From Gimesia aquarii (GTDB lineage Bacteria > Planctomycetota > Planctomycetia > Planctomycetales > Planctomycetaceae): 64,000 nucleotides of DNA. The position numbers and the translations under genes were made by a program. The notes under the pieces are model-generated. The model saw only the letters and a list, made by a program, of their open reading frames with translations, was not told the origin of the DNA and did no database searches. The stretch spans positions 5,348,334 to 5,412,333 of the forward strand of contig NZ_CP037422.1 in the NCBI RefSeq assembly GCF_007748175.1, in the 5' to 3' direction. This document shows positions 1 to 64,000 of the stretch, one piece after another; positions within the stretch are counted from its first letter, which is position 1; each line of letters begins with the position of its first letter.

Positions 1-440
1 TCATTATTGACTAACGTCTCACCTACTTGAAATGGAAGATCGATTCTTGAAGCGCCATAACCAACGGCATCAACGGTCGCAATGGGAATATCTGGAACAA
101 CCGGTGGCACATCAGCCAGAGGTACCGGTGCTTTCTCGGGAGTCATCAGAGTTACGATTCCTACCATCGCGAAGACACAAATGGCAATTACCACCCAATA
201 CCCTGTGGCTTGACGCTTTGGATTTGAAGTTGCAGGGAGTGAAACTTCTACTGTCTCATCTTGATGGTGTACCCGTTGGAGTAACGAATCTATTTCGATC
301 AGGGCAATATAGTCAGATCGCGCACGCTCATCGACCAGGAGAATCTCTTCGAGACGCTTTGCCTGTTCCGAGGAGAGAGTCTGGTCAAGCATTGCCTGAA
401 ACAGAAAATCCAGTTCGAAATCTTCTTGAGGATTTGACAT
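1..440 (-). CDS. FecR-like / anti-sigma membrane protein, N-terminal part (runs off left edge)
   Basis: Reading leftward from the ATG at 440, an open frame of about 146 codons continues past position 1. The first 75 residues are acidic and helical, with the FNxxL/LSxEQAxRLE style of planctomycete FecR or anti-sigma N-termini. One membrane segment follows (about residues 81-99, YWVVIAICVFAMVGIVTLM), then a proline-rich linker. The last visible residues (GYGASRIDLPFQVGETLVNN) resemble the opening of a FecR periplasmic domain. The ATG lies only 6 bases after the stop of the sigma factor gene, so the two are almost certainly co-transcribed, and this protein probably controls that sigma factor from the membrane. 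The FecR assignment is an inference from a partial sequence; a LamG or other sensor domain may follow outside the window. Confidence 0.75.
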   Translation of the reverse strand, partial: MSNPQEDFELDFLFQAMLDQTLSSEQAKRLEEILLVDERARSDYIALIEIDSLLQRVHHQDETVEVSLPATSNPKRQATGYWVVIAICVFAMVGIVTLMTPEKAPVPLADVPPVVPDIPIATVDAVGYGASRIDLPFQVGETLVNN

Positions 441-446
441 ATAAAA

Positions 447-974
447 CTAACTATTTGCTGTGCGACGTACACAGTCCATCAGTGCCAGACGAATTCGATA
501 AAGTAATGAGGATATTGTTTCTGCCGACCGTCCATTCAACTTTGCGATCGAAGACACGGACAGGTCTTCGTAGTAGCGCTTACGAACCATCGTTCGATGA
601 TTGGCTGGTAGTTTTTTAATGCACTCTTTCAAGCGTTCATTTCTTTCATCTACACAAGCGGTCTCAGCGTCATATTCTGAGACTAGTTTTTCGATCAGTT
701 CCCCACCAAAAAGTACCGGTTTTCGGTTTCGGTCCCGAATTTCGGAAAGGACGCAAAAATGGGCGATCCGTTTCGCCCAGGCTTCAAAATCTGTACCGAA
801 CTTGAAAGTCGATGACTTACGCCACAGAACCAAATTTGCCTCCTGTAGTACGTCTTTCGCACGATTGTGCTGTCCCGACATCAACGTAAGTACGTACCGA
901 TACAGCACATCCTGCGAAGATGTTAAGAGCGTTACGAATTTTTCGGTTTCTTCAGGAGTCAAGACTCTACTCAC
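447..974 (-). CDS. ECF RNA polymerase sigma factor
   Basis: This is a 175-residue extracytoplasmic-function sigma-70 factor, the usual length for the group. Region 2 covers roughly residues 15-85, with AKDVLQEANLVLWRK as the core-binding and -10 segment. Region 4 covers about 115-170, with the helix-turn-helix around LSVSSIAKLNGRSAETISSLLYRIR. The ending MDCVRRTA is shared with the other sigma factor at 14079 and is typical of the Rhodopirellula/Verrucomicrobium-type ECF subgroup. The gene sits immediately upstream of a FecR-like membrane protein, which suggests a sensor/anti-sigma pair that responds to an envelope signal. The target promoters cannot be deduced from the window. Confidence 0.9.
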   Translation of the reverse strand: MSRVLTPEETEKFVTLLTSSQDVLYRYVLTLMSGQHNRAKDVLQEANLVLWRKSSTFKFGTDFEAWAKRIAHFCVLSEIRDRNRKPVLFGGELIEKLVSEYDAETACVDERNERLKECIKKLPANHRTMVRKRYYEDLSVSSIAKLNGRSAETISSLLYRIRLALMDCVRRTANS

Positions 975-1212
975 GATAAATTGCCATGCCGCTTAAGCCA
1001 TTATTAATAATTCCCAATTGCAGCATGTCATGATGGGCTTTTTTGATAAATCTCAAAAAAATAGAAATTAACAGGAGTTAATCCTATGAATGCATGCTGT
1101 TTATTAAAAAACAAGTCTATGACAAAGTGTGATCGATTTTGCTGATGGGGAATTATTCTCGTGTTTGATTCTGTAACATTACGTGACGATTCTGAGCGCG
1201 TTTAGCTCACAA

Positions 1213-1248
1213 ACAATAAAAAAGCCCGACAGATCATGCTGTCGGGCT
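1213..1248 (-). terminator. Rho-independent terminator of the ceramidase-LamG gene
   Basis: A perfect 10-bp stem (AGCCCGACAG at 1223-1232 with CTGTCGGGCT at 1239-1248) encloses a 6-base loop. Read leftward it is followed by a run of T (complement of 1213-1222). It lies 38 bases after the stop of the leftward gene at 1286, as expected for an intrinsic terminator. Confidence 0.85.
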
Positions 1249-1285
1249 CAGAGGATTTCTCTAATGATGAATTACGAAATGATCT

Positions 1286-3415
1286 TTATTTTGAGAGAGA
1301 CTTCAATTCTTCAGCCGTCAATACACGATCAAAAACAGCGATTTCGTCCAGACGTCCTTCCCAGTTGGATTGATTGTCGGTTCGACCGCCAAAGAAGAGC
1401 TGCTCCAGGACAACTCCTTCTGTTCCAGGGGCAGATTCCATTTCTATTTCCGGTTTGCCATTTCCATTGAGATAAACTCGTACCATTTTTCCATCGCGCA
1501 CCAAAGCCACATGATTCCAGGTCCAGCGTTCAATCGCGGTTTTACCTGCATGCAGTTTACGATCTGCTCCATTCATATAAAGCAGCTTACCCGGGTGTTG
1601 TGTGCCTCCCACTCCTAAAAAATCTCCATAAGCGGCAAGTCCATGATTGGGACCTTGTGAGAACATCCATCCGCTGATTTCGCGTGCATCGAGGGGCATC
1701 CCGTTCCAGATCCAAAGTGATATGGTATAGTGGTCCTTTAAATCGTTGATCCGCGCCTGTAATCGATTACCGGCAAAATGGACAGCGCGATTTGTTTCAT
1801 CTCCTCCACAGAAGGATTTCGAATGGGGGCCTTCCAAAAAGTAGGCGATCGCCGGTTCATAGAACGCGTCACGTTGATTGCCGGACGTGTCTCTTGCACG
1901 GGGACCATTGAATTCATCGAGTCGCCAGTAAGCAACTGGTTTTGCAGCTAAGATTGCTTTGACCGCGGAGCCCTGGCTTTGCCGATAGAACCGTCGGCGT
2001 TGATTACACACTTTTTCCAAGAGTTGCAGATCGGATTCGACGATTTTCGGTTCGGCTAAGACTTCCAGACCAGCGGAACGCGCGGCCCAGGTATTATACC
2101 CCCCCAACAGGTGTTGTTCCGGAGGAGGAATATAGCCATCACCGCCATTGGCCAGTTCAATGACCATTGTATTAGCCAAGGGGCTTTGCAATTTCAATTT
2201 TAAACCAGTGAGTGCATAGGTTTCATTGGGAGTGGTGGTAATGGCAATGTCGCCAATCCGTAGTGCCTGCGTGACGACTTCTGTCGACTGCCGTTCGTGC
2301 AGAATGATTTGCTCCCTGGCGTAAACTTCTTCTGTGGTTTTGGGGAGACGATCACCAGTCTTCTTGACCACTTTTTGTGCCCATTCCAGAAGCTGTTGAT
2401 TGGGAACGCGATAATTCAGTTGCATCCGTTGCTCTGCCATCTCAACATCAGCGTCTTTTCGATACTGAATCTTCTTGTAAACATCGGTCGTGATTTTAAT
2501 CAGTCCTGCTGCATACTCATTGATATCATCGGTTACGGCCCATTGCTCTGTCGGTTTCGTGTAGTCACGGCGATAAATATCACCACTACAACCGTGTGAC
2601 ATAATAGCAACAAAAGGAGGAGCATCTTCACCAACATCTTTTCCAAGTTGAGTTTGTAAACCATTACAGTACAGACCGAAATAGTCAGCACTCAAATCCC
2701 GGTCACCAAAATAATGCATTGAGAAATTGGCGAGTAATGCAATCGGTCGACCATCTCTGGCCTGAAAAGAAATGATAGAAAGGTCGGGATCTTCGGGCCC
2801 TGATTCACCGGTAACATCTTCCCATTTCCTGCCAGCATGCATGTTCGCCCGGACTGTGGGGTTTCCAAACGGGTCGTTGCTGATTCGATCAGGGCGTTTG
2901 ATCCAACGACGTAATGCAGTGTACTCTGGCGCTTTACCTAAGCCCCAACCAACTTGTGCCGGTTCCAGATTGGCTTCAGCTTTGGCAATCGCATCAACAA
3001 GTTTCCCTCTGAGGTAGGGGACATAGTCGGGATCCGCGCTGGTTCCCAGACACGCCAGACTGGAAGGAGCCGTATGCGTATGCGTAGCTGAGATCAGCAT
3101 ATGGTCGGCTCGGATTTTGGTTCGTTGCGCTGCCAGCGTTTTGACTTCATCCAGTAAAGGGCGGGGCAGCATACAGCTATCGACGACGACAATCGCCAGC
3201 CGATCCTCGCCATCGGCGACAACAATCGCCCGGGCGTTGACTTTGGTTTTGACTTTTTTCACACTCCGACTAACCATGCTGCCATTAACCAGTACAGGGA
3301 ATTTGGTGGGTGTCACGTCAATAATCGTGGCACCGACTTTGAGTTCTGCCTCTAATTGAGAGGGAAGTAAAAACATCAGGCAGGAGAGCAGGAGGGTCGC
3401 GAAAGCCGGTTTCAT
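1286..3415 (-). CDS. Exported neutral/alkaline ceramidase-like protein with C-terminal LamG domain
   Basis: The protein has 709 residues with a clear signal peptide (residues 1-23, ending SQLEA). Residues 25-480 match the N-terminal catalytic fold of neutral/alkaline non-lysosomal ceramidases: KVGATIIDVTP at the start and THTHT at 111-115, where the family places zinc-binding histidines. Further histidines and a GCSGD segment follow. In planctomycetes such proteins are common, and their substrate may not be ceramide; N-acyl or other amide and ester substrates are possible. Residues about 500-707 form a LamG/concanavalin-like module (AYWRLDEFNGPRARD, then ISLWIWNGMP, ending FGGRTDNQSNWEGRLDEIAVF), which usually binds glycans. 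The start ATG has only a weak ribosome site. The gene stands alone, ends at a strong terminator, and is probably periplasmic. Confidence 0.8.
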   Translation of the reverse strand: MKPAFATLLLSCLMFLLPSQLEAELKVGATIIDVTPTKFPVLVNGSMVSRSVKKVKTKVNARAIVVADGEDRLAIVVVDSCMLPRPLLDEVKTLAAQRTKIRADHMLISATHTHTAPSSLACLGTSADPDYVPYLRGKLVDAIAKAEANLEPAQVGWGLGKAPEYTALRRWIKRPDRISNDPFGNPTVRANMHAGRKWEDVTGESGPEDPDLSIISFQARDGRPIALLANFSMHYFGDRDLSADYFGLYCNGLQTQLGKDVGEDAPPFVAIMSHGCSGDIYRRDYTKPTEQWAVTDDINEYAAGLIKITTDVYKKIQYRKDADVEMAEQRMQLNYRVPNQQLLEWAQKVVKKTGDRLPKTTEEVYAREQIILHERQSTEVVTQALRIGDIAITTTPNETYALTGLKLKLQSPLANTMVIELANGGDGYIPPPEQHLLGGYNTWAARSAGLEVLAEPKIVESDLQLLEKVCNQRRRFYRQSQGSAVKAILAAKPVAYWRLDEFNGPRARDTSGNQRDAFYEPAIAYFLEGPHSKSFCGGDETNRAVHFAGNRLQARINDLKDHYTISLWIWNGMPLDAREISGWMFSQGPNHGLAAYGDFLGVGGTQHPGKLLYMNGADRKLHAGKTAIERWTWNHVALVRDGKMVRVYLNGNGKPEIEMESAPGTEGVVLEQLFFGGRTDNQSNWEGRLDEIAVFDRVLTAEELKSLSK

Positions 3416-3620
3416 GTGAGGAGATCCTTGTTGAATATCAGCTAACTTTGAGGTTGGAAAAATTTCACTATATCTTGAATATAGCCGCTCTCTGGGAAGA
3501 AAGATACCGAAATAATTAGAGTTATTAATTAAAAAGATGGGGTTAAATAAGAGCCAATTTCAGAGGGGATTGGCCACTCGTACTTTCCTGGTTTGTGGTT
3601 AATAAATAGGAATCAGTTCT

Positions 3621-3756
3621 ACCACGAAATACACGAAACTCACAAAAAATTGAGAATTCAAGTGGCTAATTATTATTGAGCGTGGCACGATCAGTGCGAT
3701 TTGAATGAGCTTCTTGGAAACGAAAGATGTTCGTGTTTTTTCGTGTATTTCGTGGT
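3621..3756. repeat. 18-bp perfect inverted repeat (ACCACGAAATACACGAAA type)
   Basis: The 18 bases at 3621-3638 are exactly the reverse complement of 3739-3756, separated by 100 bases of AT-rich DNA. The right arm is followed by GTTAATAG, and a related half (TTTGTGGTTAATAA) lies just left of the left arm at about 3592-3605. The arms belong to the ACCACGAA-n-CACGAA family of dispersed bacterial intergenic repeats. They fill the gap between the ceramidase and cupin genes (3416-3779), which shows no gene. Whether this is a MITE-like element or a transcript-folding repeat cannot be decided here. Confidence 0.7.
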
Positions 3757-3779
3757 TAATAGATTTAAGAATTCATCCG

Positions 3780-4151
3780 CTATCGTAAATCTTCGGAATC
3801 GATGTAGATCGACTTCAGGAAGTGGGGGTTGCAGACTACGATGAAGACCAGATCGTCCTCTCCGATGTTGGTGATCCGCTGGTCTGTATCTGGCGGAATG
3901 CGTACGACGTCTCCCGGATGAACTTCGGTCGGTTCGTAGTCGCCGACTTCGACTAACCCGGTTCCGGAGAGCATAATGTAACGTTCAAACGTGCCTTTGA
4001 GTCGATGGAAACGGGTCTTTCTTCCTGGTTCGACACGTGCCCGTGCAATCGAAACTTCCGGATCAACGTCGGGGTGCGACATTTCCAGGATGTAGCAACC
4101 TTCTTCGAAATAGTATTCGTCAGCTTCCTGGGGGCGTGTGATGTGATCCAT
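3780..4151 (-). CDS. Cupin-domain protein
   Basis: A small (123-residue) single-domain cupin. The beta-barrel core is visible from about residue 30 to 108: RARVEPGRKTRFHRLKGTFERYIMLSGTGLVEV for the first cupin motif, and HPGDVVRIPPDTDQRITN for the second (GDxxxIPPxxxQ type). It resembles mannose-6-phosphate isomerase-like cupins, which bind a metal and a small sugar-like or phenolic ligand, but one metal-binding His of motif 1 is not obvious. There is no signal peptide, so it is cytoplasmic. It is leftward and about 130 bases upstream of the DUF1552 stop. A specific reaction cannot be assigned. Confidence 0.8.
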   Translation of the reverse strand: MDHITRPQEADEYYFEEGCYILEMSHPDVDPEVSIARARVEPGRKTRFHRLKGTFERYIMLSGTGLVEVGDYEPTEVHPGDVVRIPPDTDQRITNIGEDDLVFIVVCNPHFLKSIYIDSEDLR

Positions 4152-4280
4152 GTTACTAGTCCTTTGGTCATTTGAAGTGATTTGGACTTGTTATCGTATG
4201 GATCAAAGGCAATGAATGCCACCGAACCAAAATGAAATTTACAAAATTTTGATTCGGTGTTCTCAATGGAAGCATGAAAG

Positions 4281-5600
4281 TTAAGTCAGTTCGGACAAAA
4301 TTCCATCGCCGCAGAAGTTCGAATTACCGAATGTTTTGATACGGTGTCCCATGCCGTGGGCGAAGGACATTAGCAGTCGATTGTGGGGAACGTTTTTGAA
4401 TTGGAGTGAGCGTCCCATTTTGAAGTCCAGACCTTTACCAACGAGTACAAGGGGAACGTCATTCAAGGTATGCGAGTTGCCTTTGCCTAACTCATTCGTC
4501 CAGACCACCAGCGTGTTGTCCAGCAAAGATCCTTCGCCATTTGGTTCGGGAGTTTTATCCAGTTTTTCGACCAGATAAGCGAGTTGTTCACAGAACCACT
4601 TATTGATTTTCGTGAGTTTGTCCTGTGATTCCTGGTCTTTATCAGGCTTGTGAGATAATGAGTGATGTCCATCATCAATACCGAGCCACTTCATTCGCGC
4701 CTGACCGACTGAATTGGTATATTGCAGTGTCGCAACGCGCGCCATGTCGTTTGCCAGACTGTTGACCATCAGATCGATCTGCATCTTACTGGTGATGGGC
4801 ATGTTGTCGTTGTCATTTTTGATTCCGACTTCTTGCACAGGAACTTCAACTGCCAGTTTCTGGTTTTTATTGGCTTTCAGTTCCTGTTCCATTTGACGAA
4901 CATAAGATTCATGTTCTTCCAGGAGCTCACGATCCTCGCGACTTAATTTTGTTCGGACTTTTTTCAAGTCTTCGCGCACATCATCCAGAATGCTTGCCAG
5001 ACTTTTGCGGTCTTTCATCTGACCATAGATTTTTTCAAACATCTGATAGGGATCGTCAATGGGGGCGATCGGTTTATTAGAACCTGCGTAGACCATCCGA
5101 GTCCAGGGATCAGCGCGATCAGGAACATTGACACCGAATTCCAATGAACCGAATCGGGTGCGTGTTTCCGGTTGGCTCTGCAGAAAGCGTTTGATTTCCT
5201 GATCAATTGAATGCCCACTGGCCCAACCAGCGGGAGTGTGTGAACCGCCTTGAATATTACCGGGTAATAATTCAATTCCCGTCAAGAGGCAGCTCATGCC
5301 GCGCATATGACTGTCGCCGTCTCCTCTGACACGGTCGGCCACACCTTTAATGACCAGCATTTGATTCTGATATGCCTTGAGCGGCTGCATGATCTCTTTG
5401 AGTTCAAATTTTTCTCCCACTTCATCGGGCCAATAGGTTTTGGGGACGATTCCATTGGGGCTGAACATCACGATCAATCGCTGCTTGCGAATGCTCGCAT
5501 CAGCGGCAAAGCCGAGACTCGGTAAATGGGTTACCAGCGGTAGCACAGCCGTGGAAAGTCCGAGTTCTTTTAAAAATGCGCGGCGGGATTGGAATGTCAT
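4281..5600 (-). CDS. DUF1552 family protein with Tat-type export signal
   Basis: The 439-residue protein begins with a twin-arginine-like leader ([15 protein letters not shown], then a hydrophobic stretch) and an A-F-A type cleavage region near residue 33. The rest is the DUF1552 domain: [15 protein letters not shown] near the start, [14 protein letters not shown], and [17 protein letters not shown] towards the end, which resembles the metal-site region of the related DUF1501 proteins. Function is not experimentally known. The family is almost always encoded beside a DUF1587/1592/1588/1585 cytochrome protein, as here: the stop of the larger partner (5615) is 14 bases before this start. The two are probably one operon acting in the periplasm. 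Confidence 0.88.
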
Positions 5601-5614
5601 CGAATCTCTCTTTC

Positions 5615-7924
5615 TCAGGACTGAGGTTGATGTAAGGCGGCAACCTTCATAATTTCGATCAGCAGTTGTTGAATATTATAGTCAGACTTTTCAAATTGCG
5701 TGGTTAATTTTTCACGAATCTTTTCGCCATAGGCATTAATGGGCTGTTTCACAGCCTGATGAAATAACTGATCGACAAATGCTGCGTGGGCGTGTCGGTC
5801 TTTGGCAATATGTTCAGCGAGATCTCGGGCTCCATTAAATTGAATCGTTTCACCAGTGACGGAAATTAATTCCGATTTGGCATCAATCGATTTTTGAGAT
5901 TCCTTTTCTCTATATCGGCCAATGGCATCAAAGTGCTCCAAGCTAAAACCAAGCGGGTTGATGATGCTATGGCACGACATACAGGCCGCAGGCTTGGTGA
6001 TCAACGCTACTTTTTCGCGTGTGGTCATACCCGGCTTGAAATCTGCATCTTTGAATTCCGTGGCCTGTGGTGGTGGTTTTAATGTTCTTCCCAACAGATG
6101 ACGTGTCACAAAAACGCCACGGTGGATGGGCGAGCTTAAATTGTGATAAGCAAAGTTAGCCATGAGATAAGGGTGTGTGACCACACCGGCCCGCTTGTCT
6201 TTATCCAGCGAAACTTTTTGAAAATCTTTTCCTTCCGGAAGTTTCACATTATAAACTTTGGCCAATCGGTCATTAAGATAGACATAGTCAGACAGGAGCA
6301 ATTGCCGATAATCAGAAGAGCCTTTCCAGACCACATCATCGAGGAACAGATCGAGTGAGGTCCGGAGATCGGAGACCGTCAGCGCATCAAATTCCGGAAA
6401 GAGTGCTTTGTCTTTTGATAGTTCTTCCTTTTCATCTAACTGTAACCAGTGATGAAAGAAATAACGGAGCTTGGACTGTGCACGCGGATCTTTGAGCATC
6501 CGTTCTGCCTGTTGGGCGACTTGAGCCGAGGTCTTCAATTTTCCCGCTTTGGCGGCCTTATAGAGTTGTGTGTCTGGCATTGAATCCCACAAACCATATG
6601 AGAGCCGGGACGCGACTGCAAAATTGTCTACCGATTCAAACTCGCGGTCTGTATAAAGGAATCGTGGTGATTTCAAGATCAACAGGATAGCGCGTTTGAC
6701 TGATGTTTCGATCGCAGTTTGCTGTTTGAAGTGTTGATCGACAAAAAATGTTTTTTGGTCGTCAGTTAAAGGACGACGAAATGCTAGCTCTGCGAAGCGA
6801 TGGCAAAACTGCCTGACTTTTTCTTTACGATTTTTGTCATTCTGTTTTGTGCGTGCCATCCGGTCGAGATGTTTGATGACCTTGGTCATGATCTCGACGG
6901 CTGCCGTGGTTGTTGCTTCGTCCCAGGATTTGGAAACCGCGATACCTCGTTCGTACCCGGACACGCTGTCATCTGGCGGAAAGACGGTCGAACTGATAAA
7001 CGTTCCCGGTACTTGCTGAGGAACCAGGTTCCGTTGCGGAATCACTTCCTGTGCTTTGCGAGGAGGTTTCCATTCGAGCACAACCGATGCCGATTTGTCT
7101 TTATATTTGAACAGATGCAATCGGAGCGTGTAAGGCTTGCCTGCCAACAAACGGATGGTGGCTTTATGCTCTTTGGCCCGTCCCCGAGAACTGACCCATT
7201 CATCAATAATGGGCTCTGCCTGATTCACCCATAAGCGGGCTCCATTTTCAGTTTTCAGAATGAACTCATAGTCGCCGGTTTCTTCTGCGAGGACCGAACC
7301 CTCCCACTTGATAGAGAACTCTTCGGCGTTTGTGACTTTTTCAACGGGCTTTTTATTCTCAAACTGAAAGTCCACGACGGGATCAATTCGTTGGAGAATC
7401 CGTTTGTCGCGACGTAAGCTGCGACTGTCATAGTATTCTGCATTTAAACCGCGCTTTTGATTTGTCGTTCTGGCGTGACCCAGAAAATTCGCAATTAAGT
7501 CGGCAGTGGTATACAGGTACTGTCGCACGGTCAAACGCGAAAGTTGAACGCGCGCGCTTTGCTTGGCTGACTGAGAATCTTTTGTATAAAACCGCTTGAA
7601 CACATACTCTGCCACGCGTTTTGCCTCTTCACCCTGGCAGGTCTCCGGATCTTCTTCCGGCATCGTTTCATGAATGAGCATGCTCAACTCAGCCAGACTT
7701 TTATGACCTTGCAAGGGGTTTGCCTTATCGTCAACGCCTTGGCCATTGGCGGCGTGGCATTGAATACACATCTTGCGATAGATCTGCTCACCCGTAAGAG
7801 GTTTCGCTTCAATTAACTCAGCAGTACTGTGGAAACTCAAAAAGCAAAGAGTTGAGAAAAGGCAAAACGTACGAACTCTGAACTGAAAGCAGCGTCGATT
7901 CTTTCGAACAATCCTATTTCTCAT
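5615..7924 (-). CDS. Planctomycete-type cytochrome protein with PA14 domain (DUF1587/DUF1592/DUF1588/DUF1585)
   Basis: A 769-residue exported protein; ATG 7924 is preferred over the adjacent in-frame GTG at 7927. After an N-terminal hydrophobic leader comes a cytochrome c-like haem site (CIQCH, about residues 53-57, in [12 protein letters not shown]). A DUF1587-like segment follows ([14 protein letters not shown]), then a PA14 domain (about 155-310, [12 protein letters not shown] to VVLEWKPP). Next is the DUF1592/1595 helical region ([30 protein letters not shown]), and then DUF1588/1585 with a second haem-like CMSCH and the diagnostic [20 protein letters not shown]14 implies carbohydrate binding. 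Together with the DUF1552 partner it probably forms a periplasmic redox pair linked to oxidation of a polymer-derived substrate; the substrate is unknown. Confidence 0.88.
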
Positions 7925-8170
7925 CACACAGTCTCAGGCAGGGTATGTTGGAGGGCACTCTGATGGCTTTCCTATTAGGTGGGTGATGATAGGAGAGCCT
8001 TTTCTTTACACTAAGGCTATTTTATGAGTTACAAATAGCAGGGTCAAGCAAGTCTATTTCTCGTAAACCCTTTTGAATTTAAGAGTTTAGTTAATAAAAG
8101 GCCCACTTCGCATACCTGAAAACGAGGCACACTTGTTATTTTTGCCGTTCAAGGAATGAGTAGATGCCTG

Positions 8171-9004
8171 TTATTTGGAGATCAGTTTAAACTCTACGTC
8201 TTTATTTTTATCTTTTACTTCATATGTGAGCACAGACTTTACATTGTAAATCGCTGGGACTTGTTTTTCATAAGAGACGATTCGAACGATATGATTTCCG
8301 ACTGCCGCTCCCTTGAGATCTTTTAAATAATTGAGCGAGAATTTTCCTTGTTCATCTGTGATGCCTACTGATTGTGCTGGTTTTTTATCTTCTTTCCATG
8401 TGTCCTGGGGAACAAAAGTAACCTCGGCACGTGGAAGTGGTTGACCATCAAGGGTAACAGTCCCGCTCACAATCTCCAGAGGTGGATGATCAACGGTTTT
8501 GACCATCGCAGACATTAAAGAATATAATCCATAACAGACCAAAATCACTACTGCCGCGCCGGGAAGAATCATTTTTGCATAATGTTTGCCGACTTCTTTT
8601 GCATATTGATTCTCATCCAACCATTTTTTGATTCCCGTTTTTTTCTTTTGTTTTGATTCTTCAGGTTTGGGTTTTCCTGAGTCAAAAGAATCTGTTTTGT
8701 CCGCTTTGGACGAATTCGTATGACGCAGTAATTGATTTGCAATATTACTAGACGCAGGCGCTTCCGGTTTTTTAGGAGAAGTATCCTCAGAATCATGTTC
8801 CTCAGGTTTGTGTACTTCCGAGAGCGGGGGAAGCTGAACATAGCTTGCTGAAGAGAGTTTGCTTTTTTCTTTCGCTGCAAGCACTTTTTCTTTGTCAGGA
8901 ACTCTTGAAATATGGCCACATTTTGAGCAGGAGACTTTTTTGCCTATGTACTCATCGGGCGCTTTCAAGTTTTTACCACATTTGCATAAAAATCGAATCA
9001 CCAT
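8171..9004 (-). CDS. Zinc-ribbon, single-pass membrane protein with C-terminal carboxypeptidase-regulatory-like domain
   Basis: ATG 9004 is chosen because it starts directly at the zinc ribbon (MVIRFLCKCG); a GTG four codons upstream is possible. The zinc ribbon (C-x-C, then CSKCG, residues 7-32) is followed by a long, lysine- and serine-rich disordered stretch (about 40-135). One membrane segment follows (about 145-165, MILPGAAVVILVCYGLYSLM). A C-terminal beta-sandwich comes next (GTVTLDGQPLPRAEVTFVPQ), which resembles the transthyretin/carboxypeptidase-regulatory-like modules common in planctomycete lipoproteins. The topology predicted is a cytoplasmic ribbon and a periplasmic sandwich. It has no close partner; function is unknown. 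Confidence 0.8.
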   Translation of the reverse strand: MVIRFLCKCGKNLKAPDEYIGKKVSCSKCGHISRVPDKEKVLAAKEKSKLSSASYVQLPPLSEVHKPEEHDSEDTSPKKPEAPASSNIANQLLRHTNSSKADKTDSFDSGKPKPEESKQKKKTGIKKWLDENQYAKEVGKHYAKMILPGAAVVILVCYGLYSLMSAMVKTVDHPPLEIVSGTVTLDGQPLPRAEVTFVPQDTWKEDKKPAQSVGITDEQGKFSLNYLKDLKGAAVGNHIVRIVSYEKQVPAIYNVKSVLTYEVKDKNKDVEFKLISK

Positions 9005-9208
9005 TTTTTGGCCCACTGGTTATGTTAGAGTAAAAAACTTCCTGTCAGATAACATTCCTTATTCAGCACAAGCTAAAAGTCGCTTGATTGATTCGCATGT
9101 GAGAAAATTCTAGCGCTAAAGTCTTACTTTGCATCATCTTCGAAACGGAATGAAAATGAGAGACGCTTCGGTTTCTCAAAGATTCATTTCCAAACAACGT
9201 CCAGCAAA

Positions 9209-10270
9209 TTATTCCCCTACGGGAATTCCATTCGACATGTTGCCCAAGTTAGCAAATATGAAACCATCGATATTTTCTGAGATCGCACGAACTCCACCAT
9301 CGGCAAACGCAAATTGTGCAATCCCATCATGATCACTTCCGGGACCTGCGATACTGAGTGCTTTATTAGGCCCTTCTCGTGTACTGAAGAGCGTAGCGGC
9401 TCCTCCCCAGGCCCAACCATCGCGGCTTCTCAAGTTATCCAATGTGCCAGGAATTGTCAGACGTTGTGCTTCACCGACAATGATTACATTGGATGTACCA
9501 TCTTTAATGTCACCCATTCTGGTACTGCTATTCACAGAGAAAACTCCAATGTCAAATGGATGCGGCGTTCTCATGATACCGGGAGGGCCGAGAGCCGTTG
9601 GCTGAATGGGTTCATTAAGATTTTGAGCTGGTGTGACAGCCCAGGTTGCTCCAGGGATACCTAAAGACAAATTGTTGAAAGCAAGACCTGAGCCGATACA
9701 ACCGACATAGTCATTTCCGCCTTTGGTGAAATTAACATTCACCCTTTGCAGATTACTAAACTGGGTTAAATTCATATCACTGCGTCGAGAGGGGCAGTAA
9801 TATGCAGGGATATTTGTCTGAGTTGGAGTGAAAAGCGGAGTGAAGGTATCTGTCGGTAGTAACAGGACTCCGTTCCCATAGACATTACGTTGGAAATTCC
9901 ATAAGTCGTAAATCTGTGCCTGCTCGATCTGAGGTAGGATATGGAACATCCAGCTTGTTCCATGGCGCCCTGATCCATTAATGAGCGTTCCTTCAGTAGC
10001 AAACGCATAGGTGCGATCATTAGCACCGAGTCCACCATCAAAAGAGGACGTTAATTCTCCAGGAGGAAAAGTACCATGTAAGTCATGATAATTATGAAGT
10101 GCCAAAGCAATTTGCTTTAAATTGTTTTGACATGTGGAACGGCGAGCTGCTTCACGTGCCTGTTGAACTGCTGGTAAAAGGAGGGCAATAAGAATCGCAA
10201 TGATTGCAATGACTACCAACAACTCAATCAACGTAAAGCCTCGAGCGAGACGCATTCGGTTTCTACGCAT
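9209..10270 (-). CDS. DUF1559 protein (prepilin-like, H-X9-DG type)
   Basis: The 353-residue protein has a type IV pilin/pseudopilin N-terminus: a basic leader ending in G, then [20 protein letters not shown] with the conserved Glu at +5. [12 protein letters not shown], the hallmark of planctomycete DUF1559 proteins, follows. Near the C-terminus lies an H-X9-DG signature ([12 protein letters not shown]). These proteins occur in dozens of paralogs per planctomycete genome and are thought to be processed by a prepilin peptidase and secreted or assembled at the envelope; individual roles are unknown. A good ribosome site (AGGAGA) precedes the ATG. A second paralog lies at 59089. Confidence 0.92.
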
Positions 10271-10561
10271 GGTCGTTCTCCTGAATTTGATATTAGTCTA
10301 TAGATTAAACCTTTCGATATATAAGCTCTTATCAATACTCCCCACTCCATTGCTCAAGTGAGCAAACATGAAGAGATTTATTTATGATGAAGATACGGTT
10401 AATAGTTTTAGTTTGTTTAACTTTTAAGTTAATTTCTCTTATTTAAAGGGTATCAGGATTCGAATTGAGACTCAAGAAAATTATCTGTATTTAGCTGTTT
10501 GTAGACAAAAGTATCTTACTTCAATACGGCCGTTTGTATTTCCAGTATTTGTAGAAACGAA

Positions 10562-11290
10562 CTATTTCAGAAGTGGCGCTGTTTGTGCTTTGCTTGTGAC
10601 GCCGGGCGGCAGTTCCATGATCTGGATACTGCGGAACTGGATTTCTGCCCCTTCAGATTCCAGACAGAGGTATCCTTTCTTAACAGAAGCATTTCGGACG
10701 CCATTCACAAATTTCCCATTGACAGAAAGTTTCACAACACCGTCGACACAGACGACATCATAAACGTTCCATTGCCCTTTTCCTTTGCAGCGATTTTCGA
10801 TGGACTTACTGCGCGTGCCACGTGGGTTATCGGGGATTGTCGTCAAACCATTGGCTCCAAAGAGTTCTCCGTGAACATAGGCAATCGGAGGGAGGGTTCC
10901 ATCTTTTTTCTTGTGGAGATTGACCCACTCCAGTTCCAGCATTTGAATTTCCATACCTTTGGGCAAGCGTTTGCCTTCGGGGACGGTGCCTTCACTCCAG
11001 GCAAACACGCCTGAATTTCCACCCGCTTCCATATGGCGCCATTCCACATGGAGCAGAAAGTTTTCGTACTGTTTCTCAGTTCGCATCACACCGATGGGGT
11101 GTCCAGTGCAGATCAATATGCCATCGCGAACGAACCAGGTATCTTTGTCGGTGTTAACATTCACCCAGCCGGTGAGATCTTTGCCATTGAAGAGAGGCTT
11201 GTAATGTGGGAGGTCTTCTGAATGGCCGGCATTTGGAATGCAAAGCAGAGTCAGAGAAAAGCAGAACAAGGTAGTGATGCTATGTTTCAC
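10562..11290 (-). CDS. Exported DUF1080 / 3-keto-disaccharide hydrolase-type protein
   Basis: This is a 242-residue protein with a GTG start preceded by AGGAGAG at suitable spacing, and a signal peptide (residues 1-24, ending AGHS). The rest is the DUF1080 concanavalin-like beta-sandwich: [15 protein letters not shown] opens the domain, then [35 protein letters not shown] and [11 protein letters not shown]. The Pfam family is named 3-keto-disaccharide hydrolase because some members act on 3-keto glycosides produced by Gfo/Idh/MocA-type oxidoreductases. Two such oxidoreductases lie further right (17608, 18705), so a shared keto-sugar route is plausible but not proven. It lies about 140 bases left of the DUF1501 gene and could be co-transcribed with it. 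Confidence 0.88.
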
Positions 11291-11427
11291 GGTAGAGTCT
11301 CTCCTGTTGGGAAGCCGTTGGGATGTGGTTTAAGTGCAGTTCGTTAGTTTCAAACACAGATAGCGATCATACCGGCAGTAAAAGCGTGAAACAAGTTGTT
11401 TGCTGCAGTGGATGTGTAATTCACATC

Positions 11428-12840
11428 TCACGCAAGTTCCATCAGACGCTGACCTTCATCGAGCAGGTATTGCGGTCGGCCACGTGGATCGATGAGGGTG
11501 ACGGCATGTGGATCAATTCCCAGGTTATGGTACAGCGTGGCGAAGACATCTTTATAATCGACGGGGCGTTGAATCACTGCACTGGCGGTGCGGTCTGTTT
11601 TGCCGATGACCTGTCCTGTCTGCATGCCTCCACCGGCGAGAATAGCAGGGCCAACACGTGGCCAATGATCGCGGCCTCCCTTTTTGGAATTGATGCGAGG
11701 TGTCCGCCCAAATTCTCCCCAGGCAACGATTGTGACATCATCCAGCATCCCGCGTTCTTCGAGGTCTGTTACCAGAGTCGTGAGACCATGATCGACAATC
11801 GGCAATATTTGTCGCAGGCGATCAAAGTTGCTGCTATGAGTATCAAAATCACTGATGGAAATACTCACGCAACGAACACCCGCTTCAATGAGCCGGCGGG
11901 CTAATAGAAATTTTTTCACCGCGTCTGGTCCTTCCGTTGTATAAAAACGGGGATCAGCTTTGCGAGACAGGGGAGTATAGCGCGCTAAGCTGGCGGGATC
12001 TTCTTTGGAAAAGTCCATCGCGTCAGCCATTCGACCCGATGTCAGAATGCTCACCGCTTGTTGAGAAAAACGATCCATCGCATCCATCATGCCGCTTGCA
12101 TCAACCTGACGCCGAATGGAATCTAATTCGGAAAGTAACGTTGTACGGTTTTCCAGACGTTGGATGCTGAGCGAAGGATTCAGTTTCAAACTGACTTGAT
12201 GGTCTGTCCCCAGTCGTTTGAGTTCACCTTGCATCCCTTTTTCCAGCTCACGTTTGAATAACTCTGAGATATCGGGGCGAAAGGGCTGATGTGCGGGGCC
12301 TAAAAAACCGGGACGCGCACTATTTCGGACTAAACCTCGACCCTGCATGATATCAACAAAGGAAGGGGCGCGATCTTGAGGTGAGCCTTTGAGTTTGGAA
12401 ATCACGGAACCCAGTGCAGGGCGACCCCCCACCGAGAGCATGTCTTTTTTACGAAAGCCGGACTGGCACTGAAAGGCATCGTGCACACCAGCAGATCCTA
12501 CCAGGGATCGAATGAAGGCAAACTGATTTGCATTCGCTGCTATCCGCGGCAACATCTCACAGAGCTTCAGCCCCGACACATTCGTAGCAATCGGTTGGAA
12601 TTCCCCACGAATCTCCGCAGGGGCCTCCGGTTTCAAATCGATCATATCCATATGCGGAGGGCCACCATCCAGATGGACATTGATGATGGCCTTGGAAGAG
12701 GCGCGAACTCCTGCCTGTTCTTCAGCCCGCAACAAGTCTGCCAGTGTGAATCCCGTGAGTCCCAGCACTCCTGCTTGAAGAAAGGTACGACGAGAGCAGG
12801 CCTGATGTCGCTGTATGTTTGAGCTTTTGAATGACAGCAT
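11428..12840 (-). CDS. DUF1501 family protein with Tat-like leader
   Basis: The 470-residue protein begins with SRRTFLQAGVLGLTGFTL, a twin-arginine leader (residues 17-35). The DUF1501 body shows HLDGGPPHMDMIDLKP at about 57, FAFIRSLVGSAGVHDAFQ in the middle, and WGEFGRTPRINSKKGGRDHW near the C-terminus. This fold belongs to the alkaline phosphatase/sulfatase superfamily, but members are not biochemically defined. DUF1501 genes normally pair with a DUF1549/DUF1553 cytochrome protein, and no such neighbour is present here. The ATG has a GGGAAG ribosome site. It is probably periplasmic. Confidence 0.9.
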   Translation of the reverse strand: MLSFKSSNIQRHQACSRRTFLQAGVLGLTGFTLADLLRAEEQAGVRASSKAIINVHLDGGPPHMDMIDLKPEAPAEIRGEFQPIATNVSGLKLCEMLPRIAANANQFAFIRSLVGSAGVHDAFQCQSGFRKKDMLSVGGRPALGSVISKLKGSPQDRAPSFVDIMQGRGLVRNSARPGFLGPAHQPFRPDISELFKRELEKGMQGELKRLGTDHQVSLKLNPSLSIQRLENRTTLLSELDSIRRQVDASGMMDAMDRFSQQAVSILTSGRMADAMDFSKEDPASLARYTPLSRKADPRFYTTEGPDAVKKFLLARRLIEAGVRCVSISISDFDTHSSNFDRLRQILPIVDHGLTTLVTDLEERGMLDDVTIVAWGEFGRTPRINSKKGGRDHWPRVGPAILAGGGMQTGQVIGKTDRTASAVIQRPVDYKDVFATLYHNLGIDPHAVTLIDPRGRPQYLLDEGQRLMELA

Positions 12841-13267
12841 CGCTTCCCTTTCTTGTCAGACACGACAGCACTAAGCCGATTTGGAATCGCCTTTTGAGAA
12901 GGTCGAAATACGTATCAACGTTTGTTTATAACAAAAGAGACTCAATCGGCTCAAGCGTGATTCCGCAATTAACAGAAATCTCCGCGAGTCTTTTAATTAG
13001 CGAACAGCAAATTATGCAGTGATATATCGGGCTTTCCATCAATTTGGATGCAGATCATCTCAATAACATAAAACAGGATGATGTTGTCAGGTTTCGGTGT
13101 GTCTGAGCTATTAGGATGGTTTTTCATACGAGAAGTGGGAGGTATTTCCGTTGCCTTTCCAGATAGGTAAAGCCTGATGAAATCAGGTTTATGGTTAGAT
13201 TTTTTAATGGTCAGCAAGCTTAATGCTCAAGGTGGGTTTTAAGTATGAGAACTTCAGGAGCAATCCA
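12841..13267. other. Intergenic region between divergent genes; one small hairpin
   Basis: No gene is supported here. A short hairpin (CCTGAT at 13173-13178, ATCAGG at 13182-13187) is followed on the + strand by a T-rich stretch, but no + strand gene ends nearby, so it is not called a terminator. The region must contain the promoters of the leftward DUF1501 gene and the rightward gene at 13268. Confidence 0.5.
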
Positions 13268-13546
13268 ATGCGTTTCACTCTACCAACGGCTTTTTGTTCG
13301 GCGATGACTTTGGCTGGCATGTTCTGTTTTGCTTTTGTTCTATTTGCTGAACCGCCGGAAGAGAAAAAAAGCAGTGTGAGTGTGAAACCAAAATCCGTCG
13401 ATTCAAGTCGGAAAACGGAAACTCAAAAGGCTTCGAAGAAACGTCTTGTATTCGTAGAAGTAGCGGGCGTGCGAAATCAACACGACTATCGCTGGGAACT
13501 ATTCTGTTTGAGTTGCCAGCAATTTTTTTATAACGATGCAGCTTGA
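13268..13546 (+). CDS. Small exported hypothetical protein
   Basis: ATG 13268 is chosen because AGGAG lies 8 bases upstream and the protein then opens with a convincing signal peptide (MRFTLPTAFCSAMTLAGMF, then CFAFVLFAEPP). The mature part is a lysine/serine-rich linker followed by KKRLVFVEVAGVRNQHDYRW and a CxxC pair (FCLSC). It is 92 residues long and I do not recognise the family. After the TGA stop the same frame reopens at once with ATG and runs about 40 codons to 13669, so a second tiny gene or a gene cut by a stop is possible. No partner gene is apparent. Confidence 0.5.
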   Translation: MRFTLPTAFCSAMTLAGMFCFAFVLFAEPPEEKKSSVSVKPKSVDSSRKTETQKASKKRLVFVEVAGVRNQHDYRWELFCLSCQQFFYNDAA

Positions 13547-14078
13547 ATGAAACTCTCTGCGCGCGATTTCTATGAAGTTCTTTCTAAATTGGAGAGAAGT
13601 AGAAGGCAAAGCAGAAGAACTAGAGAGACGTCTTTGGCCATGTTAAGGATGGCTAAAGCGGGATGTTAATCATGACAACGTGAACAATTTTTCTTTTGTA
13701 TTCACGAGAAATTCATAATTCAAAAACAGAGCCTCATTTTTGTCGATAAGTGGCCGATTTCAGCTGTTTTGAAAAGTCGGACTCTTGCGCTTAACTGTAT
13801 ATCGCAGAAATGCCCAAAACGTTAACAACTATTTTCAAAAAAAACGAAATTCCTGCGTATTGCCATCTTTTTGCGTTAATGAATAAAACTTCTTAGTGAT
13901 CTTCATCAACTCTTAACAGATTCTACTAGAATATAAAATATTGAGATTACTGACGCGATGTATTAAAGTTTGCAAATTAAATCAGACATGATTTTTATTA
14001 GCTATTCGTTTAGTTATGTCATAACGAAACTTCGGAACTCATTCAATAATCAGCAAATAGAAGAGACGCACTAGTCCG
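13547..14078. other. AT-rich intergenic region upstream of the second sigma factor
   Basis: A short reading frame (ATG 13547 to about 13669, ending LAMLRMAKAGC) continues the frame of the preceding small gene after its TGA; its status is open. The remainder to 14078 shows no gene and presumably holds the promoter of the sigma factor operon. Confidence 0.4.
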
Positions 14079-14642
14079 ATGAATGCGACACAAACAACAA
14101 CACTTCAAGTCGATTCTGCACGCAGCCGAGCAGATTTGGCACGCAACTGGGTCAAAGTTCAACCTTCATTGATGGCATTTGTGGTGGCATCAACTCCACA
14201 GTTCAATGATGCAGAGGACTTACTGCAAGAGGTCGCAGCAGAAGTCGCATTACGTTATGATGAGTATGACAGTTCTCGCCCTTTTTTGCCTTGGGCTTTG
14301 TGGATTGCAAAGCTCAAAATTGCCGACTACTACCGAGGGAAACGCCGCGATCGAGTATTGTTCATGGGTGAGGCCATGGATGCACTCGCTGATGCCTGCT
14401 CTCGTGTCCAACGCTTGATGTCAGAAGAACGGGATCTCTTGGAATACTGTCTTGATCAATTGACTGATCGATCCCGGCGTTTGTTAGGGCTGCGTTATAC
14501 AGATGATTTGAAGCCTAAAGAAATTGCCAGTGAGTTAGGAACATCAACTGGCTCAGTACGGGTGACTCTCTCCCGTATTCGTACCAGCTTAATGGATTGC
14601 GTTCAAAAACGAGCCGCCGGTGAAGCGAATGTCGGAAACTAA
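14079..14642 (+). CDS. ECF RNA polymerase sigma factor
   Basis: This 187-residue ECF sigma factor shows region 2 at about 25-95 (FNDAEDLLQEVAAEVALRY and PFLPWALWIAKLKIADYYR). Region 4 lies at about 120-178 (LTDRSRRLLGLRYTDDLKPK, then IASELGTSTGSVRVTLSRIR). The final LMDCVQKR echoes the sigma factor at 447-974, placing both in the same subgroup. Its 3' end overlaps the start of the next gene by 14 bases, so the two are translationally coupled. The partner is a membrane protein with an anti-sigma-like N-terminus, which points to control by an envelope signal. Confidence 0.92.
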   Translation: MNATQTTTLQVDSARSRADLARNWVKVQPSLMAFVVASTPQFNDAEDLLQEVAAEVALRYDEYDSSRPFLPWALWIAKLKIADYYRGKRRDRVLFMGEAMDALADACSRVQRLMSEERDLLEYCLDQLTDRSRRLLGLRYTDDLKPKEIASELGTSTGSVRVTLSRIRTSLMDCVQKRAAGEANVGN

Positions 14643-15918
14643 CGAACTTAAAGAAGTCACAGCTCTCGAAAATATTGACGCATATCTGGACGGTGAAGAT
14701 CTTTCGCTGGAAGAAGCGCAAAAGTTAGAGCAGTGGATTAAGTCAGACAGCGACAACGCCGATCAGGCCTTTCGTCGTGTGTTTCTGCATTCTTATCTTA
14801 GACAGCGGTTCCAGGTCCGATCCATTGGTGAAGCCCAAATCAAAGAGATGCAGTCTCAGCAAAAAGAACCATTGGTTCTACCTTCTGAATCTGAAATCGA
14901 AGTCAAATCCCGTCAGACGACACCACAAAAGCAAACACGAAGGAGAAAACGAGATACACTTCTGACTTGGCGTTGGTTCCTGATGATCGGAATAGGAATC
15001 GTTTCCACTATTAACCTGGCTGTTTTGTTTATCAAAGATTTTCAACTTCCCTATGACGAAGACAAAGCGTTTGAAACGCTTTTTCAGCAGTCTGATTATG
15101 CTAAAAAAACGTTTCTGATGGCGCGCATCGCGGCTCAACCTTTTTTATATGAAGGATTTGATTATTCAGAAGCACTTCTGGATGAAAAGGAATCCAAAGG
15201 TGCCACCGGTTTGAATGGAGGGCAGGGATGGTCCGGACCCTGGATCGACAAGGGGCCCAAGTACGCTGCCATTATTCATGACCCGAAACGACAGACTTCG
15301 GGTGGTAATGATATGCGGTTGTTTGGTTCTCTCGGATTTTCTGATCAATATGGGAATATGCTCTTAACAGAAGGTGGCCAATTTCGTTCGGGGGGGCCTG
15401 CAGAATCTGTGACGGTACGTCACATTGATCTGCAACAGGTCCCTTATGCATTATCCGACGAAAAGGGTTTTGGAGCCGACGGAGAAACGGTCTGGCTCAG
15501 TTTCATGGCGCAATCCTATGATAATGCAGGTGAGGGGCGCTACGCTTATATCGATTTTGGAAACGAAGAATCGAGCCTGCGAATCGGAAAGTTGGCTTCG
15601 GCTCCCAGAGGAAACTGGGCTGCCGCGGGACAAGTCAATGGAACCGAATATAATACGACTTCGAGTGACGTGCTTTCAGGGCAGGTTGTCCTGATTGTGG
15701 CCCGGATTCTCTTTCGTCCCGGTGCTGAAGAAGTTGCCATGTGGTTGAATCCTCCTCTCAACCAAATTCCTGATCTGGGAGATGTGGACTTGCGATTAAT
15801 GACGCCGGATCTGAGAATCGAGCGTGTCAAAATAGTCAGTCAATACTCAACTGACTTCGATGAACTGCGCGTAGGAGTCTCTTTTGTCGATGTGATTCCA
15901 TCCCCTGATGAAAATTGA
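14629..15918 (+). CDS. Anti-sigma-like single-pass membrane protein with periplasmic beta-sandwich domain
   Basis: The start is taken as ATG 14629, overlapping the sigma gene stop by 14 bases; a GTG at 14620 in the same frame is an alternative. From 14629 the protein has 429 residues. The N-terminal 90 residues are acidic and helical (IDAYLDGEDLSLEEAQKLEQ), as in planctomycete FecR-type anti-sigma proteins. One membrane segment lies near residues 117-138 (WRWFLMIGIGIVSTINLAVL). The C-terminal two-thirds looks like a concanavalin/LamG-like sandwich (GLNGGQGWSGPW, then GSLGFSDQYGN and VWLSFMAQSYDN), probably periplasmic ligand-binding. No catalytic site is seen. Role as the regulator of its sigma factor is inferred from order and topology. 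Confidence 0.8.
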   Translation: MSETNELKEVTALENIDAYLDGEDLSLEEAQKLEQWIKSDSDNADQAFRRVFLHSYLRQRFQVRSIGEAQIKEMQSQQKEPLVLPSESEIEVKSRQTTPQKQTRRRKRDTLLTWRWFLMIGIGIVSTINLAVLFIKDFQLPYDEDKAFETLFQQSDYAKKTFLMARIAAQPFLYEGFDYSEALLDEKESKGATGLNGGQGWSGPWIDKGPKYAAIIHDPKRQTSGGNDMRLFGSLGFSDQYGNMLLTEGGQFRSGGPAESVTVRHIDLQQVPYALSDEKGFGADGETVWLSFMAQSYDNAGEGRYAYIDFGNEESSLRIGKLASAPRGNWAAAGQVNGTEYNTTSSDVLSGQVVLIVARILFRPGAEEVAMWLNPPLNQIPDLGDVDLRLMTPDLRIERVKIVSQYSTDFDELRVGVSFVDVIPSPDEN

Positions 15919-16116
15919 ATCTATGACACAGGTGTAGATTTCATTTGTTTTCTCTTTTCTTGTTTGCCTCCGATTCTATTTTGAAGCTTCAGGGAGAGTT
16001 GATTTCAAAGCTTTTAAAGATTGAGTTGCTGAAGGTGTTGTTGCTCCATAGAATGGAATGGAGAATCCACAGGCTGAACTTCAGCTGTTCACTTTTTGCT
16101 TTTGATCGGGAATCAG

Positions 16117-17586
16117 ATGAGACTTTCTTGTGTAATGATGCTGATATCGTTGTTCCTGGGTTTACCTCAGTTCTCAGAGAAAGGAAACGCGGCGGAAAAT
16201 CAATATAATGTGTTGTTTATCATTTCCGATGACCTGACAGCGACCGCGCTTTCCTGTTATGGCAACAAAGTCTGTCACACTCCCAACATTGATAAAATTG
16301 CTGCGAAAGGAACACGTTTTACTCGCGCTTATTGTCAGGCCACCTACTGCGGACCCTCCCGGGCTTCGTTTATGTCGGGCTATTATCCACATGCTTCATT
16401 GGCCTTTGGTTATGTGAGTCCGCGTTCCTATATTGGTGACCGGCCTACCTGGTCACAACACTTCAAGAACAATGGGTATTACACCGCGCGGGTGAGCAAG
16501 ATTTATCATATGGGAGTACCCGGAGATATTGAAAAAGGAAGCAATGGCACTGATGATCCTGCGTCGTGGACCGAACGCTTTAATAGCCAGGGACCGGAAT
16601 GGAAAGCGCCTGGAAACGGCGAGACTTTGGAAAACAATCCCGATGGAAAGAAACCTGCCGTTGGGGGAAATACATTTGTCGTTGTGGAAGCGGACGGGGA
16701 TGATCTTGTGCACTCCGACGGCAAGACAGCACAAAAAGCGGTGGAGCTGATAGAGACACACAAAGAGAAACCGTTTTTTCTGGGCGTAGGTTTTGTCAGA
16801 CCGCACGTGCCGTTTGTCGCTCCTAAATCTTACTATCCTCCGTTCCTGCCTTATGGAAAGCATATTCTTCCCAAAAAGGTGAAAGGGGACTGGGATGATA
16901 TTCCAAAGTTCGGCATTAATTACAAAACCAGTGTGAACATGAAGATGGATCTCCGCCGGCAGAAAAAAGCGGTTGGTGGTTATCTGGCTTCGGTGGCTTA
17001 CATGGACGCACAGGTCGGAAAATTGCTGGATGCTTTAAAACGTGCGGGGATTGAGGACAAGACGATTGTGATCTTTACCAGCGATCATGGCTATCACCTG
17101 GGCGAACATGATTTCTGGGCCAAGGTCAGCTTGCATGAAGAGTCGGCGGCGGTTCCGTTGATTATCAGTGTGCCTGGCAAGAAACCGGCCGTCTGTCATT
17201 CTCTCACCGAGTTGCTTGATTTGTATCCGACGATCACAAGCTTGTGCGGCTTAAAAATTCCAAACGGAATTCAAGGTCAAGATCTTTCTGGCATGCTGGA
17301 CGATCCTAGTGTGAGTGTGAGAGATGCTGCCTTTAGTGTGGATCCGCGAAATAAAGGGAATCGAGGTTTCCTCCTTCGCGATGACCGCTGGGCCTTCATT
17401 CAATATAAAGAAGATGCTTCCGAGGGTGTGGAATTATACGACATGCAACATGATCCGCAGCAATTCACAAATCTAGCAGAAAAACCCGAGCATCAGTCCA
17501 AAGTCGCTGAATTTAAGAAACGACTTGCGAAAAAGCTGAAAGCAATCCGCACGAATGATCTGGGGCATACCTACACGAAAAAATAA
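16117..17586 (+). CDS. Exported sulfatase, iduronate-2-sulfatase-like
   Basis: ATG 16117 is preferred over the in-frame TTG at 16096 because it gives a compact signal peptide (MRLSCVMMLISLFLGLP, cleavage near GNAA). From there 489 residues form a sulfatase. The metal-binding DD lies in NVLFIISDDLTATALSCYGN. The formylglycine motif CGPSRASFMSG carries the cysteine that must be oxidised for activity. The substrate-side histidine is in FTSDHGYHLGEHDFWAK. The CGPSR form and the length match iduronate-2-sulfatase-type family S1 enzymes, which remove sulfate from glycosaminoglycan-like or algal polysaccharides. It is convergent with the oxidoreductase at 17608, leaving 21 bases between stops. The exact substrate cannot be read from sequence. 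Confidence 0.92.
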   Translation: MRLSCVMMLISLFLGLPQFSEKGNAAENQYNVLFIISDDLTATALSCYGNKVCHTPNIDKIAAKGTRFTRAYCQATYCGPSRASFMSGYYPHASLAFGYVSPRSYIGDRPTWSQHFKNNGYYTARVSKIYHMGVPGDIEKGSNGTDDPASWTERFNSQGPEWKAPGNGETLENNPDGKKPAVGGNTFVVVEADGDDLVHSDGKTAQKAVELIETHKEKPFFLGVGFVRPHVPFVAPKSYYPPFLPYGKHILPKKVKGDWDDIPKFGINYKTSVNMKMDLRRQKKAVGGYLASVAYMDAQVGKLLDALKRAGIEDKTIVIFTSDHGYHLGEHDFWAKVSLHEESAAVPLIISVPGKKPAVCHSLTELLDLYPTITSLCGLKIPNGIQGQDLSGMLDDPSVSVRDAAFSVDPRNKGNRGFLLRDDRWAFIQYKEDASEGVELYDMQHDPQQFTNLAEKPEHQSKVAEFKKRLAKKLKAIRTNDLGHTYTKK

Positions 17587-17607
17587 GATGTACATAAGAG
17601 GACAAAA

Positions 17608-18648
17608 TCAATTGACGGGAATGCTTTGCGTTTGTCCTGTCTCGGCTGCTTTGTAAGCGGCGTAGATCGTTCTGAGAACCTGTAAGCTGTCGTGGCTGGT
17701 AAGCGTGGGCGGTTCCTTTTCCAGTACAGACCTGACTGCGGCATGCACACAGGGAGTATAGCCCCGAGGTTGAATGGGACCTTCAAACTTGTGAATGGTT
17801 CCGGGTTTGTCATCATTCAGAGACCATTGTAAATGTTTGCCAGTCGAATAATCCATTTCCAGCCAGCCTTTGGAACCCCAGATTTTAATTAACGACTGCT
17901 TGCCCCGTTTAGTGTAATAACCGGAAGTGATCGTGCCTAAAAATCCTTTATCGAATTTCAGGCTGAGTGCTGCGGAATCTTCGACGTCAATGGGCTGTCC
18001 ACCGACATTGGTGATGAAACCGCACACATCCGTGATTTTTGAATCCGTGATGTACATTCCCAGATCGAGCCAGTGAATTCCCAGCCAGATGAGGTGACCG
18101 CCGCCAGCACGCTTTTTTTGAGCAAACCAGCCAGCCTGATAACTTTTGCTTGTCAATCTCGTCTGATCGGCAATGAAGTTGAGTTCAATGCCATAAATCT
18201 TACCGAAGGTTCCTTTGCGGATCATACGACGCGCGGCTTTGACTTCCGGATTATTACGATTTGCTAAAGCCAGCATCAGATTGAGATGTTTTCCGTCTGC
18301 TTTTTGCACCAACGCTTCAAATTGTTCGATGTTCGTGCAGGATGGCTTTTCAGCAAACACAGGACAGCCATGTTCTAGCGCGAGATCAATGGCCGCCGGT
18401 GACTGGATGGCTTCCATGGTGATCAAAGCCATGTCGGGCTTTTCTTTTTTAAACAATTTTTGGGGATCGTCATAAACCCGGGTTAATTTATCGCCCAGTT
18501 TGTTGCGTGCCGTTGCGACATGTTTCTGGCTGGGATCACAGAGAATGACTTCGCTGACGTCCTCGCAGGAAGCGAGTGCCGGATAGTAGGCGCCCAAATG
18601 TGCGGATGTGTCATTGATGAGAAGGGCGACGATTGCCTTGTCTGCCAT
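17608..18648 (-). CDS. Gfo/Idh/MocA family oxidoreductase (cytoplasmic)
   Basis: A 346-residue NAD(P)-dependent dehydrogenase-like protein without an export signal. The N-terminal Rossmann half (1-125) includes an atypical dinucleotide loop (ALLINDTSAHLGAYY instead of a clear GxGxxG) and the conserved lysine motif GCPVFAEKPSC at about residue 90-100. The C-terminal alpha/beta domain includes GGHLIWLGIHWLDLGMYI, whose His and Asp match the usual catalytic positions. It lies upstream of a second, Tat-exported family member on the same strand, 56 bases apart, so they probably share a transcript. Likely role: oxidation or reduction of a sugar or inositol at C3; the substrate is unknown. Confidence 0.88.
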   Translation of the reverse strand: MADKAIVALLINDTSAHLGAYYPALASCEDVSEVILCDPSQKHVATARNKLGDKLTRVYDDPQKLFKKEKPDMALITMEAIQSPAAIDLALEHGCPVFAEKPSCTNIEQFEALVQKADGKHLNLMLALANRNNPEVKAARRMIRKGTFGKIYGIELNFIADQTRLTSKSYQAGWFAQKKRAGGGHLIWLGIHWLDLGMYITDSKITDVCGFITNVGGQPIDVEDSAALSLKFDKGFLGTITSGYYTKRGKQSLIKIWGSKGWLEMDYSTGKHLQWSLNDDKPGTIHKFEGPIQPRGYTPCVHAAVRSVLEKEPPTLTSHDSLQVLRTIYAAYKAAETGQTQSIPVN

Positions 18649-18704
18649 GAAACTGCTTTCTCTTAAAACGAAATGGGATTAGCTGTCATTATTGACTCAA
18701 AGGT

Positions 18705-19991
18705 TCAAATTCGGGGTAGCTCAAAACCGTCTCGATAATCACGGATCAGATAGCGGTTGGCTTCCTTGTCTTCAGGGAACGTTTCCGTTTTCGGATCAAA
18801 TACGAGCCGACGCCCCGTGCGATACGAAATATTTCCGAGGTGGCTGAGCATGGAAGAATAATGGCCTTCCTCAATTTCTGCTAACAGGTTTTCGGATTTA
18901 CGACTTTTGACACAGTCAATAAAGTTTTGATAGTGGGTTGGTGTATCCTGCCATTTCTGCTCATAGGCGGGACCGCGCTTATGCTTATAAAAGATTCGAT
19001 AGCCGGATCGATCGACCATCATAAAGCCTTTATCGCCGTAGAAAATGTTATCGTTATCATGGCGATGTGCCTGCATGCGGTACGGCGTGAAATCACGCTG
19101 TTCGTAGACATAGAGCAGATCGTCGTATTCCCAGGTGACGACCATGGTGTCGGGGGTTTCCTGTGCATCTCCTTTGGAGCCGAGCTTGGCACCACTGCAG
19201 GAGACGGCATTCGGTGCTTTTAAATTCAGAGCCCAGCGGCCAATATCAATCTGGTGTACGCCGTCATTTCCAATATCACCGGTGCCAAAGTCCCAGGTCC
19301 AATGCCATGAGGTATGAAAGCGATTTCTATTAAAGGGGCGTTTTTTCGCAGGACCTAACCAGAGGTCGTAGTTCACTCCTTGGGGAACAGGCTCATCGGG
19401 GCGGTGGGCATAGAGCGCGCGCCGTTGGTTATTGATGGCCTTGACCATCATGACTTTGCCGATGGCACCATCCTGAATTTGCTTCCACGCTTTTTCATAA
19501 ACGGGAGTGGCTCGTAAATTGGTACCATGCTGGACAACGCGTTTATATTTGCGGGCTGCATTGACCAATTGGCGACCTTCATGAATATTATGCGAACAGG
19601 GCTTTTCCACATATACATCTTTGCCCGCCTGACAGGCCATGATCGCCGCCGGCGTATGCCAATGATCGGGGGTCGCGATCACAATCGCATCAATGGTGTT
19701 TCCATCGAGTAGAGTACGAAAATCTTCGACGAGCCGGGGACGTTTGCCTGAAGACTTTTCAACCTGATCTGCCATCTGGCCAGATCGGTTTTCATCCGGA
19801 TCACATAAGGCGACAAGTTGACTTTCTGGCAAACTGGAGAACCACTTAGCCAACCCGCGTCCGCGACCGCCACAACCGACGAGTGCGACGTTGACTTTTT
19901 CATTCGCAGAGACGGCTGTATGTCCGACCGCTGACATTCCAGCCCAAACAAGAGACGCTCCCAAAAATCCCCGACGGCTCACATCACTCAT
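18705..19991 (-). CDS. Tat-exported Gfo/Idh/MocA family oxidoreductase
   Basis: The 428-residue protein starts at an ATG with an AGGAG ribosome site and carries a Tat leader (SRRGFLGASLVWAGMSAVGH). The Rossmann motif is canonical (ALVGCGGRGRGLAKWF), followed by DAIVIATPDHWHTPAAI and the lysine motif DVYVEKPCSHNIHEG. The second domain shows WDFGTGDIGNDGVHQIDIGRW with the expected catalytic Asp and His. Planctomycetes encode many such exported members, which are folded with the cofactor in the cytoplasm before export. It is the upstream gene of a probable two-gene unit with 17608-18648. Likely acts on periplasmic sugars, perhaps generating keto-sugars for DUF1080-type enzymes. Confidence 0.92.
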   Translation of the reverse strand: MSDVSRRGFLGASLVWAGMSAVGHTAVSANEKVNVALVGCGGRGRGLAKWFSSLPESQLVALCDPDENRSGQMADQVEKSSGKRPRLVEDFRTLLDGNTIDAIVIATPDHWHTPAAIMACQAGKDVYVEKPCSHNIHEGRQLVNAARKYKRVVQHGTNLRATPVYEKAWKQIQDGAIGKVMMVKAINNQRRALYAHRPDEPVPQGVNYDLWLGPAKKRPFNRNRFHTSWHWTWDFGTGDIGNDGVHQIDIGRWALNLKAPNAVSCSGAKLGSKGDAQETPDTMVVTWEYDDLLYVYEQRDFTPYRMQAHRHDNDNIFYGDKGFMMVDRSGYRIFYKHKRGPAYEQKWQDTPTHYQNFIDCVKSRKSENLLAEIEEGHYSSMLSHLGNISYRTGRRLVFDPKTETFPEDKEANRYLIRDYRDGFELPRI

Positions 19992-20155
19992 AGCGGATCT
20001 CCTCGCATGTTGACATTGCTAATGTGTAAACTGCTATAAATGATCCTAAACAACACAGAATGATACATCAAGGGCTATTGATGCTTTGGGGTCTTTCGTT
20101 ATCAAGAGGGTTCTTAGTACTCGAAAGTTCTCGGAACTAAAAAGAACCTTTCATG

Positions 20156-21268
20156 CTAGTAGTCTTCGTCCTCGTCTTCATCGTAGGGGGGCGATAGATA
20201 AATCTCGCCTTTCCAGGGGTGGTTTGTTGAACCATGTAGTGAGTATTTTTTATCTGCAGGTAATAAATCTAATGCCCTATGGAATCCGTCCATGATTGAG
20301 TCCGCTGAATTGAAGAGCGATTTCAGTTGAGTCTCTGTTCGTTCATAAAGATCATCATCTTCATCGAAATCATCACTGTAGGAGATGGTATCTGCTAGCT
20401 CAGAGATAATCGATTCAACATCAGACCGTTCATGTACAATAAAGATCCGGTCGACCATCTCCTCCCATTCATCACCTGACATGTTGGTTTCTTTTAGATA
20501 AGTCTTACGAATCTGTTCATCGATAAAGTAACTGATTTCTTGTTTCCAGGGCTGTTTCACCATTTCAATCTCTTCGTCTGAAAGGTCTGTGCGGCCTTCC
20601 TTGGCGGAAACCCGCATGACTTCTTCTGTTGTGATCCCTCCTCGCTCGATGCGCCAATCCATAGTACGCGCCCAGGATTTCTTGAATACTTCTTCAAAGC
20701 TTTTATCCGTATGGTCGACGACGGTTTTTCCGGCGATTTCTTCTAGCATCCGATTGTGCAATTGATTGACATGACTTTCATCAGAGAGATTCAGATGATC
20801 CATTCTGATCATTTTGCTGAATTCAGGGTGGTCCATTCCATCATCGGGGGCCGTACTGACCGTGATCTGTGTTCCGTCTGACATTTCACAAACCAGATCC
20901 AGATAAAATGCGTTTGCCTGATCGACTTCATAGATTAAAGCGAAGCCCGGTAAATCAGGGTTTTTGAATCCCAGCATTTTGACATGCACAGGAGCATATG
21001 AGTCGAATGATCCTGCAACCCAATACCCTAAGCTTTCCAGTGCTTCCGTCGTTGATTTTTTCTTCGCTGAATCAGTCCATTCGAGCTGATCATTTTTTTC
21101 CAACTCAATACGAAGTGGTGGAACGCCCACGCCTCCCATATTTGAGAGTGCTTCTGCTAAATGCGAAGAAAATTTTCTGAGCTTGAATTTAATCCAAAAC
21201 CAGATGAGCAGAATTAAAATCACAAAGCCTAAAATAACGCCGAGAGCAACGTAGAGGATCATGATCAT
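20156..21268 (-). CDS. Hypothetical N-terminally anchored protein
   Basis: A 370-residue protein of unknown family. Residues 4-30 form one strong membrane helix (LYVALGVILGFVILILLIWFW), followed by a basic stop-transfer stretch, so the bulk is probably cytoplasmic. The soluble part begins with a mixed alpha/beta region (WVAGSFDSYAPVHVKMLGFK, then FALIYEVDQANAFYLDLVCE). It continues as a helical, charged segment and ends in an acidic tail (PPYDEDEDEDY). No catalytic motif is visible. It is monocistronic, with its start supported by GGAAG upstream. Its spacing from the neighbouring genes gives no clue to function. Confidence 0.75.
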   Translation of the reverse strand: MIMILYVALGVILGFVILILLIWFWIKFKLRKFSSHLAEALSNMGGVGVPPLRIELEKNDQLEWTDSAKKKSTTEALESLGYWVAGSFDSYAPVHVKMLGFKNPDLPGFALIYEVDQANAFYLDLVCEMSDGTQITVSTAPDDGMDHPEFSKMIRMDHLNLSDESHVNQLHNRMLEEIAGKTVVDHTDKSFEEVFKKSWARTMDWRIERGGITTEEVMRVSAKEGRTDLSDEEIEMVKQPWKQEISYFIDEQIRKTYLKETNMSGDEWEEMVDRIFIVHERSDVESIISELADTISYSDDFDEDDDLYERTETQLKSLFNSADSIMDGFHRALDLLPADKKYSLHGSTNHPWKGEIYLSPPYDEDEDEDY

Positions 21269-21439
21269 CGGGCTTCCGTTCTACCAGTTGGATACAGGGA
21301 ATGGATGTCCCAACTGGAATATCAAATTTTGGAATGCAAATTCAGAGAGGTAACCTCAACAACTACTAAGGTACCAATCTGAAAATGATGATCAAGGAAA
21401 TTTAAAAGCCACCCATGCATTTTTAACCAAAGTTGATGA

Positions 21440-22705
21440 TCATTCTTCTTTCACAGGCTGAGGCTGATTCCACAAGATTTTCGAAACATACACGCTGTTG
21501 TCTGCCCCGTATTTGTTATCAACGGGCATGATGTAATTAGGGCCATGGGTTTGCATCCACTCACTGACAATGACCCAGGTTTCATTCGCATTGACATCAA
21601 CGACTCCGAAGTTGCCCAGACGGGCTCCGCGTTCAGGAACCAAAATGCGTTCCGAATTCCGGATGATGGCCATCTTTTCTGGATTCACTTGGCCAATGAA
21701 AAGAGGAGCACGGTTTCGAAAGACATGGTCATTTTTTGCTCCTCTGCGGGTATAGACCAGAAATAAACCGTTTGCGTGAGTGACCCAGTGGGCCTGTGTA
21801 TTATAACTACCCAGATCCTGACCATCTTCGAACGTCCACTTTTGCGGCGGTGCGAAATGCAGCCCATCCATGCTGCAGGTAACGTATGCAAATTTATCAT
21901 TTCGCAACGTCAGGTAAAACCAGTCACCAAATTTTGTGATTGATGGCTCGGCAAATCCCCGTCCGAAATCGATCGATAATTCATTACCGTGTTCGACATA
22001 CTTCAACGTTTCACCGTCGAAGCGACAACGGATCACCATCACATCCGAGACTTTTTTACCAGGCTTCGTGAAATAGACCGGCAGCAGAATGTCACCATTG
22101 GGTAAATCATAACGTTGCACCGAGCCAGCGCCGCTACTGGCAAACTCGGGGCCGTCTGGCAGTTTGAGCGATTTCCAGTTCGACCAGACATTCGTTTTGG
22201 GATCGTAAGTGGCATACGATGTCACACGAATATTTTTCTTGTGGTCGATGCGATTGTTGTAGTAGCGGACGGTATGACCAATGCCCAGAAGTGTTTTCGA
22301 TTTCGCGTGCCATTGCGGCCAGAAATCAGAGACAACAACTTCACCACCGTCGGGGAGGTTATGGCGGCTGAGGTTTTTCTGCTCGACGGGACCCTGCCAG
22401 GTTTTTCCCAGGTTGTCAGTTCGCATTGAGTTCAATGCATAAAAAATATCGCTGCCCGATAATAGTAATTTTTGCATCGTCATCACCACAATTGGATCAG
22501 AGGATGAGTTGCCCGGTGCTCCGACGGGAATTGCTCCGGCTCGCGCATGTACCCAGCAGGTTTTTCCATCATAGCCTTTGATGGCGGTACTTAACTGAAT
22601 GCGAAAATCCAACTGCTGCGGTTTTTGATCTGCAGCATGCAAATTATTGTGTGTGAATAGCCAGGGTATCGACAGCATCAATAGAAACGATTTTTGTAAG
22701 GGCAT
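21440..22705 (-). CDS. Exported sialidase-like (BNR/Asp-box) protein
   Basis: A 421-residue protein with a signal peptide (residues 1-24, ending NLHAA). The remainder is a six-bladed propeller of the sialidase superfamily: MRTDNLGKTWQGPVEQKNL is an Asp-box (S/T-x-D-x-G-x-T-W), and AEPSITKFGDWFYLTLRNDK and VVDVNANETWVIVSEWMQ mark later blades. The arginine triad of true sialidases is not certain, so the activity could be another exo-glycosidase, or binding only. A second family member with HEAT-like repeats lies at 24239. Probably periplasmic and part of the local glycan catabolism block. Confidence 0.82.
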   Translation of the reverse strand: MPLQKSFLLMLSIPWLFTHNNLHAADQKPQQLDFRIQLSTAIKGYDGKTCWVHARAGAIPVGAPGNSSSDPIVVMTMQKLLLSGSDIFYALNSMRTDNLGKTWQGPVEQKNLSRHNLPDGGEVVVSDFWPQWHAKSKTLLGIGHTVRYYNNRIDHKKNIRVTSYATYDPKTNVWSNWKSLKLPDGPEFASSGAGSVQRYDLPNGDILLPVYFTKPGKKVSDVMVIRCRFDGETLKYVEHGNELSIDFGRGFAEPSITKFGDWFYLTLRNDKFAYVTCSMDGLHFAPPQKWTFEDGQDLGSYNTQAHWVTHANGLFLVYTRRGAKNDHVFRNRAPLFIGQVNPEKMAIIRNSERILVPERGARLGNFGVVDVNANETWVIVSEWMQTHGPNYIMPVDNKYGADNSVYVSKILWNQPQPVKEE

Positions 22706-22946
22706 GGTTTGTTCTCGATCTATTATTTAAGTTGTGCCACTGAATTCAGAGGTGATCGCAGATTCATCATACCCGCAGTAGCCCAGACCGGCAATCATTT
22801 GCTGCTTTGCAGAATTGAGCAGAGTCTATTTGCCAATGCGCTTGCGGTTGCTCACGAACTGCTTACAATAAAATGCAATGCTCATTGATTACTGATTTGC
22901 GATCCCATATGCCCCACACAGTGCCAACCCGTTAGAAAGCCCACCG

Positions 22947-24227
22947 ATGAAGCGACTCCTCAGTCTCAGTCTGTTGTTTTTGATTTCCCATCCCATCTGC
23001 ATCACTGCGGGCGAAGAAAAAGAGGATTCTGTCGAGCCGATTAATGTTAAAGCAACCGATTGGCCCTGGTGGCGAGGCCCACAGCGAAATGGCATTGCCT
23101 ATGCGAACCAGAATCCTCCACTCAAATGGAGTGAGACAGAGAACATCGTCTGGAAGTCACCCATTCCCGGGCGCGGCTATAGTTCTCCGACGGTCGTCGG
23201 AAATCGAATTTATCTTGCGACTGCAGATAAAAAGCAGGAAACACAGTCTGTCTTGTGCTATGACCGTGCGACAGGGAAACAACTCTGGCAAACCGTCATT
23301 CACAAAGGGGGCTTCAGTACCAAAGGGAATAAAAAATCAACACACGCTTCTTCGACTGTCGCCTGTGACGGCAAACGGCTTTTCATTAATTTCGTTAATG
23401 ATGGCTCCGCTTATACCACGGCCCTGACACTGGATGGCAGGCTACTCTGGCAGACCAAAATCACGGACTATATCATTCATCAGGGATACGGCTCCTCACC
23501 CGCAATCTATGATTCACTGGTGATTGTATCTGCAGATAACAAAGGGGGCGGCGCGATAGCGGCTTTGAAACGAAAAGATGGTTCGGTAGTTTGGAAAATT
23601 GATCGTCCCAAGACGCCGAACTATCCTTCGCCCATCATTCTGAACGTGGCGGGGAAAGATCAAGTATTGATGACGGGCTGTGATTTGGTAACGGGCATTG
23701 AACCACTCACGGGAAAAAAACTCTGGGAGATCGAAGGGGCGACAACGGAATGTGTGACTTCCACCGTGACGAATGGCGATCTTATTTTGACCAGTGGTGG
23801 TTATCCCAAAAATCATATGTCCGCCGTCAAAGCCGATGGTTCTGGTACCGTCGTCTGGGAGAACAACAATCGCATGTATGTGCCTTCCATGTTGGTGCAG
23901 GGTGACATCATTTACTCTGTCACCGATAATGGCGTTGCCATCTGCTGGGACATTAAGACAGGTAAACAAATCTGGAAGGCGCGATTAGGCGGAACTTTCA
24001 GTTCGTCTCCCGTTTTGGTCGGAGATCGGATTTATGTGACCAATGAAGCGGGTGAGACGTATATTTTCAAAGCCGATCCGAAAGAATTCGAATTATTGGG
24101 AGAGAATAAATTAGGAACGGAAGTCTTTGCGACTCCCACATTTTGTGACAGTCGCATTTATATGCGTGTTTCTGAAGAGGTCGACGGTAAACGTCAGGAG
24201 TTTTTGTACTGCATCGGAAAGCGCTGA
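22947..24227 (+). CDS. Exported PQQ-type beta-propeller (BamB-like) protein
   Basis: The 426-residue protein has a signal peptide (residues 1-21, ending CITA). It then has tandem blades of the PQQ-like repeat type: GYSSPTVVGNRIYLATADKK, then KQLWQTVIHKGGF, DGSVVWKIDRPKTPNYPSP, KKLWEIEGATTECV and KQIWKARLGGTFSSSPVLVG. The recurring WK/LW plus SSP-x-V pattern is typical. No PQQ-dehydrogenase catalytic acidic residues are obvious. In planctomycetes these proteins are often periplasmic scaffolds or possible oxidoreductases; BamB-like outer-membrane assembly is one suggestion. It faces away from the sialidase gene at 21440 and ends 11 bases from the convergent gene at 24239. Confidence 0.85.
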   Translation: MKRLLSLSLLFLISHPICITAGEEKEDSVEPINVKATDWPWWRGPQRNGIAYANQNPPLKWSETENIVWKSPIPGRGYSSPTVVGNRIYLATADKKQETQSVLCYDRATGKQLWQTVIHKGGFSTKGNKKSTHASSTVACDGKRLFINFVNDGSAYTTALTLDGRLLWQTKITDYIIHQGYGSSPAIYDSLVIVSADNKGGGAIAALKRKDGSVVWKIDRPKTPNYPSPIILNVAGKDQVLMTGCDLVTGIEPLTGKKLWEIEGATTECVTSTVTNGDLILTSGGYPKNHMSAVKADGSGTVVWENNNRMYVPSMLVQGDIIYSVTDNGVAICWDIKTGKQIWKARLGGTFSSSPVLVGDRIYVTNEAGETYIFKADPKEFELLGENKLGTEVFATPTFCDSRIYMRVSEEVDGKRQEFLYCIGKR

Positions 24228-24238
24228 TTGGTTCTGAA

Positions 24239-26173
24239 TCAGTCATCCGCTGGTTGATAAAACCAGGCCAGTGGTACGGAACGGAAGCGCGACGAAATCA
24301 CATTCTTTTCATAGCTGACGTAATAACCCATGATGGCTCGTCCCTGATGGAACATGAGGCTGATATACGAATATTCGTGATCTGGGTTGTTCTCCAGGTT
24401 CTTTTTGAATTTCCAGGTTTTGCCTTCATCAGAGCTAATGGCGACGGTTAAGGGAGTGCGTTTGCCGCCGTGTCCTGCTCCTGCTTTAAAATGATCGTTC
24501 CAGATCAGCATCAGATCACCGGTGGAGGGAATGCGACGTAGCGTGGCTGGTGCTTCGGGAGCCCGTACACCCCACGAACCTGGCTTGTCCCAGATCTCTC
24601 CTCCATCTTCGGAAACACTTGATCCGATGTGACCGGATTGCGTACGGAAAATCATCAGAACGTTACCATTTTTTAATTCACAAACTTCTGGTTCCATCGC
24701 GCCTCGTTTTGCGTAATCGACGTTTCCCTGCGATTGCCGCCAGGTCTTTCCCTGATCATCAGAGATGAAGCAGGTGCATACGAAGTGGTTCACATTACGC
24801 ACATCAACTGTGGATGCGACCGGAGCGAGCCAACGGCCTGAAGACAGGATTGTGATACGATCATTATTCATCACGTGATAACCGGGAGGTCCCGTGATTT
24901 CGATTGCTTCCCCAAATGTTTTTCCGTTGTCTTCAGAAATCTTTAAATAGGCTTTCAGATCAGAGTATGTATTTTTCTTGAGATAGAACAGTCCGATAGG
25001 GCGTTTTTCATGCATGGGGCCCTTCAAGTAACGTAGTGTGGCCGACATGACATTTTTCTTACCCGTGTTTTCCTGCAAGACGCGGGGTTCGCTCCAGGTT
25101 CTGCCTCCATCAGTTGATATTTTGCTGATAATTCTCGCGGAGGCGAAGTCAGAGCCACTGTCGATGAATTGTGTAGTCGCGTATAATAAACTGCCGTCAT
25201 TCAAAGGCAATATCGAACCTTCACTGTAACGGGGATACTTTTTCGATGACGGGAAGAGTTCATTGACGACAACTTCTCCTCGCGGATGGGGAGCTGTTTT
25301 CGCAAGGACAATTAACGCCTGGGCAGCCCGCACTCTGGCGTCCAGATTGTCATCGTTTAACTGTTTGATCAGTTTTGCTTTCAAATGACTGGCGCCCGCT
25401 TCACCGGCAAAGATGGCGGAATAGGTTTTGACAGCGGGGTTTTCGCTGTCTAGATTCTTTTCAATGGCCTGTAACCCTTCCGGATCTCCATGCATGGCCA
25501 ATGCCGTTTCGAAATAAGCACGTACAAACGGATCATCGGTCCGTTTCAGGTTTGCTTTGAGTGCGGGGATATCCTGCTGGTCTCCCACGCGAGCAATAAT
25601 CCAGGCGGCCACGCTGGCGATGCTGATATCCGGATCATTCAGGAATTTTCGTACTAAACGCAGTGCATCCTGGTTACCCCAACGCGAGAGCAGGGCGGCA
25701 GCCATCATCGCTTTACGAGGGTTTTCGGACTTCAACGCTTCACGAATGAGGGTTCCATCGCCCAGCTCATTGACTTTGTATAACGATTCGCAGGCATGCA
25801 CGTGTCCGTGAGGATCTTTGCCAGCGAGAATCTGAAACATGATTGCAGCTTTGGAACGATCGCCGGCACGTACGAGTTCTCGTGCCAGCCCGCAACGGTG
25901 CTGGTCATCTTTCTCTGTCTTCAATTTGGGTTCCAGCAACTCACGAACTTCTGCCCCTTCACCGGCCAGAGTGAGCGCTTCCGCCGCATGCATGGAAGGC
26001 CAGAACTCATCACTGCGAATGGCCTCTCGCAATACTTCCAGGCACCGCGCCCTGGTTTGGGGACTCAATTTGATCTGAGGTGACTTCGTATCGTTACCAG
26101 CCACCAATACTGATTGGCAGAATAAAGTCAAAGCCAAAGTAACCATCGTGAACCAGGAGAGTGATTTCATCAT
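24239..26173 (-). CDS. Exported fusion of HEAT-like repeats and a sialidase propeller
   Basis: The 644-residue protein starts with a signal peptide (residues 2-26). Residues about 35-290 are alpha-helical repeats of the HEAT/PBS-lyase type: HAAEALTLAGEGAEVRELLE, KAMMAAALLSRWGNQDALRL, IASVAAWIIARVGDQQDIPAL and DARVRAAQALIVLAKTA. Residues about 295-640 are a sialidase-like propeller with Asp-boxes (ISTDGGRTWSEP, ISDDQGKTWRQ, ISSDEGKTWKF). HEAT repeats probably mediate protein contacts. The fusion suggests a glycosidase or glycan-binding propeller held in a complex. Catalytic status is unknown. Confidence 0.85.
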   Translation of the reverse strand: MMKSLSWFTMVTLALTLFCQSVLVAGNDTKSPQIKLSPQTRARCLEVLREAIRSDEFWPSMHAAEALTLAGEGAEVRELLEPKLKTEKDDQHRCGLARELVRAGDRSKAAIMFQILAGKDPHGHVHACESLYKVNELGDGTLIREALKSENPRKAMMAAALLSRWGNQDALRLVRKFLNDPDISIASVAAWIIARVGDQQDIPALKANLKRTDDPFVRAYFETALAMHGDPEGLQAIEKNLDSENPAVKTYSAIFAGEAGASHLKAKLIKQLNDDNLDARVRAAQALIVLAKTAPHPRGEVVVNELFPSSKKYPRYSEGSILPLNDGSLLYATTQFIDSGSDFASARIISKISTDGGRTWSEPRVLQENTGKKNVMSATLRYLKGPMHEKRPIGLFYLKKNTYSDLKAYLKISEDNGKTFGEAIEITGPPGYHVMNNDRITILSSGRWLAPVASTVDVRNVNHFVCTCFISDDQGKTWRQSQGNVDYAKRGAMEPEVCELKNGNVLMIFRTQSGHIGSSVSEDGGEIWDKPGSWGVRAPEAPATLRRIPSTGDLMLIWNDHFKAGAGHGGKRTPLTVAISSDEGKTWKFKKNLENNPDHEYSYISLMFHQGRAIMGYYVSYEKNVISSRFRSVPLAWFYQPADD

Positions 26174-26256
26174 GCTGTTTCTATCAAAAGGTGTGATTCA
26201 GTGTGTGGTGGATTTAAGAAGACGGCAGCTGTGTCTGCTGTCGTTGGCATTCCGTT

Positions 26257-27354
26257 TTAACTAAGCCGTTTCAGTTTTGTGATCCGTCCCGTAGCCACCC
26301 ATTCGGCGACAAAAATATTTCCGTCCTGATCAAAACAGGCATCATGCGGATGCACAAACCGACCGGCTTGCCACTTCTGTGGTGTTTCCCGCATGCGGGG
26401 CTTGGCGGTTTTCATCGCTTTGGCCCAATCCGCGTCCTGTCCTAAATGAGCGACAACTTTATTGTCAGCATCCAGCAGAGTGATACGCGAAGCTAAGTCG
26501 GGGACCAGTAAGAGTTCCTGGTGGGCATCCACATTCGCGGGCAGAATGAAATCGTTCATCGTTTTGAGATGCTTTCCCTCTAACGTGAACCATTGCAGGC
26601 GGCCATTGGCCCGATCTGCTACAACCACTGATGGCTCACGTCCTTCACGGTCATCAATCCACAGGCCATGCGGCAGGTTGAATTTACCGTCTTCTTTGCC
26701 TTGTCCCCCGAAGGCAGAAAGCCATTTTCCGTCTTTGTCATAACGGTGGATATGGTAAGTTCCATAACCGTCGGCCAGATAAAACCCACCATCACGGTGA
26801 AAGGCAAAGTTGGTTGGTAAGAATGAAGTGCGGCTCCAGAACTTATTTGGATCTGTAATCTCCGCATACAGTTTTGATTCCATTGGAGTGTGCTTTTGCC
26901 AGACGGTCTCACCTTTGAAATCAAGCTTAGCGATGGTTCTTAGATGTTTATAACCGGTAACGTAAACAAACTGGTCATTGCCTTCCTGCCGAACTTCGAG
27001 GCCGTGGCCGCCGCCTTGAAACTGTTTGCCAAATGAGCGGACATAGTTTCCTTTCGGATCGAATACAAAGATAGACGGATGCTCTTTCTGATTGGCGCGG
27101 CCTTCATGGATGACATACACAAACCCGTCTTTGTCAACGGCGACATTGTGCGTGGTCTGCCAGGTTAATTGGGAAGGGAGTTTCGCCCAGTTGTGGGTAA
27201 CCTCATATTGATAGTCGCCAGAACCGAGCACAATACGCGAGTCGGTTTTTGTGCCCGCATGAATGGCGGGAGCACCGAATAAGGCGGCCGTGGTTCCGGC
27301 TGCTGTCGTTTTTAAAAATTCACGACGCGATTGTGACGGTTGCGGTTGACTCAT
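26257..27354 (-). CDS. Tat-exported NHL/6-bladed beta-propeller protein
   Basis: A 365-residue protein with a Tat leader (SRREFLKTTAAGTTAALFG) and an AGGGAG ribosome site. The body is an NHL-type propeller: THNVAVDKDGFVYVIHEGRA, IFVFDPKGNYVRSFG, FNLPHGLWIDDREG and FVHPHDACFDQDGNIFVAEW. The VHPHDACF and LPHGLW histidines resemble the metal-binding pattern of peptidyl-alpha-hydroxyglycine amidating lyase-like proteins, but a lyase reaction is not established here. Leftward, 83 bases upstream of the sialidase-fusion gene; the two may be co-transcribed. Function is best described as a periplasmic propeller of unknown substrate. Confidence 0.82.
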   Translation of the reverse strand: MSQPQPSQSRREFLKTTAAGTTAALFGAPAIHAGTKTDSRIVLGSGDYQYEVTHNWAKLPSQLTWQTTHNVAVDKDGFVYVIHEGRANQKEHPSIFVFDPKGNYVRSFGKQFQGGGHGLEVRQEGNDQFVYVTGYKHLRTIAKLDFKGETVWQKHTPMESKLYAEITDPNKFWSRTSFLPTNFAFHRDGGFYLADGYGTYHIHRYDKDGKWLSAFGGQGKEDGKFNLPHGLWIDDREGREPSVVVADRANGRLQWFTLEGKHLKTMNDFILPANVDAHQELLLVPDLASRITLLDADNKVVAHLGQDADWAKAMKTAKPRMRETPQKWQAGRFVHPHDACFDQDGNIFVAEWVATGRITKLKRLS

Positions 27355-27595
27355 GATCGATCTCCCTGAGCGGCTTTATTGAGATAAGCGAATTTAGTAA
27401 CGAAATTAAAATAGAGTTCCTTAAACTGTAACCAGTGCGGAAAGCCAGATCAATTCGTAACTCGAATCTTCCTGCATTTCTTCAGAACCGGCCTGACAGT
27501 GATTTTCACTTGTTGAGTCCTGTCTCATGTCTGCTTACAATAGAGTCCATGTCTTCATCGAATCTCCTGATCTCTCCCATTAGTAAAGCAGCATC

Positions 27596-29206
27596 ATGAC
27601 AAACTCGCGTCTCCCCAGATTTGTGATTTTCTTTTGTACGTTCTGTTTTCTGTTTTCGTTTGGAACGCATCTGAGTGCCGCTGAAAAGCCGAATATTATT
27701 CTCATTATGTGTGATGATATGGGCTATTCCGATATCGGCTGTTACGGAGGCGAAGTCGAGACTCCCCATCTGAATCGACTGGCGCGGGAAGGGATGAGGT
27801 TCACTCAGTTTTATAACAACGCGAAATGTACGACCACGCGGGCTTCTATTCTGACCGGCCTCTATCCTCGTTTCGGTAAGGGGGGCCATATGCGACAAAA
27901 TATGGTGACGCTCGGCGAAGCGATGAAGGTCGCCGGTTATCATACGGGACTCAGCGGCAAGTGGCATTTAATGCGCACAAAGGGTTACGCCAAGAGCAAG
28001 TATCCCGGTGGCTGGATTGATCGTTACGATAAAACAACACATCCATTCTTTCGCGGCTTCGATTCGTATTACGGTGTGCTGGATGGTTGTTGTAATTTCT
28101 TTGATCCGACCATATCCGATCCTCCCTACAAACGAGCGGGTATTCGGAGCTTTGGGCATGACGACAAAGCGGTAACCCAATTTAAAGACGATTACTACAC
28201 AACGGATGCCTTTACCGACCACACACTCGATATGATTCAGCGTTACAGCAAAGATGAGAAACCGTTTTTCATCCATCTTTGTTACACGGCCCCGCATTAT
28301 CCGCTGCATGCGAAGCCCAAAGACATCGCAAAGTATGTCGGAAAGTTCAAAATGGGGTGGAATCAGATGCGGAAAGACCGCTGGAGACGCATTCAAAAGA
28401 TGGGTTTGGCGGATGAGAACTGGTCTTTGTCGGAAGGAGACAGCCGTAGTTACGCATGGGAGACGGCAAATCATGAGTTTGAAGACCTGCGAATGGCCGT
28501 TTATGCTGCGATGATTGACAGTATGGATCAAAATATTGGTCGGATTATGGCCACTTTGAAAGCAACGAATCAACTCGATAATACCCTGGTTTTGTTTCTC
28601 TCCGACAATGGAGGCTGCAGTGAAGAGCCGGGTGGACGTGATCCGAACAAGCGAAACCCTGGTCCCAAAGACGACTATGTGGCCGTCGGTCCTTCCTGGG
28701 GCTGGGCGCAGAATTCTCCTTTCCGGCGGTATAAATCGTGGGTACATGAAGGGGGCATCTCGACGCCTTGCATCGCCTGGTGGCCCGGCAAAATTCCTGC
28801 CGCGAGTATCAATCGCAGTCCGGCTCACATTATTGACCTGATGCCGACCTTTCTGGAAATGGCCGAGACCGAGTATCCGAAAACCTACCAGGGACACGAC
28901 ATTCTGCCCGTCGAAGGCACCAGCATGCTGGCACTCTTAAAAGGTGAAGAGAAATCACTGCACGATTCTCTAGCCTGGTACTGGTCAGGTAATCGTGCAC
29001 TGCGACAAGGACCGTGGAAACTGGTTTGGGATTCGCAGGTCAAAGAGTGGGAACTGTATGATATCAGTGCCGATCGGTGCGAGATCAATAACCTCGCCGC
29101 GCAGCATCCTGAACGTGTTAAACAGATGACCAAAGACTGGTTTGCATGGGCAGACAAGGTAGAGTTGCGGTCGAAGCTCAAAGCAGACCGGAAGAAGAAA
29201 AAGTGA
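27596..29206 (+). CDS. Exported arylsulfatase
   Basis: This 536-residue sulfatase has a signal peptide (about residues 1-27, ending HLSAA). It shows the metal-binding NIILIMCDDMGYSDIGCYGG and the formylglycine motif CTTTRASILTG, a Cys-type site with Thr where many have Pro. The C-terminal metal site is in LVLFLSDNGGCSEEPGGRD. A WKLVWDSQVKEWELYDIS ending is typical of arylsulfatase-type S1 enzymes. It should hydrolyse sulfate esters of sugars or aryl groups after maturation by a formylglycine-generating enzyme, which is not in the window. It differs in motif from the sulfatase at 16117, so the two probably have different substrates. Leader and context point to the periplasm. Confidence 0.92.
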   Translation: MTNSRLPRFVIFFCTFCFLFSFGTHLSAAEKPNIILIMCDDMGYSDIGCYGGEVETPHLNRLAREGMRFTQFYNNAKCTTTRASILTGLYPRFGKGGHMRQNMVTLGEAMKVAGYHTGLSGKWHLMRTKGYAKSKYPGGWIDRYDKTTHPFFRGFDSYYGVLDGCCNFFDPTISDPPYKRAGIRSFGHDDKAVTQFKDDYYTTDAFTDHTLDMIQRYSKDEKPFFIHLCYTAPHYPLHAKPKDIAKYVGKFKMGWNQMRKDRWRRIQKMGLADENWSLSEGDSRSYAWETANHEFEDLRMAVYAAMIDSMDQNIGRIMATLKATNQLDNTLVLFLSDNGGCSEEPGGRDPNKRNPGPKDDYVAVGPSWGWAQNSPFRRYKSWVHEGGISTPCIAWWPGKIPAASINRSPAHIIDLMPTFLEMAETEYPKTYQGHDILPVEGTSMLALLKGEEKSLHDSLAWYWSGNRALRQGPWKLVWDSQVKEWELYDISADRCEINNLAAQHPERVKQMTKDWFAWADKVELRSKLKADRKKKK

Positions 29207-29300
29207 CCTTTTATCGGAATCAGGCTCGACCTGAAGACGGCTGACCGAAGACCAATCGGCGGACCCGATAAAATCAACCATTTTTGACACGCTCAGTAAA

Positions 29301-30308
29301 TCAAAGATGGTCCACGACTTCAAGATCCAGAAGTTCGCCTAATTGCTCAGCAGCGTGTCGTGGTTGGTCCGGGGGTTCGTGAGCCCGGACATCGAAGCTC
29401 ATGAGATTGATGCGATTTCCCATGAAGGAATCCTCGATCAGGTTGATCTCATAACGCGTAGCGCGTTCGGGGATCTCCTCTTTGCATAACTGAAGAGCAA
29501 CGCAATCATCATACGGAATGGATTTCTCGTCGTGATTTGAATAGATAATACGGATCGCTTCATTATTTGTTTCGATGCGAACGGGATAGACATCGGCAGC
29601 GCGGTCAACAATCGAACGGTCACGGCTGAATGCCTTTCGTTTGATTTCAACTGCATTTTCGGCGATGACAGACAATCGGCTTTTGTATCGTCGCTTAGGG
29701 CCGACTTCCCACGTCGCCAGGCGATCGACTCGCAGCAGCGAGCCGTCTGCCAGGGTGATGACGGCTTGAGTGTAGTTGTGGCTGCCCTCGGCCAGGATTC
29801 GTGACAAGGCATCAAAGACCGGCAGTGCGTCCTCGCTTTTCAAAGTGTAGCCAAGATGGGCGACCTCCTGTGTTTCAACATGACGCAACAAAACAATTTT
29901 AAATCCACCCCAAGTGCGATGTAGCTTGGTCTTGGCCCCCACCTGGTAATCGACGACAACACTTTGGCGGTTCAGCACAAGACGCGTCGGCAACAGAAAG
30001 AAGCCATATCGAACGATCACCTCATCCGCTTCCGTCGGTATCAATACGCTGCGGGGAAAGCACAGTTGGTGAATCACTGCCCAAAGAACCAACCCGCCGG
30101 GCAGGAGGGTCGCCGCCTTGGATTCCGTCATAAAAAACAGAAGCCCCGCAAAAAAAACACCACAACCAATAATAAACGCCAGACGCTCCAGTTTGGGGCG
30201 GACCTTCGTGCCTTCTGCCATCTGCACGGCCTTGGGATCAAACATCAACGGTCGCTTGCGGGTCTTACGGACAAGTCGAATCCAGTCAGCATCGGACGGA
30301 TGGTTCAT
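29301..30308 (-). CDS. Hypothetical two-TM membrane protein
   Basis: A 335-residue protein with no family I can name. Residues 1-38 are basic and cytoplasmic, followed by two adjacent membrane helices (about 43-62, LAFIIGCGVFFAGLLFFM, and 65-85, AATLLPGGLVLWAVIHQL). A long soluble C-terminal domain of about 240 residues follows, rich in beta-strand (ADEVIVRYGFFLLPTRLVLN and WGGFKIVLLRHVETQEVAHL). Such hairpin-anchored domains resemble PH-like membrane domains, but I cannot confirm this. The gene is convergent with the arylsulfatase. The ATG is unambiguous, but no clear ribosome site is seen. Confidence 0.7.
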   Translation of the reverse strand: MNHPSDADWIRLVRKTRKRPLMFDPKAVQMAEGTKVRPKLERLAFIIGCGVFFAGLLFFMTESKAATLLPGGLVLWAVIHQLCFPRSVLIPTEADEVIVRYGFFLLPTRLVLNRQSVVVDYQVGAKTKLHRTWGGFKIVLLRHVETQEVAHLGYTLKSEDALPVFDALSRILAEGSHNYTQAVITLADGSLLRVDRLATWEVGPKRRYKSRLSVIAENAVEIKRKAFSRDRSIVDRAADVYPVRIETNNEAIRIIYSNHDEKSIPYDDCVALQLCKEEIPERATRYEINLIEDSFMGNRINLMSFDVRAHEPPDQPRHAAEQLGELLDLEVVDHL

Positions 30309-31001
30309 GTTGGATTCTTCACGCTTTTAATAACCGGGCCTCTGCTACTCCGACGAAGAGCGCACTTAAACAGGAATTCTACATTCATGGTTGAAAAACC
30401 ACATCACACTTCCACCTCTGTTAGTAACGGGGCAAAACTAGTCACGGATCACTCATTTGTGGACAGGAGCGAAAAAAAACGGACGTCTTCGTTTGAGTCA
30501 GTGGGTTCAGGTGTGGTCGAGCTCAATCAGCTTCAAAACTGATCCAAGACAGGCCACGCGCAGTTTTAGTCTGCGAAACTCGTCATTTCACGGACACACC
30601 GTAAAACCACCCGATTCGCGGACACCATACTTGTGTGCGGGCTTCATACGTATTCGCGGATTCTTCGCGAACCGGAAAAATCAGGTCAGAATGGCTTCTG
30701 GAGTGCCCGATCAAAGCAATAATAAAGCGGATATTATAAACGTCTCAAGAAGTTATTGTTTCTACAAGCCTGAACTCGGCTCAAGGTGTGATCGAAAAAC
30801 ACTATTATTATCAGCCCTTAGGTGATAAGACGAGCAAAAGGTAGCTTGCAGTGATCTACCCTGCAGATTTTACTGGTGTAGCTTCAATGTTACTTATTCG
30901 GTTTGCGCCTCATTATAAGCTTGTTCTAACAATTGGGCATTGTATAATGAAGAGTTTAAACATATGTATTACAATGCACATCCGTAAATTTAAGATAAAT
31001 T
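30309..31001. other. Gene-poor region with no supported gene
   Basis: About 690 bases, mostly AT-rich toward the right. Several short reading frames occur on both strands but none has a recognisable start, ribosome site or family motif. It marks the left edge of a decayed zone that continues to about 34832. Confidence 0.5.
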
Positions 31002-31574
31002 ATGTGTGAAACGACGAATGTCTTAATCTTTGTTCACGGAATTCGTATAGAAGATAAATTTGAAAGGCCCTATACCAAATACGATAAGTTTTTGCCAAAT
31101 CTTCATTCACAAAATGTGCCAAAGACATTTGTTCTGATTTATATGCAATATGGTCATCAACTAACTAGTTCGGCTCCTATACGTGACGATCAATTGCACT
31201 TTAAAGCTGAAGAGTGGATTGACGAAATCACAAAGCAGGAACATGTAAAGAGGCTGAGTGACAAAACAATTACGTCGCAGGTGAGGACCCCAGCATCTAC
31301 CAAAAGAATTCTAACATTCACGTCAAGACCTAATGTTTCGCGGACTGGGCGATGTGACATACTATTGGGGTGACGGTTTGCACAGATTCATAGTGCGATT
31401 TACACCCAACTTTACGAAGGACTGAAACCGTTTCCCAAAAGCCCTGATATAAATTCACATTTTCTGTGCCAGAGTTTAGGCAATATTTTCACATACGACT
31501 TTTTAGAGCATTTAACGGGCGACATAAAATGGGTGGCCGAATTGCACACTTGCTGGAACGCAAAGCAAAACTAA
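31002..31574 (+). pseudogene. Frameshifted alpha/beta hydrolase
   Basis: The first frame (ATG 31002) opens with NVLIFVHGIR, the strand and oxyanion-loop start of an alpha/beta hydrolase, and runs as an intact-looking protein to about residue 95 before losing similarity. Another frame then carries GLGDVTYYWGDGLHRFIV (from about 31335). A third carries AIYTQLYEGLKPFPKSPD and CQSLGNIFTYDFLEHLTG, where QSLGN stands at the position of the nucleophile elbow G-x-S-x-G, ending at the TAA at 31572-31574. The pieces lie in the right order for one gene of about 190 codons interrupted by at least two frameshifts. The nucleophile motif is also degenerate. It appears inactive; its original substrate is unknown. 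Confidence 0.7.
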
Positions 31575-31601
31575 TTCTTGAAAAATTGAAAGTATAGAAC
31601 T

Positions 31602-32501
31602 ATGGCAAAGATGACGCTGACGAAGGTTTATGATCGAAGATTATCATTTTTCGAAGGCCCAGCTTATGGAGCAAAGGGCCCGCTTTATTTCTCGAACTAT
31701 CCGTATGGAGAGATATGGCAATACAACGGCAAGAAAGCAACAAAAAAGTGTAAGCTCAAACAAAAGGCGAAAGTAAATGGACTATTTATGACTACTGGAG
31801 GAACACTGTGGGGTTGTGACATGAAGCAAGGTCAAATTGTAACTATCGATTTGATTTCAGGCGCCGTTAAGGAGCGAGCGTGTGAATATAAGGGCAACCG
31901 CCTTGATGATCCAAATGACCTTATAATGGACAAAACAGGTGGAGTATACTTTTCGTGTCCGGGAATTGGGCCCATCAACATGCCATGGCCATGGCCGTCA
32001 AAAGCAAAAAGAGGCGTTTACTATTTGTCCCCCAGAGGTAGGGTTAAGCAGTTGTTGTTAGAACCTGAAATTCATCTTCCGAATGGTGTTATGCTTTCAC
32101 CCGATGAGTCAAATCTATACGTTGTTCAGAATGGTCTGCCAGATGTCTACAAATATGAAATCCTCGCTCCAGGAAAACTAGGACAGAGAAAGAAATTTTG
32201 TACACTTTACGATGGTAAACAAGACAATGAAGGTGGAGATGGTTTAACCGTTGATAGAAAAGGAAATGTTTATATTGCCACTCGGAAGGGGGTCGAGGTG
32301 TTTTCTACTAAAGGGAAATCACTACATTTCATCAGTCTACCCAGTACGGCCAAGGTGAGGCACGTTTCTAATGTGACTTTTGGCAGCAAGAACCTAGATA
32401 CGCTGTTTGCCACCGCATATCAATTACCTCGTTCAGGACTTTTTGCCATTCAATTGGATGGAGTCCAAGGCCATGTATTCCCTGGTTGTGACCCGAAGTA
32501 A
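31602..32501 (+). CDS. SMP-30/gluconolactonase-like beta-propeller protein
   Basis: A 299-residue protein without a signal peptide, 27 bases after the broken hydrolase. The sequence fits the SMP-30/gluconolactonase/strictosidine-synthase-like propeller. Signs are LSFFEGPAYGAKGPLYFSNY near the N-terminus with the conserved metal-binding Glu, GNRLDDPNDLIMDKTGGVYF in the middle with the Asn-Asp pair, LPNGVMLSPDESNLYVVQ, and EGGDGLTVDRKGNVYIATRK late in the chain with the Asp. The expected reaction is hydrolysis of a sugar lactone in the cytoplasm, using a divalent metal. The reading frame is intact, although its neighbourhood is decayed. The upstream ribosome site is weak. Confidence 0.8.
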   Translation: MAKMTLTKVYDRRLSFFEGPAYGAKGPLYFSNYPYGEIWQYNGKKATKKCKLKQKAKVNGLFMTTGGTLWGCDMKQGQIVTIDLISGAVKERACEYKGNRLDDPNDLIMDKTGGVYFSCPGIGPINMPWPWPSKAKRGVYYLSPRGRVKQLLLEPEIHLPNGVMLSPDESNLYVVQNGLPDVYKYEILAPGKLGQRKKFCTLYDGKQDNEGGDGLTVDRKGNVYIATRKGVEVFSTKGKSLHFISLPSTAKVRHVSNVTFGSKNLDTLFATAYQLPRSGLFAIQLDGVQGHVFPGCDPK

Positions 32502-32960
32502 CCGACCTATGTGTAGATTACGCGAATTTTGGACTTCAGATTTCCAACGAAGAATTCCTGAAGCTATAACGGTGATTATGGTGGAACATTACTTTCAATT
32601 CATCAATATTCATTTTTCACACGATTGGATGATTACATCGACGGTTTGCATCTCGCGGACAAATCAGCGCCGAAGTAGACCGCTAACGGGATACTATTAT
32701 ATATGTCGATGAAAAGACTAGATGTAGTTAAACGCAGTTTTCGACCTCCGCGCTCGCCACTACATCGTAGGAGCGGTAAGATCAAAGTGGCCATGTTGTC
32801 TAAATTGATACCTCGTGATGATCGTAGCTAATGCATGTTAAGCACAGTAGCGTACCTCATTAAACGGTCAATTTTGGTATGTCTCAGCTCAGCAAGAGAA
32901 GCTATGCAATCGGTAGGGTAATTTAGTAAACTTGCCAAAACTTGTGCGCAAATCAAATGC
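32502..32960. other. Intergenic region, no supported gene
   Basis: No complete gene is visible. A stretch at 32650-32664 (ATCTCGCGGACAAAT) loosely resembles the CGCGGACAAATCGCGGAC sequence seen in reverse near 62447-62466; it is too short to interpret. The region is part of the decayed zone. Confidence 0.4.
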
Positions 32961-33122
32961 TCATTTAAGTTTCTCAACAGCATTAGCGGACATTACAACG
33001 ACAAGCTTCTTGCCAGTGAATTCGATAGCTCCCACATCGTACTGGCCTGCCTCCCTTAACTGAATCCAGAATTTGATATACTGATCAGAATTCTGGACTA
33101 ATTTAGGTTGATGCAAAGAATC
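32961..33122 (-). pseudogene. C-terminal remnant of an unidentified gene
   Basis: Read leftward, 53 in-frame codons end at the stop at 32961-32963 and give a coherent protein tail: SDQYIKFWIQLREAGQYDVG then AIEFTGKKLVVVMSANAVEK. There is no start codon and a stop precedes it at 33123-33125, so the rest of the gene is missing or scrambled. I do not recognise the family. The regular alternation of hydrophobic and charged residues argues for real former coding sequence rather than chance. Confidence 0.45.
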
Positions 33123-33281
33123 CTAAAATCAAAATTTGCCAAACTCATTTTGCCTGTTGATATTAAAACGAAAGAGGTCTAGAGAAATAGAAATGTCTAG
33201 GAAACAAAATCAGTCAGGCATTCACAAGACAATGAACGGAACATCATTTCCTTCAGTCATTCAGCGCTCCTGTGGTTTGAT

Positions 33282-33731
33282 TTATCGAAAATTTTTAGCA
33301 AAAGCGATTAAACATATAACACCAAAATCAAGTGTTACATGATATGTTAAGACGCGCCACTTCGCTGTAGGCTTAGTTTGATTCAATGCTTTTATGAAAT
33401 TGTGATCTTTTCCCAATTCTTTAGCAGCTTGTTCAGTACAAAGTTGGAACACAGCGATGGTTTGGGATTGCGATCGATAGATCGCCGCACAGTTTGATAT
33501 TGCAAACACGGTAAATACAACAATCAATCCAATATGCACCCGATCTAGATCCAGGGGGATTTTTGCTGCGAACACATATCCGACAGTCGCAAGAGAAACC
33601 GTGCAATAGAACTTCCAGAACGATGAAGTATGTGCAGTCGCAGAGAAAATTAGATCACAAATTTGTGGAATTGTCATACGTTGATTCATTTTTTCGATCT
33701 CTATAGAGTCATTCGCTAGAATTGAATACAT
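33282..33731 (-). CDS. Hypothetical small membrane protein
   Basis: A 149-residue protein with two to three membrane helices: SFWKFYCTVSLATVGYVFAA (about 38-57), VHIGLIVVFTVFAISNCAAI (about 65-85) and LTYHVTLDFGVICLIAFA (about 127-145). The start could be ATG 33731, or ATG 33689, which gives MNQRMTIPQ and has a GAGAT upstream. The middle region (FQLCTEQAAKELGKDHNFIK) is helical. I know no family for it. It lies alone in the decayed zone, next to a tRNA-like remnant, and may be part of a former mobile element's cargo. Confidence 0.6.
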   Translation of the reverse strand: MYSILANDSIEIEKMNQRMTIPQICDLIFSATAHTSSFWKFYCTVSLATVGYVFAAKIPLDLDRVHIGLIVVFTVFAISNCAAIYRSQSQTIAVFQLCTEQAAKELGKDHNFIKALNQTKPTAKWRVLTYHVTLDFGVICLIAFAKNFR

Positions 33732-33823
33732 GTATGCTTACTCTTTACACTCATATAAATCAGTGCATATCGAAATTAGAATCATTAGGCGGCAAATATT
33801 CAAGTGTTTGTATTGTTTTGTAT

Positions 33824-33913
33824 AGTGGTGTGATTGAGTTTTTTTGAGTCCAAGATTATGACCTTCCCGCCAGTTCCGAAGACCGATTCTCTAGCCAATT
33901 GAGCTAACACCAG
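33824..33913 (-). pseudogene. Degenerate tRNA-like sequence (Arg-TCG type)
   Basis: Read leftward from 33913: a 5' acceptor strand CTGGTGT, TA, then a D-arm GCTCAATTGGCTAGAGA. Next is an anticodon arm TCGGT-CTTCGGA-ACTGG that can pair with G-U help and shows anticodon TCG. The 3' acceptor strand ACACCAC pairs at 6 of 7 positions. The T-arm is badly eroded (TTGGACTC, then a run of A, then CTCAA), the variable region is too long, and no CCA is encoded. Total length is about 90 bases instead of about 77. I read it as a decayed tRNA gene, perhaps a scar of element integration; it could also be a chance resemblance in the T-arm half. Confidence 0.4.
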
Positions 33914-34832
33914 AGCAGAAGCCGTTAGGTTCCCTATTTATGAAAAAGAATTTTTAAAACTACCGTTTTTGCTGGTGAGTCATTTTGATCCGATGAGATT
34001 GAGCGGGATTAAGAATGAAAAGCATCAAAGGCAGGCCATAAGAGAAAATCTTCGCACAGTCTAAACTGATTGCCCGATAACAATCAACTTTCGAATTGTC
34101 AGCACTGTTACATTTTCAGTTCGAGTTGCCGGGCGCTATTTCATATCATTTCTTCAGATTTCTTTAGACAGATTGTTTTACATTCTTTGGTAAGTAGTCG
34201 TGAATTCTCCATCAATCATGGCTGTGATGCCCTTTTAGGTTGAGAGGTTTTGTTATGCTTCCGTCTCTCTGGTTTCTATTCAGTGTTCCATTATTGATTA
34301 TGTTAAATTATGCAGGACGGCGGGAGATGGACAAGAGAAACTTTTGCGCAGTTTTGTCTCAGATGTGGTATAAAATTGATTTTTTGTCTCGCCTATGTTG
34401 CCGGAAAGCATGCTCAAAGGGAGCGATTCAATACGGGTCATTGCGAACGTGTTCTCAATTTGCAGGTGAAGATTTGGAAAAAACAGGCGTTTTTGTGGTG
34501 TGGAAATCCTCAGTGTTCGCGATGAGCACCTACTGGAAAAATTCTCCTCGCGCGCGCGACGCAGATCAGCTAGTTTCAAAAATGGTATGACGGTGTCAAG
34601 TTCAAAAAATACACCTAAATTCAAAGTGAAAATGGTTGTTCGAAGGTTACTGAAATTGTCGAGACTTTTTGAATGGGAGACTTTTGGACACAGTTTATGA
34701 ATCAGGTTCTTCAGAAGACAATGATAATAATAAGATTTCAAACGCTTCAGAGTCTGGTTAGACTGAAGTGTGATATCAAATCAGAGTTGAATTGCACGTG
34801 AATCATCAAACTCAGCTATGAGATTTTTTAAC
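33914..34832. other. Intergenic region, no supported gene
   Basis: Overlapping open frames of up to about 147 codons exist on both strands between 34240 and 34741, with pieces in different frames on the + strand (for example FAQFCLRCGIKL and RRRSASFKNGMTVSSSKN). None shows a family motif or good ribosome site, so I do not call a gene; a broken gene is possible. The last 100 bases must contain the promoter of the sigma factor at 34833. Confidence 0.4.
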
Positions 34833-35405
34833 ATGCAGGAAGTCACACAAATATTGAAAGCATTGGAAGCGGGTGATGTGGCTGCCACCGATCAACTGCT
34901 GCCGATTGTGTATGCGGAGTTGAGGAAACTGGCGGGGAATAAAATCTCTCAGGAAGCACCGGGGCAAACCCTGACGGCAACAGCGCTGGTGCATGAGGCC
35001 TATTTACGGTTGGTGGGGAAGGAAGAGGAGCCGCAGTGGGATCATCGGGGGCATTTCTTCGCGGCGGCTGCGGAATCGATGCGACGGATCCTCATCGAAA
35101 ACGCACGGCGCAAAAAAAGACTGAAACATGGTGGCGAACTGGATCGTGTCGAGCTTCCTGAGATTGCGGTGCCCGCTCAGAAACAGTTCGATGACCTGTT
35201 AGCACTGGATGACGCTTTGACTCAATTCGCCAAGGAAAGTCCAGAGAAAGCGGAGTTGGTGAAGCTGAGATACTTCGCTGGATTAAGTGAACAGGAAGCC
35301 GCGGAGGTATTGGGAATTTCCCGTGCGACGGCCGCTCGTCACTGGGCTTATTCTCGTGCCTGGTTATTTAGCCAGATTAATTCCGATTTAAATCAAACCA
35401 AATAA
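34833..35405 (+). CDS. ECF RNA polymerase sigma factor (kinase-linked type)
   Basis: The start is set at ATG 34833 (MQEVTQILKALEAGD), which matches the usual N-terminus of this group; an ATG five codons upstream at 34818 is an alternative. The 190-residue protein has region 2 with LLPIVYAELRKLAGNKI, TATALVHEAYLRLVG and HFFAAAAESMRRILIENARR. Region 4 shows ALTQFAKESPEKAELVKLRY, then FAGLSEQEAAEVLGISRATA and ARHWAYSRAWLF. This is the planctomycete ECF type typically encoded just before a Ser/Thr kinase, as here (161 bases before the kinase start). A kinase-controlled sigma factor is therefore likely, instead of anti-sigma control. It is more distant from the two other sigma factors of the window. 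Confidence 0.93.
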   Translation: MQEVTQILKALEAGDVAATDQLLPIVYAELRKLAGNKISQEAPGQTLTATALVHEAYLRLVGKEEEPQWDHRGHFFAAAAESMRRILIENARRKKRLKHGGELDRVELPEIAVPAQKQFDDLLALDDALTQFAKESPEKAELVKLRYFAGLSEQEAAEVLGISRATAARHWAYSRAWLFSQINSDLNQTK

Positions 35406-35565
35406 ACATAAGGACTTACAGATAATAAGGAGAACATGACGAAAACCAATCTTCGAAAAATTTTGTTTTATGGAAGAAACTATGAGGCGCGCCTGATGAC
35501 AAAATCGCATGGTTAAATAGTGAGGGAACAATGACTGTTCCGATGTAAAATATTTACCTGGTGGT

Positions 35566-38500
35566 ATGATCCATCCTGAAGAAAACAAAATCATGTCCGA
35601 CCCTGAAAAAACAGAAAATCCTGAGCCGGAACCAACACGTGAGAACGTGAATCCTCAATCTGTAGAGGGTCTGTTTCTGCAGGCATTGGAAAAGAAAACT
35701 CCGGCGGAACGCACACAATTTCTGGAGGAAATGTGCGGCGATAATATGGAACAACGCCGTCGTGTTGAGGCACTGTTATTGGCATATGACGATGCGGGTA
35801 GCTTTCTGGAAAAATCACCCATTGGATCGAGTGAACCACAGCCAGTTTCTCTCGAGTTTCTAACACCTTCAGACAATCCAGAATTATTGGGAACGTTGGG
35901 AGAGTACGATATCTATGAAGTGATCGGGCAGGGGGGGATGGGGATTGTCTTCCGTGCGCTCGATCCCAAATTAAATCGCATTGTTGCCATTAAGGTGATG
36001 TCGCCACTTTTGGCGATTAACCCCAATGCGCGAAAACGATTTTTACGGGAAGCCCAGGCGGCGGCTGCCGTCAGTCATCCGCATATTGTCACGATTCATG
36101 CCGTTGACGAAGACAAGTTGCCTTATCTCGTGATGGAGTATGTCGTTGGCCAGTCGTTGCAGGAAAAACTTGATAAAGTCGGTTCTCTGAAAGTGACAGA
36201 AATTCTGCGGATTGGAAATCAGATCGCCGAGGGACTTGCCGCCGCTCATAAACAGGGATTGATTCACCGCGATATCAAGCCGGCGAATATATTGCTGGAA
36301 AATGGTGTCGAGCGGGTTAAGATCACCGACTTCGGTTTGGCGCGAGCCGTCGATGATGTGACGATCACGAAGACCGGCGAAGTCTCAGGCACTCCCCAGT
36401 ATATGTCTCCCGAGCAGACAACCGGAGAACGCGTTGACCAACGCAGTGATCTGTTCAGCCTGGGCGCGGTGATGTATGCGATGTGCACGGGGCGTTCGCC
36501 GTTTCGCGCCAGCAATCTGGCTGCTGTGGTGCGACGGGTTTGTGATGATACGCCACGTCCCATTCAGGAAGTCAACGAAGAGATTCCACCCTGGTTGATT
36601 GAGATCATTGATTGTCTGCTGGAAAAACGACCGGAAGATCGATTTCAAACAGCGCAAGAAGTCGCTGAATTATTGGGAACGCATTTAGCGATTGTACAGC
36701 AGCCTGGAAAAGTACCGGCGATCGATGAGAGACCGCGGGAAGCTCACAGGCAAGGCACTGAAGCACGACACACTGAAACTGAGTCGATCAAAGAAAGTGA
36801 CCCGCGTGCTTTCTATCCTGTTGCCCACGCGGTGATGTTCCTGGGGGGGATGGTTGCATTTTCGGAAGCACATGCACCACTTTCGTTTCCAATCAGTGCG
36901 GGGTGTGGAGTCTTTCTGGGGCTGTTGATTGCATTAGTCGTCTACGAGGCAGAACGCCGTCACGCGCAACCATTTGCTGCATTACGCATGTCTGATGCAC
37001 TCTCAATGCCGATTGCCTTTGCAGGTGGTACGCTCTTGATGCAAATGCTGTTTTATCTCGAATTTCTTCCCAGCATTCCCAGACCACTTCTTTATCTCCT
37101 GTTTCTGTTGGGGATCCCTTTGTATTTTGTCTGGATTCTCAGTAAACAGCAAGGGCATGCGGATCGAGACTTTCATTCGAATTCGAACCAGCGACAAGGC
37201 CAATGGGTAGATCGTCTGGCAGTCTGGGCAGGTGGGTTGATGTTACTGACCCCGATCTTCATCGGGTTGTTTGGAATCGCTACAGGACGACATTTTGCCG
37301 GAAACGTTCCAGAAATGATATTGGTGTCGCTGTTGTTCTTTGGTCCTGTGGGATTGTTAGTCCTGGTTTGTGGTGCACAAAATATCGTTCGGCCAAATTC
37401 AACTACTGCGAAAATTTTGGATGGATTATTTTTGTTGGCGTGTTTCTGTTTGGGTCCGTTGGGGATCCTGCTTTACATTGCACGCTACATCAAGCGACGC
37501 GACGCGCGGGAACAAGAAAATTCCGAACCTAAGCCGGTTAGCCCCCATCAAGATCCGATTACTGCAGAGCATAAACGCTCCAACAAACGAATTATTGTAG
37601 GAGTGATCTTAGGTGTCATCACAATTCCTTTACTGTTTTTGTTTGCTCTTGCATTCAGACATATGAATCCCACTGAGAAATCCTGGGTCGTGAACTGGGG
37701 GCTGATGACAGTTGTTGTCTGCGGGATGTTTGGAGCAATGTACTACATTAAACGGAAAGGCGTTTTGGATGCTTTGAGTAATCCGTGGAAATTGATTGGC
37801 TGGCTGGTTCTGTCTGCCATGTTATTGATTCCCAGCCTGTTTGCAGTTTCATTGCTCGTGCCAATGTTAGCGAGAACGCCCGGCAGTAATGAAGTCGTGA
37901 TTAACTACGATCCTGATTATCCCATTACCAAAATTATGACCGAAACAGGCAAGGCATATGATGTGTATTCCAAACCGTTTACTCTGAAGTTGACGCCGGG
38001 AAGTCATGTCTTACAAATTTCATATAACGCTAATAACTTGATACACCGATTTACAAAAAAGATAAAGAAAGAAGCCGGTAAACAACTGAAGATCGACCTG
38101 AGCACAGAGATTAAACGATTGTATGATGCCAATGTAAATCAGCGAGCTTCGGTGGATATGGATGAGGCAGGGGAGGCTGATATGGATGGATCCATGTTTT
38201 CCGATGACTCAAAAGCTGTGTCAGCAGAACGGAAAAAAAATCTGGGAGCGATTTTACTTAGTGGGCAGGAGCCTAGCTTACGCGCAGGGATATTTCCCGT
38301 TAATCCATTCCAGGCCAAACCTGAAGACGGTGTGTTTGGTTTTGCTGACCGGTTTTTTACTTTTGAGTCATTAACGCATGAGGTCCCTGCCGGGAAGTAC
38401 TTCATACGGGTTTCCAGTAATTATGCTGGTTGGGAAATTGATGACGGAACGCCAAAGTATGATCTGACTGAGATCGAGGTGAAGCCGGGGACCATTGTTC

Positions 38501-39504
38501 CAGTAACAATTCAACGTGATTTCACGAAATTGGTGGAGAGTCACCCGGACTGGTCAAAGGGAGGACTGTTTAAGTTTCATTGGCCTGTTCCCGGGATGGG
38601 AGCATATTTTATGGTTTATACGCTGACACTACCGCAAGCGGAGGTCGTGCAGGAGTTGTTAGCTGCGTTTGTTGCAGGAAAGCCTAGTGTACATGAATTA
38701 GAATTAATGGAGACTGCGAACAAACATATCATAACGAAAAGTTATGCGTCGATGAAGAACCTGTTTAATAACGGGAAACATCCTGCCTGGAAAAAATTAA
38801 TTGTGTCTGGTGAGGGAGAGAATACCTGGCAGTTAATCACACCAGAGTCAGAGTTGAAGAATACACGAGACAATAAACCGAATAACGGAACAATTTTGCT
38901 CAAGATTCAAGATACAGGTTTGCGTGTCAGTCTCTTATCAACTACTGATTCGAGTTTGACTCGGAAAACCGATTATGGAATTTATTTCCCTGATTTAGAT
39001 ATGGCATTCAAAGTTCCTGCGGGAATGTACCTCATTGAAGTCACAAGTGATGATGCTGGCTGGGTAGCTGATGATAGTGCCTCAAAATACCTTCATTCAA
39101 ACATCAAGGTGAAGCCAGGAGTGCTTGATATTGTTGCGATCTCGCGGGATTATCAGAAGCTGGCGGAGAATCATCCTGACTGGACGCAGAGTGATGTGTT
39201 TGAGTTTGGCTGGCCGCTTCAGGTCAAGTCTGATTGGCCCATACCTTCTGTATCAGGTCCTCCAAAAAACTATCGACTTTCAAGACCGCAGGCAAAGGTG
39301 GTTCAACAATTATTCAGCGCTTTTGCCGAAGGCAAACCAGACGTTAATGAAAAAATAATATTGGAAACAGTAAACGAAGATTTAAAAAAGGAAACATACA
39401 AATCACTGAAAGAGTTATTCGACAAGGGAGAACATCCCGCCTGGGGAATCTTGATTGTGCCTGGTAAGGAAAAGAATACTTATCGGTTAAGAGAACCGAA
39501 ATAA
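35566..39504 (+). CDS. Multi-pass membrane Ser/Thr protein kinase with duplicated C-terminal module
   Basis: The 1312-residue protein could also start at ATG 35593; both lack a perfect ribosome site. Residues 1-110 are acidic and include a short helical domain (FLQALEKKTPAERTQFLEEM) common before planctomycete kinases. Residues about 114-375 are the Hanks-type kinase: glycine loop IGQGGMGIVFRA, AIKVM lysine, catalytic HRDIKPANIL near 233, DFG near 255 and SGTPQYMSPEQ. From 415 to about 775 there are about nine to ten membrane helices. The last third, about 780-1312, is extracytoplasmic or cytoplasmic beta-rich. It contains two related copies, starting near residues 895 and 1107 (GAILLSGQEPSLRAG vs GTILLKIQDTGLRVS; both later have HPDW and a PA.WKKLIV/PAWGILIV block). 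It is the probable signalling partner of the sigma factor just upstream. Confidence 0.92.
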   Translation: MIHPEENKIMSDPEKTENPEPEPTRENVNPQSVEGLFLQALEKKTPAERTQFLEEMCGDNMEQRRRVEALLLAYDDAGSFLEKSPIGSSEPQPVSLEFLTPSDNPELLGTLGEYDIYEVIGQGGMGIVFRALDPKLNRIVAIKVMSPLLAINPNARKRFLREAQAAAAVSHPHIVTIHAVDEDKLPYLVMEYVVGQSLQEKLDKVGSLKVTEILRIGNQIAEGLAAAHKQGLIHRDIKPANILLENGVERVKITDFGLARAVDDVTITKTGEVSGTPQYMSPEQTTGERVDQRSDLFSLGAVMYAMCTGRSPFRASNLAAVVRRVCDDTPRPIQEVNEEIPPWLIEIIDCLLEKRPEDRFQTAQEVAELLGTHLAIVQQPGKVPAIDERPREAHRQGTEARHTETESIKESDPRAFYPVAHAVMFLGGMVAFSEAHAPLSFPISAGCGVFLGLLIALVVYEAERRHAQPFAALRMSDALSMPIAFAGGTLLMQMLFYLEFLPSIPRPLLYLLFLLGIPLYFVWILSKQQGHADRDFHSNSNQRQGQWVDRLAVWAGGLMLLTPIFIGLFGIATGRHFAGNVPEMILVSLLFFGPVGLLVLVCGAQNIVRPNSTTAKILDGLFLLACFCLGPLGILLYIARYIKRRDAREQENSEPKPVSPHQDPITAEHKRSNKRIIVGVILGVITIPLLFLFALAFRHMNPTEKSWVVNWGLMTVVVCGMFGAMYYIKRKGVLDALSNPWKLIGWLVLSAMLLIPSLFAVSLLVPMLARTPGSNEVVINYDPDYPITKIMTETGKAYDVYSKPFTLKLTPGSHVLQISYNANNLIHRFTKKIKKEAGKQLKIDLSTEIKRLYDANVNQRASVDMDEAGEADMDGSMFSDDSKAVSAERKKNLGAILLSGQEPSLRAGIFPVNPFQAKPEDGVFGFADRFFTFESLTHEVPAGKYFIRVSSNYAGWEIDDGTPKYDLTEIEVKPGTIVPVTIQRDFTKLVESHPDWSKGGLFKFHWPVPGMGAYFMVYTLTLPQAEVVQELLAAFVAGKPSVHELELMETANKHIITKSYASMKNLFNNGKHPAWKKLIVSGEGENTWQLITPESELKNTRDNKPNNGTILLKIQDTGLRVSLLSTTDSSLTRKTDYGIYFPDLDMAFKVPAGMYLIEVTSDDAGWVADDSASKYLHSNIKVKPGVLDIVAISRDYQKLAENHPDWTQSDVFEFGWPLQVKSDWPIPSVSGPPKNYRLSRPQAKVVQQLFSAFAEGKPDVNEKIILETVNEDLKKETYKSLKELFDKGEHPAWGILIVPGKEKNTYRLREPK

Positions 39505-39624
39505 AAACGCTGATATATAAATAGATTCAATCGCTCTACAGAAAGTTTTTTTAGTCTCACATTAAGTGTCATGTCGGTCGAAAATAATGCCTGATAGGAA
39601 CACTAGAAGTAGGGAATGTTGATC

Positions 39625-40035
39625 ATGCGAGACCTGCTTACAACGATATCTTCGATGATTGTGATTCTGTTTTGTTTGTCACTTTTGTTTGTAAGTGAAG
39701 AGATTGAAACAGATCAACAATATAAGGAAGAGGTTTCGAATCAGAACGCGAGTTATCAAAATTCACAGCCTCCTGATAACAAATCAATCGTGTTTAATAG
39801 AGTTCAGTCTGTGAAACTGGAACACGGGATTTTAAAGTTTTCAACGTTCGAGAATGAAAAATTCAAGGAGCATTTTTTCAAGATTCGTGATAAGAACGTC
39901 ATATTTACGAGAGAAGCAGACGGTGGTATACCTTTGCATTCCATCAAATTTGTAGACAGTGGTTGTAATACTTTGTTGGTAACGATACCACCTTCGTTTG
40001 AGGTCGACGTCATGAAAGATTTGATCTCAAACTAA
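39625..40035 (+). CDS. Hypothetical small single-pass protein
   Basis: ATG 39625 is preferred to ATG 39616 because AGGGA lies 10 bases upstream of it. The 136-residue protein has an N-terminal membrane helix or uncleaved signal (TTISSMIVILFCLSLLFV). A glutamine/asparagine/serine-rich linker follows, and then a beta-rich domain of about 70 residues (VQSVKLEHGILKFSTFENEK, then GNTLLVTIPPSFEVDVM). I do not recognise it. It lies 120 bases after the kinase on the same strand and may be expressed with it. It ends just before a hairpin. Confidence 0.6.
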   Translation: MRDLLTTISSMIVILFCLSLLFVSEEIETDQQYKEEVSNQNASYQNSQPPDNKSIVFNRVQSVKLEHGILKFSTFENEKFKEHFFKIRDKNVIFTREADGGIPLHSIKFVDSGCNTLLVTIPPSFEVDVMKDLISN

Positions 40036-40038
40036 AAC

Positions 40039-40068
40039 GAACCCGCCAGGAATTACCGAGGCGGGTTC
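40039..40068 (+). terminator. Candidate transcription terminator hairpin
   Basis: A perfect 9-bp stem (GAACCCGCC at 40039-40047, GGCGGGTTC at 40060-40068) with a 12-base loop begins 3 bases after the stop of the small protein. Downstream there is no strong T-run, so termination may need Rho; on the opposite strand a short GTTTTAG follows. It may serve both the rightward gene and the leftward giant gene at 40330. Confidence 0.5.
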
Positions 40069-40329
40069 ACACATCATTTGTCAATAAAATGATCTTCTGC
40101 GATCTGAACCGATCAGAGGCGTACCTCTTACTTCACAGGCTCACGGTCTCGAAGAGAGGGAAGATCATTTACAAAATTTTGATGCGGCATTACATACCCC
40201 CTTTCCACTTATCTAAAGGATTATGAGACATTCCTTAGTCTCTGTGACACAGCTCATTTAAAATGGTTCGGAGAAAAATACTCGAATTGAAAATCGTTGT
40301 GATATGTTTATGGTGCTGTATAAAAGCGA

Positions 40330-42669
40330 TTAGAATGCGATGAGGTTCGAACTCTCTTTGAGGGATGTGAAGAACTCGTCTGTTTCAGAATCTGAAAGCG
40401 AGTCTTGTTCTTGGTATTCCTTTTCACTGAGTGTGAGCTCACGAATTTCAGAAGCTAACAACTCTTTCATAGTTCCTTCGTCTTTCTGACCGAGTTCGTA
40501 ATCAATGAAAGACCAGAGATCCGACTGGTTGGTTTCTTGATTGTCCTCAAATAACTCGATGAGTGATAATTGGCCTGGATGATTAAACTCATTATTAATT
40601 ATTGGAGTTATATCACTATTCCAAATAGTTCGAGTTGGAATCACATCAATATTAATCGGACCAGGTAAAGTGTCTGCTTCGGAATCGACGGCTTGAATAT
40701 CAAGGTTTTCAATTTCTTTATTTATGCCGGTGACGAATTTAAAATCAACCAGAGGAATTAGGGTTTGAAATTCGAACGCACCAATATCGACAGTTTCACC
40801 AAAGATCCGTTCATAACCAGTCCCACGTTGATCATTGGTTAGTTCTGCAGAAAGAGCAGCCTCATTATTACCGGCATTGATGGCAGCACTACCGGTGACT
40901 AATGCATGGGTTTTGGTTGGTCCCCCGTTGTCTCTAAGAACGGGGTCGAGTAACCCTTCTACGCTATCCTGAATGATACTGGTGTTGCTTGTGAAATTAC
41001 CGATAATCTGGAAGAACGATGCAGCCGTATTTCCTGCCACAATACTATTGGTGATGGTGGATATGGTGAATTCATTCCAGTCAGGAGGAGAAGCGATCCC
41101 ACCACCAGATTGTGCTGCTATATTTCCAGTGATAGTACTGTTTGTGATAATCAATGAACTTGGTCTGTCCAAAATAGATGTCAAATGGGTTGCTGATGTG
41201 TCAATTGCAGAAGCAGCAGTTCTGAATGAATAATTTGTGTTACCACGCAAGTTGCTGGGTTTTAAAGAATGAAACGTCGGTTCTATGTTCGTGTCTCTGT
41301 TCGTGTCTATTGCCCCGTTGATGAGTGATATCACATAGGAGTGTAATAAATACCCACCACTGTATTGGAAAATACCACCGCCTTTAATACCAGAGCGATT
41401 TCCTGAGACTGTGCTATTAATAAGTGAAAGATGACCTTGACTGCTGACTCCTCCTCCATAATATGTTGCTGTGTTATTTGTAAGGGTACTATTCATGATT
41501 GTAATGTTGCCAGAGGATGTCCTGATTCCTCCTCCTTCAGCAGCAGTATTTTCTAAAATTGTACTCTCCTCAATTATGAGATCACCGAGATTAAAGATTC
41601 CTCCCCCTACATCAGTTGCTGAGTTATTCTGGATTGAATTACCTCTTATTTCCATGAGGCCATCACTATTGAATATTCCTCCTCCGTTTTCCGCAGTGTT
41701 TCCTGAAAAAGTACTCTCGATGATTGAGAATCCCGTCTTTGGTGGTGTTTCAATCACATTTAGTCGAGTTACAATTGTGGCTGATGAAGAAACTACTGGC
41801 GTACCACACCAGTCGTGAAACTGTAAAGAATAAGCCTTGAAAATTCCACCACCAGAGTGAGCGGAGTTTTCGATGAAGTGACTGTTTGAAATACTAGTAA
41901 AGTTGTAAGTGGGTTCACTGGAATAGCGATAGACAGTTTTTGAGGGGTCGGCAAGATCCTGAATTGGTGTTACAACTGTATGATACAAGCCTGTGTGACC
42001 GAGCGTACCATACACACCTCCTCCATTCCCCGCAGCGACATTTCTGAAAAACGTCGTGCTAGAGATGGTCATATTCTGTACGTAATGGCCATGGCTCGAA
42101 TGATAGATCCCTCCACCGTTTTGAGTGGCTTCATTTTCTGCGATCATACTATTTGAAATGGAAAGGATTTCATTGTTGAAAATTGCGCCACCATTGTCTG
42201 CGTATCCATGAGTCAGTGTGAGTCCACTGATCTCAACAGAAATGGTCGAATACATGCTGCCATCATCGATATTAAAGATCCGACTATTATAATTCCCATC
42301 AATGGTGAGTTGATCTGCATCGAGTCCGATAATTGTCAGGTCATCAGAAATCAACAGTTCATCCGTGAGAACAATTGTCTGGCCGACGAGGCTTGGGAAA
42401 TCGAATTTAATAATGTCTGCGCCCGCGTTGGCATTGGCTTGTTCGATCGCTTCTCTGAGACTACCTTCTCCTGAATCGTTGGTATTCACAACTGTAAATG
42501 TTGTGAGCAAAGTACGGTCTTCTAATGATTCTGCGATATAATTAGAAAGCGAAGCATGTGAGACGCGGAAACTATGATGTCGAGAACATTTTCTCCTTGC
42601 TTGAATGCGTCTGGTAGAATTGGCCCTTAGCTTATTTGTTAAAGAAGTAAGCCAGTTGAATTGAAGCAT
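40330..42669 (-). CDS. Large surface protein: CSLREA-type parallel beta-helix with inactivated metzincin tail
   Basis: A 779-residue protein. The N-terminus is basic, without a classical signal peptide, and ends in LEDRTLLT (49-56), a motif found at the head of many planctomycete surface proteins. Next comes the adhesin-type start TFTVVNTNDSGEGSLREAI. Residues about 80-600 follow as right-handed parallel beta-helix repeats (SNSMIAENEATQNGGGIYHS, IMNSTLTNNTATYYGGGVSS, then ITGNIAAQSGGGIASP), with a choice-of-anchor-Q-like block (SIIQDSVEGLLDPVLRDNGG). The last 150 residues are homologous to the metzincin tail of its two neighbours. The zinc site HELGHLLGYEH is replaced by YELGQ plus a deletion of about 6 residues. 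Such proteins are exported and act as adhesins or matrix components. No dockerin part is present. Confidence 0.88.
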   Translation of the reverse strand: MLQFNWLTSLTNKLRANSTRRIQARRKCSRHHSFRVSHASLSNYIAESLEDRTLLTTFTVVNTNDSGEGSLREAIEQANANAGADIIKFDFPSLVGQTIVLTDELLISDDLTIIGLDADQLTIDGNYNSRIFNIDDGSMYSTISVEISGLTLTHGYADNGGAIFNNEILSISNSMIAENEATQNGGGIYHSSHGHYVQNMTISSTTFFRNVAAGNGGGVYGTLGHTGLYHTVVTPIQDLADPSKTVYRYSSEPTYNFTSISNSHFIENSAHSGGGIFKAYSLQFHDWCGTPVVSSSATIVTRLNVIETPPKTGFSIIESTFSGNTAENGGGIFNSDGLMEIRGNSIQNNSATDVGGGIFNLGDLIIEESTILENTAAEGGGIRTSSGNITIMNSTLTNNTATYYGGGVSSQGHLSLINSTVSGNRSGIKGGGIFQYSGGYLLHSYVISLINGAIDTNRDTNIEPTFHSLKPSNLRGNTNYSFRTAASAIDTSATHLTSILDRPSSLIITNSTITGNIAAQSGGGIASPPDWNEFTISTITNSIVAGNTAASFFQIIGNFTSNTSIIQDSVEGLLDPVLRDNGGPTKTHALVTGSAAINAGNNEAALSAELTNDQRGTGYERIFGETVDIGAFEFQTLIPLVDFKFVTGINKEIENLDIQAVDSEADTLPGPINIDVIPTRTIWNSDITPIINNEFNHPGQLSLIELFEDNQETNQSDLWSFIDYELGQKDEGTMKELLASEIRELTLSEKEYQEQDSLSDSETDEFFTSLKESSNLIAF

Positions 42670-42724
42670 CGTAGGAATATCCAGTTGTATGTCAGGTAGG
42701 TGAATATTTGAATTAATCTACGGG

Positions 42725-42756
42725 TGTTAATATTGAATAGGAACGAACTATTAACA
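42725..42756. promoter_or_regulatory. Inverted repeat upstream of the 779-residue surface protein gene
   Basis: An 8-bp inverted repeat (TGTTAATA at 42725-42732, TATTAACA at 42749-42756) with a 16-base spacer lies 56-87 bases upstream of the start at 42669. It could be an operator or 5'-leader hairpin. AT-rich 8-mers can pair by chance, so the role is unproven; similar repeats lie upstream of both neighbouring giant genes. Confidence 0.3.
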
Positions 42757-42881
42757 ACACTGATTCAAAGAATATCATTGATAATAAGAGAATAAAAGAA
42801 GTGATTTCAGGGAGAGAATAATGTTACTTAGTAGAAACTCCTGTAGGTAATAGTTGGAACTCTTGTGACGTTATGATCACC

Positions 42882-45800
42882 CTAAAACGGGACTAACGTT
42901 GTTTCATCCTTTATAGTCAAAAAGAACGAATCAGCTTCATCAGGCGTGGAATGCTCATCGAGGTCGATATACAATTCCCGGGATGGTAGATTACGAATAC
43001 CGGGAGCCAGGGTCTCTTGCATCACTCCTTCGTCTTCATGTTCGTATCCCAACAGATGACCGAGTTCGTGCATGATGACGGACCAAAGATCCACTCGTCC
43101 AGCGGCATCACTGTCGGGCAGGGCGATGAGTGATAACTGGCTTGATTGAACGAACTCACCATGGTCAGTTGGAGTAGCATCAACAAACCAGCCGTATCCA
43201 GCGGCGTTGACGTCGATATAAATTGTACCGGAAACGGCACGGCCCAAAGTATCGCCTTCCAAGTCAATGACCTGAATGTCGATGTCTTCGAGTGTCTCGT
43301 TTTGGCTGGTGGTAAGCTGAGGACTCACATATTCAACAACACCGTCCAATACTGAGTCGGCAGCAGACTGTGAAAGAGAAACTGGTGAGGTCTGTGGTTC
43401 AGCCTGAGACGTATCGGCAATCAGTAGATTGTTCCAGACATCAGGAAAATTCTGAGGATACACGATCGTAGATTGATTGGATTTCCGCTTGCCATAGTTA
43501 CTGGCAAACAAGATCAAATCTTTAAAGTTGACTCGATCACTTTGATTCAAGTCAGCAAACCAGGAATAATCTGAATTCGATTCGCTGGGTATCGTATTAT
43601 AGACACTGGCGAATAACATTAGATCTCGGAAATTGATTGGGTCGTCATCGTTTAAATCATAGGGGTTTGCGTAGATTTTTGTATTGGGTAAGGAGCCATG
43701 AACCTCTTCGCTGGGAGGACCTCCTACAAAAATGATCTCTGGCTGGCTGATCAAAAAATCTGGACTTTGCGGATTCAGGCTCTGACCTTCTAGGTCCAGG
43801 TCGACTGCATCGTCAGAGGTGGATTCAAACCTGATGCGGGCAAAGAGCACATGTTGATCATCACCCACATCAGTCAGGCTGGTCGCCGCTGACAGGTTTT
43901 CAATCGTTCCAGTCACGTCATTGATTGTTCCTGTTTGATTCAATGTGAATGAAGAACCATATTCAATGCTCGTGGCTGTGGTAATCGCGGTGTTGTAACT
44001 CAAATTGAGTGCAGTTGATAGAATTCCTAAATCGGTTGTAGAAGGCGTACTAATCCAGATTTCTAACCAGTACCCACTCCATTCATCTATCCAGGCCAGG
44101 TTGTCAGGAAGCGAACTCGACTCTCCATTACCCTGTGTGGATGTTTTTGAATTGACGATTCGCAAATCGACCTGGGTGAAAGGTGATTGAACTTCATATG
44201 CACCGATATCGATTGTGTCACCAATAATACGATTAAAACCTGTTCCCCGTTGATCATTGGTTAAACCAGCATCAGTAGCAGAATCATTAGTACCAGCATT
44301 AATTGCAGCGCTACCAGGCAACAAAGCGTGTGTTTTTGTTACTCCGCCGTTATCTTTTAATATGGGATCGAGTAAACCCTCGATGCTGTCCTGGATAATA
44401 CTGTTTGTATTGATGAAACTGCCAAAGTTATTCGAGCTAGCATTATTTGTCAAATTTCCAGCAACGATGCTATTACTGATATTATCACCAGGAGAAGACA
44501 GGCTATGAATTCCTGCTGCAAACTTAGCTGTGTTTCCTGTTAAAGTGCTACTTATGATATTTAAAGGTGATCCATATTGCGAGAAGATCGCACCACCATT
44601 TTTTGTTGCGATGTTACCAGAAAGTGTACTATTTCTAATGCTGACAGATCCATAATTGTTGTATATGCCACCGCCAAATCCATAACTGAATATGTCATCG
44701 CTTTCATCGATTGCACTATTTTCGGAAAGTGTGCTATTGATGATTAAAAGAACTCCACCCTCTGTGCTTCCAGATCTACCGTTGCTAATTCCACCACCAG
44801 AAATTGTTGCAAAATTATGAGTGAGCGAACTGTTTTTGACCGTAAGCGTAGTTCGGAAGTTTGAAATTCCTCCACCAGTTCTGCCTGCTGAATTAGCTTC
44901 GAATATGCTGTTAATTACCAACGCCTGTCCGTATTCAAAATAAATCCCTCCTCCTTCTCCGGTGACTCTATTTTCTGAAAAAGTGCTATTCATCACAGAC
45001 GCTGTGCCACTGTCTCCAAAATTAGATGTTCTATAGTAGATTCCTCCACCGTGAGATGCTCTATTATTTGAAAAAGTGCTGTCAGAGATAGTCATGCTTA
45101 AGTCGGTTGTGGATTCATCTGGAGGAAGAGAAGGATAAAGAGAATTATAGACTCCTGCCCCTCTTGAAGCTGTGTTTTCTGAGAACTTAGTATTATTTAC
45201 AGTGAATTTGCTGTCAAAGGTATGTATGCCACCACCTGACGATGAAACTTTATTCTCGAGAAAAAAACTATCTGTGATAGTTAGTGGTCCTGTTCTATGC
45301 TGAATTCCCCCACCGAAATCAGCTTCGTTTTTTGTAAACTTCGAACCTTCAATGTTTAACACTCCAGCACGGTGACTAATTCCGGCACCGCCAATCGCTT
45401 TGTTTTGTGAAAACGTACTATTGAAAATTGACAAGGTACTTTTGAGATCAAAAATACCACCTCCATCAGAGTTTTTTGCTTCATTCTCAGAAAATAGACT
45501 ATTTGTAACTGTTAGTGTTGTACTGTTATTAAAAATCGCTCCGCCAAAAGATTGTGCAAAATTTCGAAGGAAAGTCGTGTTGTCGATGGTAAGTGTATTG
45601 AGACTATAAATACCACCGCCACTTAAGTTCATGGCTGTATTATCCGTGATCATATTATCGATAATAGAAAGACTTTCTTTGCTAAAAATCGCTCCACCAT
45701 TTTGATCATAACCATTCTTCAGCGCAAGGCCGCTGATTTCGACATGAATAGTTGTGTCCGTGTTTCCATCATCCACTTTGAAGATGCGGCTATTATTGTT

Positions 45801-47918
45801 TCCACTAATTGTGAGTTGGTCTGCGCCGAGACCGATAATGGTCAGGTCATCGGAAATTACTAGCTCACTATCAAGAAGAATTGTCTGGTCAATAAGCGAA
45901 GTAGCAAAGGTAATTATTCCAGGCATTGAAGATGTATTTGCCAGTTTGATTGCTTCACGCAGTGACAATTGTCCGACTGAATAGTCACCATCGTCGAGAT
46001 CAGAATTGATATCAACAATAAAGTGCAATGAGCCATCTTCTAAGTATTCAAATGCTCCAATGTCAACGATGCCATCAACGACTCTTGGATAACCGCTTCC
46101 ACGTTGGTCTGTTGTAAGCCCCGCATTTGTAGATGCTAAATTGTTACCAGCATTGATGGCGGCACTGCCAGCTAACAGGGCATGCGTTTTTGTGGGGCCG
46201 CCATTATCTTTTAAGACGGGGTCGATTAAGCCTTCTATGCTGTTCTGGATGATGTTTGAATTGCCTGTAAAACCATTTTCGATTTGATTCCCTGATATGG
46301 TCGTATTGCCTGAGATAATACTGTTCTCGATCATTAACATGGGGTTGAGAACTAACGCATGGATCCCCCCCCATCCTTTTTCTGACTCATTTCCAACTAT
46401 TGTACTATTTATTACTGAGAATGGAGAACTAATGTCTGCCCATATCCCTGCTCCTTCTCTCGAACTTATATTGCCAGAAATAGTGCTGTTATTGATCGAT
46501 ACAGTATTAGACCGATCGCTATTGATTGCTCCACCATCATTGCTAGCAGAGTTTTGTGTAAATGTAGAGCTGGAAATGAACAGAGTGCCTTTGTTATTTA
46601 TCGCCCCACCATCGCTGCTAGCAGAATTATGGGCAAATGTAGAGTCGGAAATATACAGAGTCCCTCCACTATGGATCGCCCCACCGTCTCTGGAAGCATT
46701 CTTTGCAAATGTAGAATCGAAAATTGATAGAGTTCCACCACCGTGAGTGACCGCTCCACCATCGCTGCTAGCAGTGTTTTGGGTAAATGCAGAATCGTAA
46801 ATAGACAGAGTCCCTCCGCTAGCGATCGCACCACCAACGAAATCCGATTTATTTCGAACAAATGTACTATCATGAATAGTTAAGTTTCCTGAACTATTAT
46901 TAATTCCACCTCCGCCTACTTCTGCCTTATTATCGGAAAAGGAACTACTATTGACAGTCATATTACCATCCCGTATGTAAACAGCAGCTCCTGAAAGTCT
47001 GGAGTAATTGTCTGTGAACTGGCTGTTTTCAATTAAAACGTCTTCATTTTCTACATGAAATGAAAGAGATTTTTGGTGATAGATAGCCCCTCCTAAAGAA
47101 TTTAAAGCTTGATTGTTGGAAAAACTGCTTTCGAGAATGGTCATTGGACCACTTTGATTATAGATCGCTCCAGCTTTCTTGGCTTTGTTTGACTCAAAAG
47201 CCGAGTTCGCAACCAAAAGGCTGGATACCGCGTCGGAATAGATACCGCCACCAGAAGATGATGCCTCATTTCCTATGAATTCTGACTGGATTATAGTCAG
47301 AGTTGCATGATCCAGATTTCCATTATATTGATAGATTCCTCCACCAAATTTAGCCATGTTGCCTGTCAAGATGGTATTCTCGACAATTAATTTTTCATAA
47401 CTCAGAATGGCGCCACCATTATCGTTTGAAAAGACACCAGGATCACCAATTGAGTTTCCATTTGTTAATGTGAGATTTTTGATTTCGACCGAGATATATG
47501 TGGTAAAGCTAGCATCCCTGATATGAAAAATCCGACTATTGCCATTACCGTCAATGGTAAGTTGATCTTCACCGAGACCTGTGATGGTCAAGTCGTCTGT
47601 AATTTTAAGTTCATCCGTGAGAACAATGGACTGACCAGCGAGGTTGGCATCGAAGGTAATGGTGTCCGCGCCTGCGTTGGCATTGGCCAGCTCGATTGCT
47701 TCTCTGAGACTGCCCGTTCCGGAATCGTTCGTATTCACAACTGTGAATGCTGTTAATAGCGTACGATCTTCCAATGATTCTGTAACGAACCTGGAAATAG
47801 AAGCCTGTGCGAACAGGGCTTGGCTACTGCCGTTTTGTCTTCGACGTGTATTGCAGTTTTTGGAGTGATGGACGCGGAGCTTATCCTTCAATGAGGAAAG
47901 CCAATGGAATCGAAACAT
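42882..47918 (-). CDS. Giant surface protein: two CSLREA-type beta-helix modules, cohesin-like, dockerin-like and metzincin tail
   Basis: A 1678-residue protein. LEDRTLLT lies at 49-56 with basic residues before it. A first beta-helix module runs to about 640 (GTGSLREAIELANANAGADT, then GGGIYSDAVSSLLVANSAF and many GGAI/GGGI turns). A second starts near 645 (QLSLREAIKLANTSSMPG) and ends near 1240. Residues about 1246-1415 form a cohesin-like beta-sandwich (VDLRIVNSKTSTQGNGESSS, GYWLEIWISTPSTTDLGILS). Residues 1418-1485 hold two dockerin-like calcium loops (DLNDDDPINFRDLMLFA, DLNQSDRVNFKDLILFA). The last 160 residues are a matrixin-like protease domain with HELGHLLGYEH (1617-1627) and GVMQET as a Met-turn candidate. 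It shares its tail almost base for base with the 3211-residue neighbour. Probably exported and surface-bound. Confidence 0.9.
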   Translation of the reverse strand: MFRFHWLSSLKDKLRVHHSKNCNTRRRQNGSSQALFAQASISRFVTESLEDRTLLTAFTVVNTNDSGTGSLREAIELANANAGADTITFDANLAGQSIVLTDELKITDDLTITGLGEDQLTIDGNGNSRIFHIRDASFTTYISVEIKNLTLTNGNSIGDPGVFSNDNGGAILSYEKLIVENTILTGNMAKFGGGIYQYNGNLDHATLTIIQSEFIGNEASSSGGGIYSDAVSSLLVANSAFESNKAKKAGAIYNQSGPMTILESSFSNNQALNSLGGAIYHQKSLSFHVENEDVLIENSQFTDNYSRLSGAAVYIRDGNMTVNSSSFSDNKAEVGGGGINNSSGNLTIHDSTFVRNKSDFVGGAIASGGTLSIYDSAFTQNTASSDGGAVTHGGGTLSIFDSTFAKNASRDGGAIHSGGTLYISDSTFAHNSASSDGGAINNKGTLFISSSTFTQNSASNDGGAINSDRSNTVSINNSTISGNISSREGAGIWADISSPFSVINSTIVGNESEKGWGGIHALVLNPMLMIENSIISGNTTISGNQIENGFTGNSNIIQNSIEGLIDPVLKDNGGPTKTHALLAGSAAINAGNNLASTNAGLTTDQRGSGYPRVVDGIVDIGAFEYLEDGSLHFIVDINSDLDDGDYSVGQLSLREAIKLANTSSMPGIITFATSLIDQTILLDSELVISDDLTIIGLGADQLTISGNNNSRIFKVDDGNTDTTIHVEISGLALKNGYDQNGGAIFSKESLSIIDNMITDNTAMNLSGGGIYSLNTLTIDNTTFLRNFAQSFGGAIFNNSTTLTVTNSLFSENEAKNSDGGGIFDLKSTLSIFNSTFSQNKAIGGAGISHRAGVLNIEGSKFTKNEADFGGGIQHRTGPLTITDSFFLENKVSSSGGGIHTFDSKFTVNNTKFSENTASRGAGVYNSLYPSLPPDESTTDLSMTISDSTFSNNRASHGGGIYYRTSNFGDSGTASVMNSTFSENRVTGEGGGIYFEYGQALVINSIFEANSAGRTGGGISNFRTTLTVKNSSLTHNFATISGGGISNGRSGSTEGGVLLIINSTLSENSAIDESDDIFSYGFGGGIYNNYGSVSIRNSTLSGNIATKNGGAIFSQYGSPLNIISSTLTGNTAKFAAGIHSLSSPGDNISNSIVAGNLTNNASSNNFGSFINTNSIIQDSIEGLLDPILKDNGGVTKTHALLPGSAAINAGTNDSATDAGLTNDQRGTGFNRIIGDTIDIGAYEVQSPFTQVDLRIVNSKTSTQGNGESSSLPDNLAWIDEWSGYWLEIWISTPSTTDLGILSTALNLSYNTAITTATSIEYGSSFTLNQTGTINDVTGTIENLSAATSLTDVGDDQHVLFARIRFESTSDDAVDLDLEGQSLNPQSPDFLISQPEIIFVGGPPSEEVHGSLPNTKIYANPYDLNDDDPINFRDLMLFASVYNTIPSESNSDYSWFADLNQSDRVNFKDLILFASNYGKRKSNQSTIVYPQNFPDVWNNLLIADTSQAEPQTSPVSLSQSAADSVLDGVVEYVSPQLTTSQNETLEDIDIQVIDLEGDTLGRAVSGTIYIDVNAAGYGWFVDATPTDHGEFVQSSQLSLIALPDSDAAGRVDLWSVIMHELGHLLGYEHEDEGVMQETLAPGIRNLPSRELYIDLDEHSTPDEADSFFLTIKDETTLVPF

Positions 47919-47969
47919 ATGAAAAAATCCGGATGGGGATTAGGTAGGCGACATTTAAATTGGGTCAGG

Positions 47970-47993
47970 TTATGCTTGTGTATACTAGCATAA
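47970..47993. promoter_or_regulatory. Inverted repeat upstream of the 1678-residue surface protein gene
   Basis: A 7-bp inverted repeat (TTATGCT at 47970-47976, AGCATAA at 47987-47993) with a 10-base spacer lies 52-75 bases upstream of the start at 47918. Its sequence differs from the repeats upstream of the two neighbouring giant genes but its place is the same. Operator or leader hairpin is possible; chance is not excluded. Confidence 0.3.
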
Positions 47994-48090
47994 GAGGAAA
48001 CAAATACAATGAATGTTTCATTAAGAATGCTCATGAATAGAGAGCATTAACTAAGAAGTAGGTATCTGACCTTATTGTAATCATACCTCT

Positions 48091-51000
48091 TTAAAACGGC
48101 ACTAATTCTGTTTCATTTTGTATAGTCAAAAAGAATGAATCCGCTTCTTCAGGCGTGGAATGCTCATCGAGGTCGATATGCAATTCCCAGGATGGTAGGT
48201 TGCGAATACCGGGAGCCAGGGTCTCTTGCATCACTCCTTCAGATTCATGATCATAGCCCAAAAGATGGCCGAGTTCATGCAAGATGACGGACCAGAGATC
48301 CACTCGTCCAGCGGCATCACTGTCGGGCAGGGCAATGAGTGATAACTGGCTTGATTGATCGAACTCACCATGATCACCAGGTGTGTCATCAATAAACCAG
48401 CCATATCCGGCGGCATTAACATCGATATAAATTGTACCGGTAACGGCGCGACCTAATGTGTTCCCCGTAAGGTCAACGATTTCAATGTTGATATTTTCCA
48501 GTGTTTCGTTTTGGCTTGGAGTAAGCTGAGGACTCACATATTCAACAACACCGTCTAATACTGAGTTGGCAGCAGACTGTGAAAGAGGAACTGGTGAGGT
48601 TTGCGGTTCAGCCTGAGACGTATCGGCAATCAATGGATTGTTCCAGGCTTCAGGGAAATTCTGGGGATAGGCAATCGCCGTTTGACCAAGCTTACTTTTG
48701 TTGTAGTTGCTCGCAAACAAACTGAGGTCTTTAAAATCGACGCTATTATTTTGATTATAGTCGGCAAACCAGGAAAGGTCTGAAGCAGACTCGCTGGGGA
48801 TGGTCTGATAAACACTGGCGAACAGCATCAGATCTTTAAAATTGATTGCGTCATCATCGTCGAGATCAAAGGGGTTTGCCCAGATATTGGCACCATCAAA
48901 ATCTACTAAGTTCGTGGTGACTGGAATATTGCCATCCAAATGGACTTGCTGCGAATTGATATTGAAACCGAGGTCATAAGGACCGATGCTTCTTCCGGGA
49001 AGATCGAGTTCGACTTGGTCTCCAGCAAGGGGTTCAAATTTGATACGAGCAAACAGAAGATGGCCTGCAATTCCTAGGTCAGATGCATTTGTTTCGGCGA
49101 ACAGACCTTCTACTGTTCCCAAAGCATCGTTAATTGTTCCTGCCTGATTTTGAGAGAAACCTGCACCAAATTCGATATCAGTTGCTGATGTAAATTCTGT
49201 AAGATAATAGAGATCTAGTCCTACAGAGAAAATTCCCTGATTGGTTGGACTGCTGGCATTGATCCAAATTTCGACCCAGTAAGAAGACCATTCGGTAATG
49301 GAATCCTGATTGTCTGGAAGTAAATTGACTTCTCCGTTTGCTTGTGTATTCGTAGGTGAGTCGACAACACGCAAATCAATATTTGCTGAGGCAATAATAT
49401 TATCGACAATTGTGACTTCTGCCTGATTATCTGCAAATGAAACGTTGCGGCCATTGGTTTGAAGATTCGTTAAATTAACAAGAAACGATTCATCAGTTTC
49501 AAACAGAAAGGAATCGATGATCGAAATCATAATCGTTTTCGATTGTTCTCCTGGAGAGAAGCTGATCGTGCCAGACATAGCCACATAGTCTTCCAGGTCA
49601 ATAGCAGTTTGATCTGTCGTAGCAAAATCAACGCTGACAGTTGTATCAACTGGCGAGTCCAGAGATACAGTCAACGTTGCGAAACCCGCATCTTCGTCGA
49701 CAGAGATGTCGTCAATTGATAATCGGGATTGATCATCATCAAAGATCGTGACTTCGGCCTGGTCGTCTATGAGTGTGACATCGGTGCCATTTGTTTGAAG
49801 ATTGCTTAAATTGACGAAAAAGACTTCACTCAGTTCTACCAAGTCAGTATTTACAATGGGAATTGTGATCGTTTTGGATTGCTCTCCCGGAGTGAAGGTC
49901 AAGGTATCTGATTGAGCAATATAGTCTTCAGTACCTGTGGCTGTCAGGTCAACCGTGTCAAAATCGACTGTAATGATTGCTTCAACTGGTTGATCCAATG
50001 AGACAATCAAGTCGACTGTACCTGTTTCTTCATTTACAAAAACGTCATTGATAGACATGGTAGTCTGATCATCATCTATGATGGTAACCTCTGACTGATC
50101 GTCGGCAAAAGTGACAGCAAGTCCGTTAGCTTGAATATTCGAGAGATTGATTTGAAATGATTCTTCCAACTCCACAGCATCAGTATCAATAATGGGAACG
50201 GTAATTGTTTGTGGTTGTTCTCCCAGAGTGAAAATTAAAGTACCTGTGTGGTGGAGATAATCTGTAGGATTTGTTGCTGAATTATCAACGGTGGCAAAAT
50301 CGACGGTGACGGTCGTGTCCACTGGTTGGTCCAACGACACAAGTACGGTTGCAGTTCCCGCGTCTTCATTGACGGTAATATCAGTAATCGAAAATGTAGA
50401 CTGGTCATCATCAACGATAGTGACTTCGGCCTGATCGTCTGCAAGAATGACATCGGAACTACTGGTTTGTAAATTACTGAGAGTCACAAAAAATGTTTCA
50501 TCAAATTCGACTGCTGCATTGTCCAGGATCGTGATGGTTATGGTTTTCGATTGCTCTCCCGGATTAAATGTTAAACTGTCTGATTGGAATAGATAATCAA
50601 TTGAATTTAATGCTGACTGATCTTCAGTAATAAAATCGATGTTAATTGTTGTGTTAACAGGATTGTCTAAAGAGACGGTGAGAACTGCTGTTCCATCCAT
50701 TTCGTCAATCGAGATGTCATTAATTGTTAAATTTGACTGATCGTCATCGAGAATAGCGACTTCACCCTGATCATCGGCAAAGATGATATTGGCCCCATTA
50801 GCTTGAATATTAGTCAGGTCGACAAGAAATGTTTCTGTGAATTCCACAAGAGCAGTGTCAATGATATCAATAACGATCTCTTGTGACTGCTCTCCCGGAT
50901 TGAAGGTGAGCGTCCCTGACTGGGCGGTATAGTCATCGGGATCGACGGCGAGTTGATCTGCGGTGGCAAAGTCGACGGTGACGGTCGTGGCGACGGGTTG

Positions 51001-54000
51001 ATCCAGGGTGACCGTGAGCGTGGCAGTACCGTCAAATTCGTTAACGGTGACATCATCGATGGCGATGGTGGCTTGTTCGTCATCGAGAATGGTGACTTCG
51101 CCTTGATCATCGGCAAAGGTGATGTTGGCGCCACTGGTCTGAATATTGGTGAGATTGACGAGGAACGTTTCAATACCCTCAACAATATTATTGTCAATGA
51201 TGTCCACAACGATGGTCTGGGATTGCACACCCGGATTGAAAGTGAGAGTTCCCGTTTGAGCAATGTAGTCATCGGGATCAAGGGCCAATTGATCTGCGGT
51301 GTCAAAGTCCACAGTGACCGTCGTCTGGACTGGTTGATCTAATGAGACAGTCAGGTTGGCCGTACCGTCATTTTCATTAACGGTAACATCGTCGATGGAG
51401 ATAGTGGTCGCTTCGTCATCGAGAATGGTGACTTCACCCTGATCGTCGACAAAGGTGATGTTGGCACCATTGGCCTGGATGTTGGTGAGGTTGACGAGGA
51501 ACGTTTCAACGCCTTCCACGATATCGATGTCATCAATGATGTCTACGATAATGGTGAGTGATTGTTCTCCCGGATTGAAGGTCAGGGTGCCGGTCTGCGC
51601 GGTATAGTCGTCGGGATCGAGGGCCAATTGATCTGCGGTGGCAAAGTCGACGGTGACGGTCGTGGCGACCGGTTGATCGAGTGAGACAGTCAGGGTGGCG
51701 GTGCCGTCAGTTTCGTTAACGGTGACATCGTCGATGGCGATGGTGGCTGTTTCGTCATCGAGAATGGTGACTTCTGCCTGATCGTCGGCAAAGGTAATAT
51801 TGGCGCCATTAGCCTGGATATTGGTGAGGTTGACGAGGAACGTTTCGATGCCTTCCACAATGTCCAGATCATCAATGATATCGACGATGATGGAATGGGA
51901 TTGCTCTCCCGGATTGAAGGTGAGGGTGTTTGATTGGGTGGTATAGTCGTCGGGATCGATGGCGAGTTGATCTGCCGTGGCAAAATCGACAGTGACAGTG
52001 GTGGCCACTGGTTGATCCAGGGTGACCGTGAGTGTCACAGTCCCGCTAGCGACATCTTCATCTACCGTCATGTCATCAATGGAGATCGTGGCGGTTTCAT
52101 CATCGAGAATGGTGACTTCGCCCTGATCGTCGGCAAAGGTGATGTTGGCGCCATTCGCTTGAATGTTGGCGAGGTCGACAAAAAAGGATTCAATACCTTC
52201 GACGATGTCCAGATCATCGGTGATGTCGAGCGTGATGGTGAGTTCCTGCGCTCCCGGGGCGAAAGTCAAGGTGTCATTTTGGGCGACGTAATCAGTGGTA
52301 CTTTCTGCTGAACCATCGGCAGTGGTAAAGTCGACGGTAACGGTGGTGGCGACGGGTTGATCCAGGGAGACCGTGAGTGTGACTGTTCCACCTGCGACAT
52401 TTTCATCCACAGTCATATCATCAATGGAGATCGTGGCGGTTTCATCATCGAGAATGGTGACTTCACCCTGGTCGTCGGCAAAGGTGATGTTCGCGCCATT
52501 CGCTTGAATGTTGGCGAGGTCGACAAAAAAGGATTCAATACCTTCGACGATGTCCAGATCATCGGTGATGTCGAGCGTGATGGTGAGTTCCTGCGCTCCC
52601 GGGGCGAAAGTCAAGGTGTCATTTTGGGCGACGTAATCAGTGGTACTTTCTGCTGAACCATCGGCAGTGGTAAAGTCGACGGTGACAGTGGTGGCGACGG
52701 GTTGATCCAGGGAGACCGTGAGTGTGACTGTTCCACCCGCGACATTTTCATCCACTGTCATATCATCAATGGAGATCGTGGCGGTTTCATCATCGACAAT
52801 CGTGATCGTAGCCTGATCATCTCCGATGGTTACAGCAGCTCCATTGGGCTGAAGGTTTAACAGATTCACCAGAAACGTTTCATCAGCTTCAACAATATCT
52901 AGGTCATTGTTAAGCGGAATGATAATGGTTTGTGATAGTACTTCTGGGTTGAAGGTCAGGGTACCTGTTTGAGAAGTATAGTCGTCAGGATCGAGGGCCG
53001 AACCAGGTGTGGTGAAATAGTCAACGCTCACCATGGTGTCGACCGGATTATCCAAAGAAACGGTAACGGAAACGGTTCCCGCATCTTCATTCACAATAGT
53101 ATCTTGAATCGAGACACTGGCTTGATCGTTATCTCGAATCAGAATAGTTCCCTGGCTATCTGAAAAATTGACATTCACAGCATTTTGAATATTGCTCAGG
53201 CTAACAAGTAATGATTCATCATCTTCGACAAGATTATCATCTGTGATGTCAATAATTATGGTTTTCATCAAATCACCTGAGGCGAAGTCCAGAGTACCAG
53301 TTTGAGTGGTAAAATCATTAGGACTGACTGCAGTTAGGCTGAACGTGGTAAAGTCCACGCTGATGTCAGTGTCGACTTCCAGATTGAGGGAAACGGTCAG
53401 GGTAGCGGTTCCAACATCTTCATCTACTGACATATTATCAATTGAGAAGCTGGCCTGTTCATTATCCAGAATAGTAACTTCTGCCTGATCATCTGCGAAA
53501 ATAACATTTGTTCCATTGGATTGGATGTTGAATAGGTTTATGAGAAATGTCTCGTCCCCTTCCACAATCATATTGTCGATAATGGAAACTATGATCTGTT
53601 GTGATTGTTCGCCTGGAAGGAAGGTCAGAGTGCCAGTGTTTGAGGCATAGTCAGATGTGTCAAATGCGGTCTGATCTGCCGTGGCGTACTCCACAGTCAC
53701 GGTAGTTTCGACTGGTTTATCCAGAGAGACATCAATTAGTGCTGTTACACCATCTTCATTAATGGAGATGTCATTGATGGAGAAAGTGGCTTGGTCATCG
53801 TCCAGAATAGTGACGGTGGCTTGAGGATTCCCCATGAATGCATCAAAACCATTTGTTTGCAAGTTACTCAAGTTCACCTGAAATGTTCTGTCCCCCTCCA
53901 CAAGATCGTTATCGATCAGGGGGACGACGATGGTTTGTTCTTGTACCTCAGGATCAAAAGTCAGGGTACCTATATGGGTCGTGTAATCAGTAGAGGCAAT

Positions 54001-57000
54001 TGCTGATAAATCAGACGTGGAAAAGTCGACAGTGACAGTTGTGTCGACTGGTTGATCTAACGAAACTGTAAGAGTGGCTGTGCCATTATCTTCATCTACT
54101 GAAAGATCATCGATTGAGAGATTGGCTTGGTCATTATCTTCAATCGTGACTATTGCCTGATCATCTCCAATTATAATGTCGAGTAAATTTGCAGAAAGAT
54201 TACGCAAGTTTACGAGAAAAGTTTCGTCATTTTCCACGAGATTGTCATCGGTGAGAGGGATAGTAAATGTCTTTGATTGTTCCTCTGGATCAAAAGTCAG
54301 GAGCCGTGATAAAGACTCATAGTCATGGGATGCTTCAGCCGATTGATCTGCTGTTACATAGCCTATACTGATGACGTTAACAACCCTCTTGTCCAGAGAG
54401 ATCGTGAGCGTTGCTACTCCCGCGGCTTCATCTACGGACACATCATCGATAGAAAAACTGGCTTGATCATTGTCCCAGATCCTGGCTCTGCCTGTGTCAT
54501 CTGCAAACGTTATATTAGCTCCATTTGCTTGTATATTGGAAAGGATGACAGAAAAGAATTCAGGATATTCGACCAGATCCGTATCATCAATGAGCGGGAC
54601 AATGATTGTGTTTGTTCTTTGATTAGGTGCGAAGTTCAATGTACCAGATGTTGATACATAGTCTGAGGAACTGTATGCAGTCAAAAGGTCTGGAGGAATA
54701 GTTTCAACGAGATCGTTTGTGGCATAATCCACACTCACATTTGTTGCGACTTCTTTATCTAGAAGAACTGTAAATGTAACTGTTCCATCATCTTCATTCA
54801 CGATTCTGTCATTAATGGAAAACGTTGCTTCTTCATCATCAAGGATGGTGACAGTTCCCTGATTAATTCCAATAATCACATCGAGACCATTGGCTTGAAG
54901 ATTGGTCAGGTTGACGGTAAACGATTCATCGCCTTCTACAATGTCTACATCATTTATAATTGGAATAGTGATGGATTGTGCTTGGCTGTCTGGAGTTCCT
55001 GGAGTGAAAGTCAAAGTGCCAGACACCATCGAATAGTCGAACCCATTAAGTGCTGTAAGATCGGCTGTGGAATAATCCACGCTGATGGCTGCAGAGATTT
55101 CTTTATCCAGAGATACGGTGAGGGTCGCAGTCCCCATATCTTCATCAATAGATATGTCATTGATTGAGAGGCTCGCCTGATCGTCATTTAGAATGGTAAC
55201 TATTCCCTGGGAATCACTTATCACCACGTCAGCACCATTCGCTTGAAGGTTTGTCAGGTTGACGAAAAATGATTCATCGTTTTCCACAAGGTCATCAACC
55301 ATAATGGGGATATCGATAGTTTTTGAAGCCTCTTCTGCGGCGAAAGTCAGAGTGCCGGATGTTGAGGCGTAGTCGCTTGGATCGATAGCAGAATCAGCAG
55401 TGGTGGAGTAGTCAATACTGACAATTCTGTCGACCAGTTTATTCAGAGAGACCGTGATGGTTGCTGTTCCCAAGTCTTCATTCACGGAGACATCATCTAT
55501 CGAGAAATTGGACTGATCGTCATCCTGAATCGTGATCTCACCCTGTGGATCAGCAAACGTGATATTTGCGCCATTAGCAAGAATGGTTGTAAGGTTCACC
55601 AGAAGTGTTTCAGCGTCTTCAACAAGATCATCATTGGTGATGGGGATGTCAATCTCTAACAATTCCTGTCCCGTAGAAAATGTCAGGGTATCTGTTAGAA
55701 AAGAATAGTCATTAGGATTGACTGCTGTCTGATCTTCAGTTGTAAAATCAAAGCTCACGTCAGTTTCGACTGGGATGTCTAAACTAACTGCGAGAGTTGC
55801 CATCCCATCTCCTTCGTTTACAGTGACATCGTTGATCGAGATTGTGGCTTCTTCATTATCCTCAATGACGATGATTCCCTGGCTTTTTACAATGGTCACA
55901 TCAGCTCCATTGTCTTGCAGGTTCATTAGGTCGACGGCAAACGTTTCATCACCTTCCACCAGATCTGTATCATCGATAAGGGGAACCATGATGGTTGCCG
56001 ACAGCTGTCCTTTAGAGAAATTCAGAGTGCCAGATATCATCGTGTAGTCGGAAGTATTCAATGCGGACAAATCGTTCGTCGTGTACTCTACACTGATAGC
56101 CGTGTCTACAGGTCTATCAAGTGAGACTGTCAATATAGCCATCCCACTGATTTCATCTTCGGACACAGTGACATCGTCGATTGTTATATGAGCCTGCTGA
56201 TCATCTTGAATTGTGACTTCCGCCTGAGTGTTGTCAAAAACCACATCGCGACCACTGGCCTGAATATTGGTCAGGTTAACAAGAAACGATTCATCGAGTT
56301 CGACCAGTTCTGAATCGACAATAGAAACTGGGATCTCGATGGATTGTACTCCCGGTGTAAATGTCAGTGTACCAGAAGTCGCAAGATAGTCAGTAATATC
56401 TTCTGCCGAATTATCGCTGGTGGCAAAGTCAACACTGACATTAGTGTCAACGGGGTGATCTAGTGAGACCGTGAGTATGGCTGTTCCCGCATTTTCATCC
56501 ACAGTAATATCACTGATTGAAATTTGGGCTTGATCATCATTGAGAATCGTCACAGTTGCCTGATCGTCTCCCATAATCACATCAGCATCATTATTTTGAA
56601 GATTCGTCAGGTTAACCAGAAATGTTTCGTCACCTTCCACGAGATTGTCATCACTGAGGGGGACGATGATGGTTTGTGATTGTACTCCCGGGTTGAAGAT
56701 CAGAGTACCTGTCTGTGTAGTATAGTCATTAGTAGCAAGGGCTGACTGTTCGGCAGTGGCAAAATCCACACTGATAGCGGTATCGACTGGATGATTCAGT
56801 GAAACAGTAAGCATTGCCGTGCCGTCATTTTCATTCACGGAAATGTCATCAATCGAAACACTGGCTTGGTCGTCATCCAGGATTCTGACTTTCGCCAGAG
56901 TATCTGAAACAATCAGGTTGGTACTCGTGGTTTGGATATTAGAAAGATTGACTAAAAATGTTTCTGTACTTTCCACTAAATTCGAATCGACGATAGGAAC

Positions 57001-57726
57001 GGAAATCGTTTTTGATAGTTCACCTGGAGCAAAGCTCATGGAGCCAGATGAAGCAAGATAGTCATCGTTATTATTTGCGGTTTCATCAAAGATCGAAAAA
57101 TCAAAACTGACTTCGGCATCAATAGGGTTATCGAGAGAAACAACAACAGATGCCGTTCCATCGGCTTCATTCACGGTAATGTCATTGATCGAGAGAGTAG
57201 ATTGGTCGTCATTAAGAATTGTGACTGTTGCCTGACTATTATCGAGAGTTGTCCCCAAACTGTTATTGAGCAAATGGACCTCGAATGTTTCGTCTTCTTC
57301 ACTTACGACATCACCATTAACCTGAATTGTAATTGTTTGCGTTTGTAAAGTACCCGATGGATCTGCCGAAAAGTTAAGTATGTTTCCTTGTGATTGATAA
57401 TCGGCATCTACTGTTGTTGCCGTACCATCTGCAGTTGTGAATTCAACAGATGCAATACTATTGAGATCTCCTGCAGTTCCACCAGTTCGACTAACCGTGA
57501 GTACGACATTTGTAGTGCCAGTATCACCCTCGGAAACTGACACATCATCGATACTCAACAGTGATGTTAAGAGTGTGCGATCTTCGAGTGGTTCAATAGC
57601 ATGAGCACGATAGCTTTGTACCGACTGATGTCGACTCGTCGAGCGGGACCGTTGATTGTGTATTACGCGAGGGCGCGATGATTGACATTTCGAGGCAATT
57701 GACCTTAACCAGTTCGTCAACAACAT
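48091..57726 (-). CDS. Giant surface protein with 24 Calx-beta repeats, cohesin-like, dockerin-like and metzincin tail
   Basis: The 3211-residue protein starts with a basic stretch and LEDRTLLT (47-54). From 57 to about 2750 I count 24 consecutive Calx-beta repeats of about 110-115 residues, each opening with S-I-x-D-x-x-V-x-E and closing with VTI-x-D-D-x (example SIDDITVDEN through VTILDDDQA). This fold binds calcium and is used in adhesins. Repeats 15 and 16 are identical over 115 residues. A cohesin-like sandwich follows (about 2780-2940, NIDLRVVDSPTNTQANGEVN). Then come two dockerin-like loops (about 2952-3012, DLDDDDAINFKDLMLFA and DYNQNNSVDFKDLSLFA), and a matrixin-like tail with HELGHLLGYDH at 3150-3160 and GVMQET after it. 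No classical signal peptide is visible; export may use a planctomycete-specific route. It is probably surface-exposed and calcium-stabilised. Confidence 0.92.
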   Translation of the reverse strand: MLLTNWLRSIASKCQSSRPRVIHNQRSRSTSRHQSVQSYRAHAIEPLEDRTLLTSLLSIDDVSVSEGDTGTTNVVLTVSRTGGTAGDLNSIASVEFTTADGTATTVDADYQSQGNILNFSADPSGTLQTQTITIQVNGDVVSEEDETFEVHLLNNSLGTTLDNSQATVTILNDDQSTLSINDITVNEADGTASVVVSLDNPIDAEVSFDFSIFDETANNNDDYLASSGSMSFAPGELSKTISVPIVDSNLVESTETFLVNLSNIQTTSTNLIVSDTLAKVRILDDDQASVSIDDISVNENDGTAMLTVSLNHPVDTAISVDFATAEQSALATNDYTTQTGTLIFNPGVQSQTIIVPLSDDNLVEGDETFLVNLTNLQNNDADVIMGDDQATVTILNDDQAQISISDITVDENAGTAILTVSLDHPVDTNVSVDFATSDNSAEDITDYLATSGTLTFTPGVQSIEIPVSIVDSELVELDESFLVNLTNIQASGRDVVFDNTQAEVTIQDDQQAHITIDDVTVSEDEISGMAILTVSLDRPVDTAISVEYTTNDLSALNTSDYTMISGTLNFSKGQLSATIMVPLIDDTDLVEGDETFAVDLMNLQDNGADVTIVKSQGIIVIEDNEEATISINDVTVNEGDGMATLAVSLDIPVETDVSFDFTTEDQTAVNPNDYSFLTDTLTFSTGQELLEIDIPITNDDLVEDAETLLVNLTTILANGANITFADPQGEITIQDDDQSNFSIDDVSVNEDLGTATITVSLNKLVDRIVSIDYSTTADSAIDPSDYASTSGTLTFAAEEASKTIDIPIMVDDLVENDESFFVNLTNLQANGADVVISDSQGIVTILNDDQASLSINDISIDEDMGTATLTVSLDKEISAAISVDYSTADLTALNGFDYSMVSGTLTFTPGTPDSQAQSITIPIINDVDIVEGDESFTVNLTNLQANGLDVIIGINQGTVTILDDEEATFSINDRIVNEDDGTVTFTVLLDKEVATNVSVDYATNDLVETIPPDLLTAYSSSDYVSTSGTLNFAPNQRTNTIIVPLIDDTDLVEYPEFFSVILSNIQANGANITFADDTGRARIWDNDQASFSIDDVSVDEAAGVATLTISLDKRVVNVISIGYVTADQSAEASHDYESLSRLLTFDPEEQSKTFTIPLTDDNLVENDETFLVNLRNLSANLLDIIIGDDQAIVTIEDNDQANLSIDDLSVDEDNGTATLTVSLDQPVDTTVTVDFSTSDLSAIASTDYTTHIGTLTFDPEVQEQTIVVPLIDNDLVEGDRTFQVNLSNLQTNGFDAFMGNPQATVTILDDDQATFSINDISINEDGVTALIDVSLDKPVETTVTVEYATADQTAFDTSDYASNTGTLTFLPGEQSQQIIVSIIDNMIVEGDETFLINLFNIQSNGTNVIFADDQAEVTILDNEQASFSIDNMSVDEDVGTATLTVSLNLEVDTDISVDFTTFSLTAVSPNDFTTQTGTLDFASGDLMKTIIIDITDDNLVEDDESLLVSLSNIQNAVNVNFSDSQGTILIRDNDQASVSIQDTIVNEDAGTVSVTVSLDNPVDTMVSVDYFTTPGSALDPDDYTSQTGTLTFNPEVLSQTIIIPLNNDLDIVEADETFLVNLLNLQPNGAAVTIGDDQATITIVDDETATISIDDMTVDENVAGGTVTLTVSLDQPVATTVTVDFTTADGSAESTTDYVAQNDTLTFAPGAQELTITLDITDDLDIVEGIESFFVDLANIQANGANITFADDQGEVTILDDETATISIDDMTVDENVAGGTVTLTVSLDQPVATTVTVDFTTADGSAESTTDYVAQNDTLTFAPGAQELTITLDITDDLDIVEGIESFFVDLANIQANGANITFADDQGEVTILDDETATISIDDMTVDEDVASGTVTLTVTLDQPVATTVTVDFATADQLAIDPDDYTTQSNTLTFNPGEQSHSIIVDIIDDLDIVEGIETFLVNLTNIQANGANITFADDQAEVTILDDETATIAIDDVTVNETDGTATLTVSLDQPVATTVTVDFATADQLALDPDDYTAQTGTLTFNPGEQSLTIIVDIIDDIDIVEGVETFLVNLTNIQANGANITFVDDQGEVTILDDEATTISIDDVTVNENDGTANLTVSLDQPVQTTVTVDFDTADQLALDPDDYIAQTGTLTFNPGVQSQTIVVDIIDNNIVEGIETFLVNLTNIQTSGANITFADDQGEVTILDDEQATIAIDDVTVNEFDGTATLTVTLDQPVATTVTVDFATADQLAVDPDDYTAQSGTLTFNPGEQSQEIVIDIIDTALVEFTETFLVDLTNIQANGANIIFADDQGEVAILDDDQSNLTINDISIDEMDGTAVLTVSLDNPVNTTINIDFITEDQSALNSIDYLFQSDSLTFNPGEQSKTITITILDNAAVEFDETFFVTLSNLQTSSSDVILADDQAEVTIVDDDQSTFSITDITVNEDAGTATVLVSLDQPVDTTVTVDFATVDNSATNPTDYLHHTGTLIFTLGEQPQTITVPIIDTDAVELEESFQINLSNIQANGLAVTFADDQSEVTIIDDDQTTMSINDVFVNEETGTVDLIVSLDQPVEAIITVDFDTVDLTATGTEDYIAQSDTLTFTPGEQSKTITIPIVNTDLVELSEVFFVNLSNLQTNGTDVTLIDDQAEVTIFDDDQSRLSIDDISVDEDAGFATLTVSLDSPVDTTVSVDFATTDQTAIDLEDYVAMSGTISFSPGEQSKTIMISIIDSFLFETDESFLVNLTNLQTNGRNVSFADNQAEVTIVDNIIASANIDLRVVDSPTNTQANGEVNLLPDNQDSITEWSSYWVEIWINASSPTNQGIFSVGLDLYYLTEFTSATDIEFGAGFSQNQAGTINDALGTVEGLFAETNASDLGIAGHLLFARIKFEPLAGDQVELDLPGRSIGPYDLGFNINSQQVHLDGNIPVTTNLVDFDGANIWANPFDLDDDDAINFKDLMLFASVYQTIPSESASDLSWFADYNQNNSVDFKDLSLFASNYNKSKLGQTAIAYPQNFPEAWNNPLIADTSQAEPQTSPVPLSQSAANSVLDGVVEYVSPQLTPSQNETLENINIEIVDLTGNTLGRAVTGTIYIDVNAAGYGWFIDDTPGDHGEFDQSSQLSLIALPDSDAAGRVDLWSVILHELGHLLGYDHESEGVMQETLAPGIRNLPSWELHIDLDEHSTPEEADSFFLTIQNETELVPF
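52076..52765 (-). repeat. Two near-identical 345-bp tandem copies (Calx-beta repeats 15 and 16)
   Basis: The block starting TCAATGGAGATCGTGGCGGT at 52076 recurs at 52421, and its opening recurs at 52766, giving a period of exactly 345 bases (115 codons). The two complete copies differ at only a few, apparently synonymous, positions, and the encoded repeats are identical. The duplication is therefore recent and in frame. Neighbouring repeats 17 to 20 are also unusually alike. Confidence 0.9.
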
Positions 57727-57755
57727 GGATACAGAATCTTTCTGGAGTGTCTAAT

Positions 57756-57794
57756 TTCTAGTAATGAGGTTTCTGTTCATGTGTATTACTAGAA
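57756..57794. promoter_or_regulatory. Inverted repeat upstream of the 3211-residue surface protein gene
   Basis: A perfect 10-bp inverted repeat (TTCTAGTAAT at 57756-57765, ATTACTAGAA at 57785-57794) with a 19-base spacer lies 30-68 bases upstream of the start at 57726. It is the best of the three repeats found before the giant genes and could be an operator or leader hairpin. Confidence 0.4.
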
Positions 57795-58613
57795 TGTTAG
57801 GTTAAGTGGAATAGGATGATTAAGCGAGATTTGTGCCTTCTAGTGCATATAATAGATTTTCATTATGTAAAAGCGTACCAATGCACTTGTTATCATTCCA
57901 GCACTTTTGTTTGGAATTATCTACGGTTTGAGGTTTTTCTAGCTCAACCTGCCATAACCGAGGTGGGCATTGAATCGTTGTTATGTGAGTAAATGTTTAG
58001 TTAATATGGTACTAACTGAATCCAATACAGGGTCTTTAAAAGTAAATGAGATGCTAATAGGACTCGCATGATCAATTTTTTGCGTTTTAATAGCTGGACT
58101 GAAACCAGAAAAATTTACCAGCAACGTCACGATTTATTTTTAGCAAGACAACGCACATAGAAAAAACAATCCGCTCAATGATTCTGGGAGTTTAAGAAAT
58201 GCGCATCCTATTTAGACTGATAATTTTTGATATTGAAAGTCATATAAAATTATCAAACCATTTTCAAAATAATATAGTTACAGGGAATTACATGGCGCAG
58301 TATCTGGAGCTTAATTTGTTTTGTTTTTTAATGAACTAAAATACACATTTTGTTCGAATTCCAGATAGAATTTGATTGACATATTTCTGAGCCCCCTTAT
58401 AAACAGTTATTAATCAATTGTATATTAATGAACTTATGTGGAAATTGCCTCCGTTCTGGTCAATTCGAAAAACATTTTTAAATCAATTCACAAGCCTATT
58501 CACGTCGACACGGCATAAGACACATTTTTCTCGAACGAAATCGTCCCTGAAATCATCGGTTACAGGTTGTTGCGATAGCTTTTCGTCATTTTGATTTTCA
58601 AGAAGGTTTTTGT
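57795..58613. other. AT-rich intergenic region between divergent genes
   Basis: About 820 bases with no supported gene. It separates the leftward 3211-residue gene from the rightward lipoprotein and must carry the promoters of both. Apart from the inverted repeat at its left end no structured element is evident. Confidence 0.5.
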
Positions 58614-59024
58614 ATGCGCATTTTGTTTTTGATTGTGATGTGTTTAGGAGTTGCAGGTTGTGGAAGTAACACAAAGCAAGCAAGTTCCACAGCCTCTGGT
58701 ACGATCAAGTTGGATGGGAAGCCTCTCACATCAGGCACATTAAATTTTTATCCTGCTAATGAAGGGAATAGTGCATTCGCAGTGATCAATTCGGATGGCA
58801 CGTTCACAGTCAACACAAGTGCGGGAACGAGCGGACTGGAACCGGGGGAATATAGCGTTGTCATTAGTTATGAGGTGCCCTCAACTATAGACGATGAGAG
58901 TAACGAAGTACCTGGCATTAATCCTATTCCAGCGAAGTTTCGGAATGAGGAAAACCCTGAGATCTCAATCACGGTACCTAAAAGTGGTACAGATGCGTTG
59001 AGCATCGATTTGACGTCTCAATAA
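58614..59024 (+). CDS. Lipoprotein with carboxypeptidase-regulatory/transthyretin-like domain
   Basis: A 136-residue protein with AAGAAGG upstream of its ATG. A lipoprotein signal (MRILFLIVMCLGVAGC) carries the lipobox VAGC, so the mature protein starts with a lipidated cysteine. The body is a single small beta-sandwich: ASGTIKLDGKPLTSGTLNFY, then INSDGTFTVNTSAGTSGLEP and GEYSVVISYEVP. This is the same module as in the C-terminal part of the protein at 8171. Such lipoproteins are commonly encoded beside DUF1559 genes in planctomycetes, as here (64 bases upstream of the DUF1559 start), and the pair is probably an operon. Their joint function is not known. Confidence 0.88.
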   Translation: MRILFLIVMCLGVAGCGSNTKQASSTASGTIKLDGKPLTSGTLNFYPANEGNSAFAVINSDGTFTVNTSAGTSGLEPGEYSVVISYEVPSTIDDESNEVPGINPIPAKFRNEENPEISITVPKSGTDALSIDLTSQ

Positions 59025-59088
59025 CTTCTATTTACTGATTTTCCATAATGAACTGTTTATTTCTTAATATTTGTAAAAGGGCAATGTC

Positions 59089-60063
59089 ATGAGGAGTCAA
59101 TTCAAACGAGGATTCACACTAATCGAACTACTGGTCGTGATTGCGATCATTGCGATTCTCATCGCTTTACTTTTGCCTGCTGTGCAGCAGGCACGTGAAG
59201 CTGCCCGTCGTTCACAATGCAAGAATAATTTGAAACAGTTTGGGTTAGCAATTCATAGCTATGCTGAGACTCATGGTGTTCTCCCGCCAGGCTACATCAG
59301 ACAACGTGGCAGTAACTCGAATAATTTTGCAAACTGGTCATGGGGAACCTACCTGCTTCCGTTTATCGATCAGGCACCGCTTTATAACAGTCTAAATCCA
59401 GGTAATGTCCAGATGGATAATGCGATCGATCCGACTGATCCTGTACACGGAGACTCTGGATCAAGGTTGCTCCGCTTGATGCAACAACCTGTGGTTTCGT
59501 TTCGCTGTCCTTCTGATGTCGGGCCTGATACCAACAGTAGCGGCAATAATGATCGCAAGCTGAGAGATCAGAATGGCTCAGTGCGTCATACTGCAATTTC
59601 GAATTACGTTGCTGTCAACCGCAGTCATGAAACCCAGCGTGGGGCTGGTGGAATACAAGGAGGACCTTTTTATGAGAACAGTAAAGTGAAGATCAGAGAT
59701 CTGACCGATGGGACTAGTAACCAGCTATTGATCGGTGAGCGAATCTGGAAGAAGGTAGCGACAGTCACGACCAATAATCCTTATGCCGGAAACGTTTTTG
59801 GCGCTGCTGGCACGCGGCAAGCTCATAACGGTGGTGTTGCTTCAGTCATGGGATGTGGAAAGCGAAAACTCAACTGCCCTGAAAATAACGAATGCCGTCG
59901 CGGTTTCCTGAGTGCCCATGAAGGGGGAGTTCATTTCTTGATGGGTGACGGTGCCGTTCGATTCATCAGCGAAAACATCGATCACAATACCAACGGAGCC
60001 GTGAACTCGACTTTAGAGTATCTTATGGCAATTCAGGATGGCAATACCATCGGCGATTTTTGA
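59089..60063 (+). CDS. DUF1559 protein (prepilin-like, H-X9-DG type)
   Basis: A 324-residue paralog of the protein at 9209, with the pilin-like start [20 protein letters not shown] and [18 protein letters not shown]. The C-terminal signature HEGGVHFLMGDGAVRFIS fits H-X9-DG. AGGG lies at a good distance before the ATG. It is the second gene of a probable two-gene unit with the preceding lipoprotein. Cysteines near the C-terminus (CGKRKLNCPENNEC) may form disulfides, consistent with a location outside the cytoplasm. Confidence 0.93.
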   Translation: MRSQFKRGFTLIELLVVIAIIAILIALLLPAVQQAREAARRSQCKNNLKQFGLAIHSYAETHGVLPPGYIRQRGSNSNNFANWSWGTYLLPFIDQAPLYNSLNPGNVQMDNAIDPTDPVHGDSGSRLLRLMQQPVVSFRCPSDVGPDTNSSGNNDRKLRDQNGSVRHTAISNYVAVNRSHETQRGAGGIQGGPFYENSKVKIRDLTDGTSNQLLIGERIWKKVATVTTNNPYAGNVFGAAGTRQAHNGGVASVMGCGKRKLNCPENNECRRGFLSAHEGGVHFLMGDGAVRFISENIDHNTNGAVNSTLEYLMAIQDGNTIGDF

Positions 60064-60325
60064 TTGATGAAGCGTTTTCTTTCGACAGTAACTGCCATCA
60101 CAATGGGGGCGGTGTTGTCGTTGCCTTTGATGAGTTCGATGTTTGTGATTTTGTCTTGGCGTTTTGGCTTTGCTGTGAGGAAACGGATTTGCTGGCCGCG
60201 TAGTTGAAAAGCGAACTCACTTTCCTGTACGTCGGCGAGGCGGATCTAGTCGGCGAAGTGTATTCTGTTGAAAAGTTTATGATCTTCCGCCAGGTGATCT
60301 GTCTAGTGCACACGCACAATCATCG
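60064..60325 (-). pseudogene. C-terminal remnant of an unidentified gene
   Basis: Read leftward from about 60325, one frame gives a coherent protein end: ISMIVRVH, a TAG, then DHLAEDHKLFNRIHFAD, another TAG, then RLADVQESEFAFQLRGQQ and IRFLTAKPKRQDKITNIELI ending in APIVMAVTVE. Two in-frame stops interrupt it, and the original stop has been lost into the 3' end of the DUF1559 gene. The tail looks like a conserved planctomycete protein terminus, but I cannot name the family. Confidence 0.6.
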
Positions 60326-60756
60326 AGATGACCTTTTCTCTGCTGGCAGGGAAGCCCCAGTACCCCCCCCCAATTAACAGCTGAATTAGAGAATGCTGGC
60401 GTTGTGTTTCCGTGTGGATCTGTTAGTACAAAAGGAATTTCATTGAAAGTTTTAGGTTTTCAGTCGAGAAAAATCATTCAGTCCAGACCGTTCTTGTTGG
60501 TATGGAATGATAGGTCAGGTGCTGACTGCGGTGGCGTATCAGTCCAGCGGAATCGGAAGCAATCGTCCCTTACAGGTGTCGTGAATGATTTCATTCTCCC
60601 CAAAGTGTTATTAACGGTGTACTCACCCCTCGATTACGTGTATAATCTATCTTAATATCGAGTATTGTTCCTAAGACCCACCAAATGCGCTAAACGATTC
60701 CAGCGCGCTTTTGAATCTAAAACTTCTTCATTTTTCCACCAAGAGGATTTAAATCG
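60326..60756. other. Intergenic region, no supported gene
   Basis: No gene is supported. A run of nine C (60363-60371) is present. The right end holds the ribosome site AGAGGA of the oxidoreductase gene at 60757. Confidence 0.4.
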
Positions 60757-62127
60757 ATGCCAACATCTCGACCAATAACCCGCCGTAACTTTCTTCAAGG
60801 AGCCGCCTTTGCAGGGGCTGCTACTATTTTTTGCCCGTCGGCAAATCGGGCTTTCGGTTATCAGTCACCTAATGACCGTCCGGTCTTTGCGACCATTGGC
60901 CTAAGAAACCAGGGCTGGGCGATTACTTCGAAGTCGTTTCGCTTTGCTGATTTTGCCGCACTCGCCGATGTCGACGCGAATGTCCTTGAGACCAACGTAA
61001 AAAAAACAGAAAAGAAACAAGGTAAGAAACCAGATGCCTATCAAGACTATCGGAAAGTCCTTGATCGAAAAGACATAGATGCCGTGATGATCGCTACCCC
61101 TGACCATTGGCATACCAAGATTGCGGTTGAAGCGATGTATGCAGGGAAAGATGTGTACTGTGAAAAACCGTTGACTCTGACGATTGACGAAGGCAAGTTG
61201 ATTGAAAAGGTCGTTAAGGAAACAGGCCGTGTTTTCCAGGTTGGCACGATGCAGCGATCTGAATCGGCACAGCGGTTTCTACAGGCCATTGCCCTGGTGA
61301 AAGATGGACGCATTGGTACGGTTAAAAAAGTGACATGTGGGATCAACAGTATGTCAGCTTCACCCACGATACCAGTTGCTCCAGTTCCCAAGGAACTTGA
61401 CTGGGACTTCTGGCTGGGACCGGCACCAAAAGTTGATTACCGAGCTTTACCTAAAATGCGTAGGGGTTACGGTGGTGGCGTCCCGCTTTACAGCAATTGT
61501 CACTACGCCTTCCGAAACTGGCACGAGTACTCCGGTGGAAAACTGACTGACTGGGGCGCGCATCATGTGGATATAGCCTGCTGGGCGCTTGGAGTCAGCG
61601 ACACGGGACCAAGCAAAGTGACGCCGCTCGAATTTACATTGCCGGTGGAATATAAGGACGGACACCCAGTGGTTCACGACCAGTACAATGCTGCCACCAA
61701 TTTCAAAATTGGAGTGGATATGCCTGACAATGTAGAAATGATTATCACCAGCGAAGGTGATAACGGTATTTTGTTCGAGGGCACGAAAGGTCGGTTCTTT
61801 GTGAATCGAGGCAAGATCGTTGGGAAGCCTGTTGAAGCGCTCAAAGATAATCCGTTGCCGGAAGGAGCCATCGAAGAGGTTTACGGCGGCAAAGTCAGCG
61901 CGAATCATACCGCTAACTTCATTGAGGGTATGAATTCCCGCAAACAACCTATTTCTGACGTCTGGTCGCATAATCGTATGCTTGAGATCTGTCACCTCTC
62001 TAACATTGCCATGCGTCTCGATCGCGAACTCAAATGGGATCCCGACAAACGCGAGATCATCGGCGATGATCAGGCTAATTCATTTCTCTCACGCGAAAAT
62101 CGTAAGGGTTATGAAATCAATATGTAA
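60757..62127 (+). CDS. Tat-exported Gfo/Idh/MocA family oxidoreductase
   Basis: A 456-residue protein with an AGAGGA ribosome site and a Tat leader (TRRNFLQGAAFAGAATIF). The dinucleotide-binding half has a shortened glycine loop (FATIGLRNQGWAITSKSFRF). It then shows DAVMIATPDHWHTKIAVEAM and the lysine motif DVYCEKPLTLTIDEG. The second domain has WHEYSGGKLTDWGAHHVDIA, where Asp and two His match the catalytic region. It resembles the protein at 18705 in architecture, but the loop replaces GGxGRG with a poorer glycine pattern, so cofactor binding may differ. It stands alone, ending before a strong terminator. Confidence 0.92.
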   Translation: MPTSRPITRRNFLQGAAFAGAATIFCPSANRAFGYQSPNDRPVFATIGLRNQGWAITSKSFRFADFAALADVDANVLETNVKKTEKKQGKKPDAYQDYRKVLDRKDIDAVMIATPDHWHTKIAVEAMYAGKDVYCEKPLTLTIDEGKLIEKVVKETGRVFQVGTMQRSESAQRFLQAIALVKDGRIGTVKKVTCGINSMSASPTIPVAPVPKELDWDFWLGPAPKVDYRALPKMRRGYGGGVPLYSNCHYAFRNWHEYSGGKLTDWGAHHVDIACWALGVSDTGPSKVTPLEFTLPVEYKDGHPVVHDQYNAATNFKIGVDMPDNVEMIITSEGDNGILFEGTKGRFFVNRGKIVGKPVEALKDNPLPEGAIEEVYGGKVSANHTANFIEGMNSRKQPISDVWSHNRMLEICHLSNIAMRLDRELKWDPDKREIIGDDQANSFLSRENRKGYEINM

Positions 62128-62231
62128 CATGTGAGAGGAATTCGCGGATCAACTCGATGATTCTACGTCGCTTATCAGGTGATCAAGAGAGGGGGGCAAA
62201 TAACATAGAAGTTTGCTTTAAAACTAGAAAT

Positions 62232-62265
62232 AAGACCTTACATCAAATCGATGTAAGGTCTTTTT
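62232..62265 (+). terminator. Strong terminator hairpin, probably bidirectional
   Basis: A perfect 13-bp stem (AAGACCTTACATC at 62232-62244, GATGTAAGGTCTT at 62250-62262) with a 5-base loop is followed by TTT on the + strand. On the other strand TTATTT follows. It sits after the oxidoreductase gene (+) and after the leftward tRNA-Leu fragment (-), and can serve both. Confidence 0.85.
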
Positions 62266-62272
62266 AGTATAA

Positions 62273-62330
62273 TACCGGAGGTGGGACTCGAACCCACACC
62301 GGGTTTACCCCCACTGGATTTTGAATCTAA
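62273..62330 (-). pseudogene. 3'-half of tRNA-Leu(CAA), likely integration att site
   Basis: Read leftward from 62330 the sequence carries an anticodon arm (TTAGA-TTCAAAA-TCCAG, anticodon CAA). A long class II variable arm follows (TGGGGGTAAACCCGG), then a perfect T-arm (GTGGG-TTCGAGT-CCCAC), the 3' acceptor strand CTCCGGT and discriminator A. The matching 5' acceptor strand, D-arm and a proper 5' anticodon stem are absent upstream. The gene is therefore a 3' fragment, of the type left where an integrase recombines at the anticodon or T region. The terminator 8 bases downstream looks like the native tRNA terminator. Confidence 0.8.
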
Positions 62331-62648
62331 AGATGTGACCTTTTAAGGATGTTTCAATCACACTGAAATTGCTTTGATAGTAATATGTTGTGTGAATTTC
62401 ACGCTGTAAAGCAATTATAGTCACATTGCATTGAAATTCTCAATTCTGTCCGCGATTTGTCCGCGGTAGATTGATCGTTTTAATAAGTTCTAGAATCATA
62501 CGAAAAGTGAAATGGCTTCAGTTAACACATTAAACAATTCCCTAAAAGTGTTGTCGATTATATTCCTTTGCCATATGTTAAAAAAGAATGGTCACCCTCT
62601 AAATCTGTGATAAGAAACGTCGGCTTGACAAGTTATGAAGTTATGTGA
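62331..62648. other. Non-coding region beside the tRNA-Leu fragment
   Basis: No gene is supported. An 8-base sequence TGTCCGCG is repeated at 62447-62454 and 62458-62465 (11-base period). If 62330 is an attachment junction, this is the edge of the inserted DNA. Short coherent frames read leftward across the repeat could be the tail of a recombinase, but the evidence is too thin to call one. Confidence 0.4.
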
Positions 62649-63992
62649 TTACTCACTGACAGCTTGAATTGGAGACTTGTTTGGACTTTGGGGACTTTCT
62701 TGATTATTAAAGAATGTAATTAGTTTCTGGACAGTTGTAGGAATGCAGATTGAGGAGCTAGGTTTAAACAAAGATTTATCTTTAGAATTGCGAATAATTC
62801 CAAAAAGATTTTGCGAGTTCTGGGTATTAAGAAATTGTCGAAGTTGATTGCCACTGAGTGATACGCCATCAATCAAGTCAAGATTAGACGATTCTTGGGG
62901 TTGATCGTGCAAATGTAGACCGATTGATTTCAGAAAAGGAGCTAACAGGTCTGATGAACTTTCGGCAGCTGAGCTATATCTAATCATTGGTGTCATCGGC
63001 TGTTTTTGTTGATTTGCTCCTTCTGGAGATTGGACTTGTCGATTTGTTACTTCAAATTCACAAGCTTCACGAATTAAGAAGAATATTCTCTTAATGGACG
63101 GCATGTTCAATCTGTTTAGTACACCCTTATGAGGCACGTCAACAGAATCGCAAGGCTCCCAGATACCCATTGCAGTGCGTGAAAGAAAGAGGGCCAGTTT
63201 GATGATCTCGGTACGTTGACGAGCATGATCTGGTAATGAAGCCAATTCGTCGAATGTGTGTGTAATTTGTTCTAGAGGTAGTTGGGTTGTTACTGGAATT
63301 CGCCATGCTGAAAAGAACCTCGCACTTACCTCACCGTGCGAAAGTCCGAAAGCTGCCTTTTCAGCTAAATCGAGTGACTGACCAGTTTTCTGGCAGTATT
63401 CAGTTAACTCTTGATGTTCATCGGGGAAGAGTGTTGCCAGGACGATGCGGCCGATTGGGTGTAACAAGGCGCACAGAAAAGCCGAACTGTCAAATTCGGC
63501 ATACTGTGCCCGCTCAATTATACGAACCGTTTTGCTCGCAGCAAGACTTCGTTTCCAGAGTAGGTCATGATTAATCCACGGGATGTTACTCTTTAAAAGT
63601 GCCTGTCGCCCACCATGCATGATGGCTAGCTCTCCGATGCTGCGAGATCCCATTTGTGATATTGCTTTTTCCACGCTGTCGATCTCTTCGCCTTCAAGAT
63701 TATTATGAACCATGTTGGCTACATTGATAATTTCGCCTACAAGTGATTGGTCTTGTTCGATGAGTGTTGCCAATTCAAACGTGTTGGCATTCTTTCGTGA
63801 TGCCATTGAATATACGTCAAATGGAGTGTGCGATAGTGATAACAGTGTGTCAAGTTTAGACAATTGTTTAAAGACATTCGCTGGTGTTATTCGTATTCCA
63901 TTTGTCAGACTGTCGCTTGTAGACTTAGCCTCATCGCTTTCTAGTTGTCCACTGAAAGATGTACCTTGATTTCGGTTGCTATTTTTCGCCAC
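62649..63992 (-). CDS. HDOD-domain signalling protein (start uncertain, may extend past right edge)
   Basis: The visible start is a GTG at 63992; the frame remains open to the window edge, so the true start may be outside. The 447 visible residues begin with a polar, serine-rich stretch. An HDOD domain follows at about 40-245: LDTLLSLSHTPFDVYSMASR, IEQDQSLVGEIINVANMVHN, SVEKAISQMGSRSIGELAIM, FLCALLHPIGRIVLATLF, and FGLSHGEVSARFFSAWRIP. The metal-binding HD of the wider superfamily is altered, as usual for HDOD, so it is likely a signalling or regulatory module, not a hydrolase. The C-terminal 180 residues are low-similarity and partly disordered. It is monocistronic here. Confidence 0.82.
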   Translation of the reverse strand: MAKNSNRNQGTSFSGQLESDEAKSTSDSLTNGIRITPANVFKQLSKLDTLLSLSHTPFDVYSMASRKNANTFELATLIEQDQSLVGEIINVANMVHNNLEGEEIDSVEKAISQMGSRSIGELAIMHGGRQALLKSNIPWINHDLLWKRSLAASKTVRIIERAQYAEFDSSAFLCALLHPIGRIVLATLFPDEHQELTEYCQKTGQSLDLAEKAAFGLSHGEVSARFFSAWRIPVTTQLPLEQITHTFDELASLPDHARQRTEIIKLALFLSRTAMGIWEPCDSVDVPHKGVLNRLNMPSIKRIFFLIREACEFEVTNRQVQSPEGANQQKQPMTPMIRYSSAAESSSDLLAPFLKSIGLHLHDQPQESSNLDLIDGVSLSGNQLRQFLNTQNSQNLFGIIRNSKDKSLFKPSSSICIPTTVQKLITFFNNQESPQSPNKSPIQAVSE

Positions 63993-64000
63993 GATTCTCT

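Follow-up and report, generated by a model that had tools for sequence, protein, structure and literature searches.

The window, a stretch of 64,000 nucleotides from the Gimesia aquarii genome (a single contig of 7,218,541 bases), contains three minus-strand open reading frames (ORFs) in a row, of 779, 1678 and 3211 residues, here called P1, P2 and P3 (Table 1). The initial annotation had described them as giant proteins with the same head, unrelated middles and a common tail of roughly 150 residues, bearing a metzincin site in two of them. The three ORFs were borne out, as was the LEDRTLLT head in each of them, with LEDRTLL beginning at residues 49, 49 and 47. The sequence HELGHLLGY is indeed present in P2 and P3 only.

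Table 1. Features of the P1-P3 locus (coordinates within the window).
Feature	Position	Strand	Description and basis
P1, 779 aa	40330..42669	-	ORF; head, PMP-type beta-helix passenger and degenerate tail; Pfam Chlam_PMP 3.4e-11
P1 LEDRTLL head motif	42505..42525	-	starts at aa 49; degenerate-pattern search
P1 passenger	40768..42504	-	homologous to P2 passenger, BLASTP E 2e-91
P1 tail remnant, 145 aa	40333..40767	-	without HExxH; terminal D-x-F-F kept
P2, 1678 aa	42882..47918	-	ORF
P2 LEDRTLL head motif	47754..47774	-	starts at aa 49; degenerate-pattern search
P2 passenger	44175..47753	-	PMP-type repeats and choice-of-anchor-Q stretches
P2 cohesin-fold domain and dockerin-like EF-hand pair	43464..44174	-	alignment to P3; profile
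P2 matrixin-like peptidase domain and terminal peptide, 167 aa	42885..43385	-	profile
P2 zinc site HELGHLLGYEH	43038..43070	-	HELGHLLGY at aa 1617
P3, 3211 aa	48091..57726	-	ORF
P3 LEDRTLL head motif	57568..57588	-	starts at aa 47; degenerate-pattern search
P3 passenger, 24 Calx-beta stretches	49393..57564	-	Pfam Calx-beta 1370 bits
P3 cohesin-fold domain (model residues 1-173)	48874..49392	-	model pLDDT 86.8; cohesin Z 13.4
P3 dockerin-like EF-hand pair	48667..48873	-	profile match to cellulosomal dockerins; exchanged tract of paralogues begins here
P3 matrixin-like peptidase domain and terminal peptide, 166 aa	48094..48591	-	profile; model; MMP match
P3 zinc site HELGHLLGYDH	48247..48279	-	HELGHLLGY at aa 3150
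P3 terminal D-x-F-F peptide, last 19 aa	48094..48150	-	predicted disordered yet conserved

The extent of the shared parts had to be redrawn. The tail of P1 is homologous to that of P2 (37% identity over 153 residues, E = 4e-22), but the end common to P2 and P3 comprises about 430 residues (68% identity) rather than about 150. Of this C-terminal block P1 retains just the final ~145 residues; most of it, the zinc site included, has been lost. Regarding the middles, hereafter called passengers, that of P3 is unrelated to the other two, with nothing significant found between them (best E 2.5 and 0.50). The passengers of P1 and P2, on the other hand, are homologous (42% identity over 596 residues, E = 2e-91) and both carry PMP-type repeats and choice-of-anchor-Q stretches.

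Some further features of the locus can be added. The Calx-beta region of P3 contains five to six nearly alike tandem repeats of ~339-345 bp each (window 50741-52805), which suggests a recent repeat expansion, and the P3 ortholog of the sister genome is longer (3653 versus 3219 residues, stop to stop). The opposite strand immediately downstream of P1 (window 34818-39504) carries an ECF sigma factor gene and then a gene for a 1312-residue protein with a protein kinase domain. A promoter scan gave 42 matches against 44.5 expected.

In P2 and P3 the C-terminal block is arranged in the order cohesin-fold domain, dockerin-like EF-hand pair, matrixin-like zinc-peptidase domain and terminal D-x-F-F peptide. 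A model of the 433-residue block of P3 (62 sequences) reached a mean pLDDT of 86.8, with most of the last 30 residues below 50. Residues 1-173 of the model matched cohesins with a Z of 13.4 (2vo8, rmsd 2.4, 132 residues aligned), cohesins leading the rows, and Foldseek returned matches for this domain from 1.3e-6. Pfam Cohesin scored 23.3 bits in a paralogue, below its cut-off of 24.1. A match to the CLIPPER domain (9ifr, Foldseek E 1.2e-3), described in the accessible part of PMC12617251 as an isopeptide-bonded domain and no protease, was dropped because cohesins score better. In the case of the EF-hand pair, profiles matched cellulosomal dockerins at 2e-4 and calmodulins next at 6e-4, and Pfam Dockerin_1 scored 16.7 bits on P2 against a cut-off of 22.9. 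Since calmodulins match nearly as well, the label ‘dockerin’ leans on the position beside the cohesin.

The peptidase domain was also modelled alone (88 sequences, pLDDT 84.4). All 50 rows listed by VIA-align were matrix metalloproteinases (MMPs) or karilysin, the MMPs with a Z of 8.7 (rmsd 3.2, 108 residues aligned). The predicted structure thus corresponds to the matrixin fold, at a Z only just above the level of common arrangements; none of the 110 matches that Foldseek listed for this model reached E <= 0.001. By sequence, the best solved relative was karilysin (4e-5). Because Pfam Peptidase_M10 scored 19.2 bits on P2 and 21.0 bits on P3, below its curated 24 bits, we call the domain ‘matrixin-like’ and do not file it as a Pfam M10 member.

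Conservation within the genus can be described at the residue level. Among 66 aligned genus tails, the zinc-site H, E and H are each kept in 64, the third His in 60 and the downstream Met in 62. At the very end, all 66 have the Asp and the second Phe, though this stretch is predicted to be disordered; such a conserved disordered terminus looks like a short terminal signal, a role that we infer. Between the source genome and its sister genome (G048), tail dN/dS ranged from 0.08 to 0.23 in all five ortholog pairs with HExxH, and the intact tails are by this measure under purifying selection. A sixth pair, reading HDLKH, gave a tail dN/dS of 1.7 at a dS of 0.009; this would fit a loss of constraint after loss of the site, though the changes are too few to carry much weight. 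Judging from these patterns, the C-terminal block probably bears an active metalloprotease.

To what extent head and tail belong together was assessed over the whole source genome. A fully degenerate pattern for LEDRTLL gave 15 matches in the 7.22 Mb and none for the reversed control; the head is not due to chance. With the 188-residue P3 tail as query, 14 places were found at E <= 1, and 11 with the cohesin-dockerin part. In fetched stretches of the genome, 13 ORFs of 779-5738 residues carried the tail by profile, and all 13 have LEDR[TQ][LM]L starting at residue 37-79. Four of these head-and-tail genes form a second cluster at 6,792,062-6,814,424. The head also occurs without the tail: in at least two ORFs by profile (in L030 and L038), and in a 10,383-residue ORF whose end, judged by eye, has no tail (L036 with L149; genome 2986263-3017414). 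The head is consequently more widespread than the tail in the source genome. A fourth further head-bearing ORF (L037) is partly masked and counts on neither side. A tail fragment of 106 residues without a head lies elsewhere in the genome. A tail-like ending of an ORF beside the 4714-residue paralogue was dropped; the whole ORF begins like a lipoprotein. One tail-bearing paralogue (L030:5043-9818) has a cyclophilin-type prolyl isomerase domain after the head (Pfam 6e-17).

The survey was then extended to the phylum. The tail matched at E <= 1e-5 in 24 of 392 Planctomycetota genomes: nine belong to the genus, and the remaining 15 have no more than two matches apiece. The nearest named relatives of the tail, among the best 80 of 261 loci, were mostly Gimesia contigs. 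The genus sample comprises 67 of 69 matches from eight other genomes together with the source genome's own loci, the matches being the best per genome (at most nine candidates scored in each). Left out were two ORFs of 7860 and 7863 residues, one ORF cut by a contig end (L218) and four loci whose last 150 residues equal another locus of the same genome. Two of these duplicates have the head (L167, L212) and two have none (L210, 934 residues; L213, 221 residues). There remained 76 complete tail ORFs, 71 of which have at least 500 residues (646-6120, stop to stop).

Within the first 220 residues, 65 of these 71 large ORFs carry LE[DE]Rx[LM]L, a pattern absent beyond residue 220 from all 169,445 residues; with the three left-out duplicates of more than 500 residues added, the count becomes 67/74. 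Two of the other six read LENR and LEAR, and four look 5'-broken (L161, L205, L207, L208). In the eight other genus genomes the head pattern was found at 8-15 places each, while the reversed control matched once, in one genome. At the other end, the tail domain finishes within 20 residues of the C-terminus in 66 of 71, more than 200 residues following in the other five. D..[FYL]F is found in the last 30 residues of 68 ORFs, compared to 180 of 3500 random passenger windows. Four ORFs have lost HExxH, namely P1, the final gene in the second cluster and an ortholog pair (L029/L157), while the other 67 have it intact; a vestigial peptidase would fit these four and not the rest. By profile search, cohesin and dockerin stand side by side in 64 of 71 and are both absent in seven, P1 among them, never one alone; this supersedes a cruder dockerin expression that had found 49/71. 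The tails sit on several passenger classes, which are rough, being assigned from one repeat profile and a motif count; the ‘PMP-like’ proteins of the type in L030 also hold a cyclophilin domain.

Two other layouts can be set aside here. Only five of the 76 complete tail ORFs fall below 500 residues, and these (72-169 residues) look like fragments, which rules out a stand-alone secreted protease in the genus. A polymorphic-toxin layout, with a constant front and a variable end, is ruled out as well, both ends being constant and the middle varying. The description of constant ends around variable middles extends beyond the window, to the 65 of 71 large tail-bearing ORFs of nine genomes that have the head.

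The head itself is short. The consensus of 65 heads reads E-x-L-E-D-R-T-L-L-T; the first E, L, E, R and the last L never vary, and the preceding 46 residues form a basic stretch with a median net charge of +9. None of the 65 has a Sec-type hydrophobic core in a crude test (the largest 12-residue Kyte-Doolittle mean was 1.40, none reaching 1.6), nor the Tat-like motif RRxFL. As far as can be judged from composition, the head is unlike a Sec signal. The exact letters are a genus-level trait, because E-x-LEDR-x-LL matched 17 and 13 times in two genus genomes with none in the reversed control, while in 117 genomes outside the genus its 30 matches lay below the ~45 of the reversed control; it was accordingly rejected as a phylum-wide motif. 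Some heads of other lineages read LEPR, LEAR or LENR. The NCBIfam LEPR-XLL model (NF012209, cut-off 17 bits) did not match the heads of P2, P3 and the 4714-residue paralogue, and matched two of three heads tested from relatives in other taxa whose proteins likewise have this peptidase domain (L052 and L116, 24.2 and 31.2 bits).

The DNA of the C-terminal block gives insight into how it spreads. Over its final 757 and 749 nt, a Calx-beta gene of the second cluster matches two PMP-type genes with 20 and 19 mismatches. These tracts start at the dockerin, and the cohesin DNA upstream is about 50% alike; blocks of ~750 nt are thus ~97% identical between genes with unrelated middles. The same step in identity is seen more weakly between P3 and P2 (343 nt, 41 mismatches) and is repeated in the sister genome. 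In seven pairs from the same genome, tail identity is 80% or more and cohesin identity below 70%, and five of these pairs join different passenger classes; Calx-beta and PMP-type genes have nearly identical ends and cohesins that are 41-46% alike. In another genome (G167), the ends of four dispersed loci agree at 93-98% over stretches of 712-1470 nt in each of the six pairwise comparisons. A 2549-residue protein of the sister genome, beside the P3 ortholog (L156), has a P2-like end with a zinc site but the last block of P1, which would fit a crossover between neighbours. Altogether, these alignments demonstrate recombination of the C-terminal block between genes. Since such ends are shared across unlike genes, dockerin, peptidase and terminus behave as one exchangeable unit, and the cohesin does not go along.

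Relatives in other phyla were examined among the best 80 of 261 loci, of which 29 ORF records were 5'-complete with at least 500 residues. A loose LExR head lies within the first 260 residues of 20 of the 29, and elsewhere in such ORFs the pattern occurs 4 times in 136,183 residues. Omitting six Gimesia-like head-bearing records and two records of one headless Gimesia ORF, peptidase domain and LExR head stand on one chain in 14 of 21, seven having no head. The 14 come from Planctomycetota, Alpha-, Beta- and Gammaproteobacteria, Desulfuromonadales and Verrucomicrobiales. Of the 82 ORFs in L039-L118, 81 have HExxH. The peptidase domain does not require a C-terminal position, for in other phyla it is frequently located nearer the N-terminus, as at residues 273-435 in L107. 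An end peptide resembling D..FF is found in several other planctomycetes, and proteobacterial C-termini look different. As a separate observation, six proteobacterial proteins (L059, L073, L078, L094, L095, L102) show a recurring C-terminal W..[RDH]F/Y... and then NPNA or the like. In another planctomycete genus, three genomes retain the tail domain but read HELISHQDE or HELLGDGDE at the HExxH position (L133, L134, L135).

We tentatively prefer, at slightly less than an even chance, to regard P1-P3 as members of a multigene family of giant modular exported proteins. In this reading the head, a basic stretch followed by E-x-L-E-D-R-T-L-L-T, would be a targeting signal that is not Sec-like, and the passenger, be it PMP-type beta-helix repeats, Calx-beta or other domains, would be the displayed part. 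The cohesin-fold domain and the dockerin may join chains together or pair within one chain. The matrixin-like zinc endopeptidase would most likely mature or trim giant surface proteins after export, on its own chain or on those of its neighbours, and the terminal D-x-F-F peptide could serve in sorting or export. As the part from the dockerin to the end moves between genes by recombination, new passengers would gain a working end. In favour of this reading are the frequencies of head, zinc site, terminal peptide and cohesin-dockerin pair in the 71 ORFs, the low dN/dS, the exchanged ends, the basic heads and the pairing of peptidase and LExR head beyond the genus. Against it stand the heads without a tail, the four ORFs that persist without HExxH, the seven headless proteins outside Gimesia, the sub-cut-off M10 scores, the Foldseek result for the peptidase and the N-terminal placement of the domain elsewhere. 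The display or export cassette proposed in the initial annotation is supported in part, through its constant ends, variable middles and exchanged end block; the tail may process or anchor the passenger.

The main rival is that the giants are scaffolds or adhesins which hold a matrixin-like peptidase outside the cell for the digestion of environmental protein. There would be no self-processing, and cohesin-dockerin contacts would join several giants, as in the ‘planctosome’, a hypothetical cohesin-dockerin-peptidase complex proposed for freshwater planctomycetes in the passages available from PMC6461901. The intact HExxH and the purifying selection favour a working peptidase and say nothing on its substrate, and the matrixin-like fold with karilysin as best solved relative and the cohesin-dockerin pair in 64/71 would suit digestion too. 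Digestion alone, however, leaves unexplained the C-terminal fusion beside a conserved terminal peptide and the pairing with the head, also across phyla, and we consider this rival unlikely, if a serious contender.

Plain tandem duplication would explain head and tail through paralogy only, with no need of a cassette function. The tandem clusters with homogenised ends and the paralogous passengers of P1 and P2 are what it would lead one to expect, but near-identical ends link Calx-beta with PMP-type genes despite their dissimilar cohesins and recur at dispersed loci, and tails sit on several passenger classes, all of which makes it rather improbable as the full explanation. About as improbable is a broader reading of the export itself, in which E-x-L-E-[DP]-R-x-L-L-[ST] heads would mark an undescribed export route in Planctomycetota, Verrucomicrobiota and Pseudomonadota, with the matrixin-like domain as its dedicated maturation protease. 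The protease would cut the head or free the passenger, in cis or in trans, for which reason the domain could be placed close to one end or the other and a cluster's last gene could do without its zinc site. Finally, that the tail only sorts or anchors through its terminal peptide and binding domains, with a purely structural peptidase fold, is very unlikely: the four ORFs that lack HExxH do keep D-x-F-F, yet the site is intact in 67/71 and 81/82, third His and Met are conserved alongside it and selection is purifying.

Each part of the preferred architecture is already known. The LEPR-XLL domain (NF012209, LEPR-8K) likewise is a short N-terminal LExRxLL motif, but the source-genome heads read LEDRTLLT and not LEPRxLLS. 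An N-terminal LEPR-XLL domain is mentioned for a Vibrio protein of ~8000 residues in an excerpt of PMC10868602, and among open-licence PubMed Central papers the term ‘LEPR-XLL’ turned up in two, a single passing mention in either. The planctosome, as far as the excerpts of PMC6461901 describe it, also combines cohesin and dockerin modules with zinc peptidases in planctomycetes; its modules lie on separate proteins with 26-residue signal peptides and its peptidases are of the M12B and M14 types, whereas P2- and P3-type proteins have cohesin, dockerin and matrixin-like peptidase on one chain behind a non-Sec-like head. With matrixins (karilysin, MMPs; Peptidase_M10) the tail shares HExxHxxGxxH and the downstream Met (Z 8.7 to MMP-11, 8.6 to karilysin), but it scores below the Pfam cut-off, forms part of giant proteins and has a D-x-F-F peptide at its terminus. 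Compared to cellulosomal modules, the cohesin fold is alike and the EF-hand pair has a profile match to dockerins; here, however, cohesin and dockerin are neighbours on one chain, identity to solved cohesins is 9-15% in most rows, and no cellulase context was seen.

Giant genes are a noted planctomycete trait: in the part of the Fuerstia paper available (PMC5177795), very large genes are called common in planctomycetes, and roles in adhesion or the outer membrane are suggested for the largest of one strain. That part mentions no shared head and tail, and the main text contains no occurrence of metalloprotease, Calx, cadherin or signal peptide. In open-licence PubMed Central papers we found no description of the head-tail pairing, which is weak evidence of absence, nor of a single-chain cohesin-dockerin-matrixin end with D-x-F-F, its exchange between passengers or its pairing with LExRxLL heads across phyla. 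The excerpts found do not state the export route of such giant proteins. With a head that has no hydrophobic core and one recombining, peptidase-bearing end, the export and maturation of these giants could be approached by experiment through two short sequences, the LEDR motif and HExxH. Should the pairing with LEPRxLL heads in other phyla prove functional, the same would apply to many large surface proteins elsewhere among bacteria.
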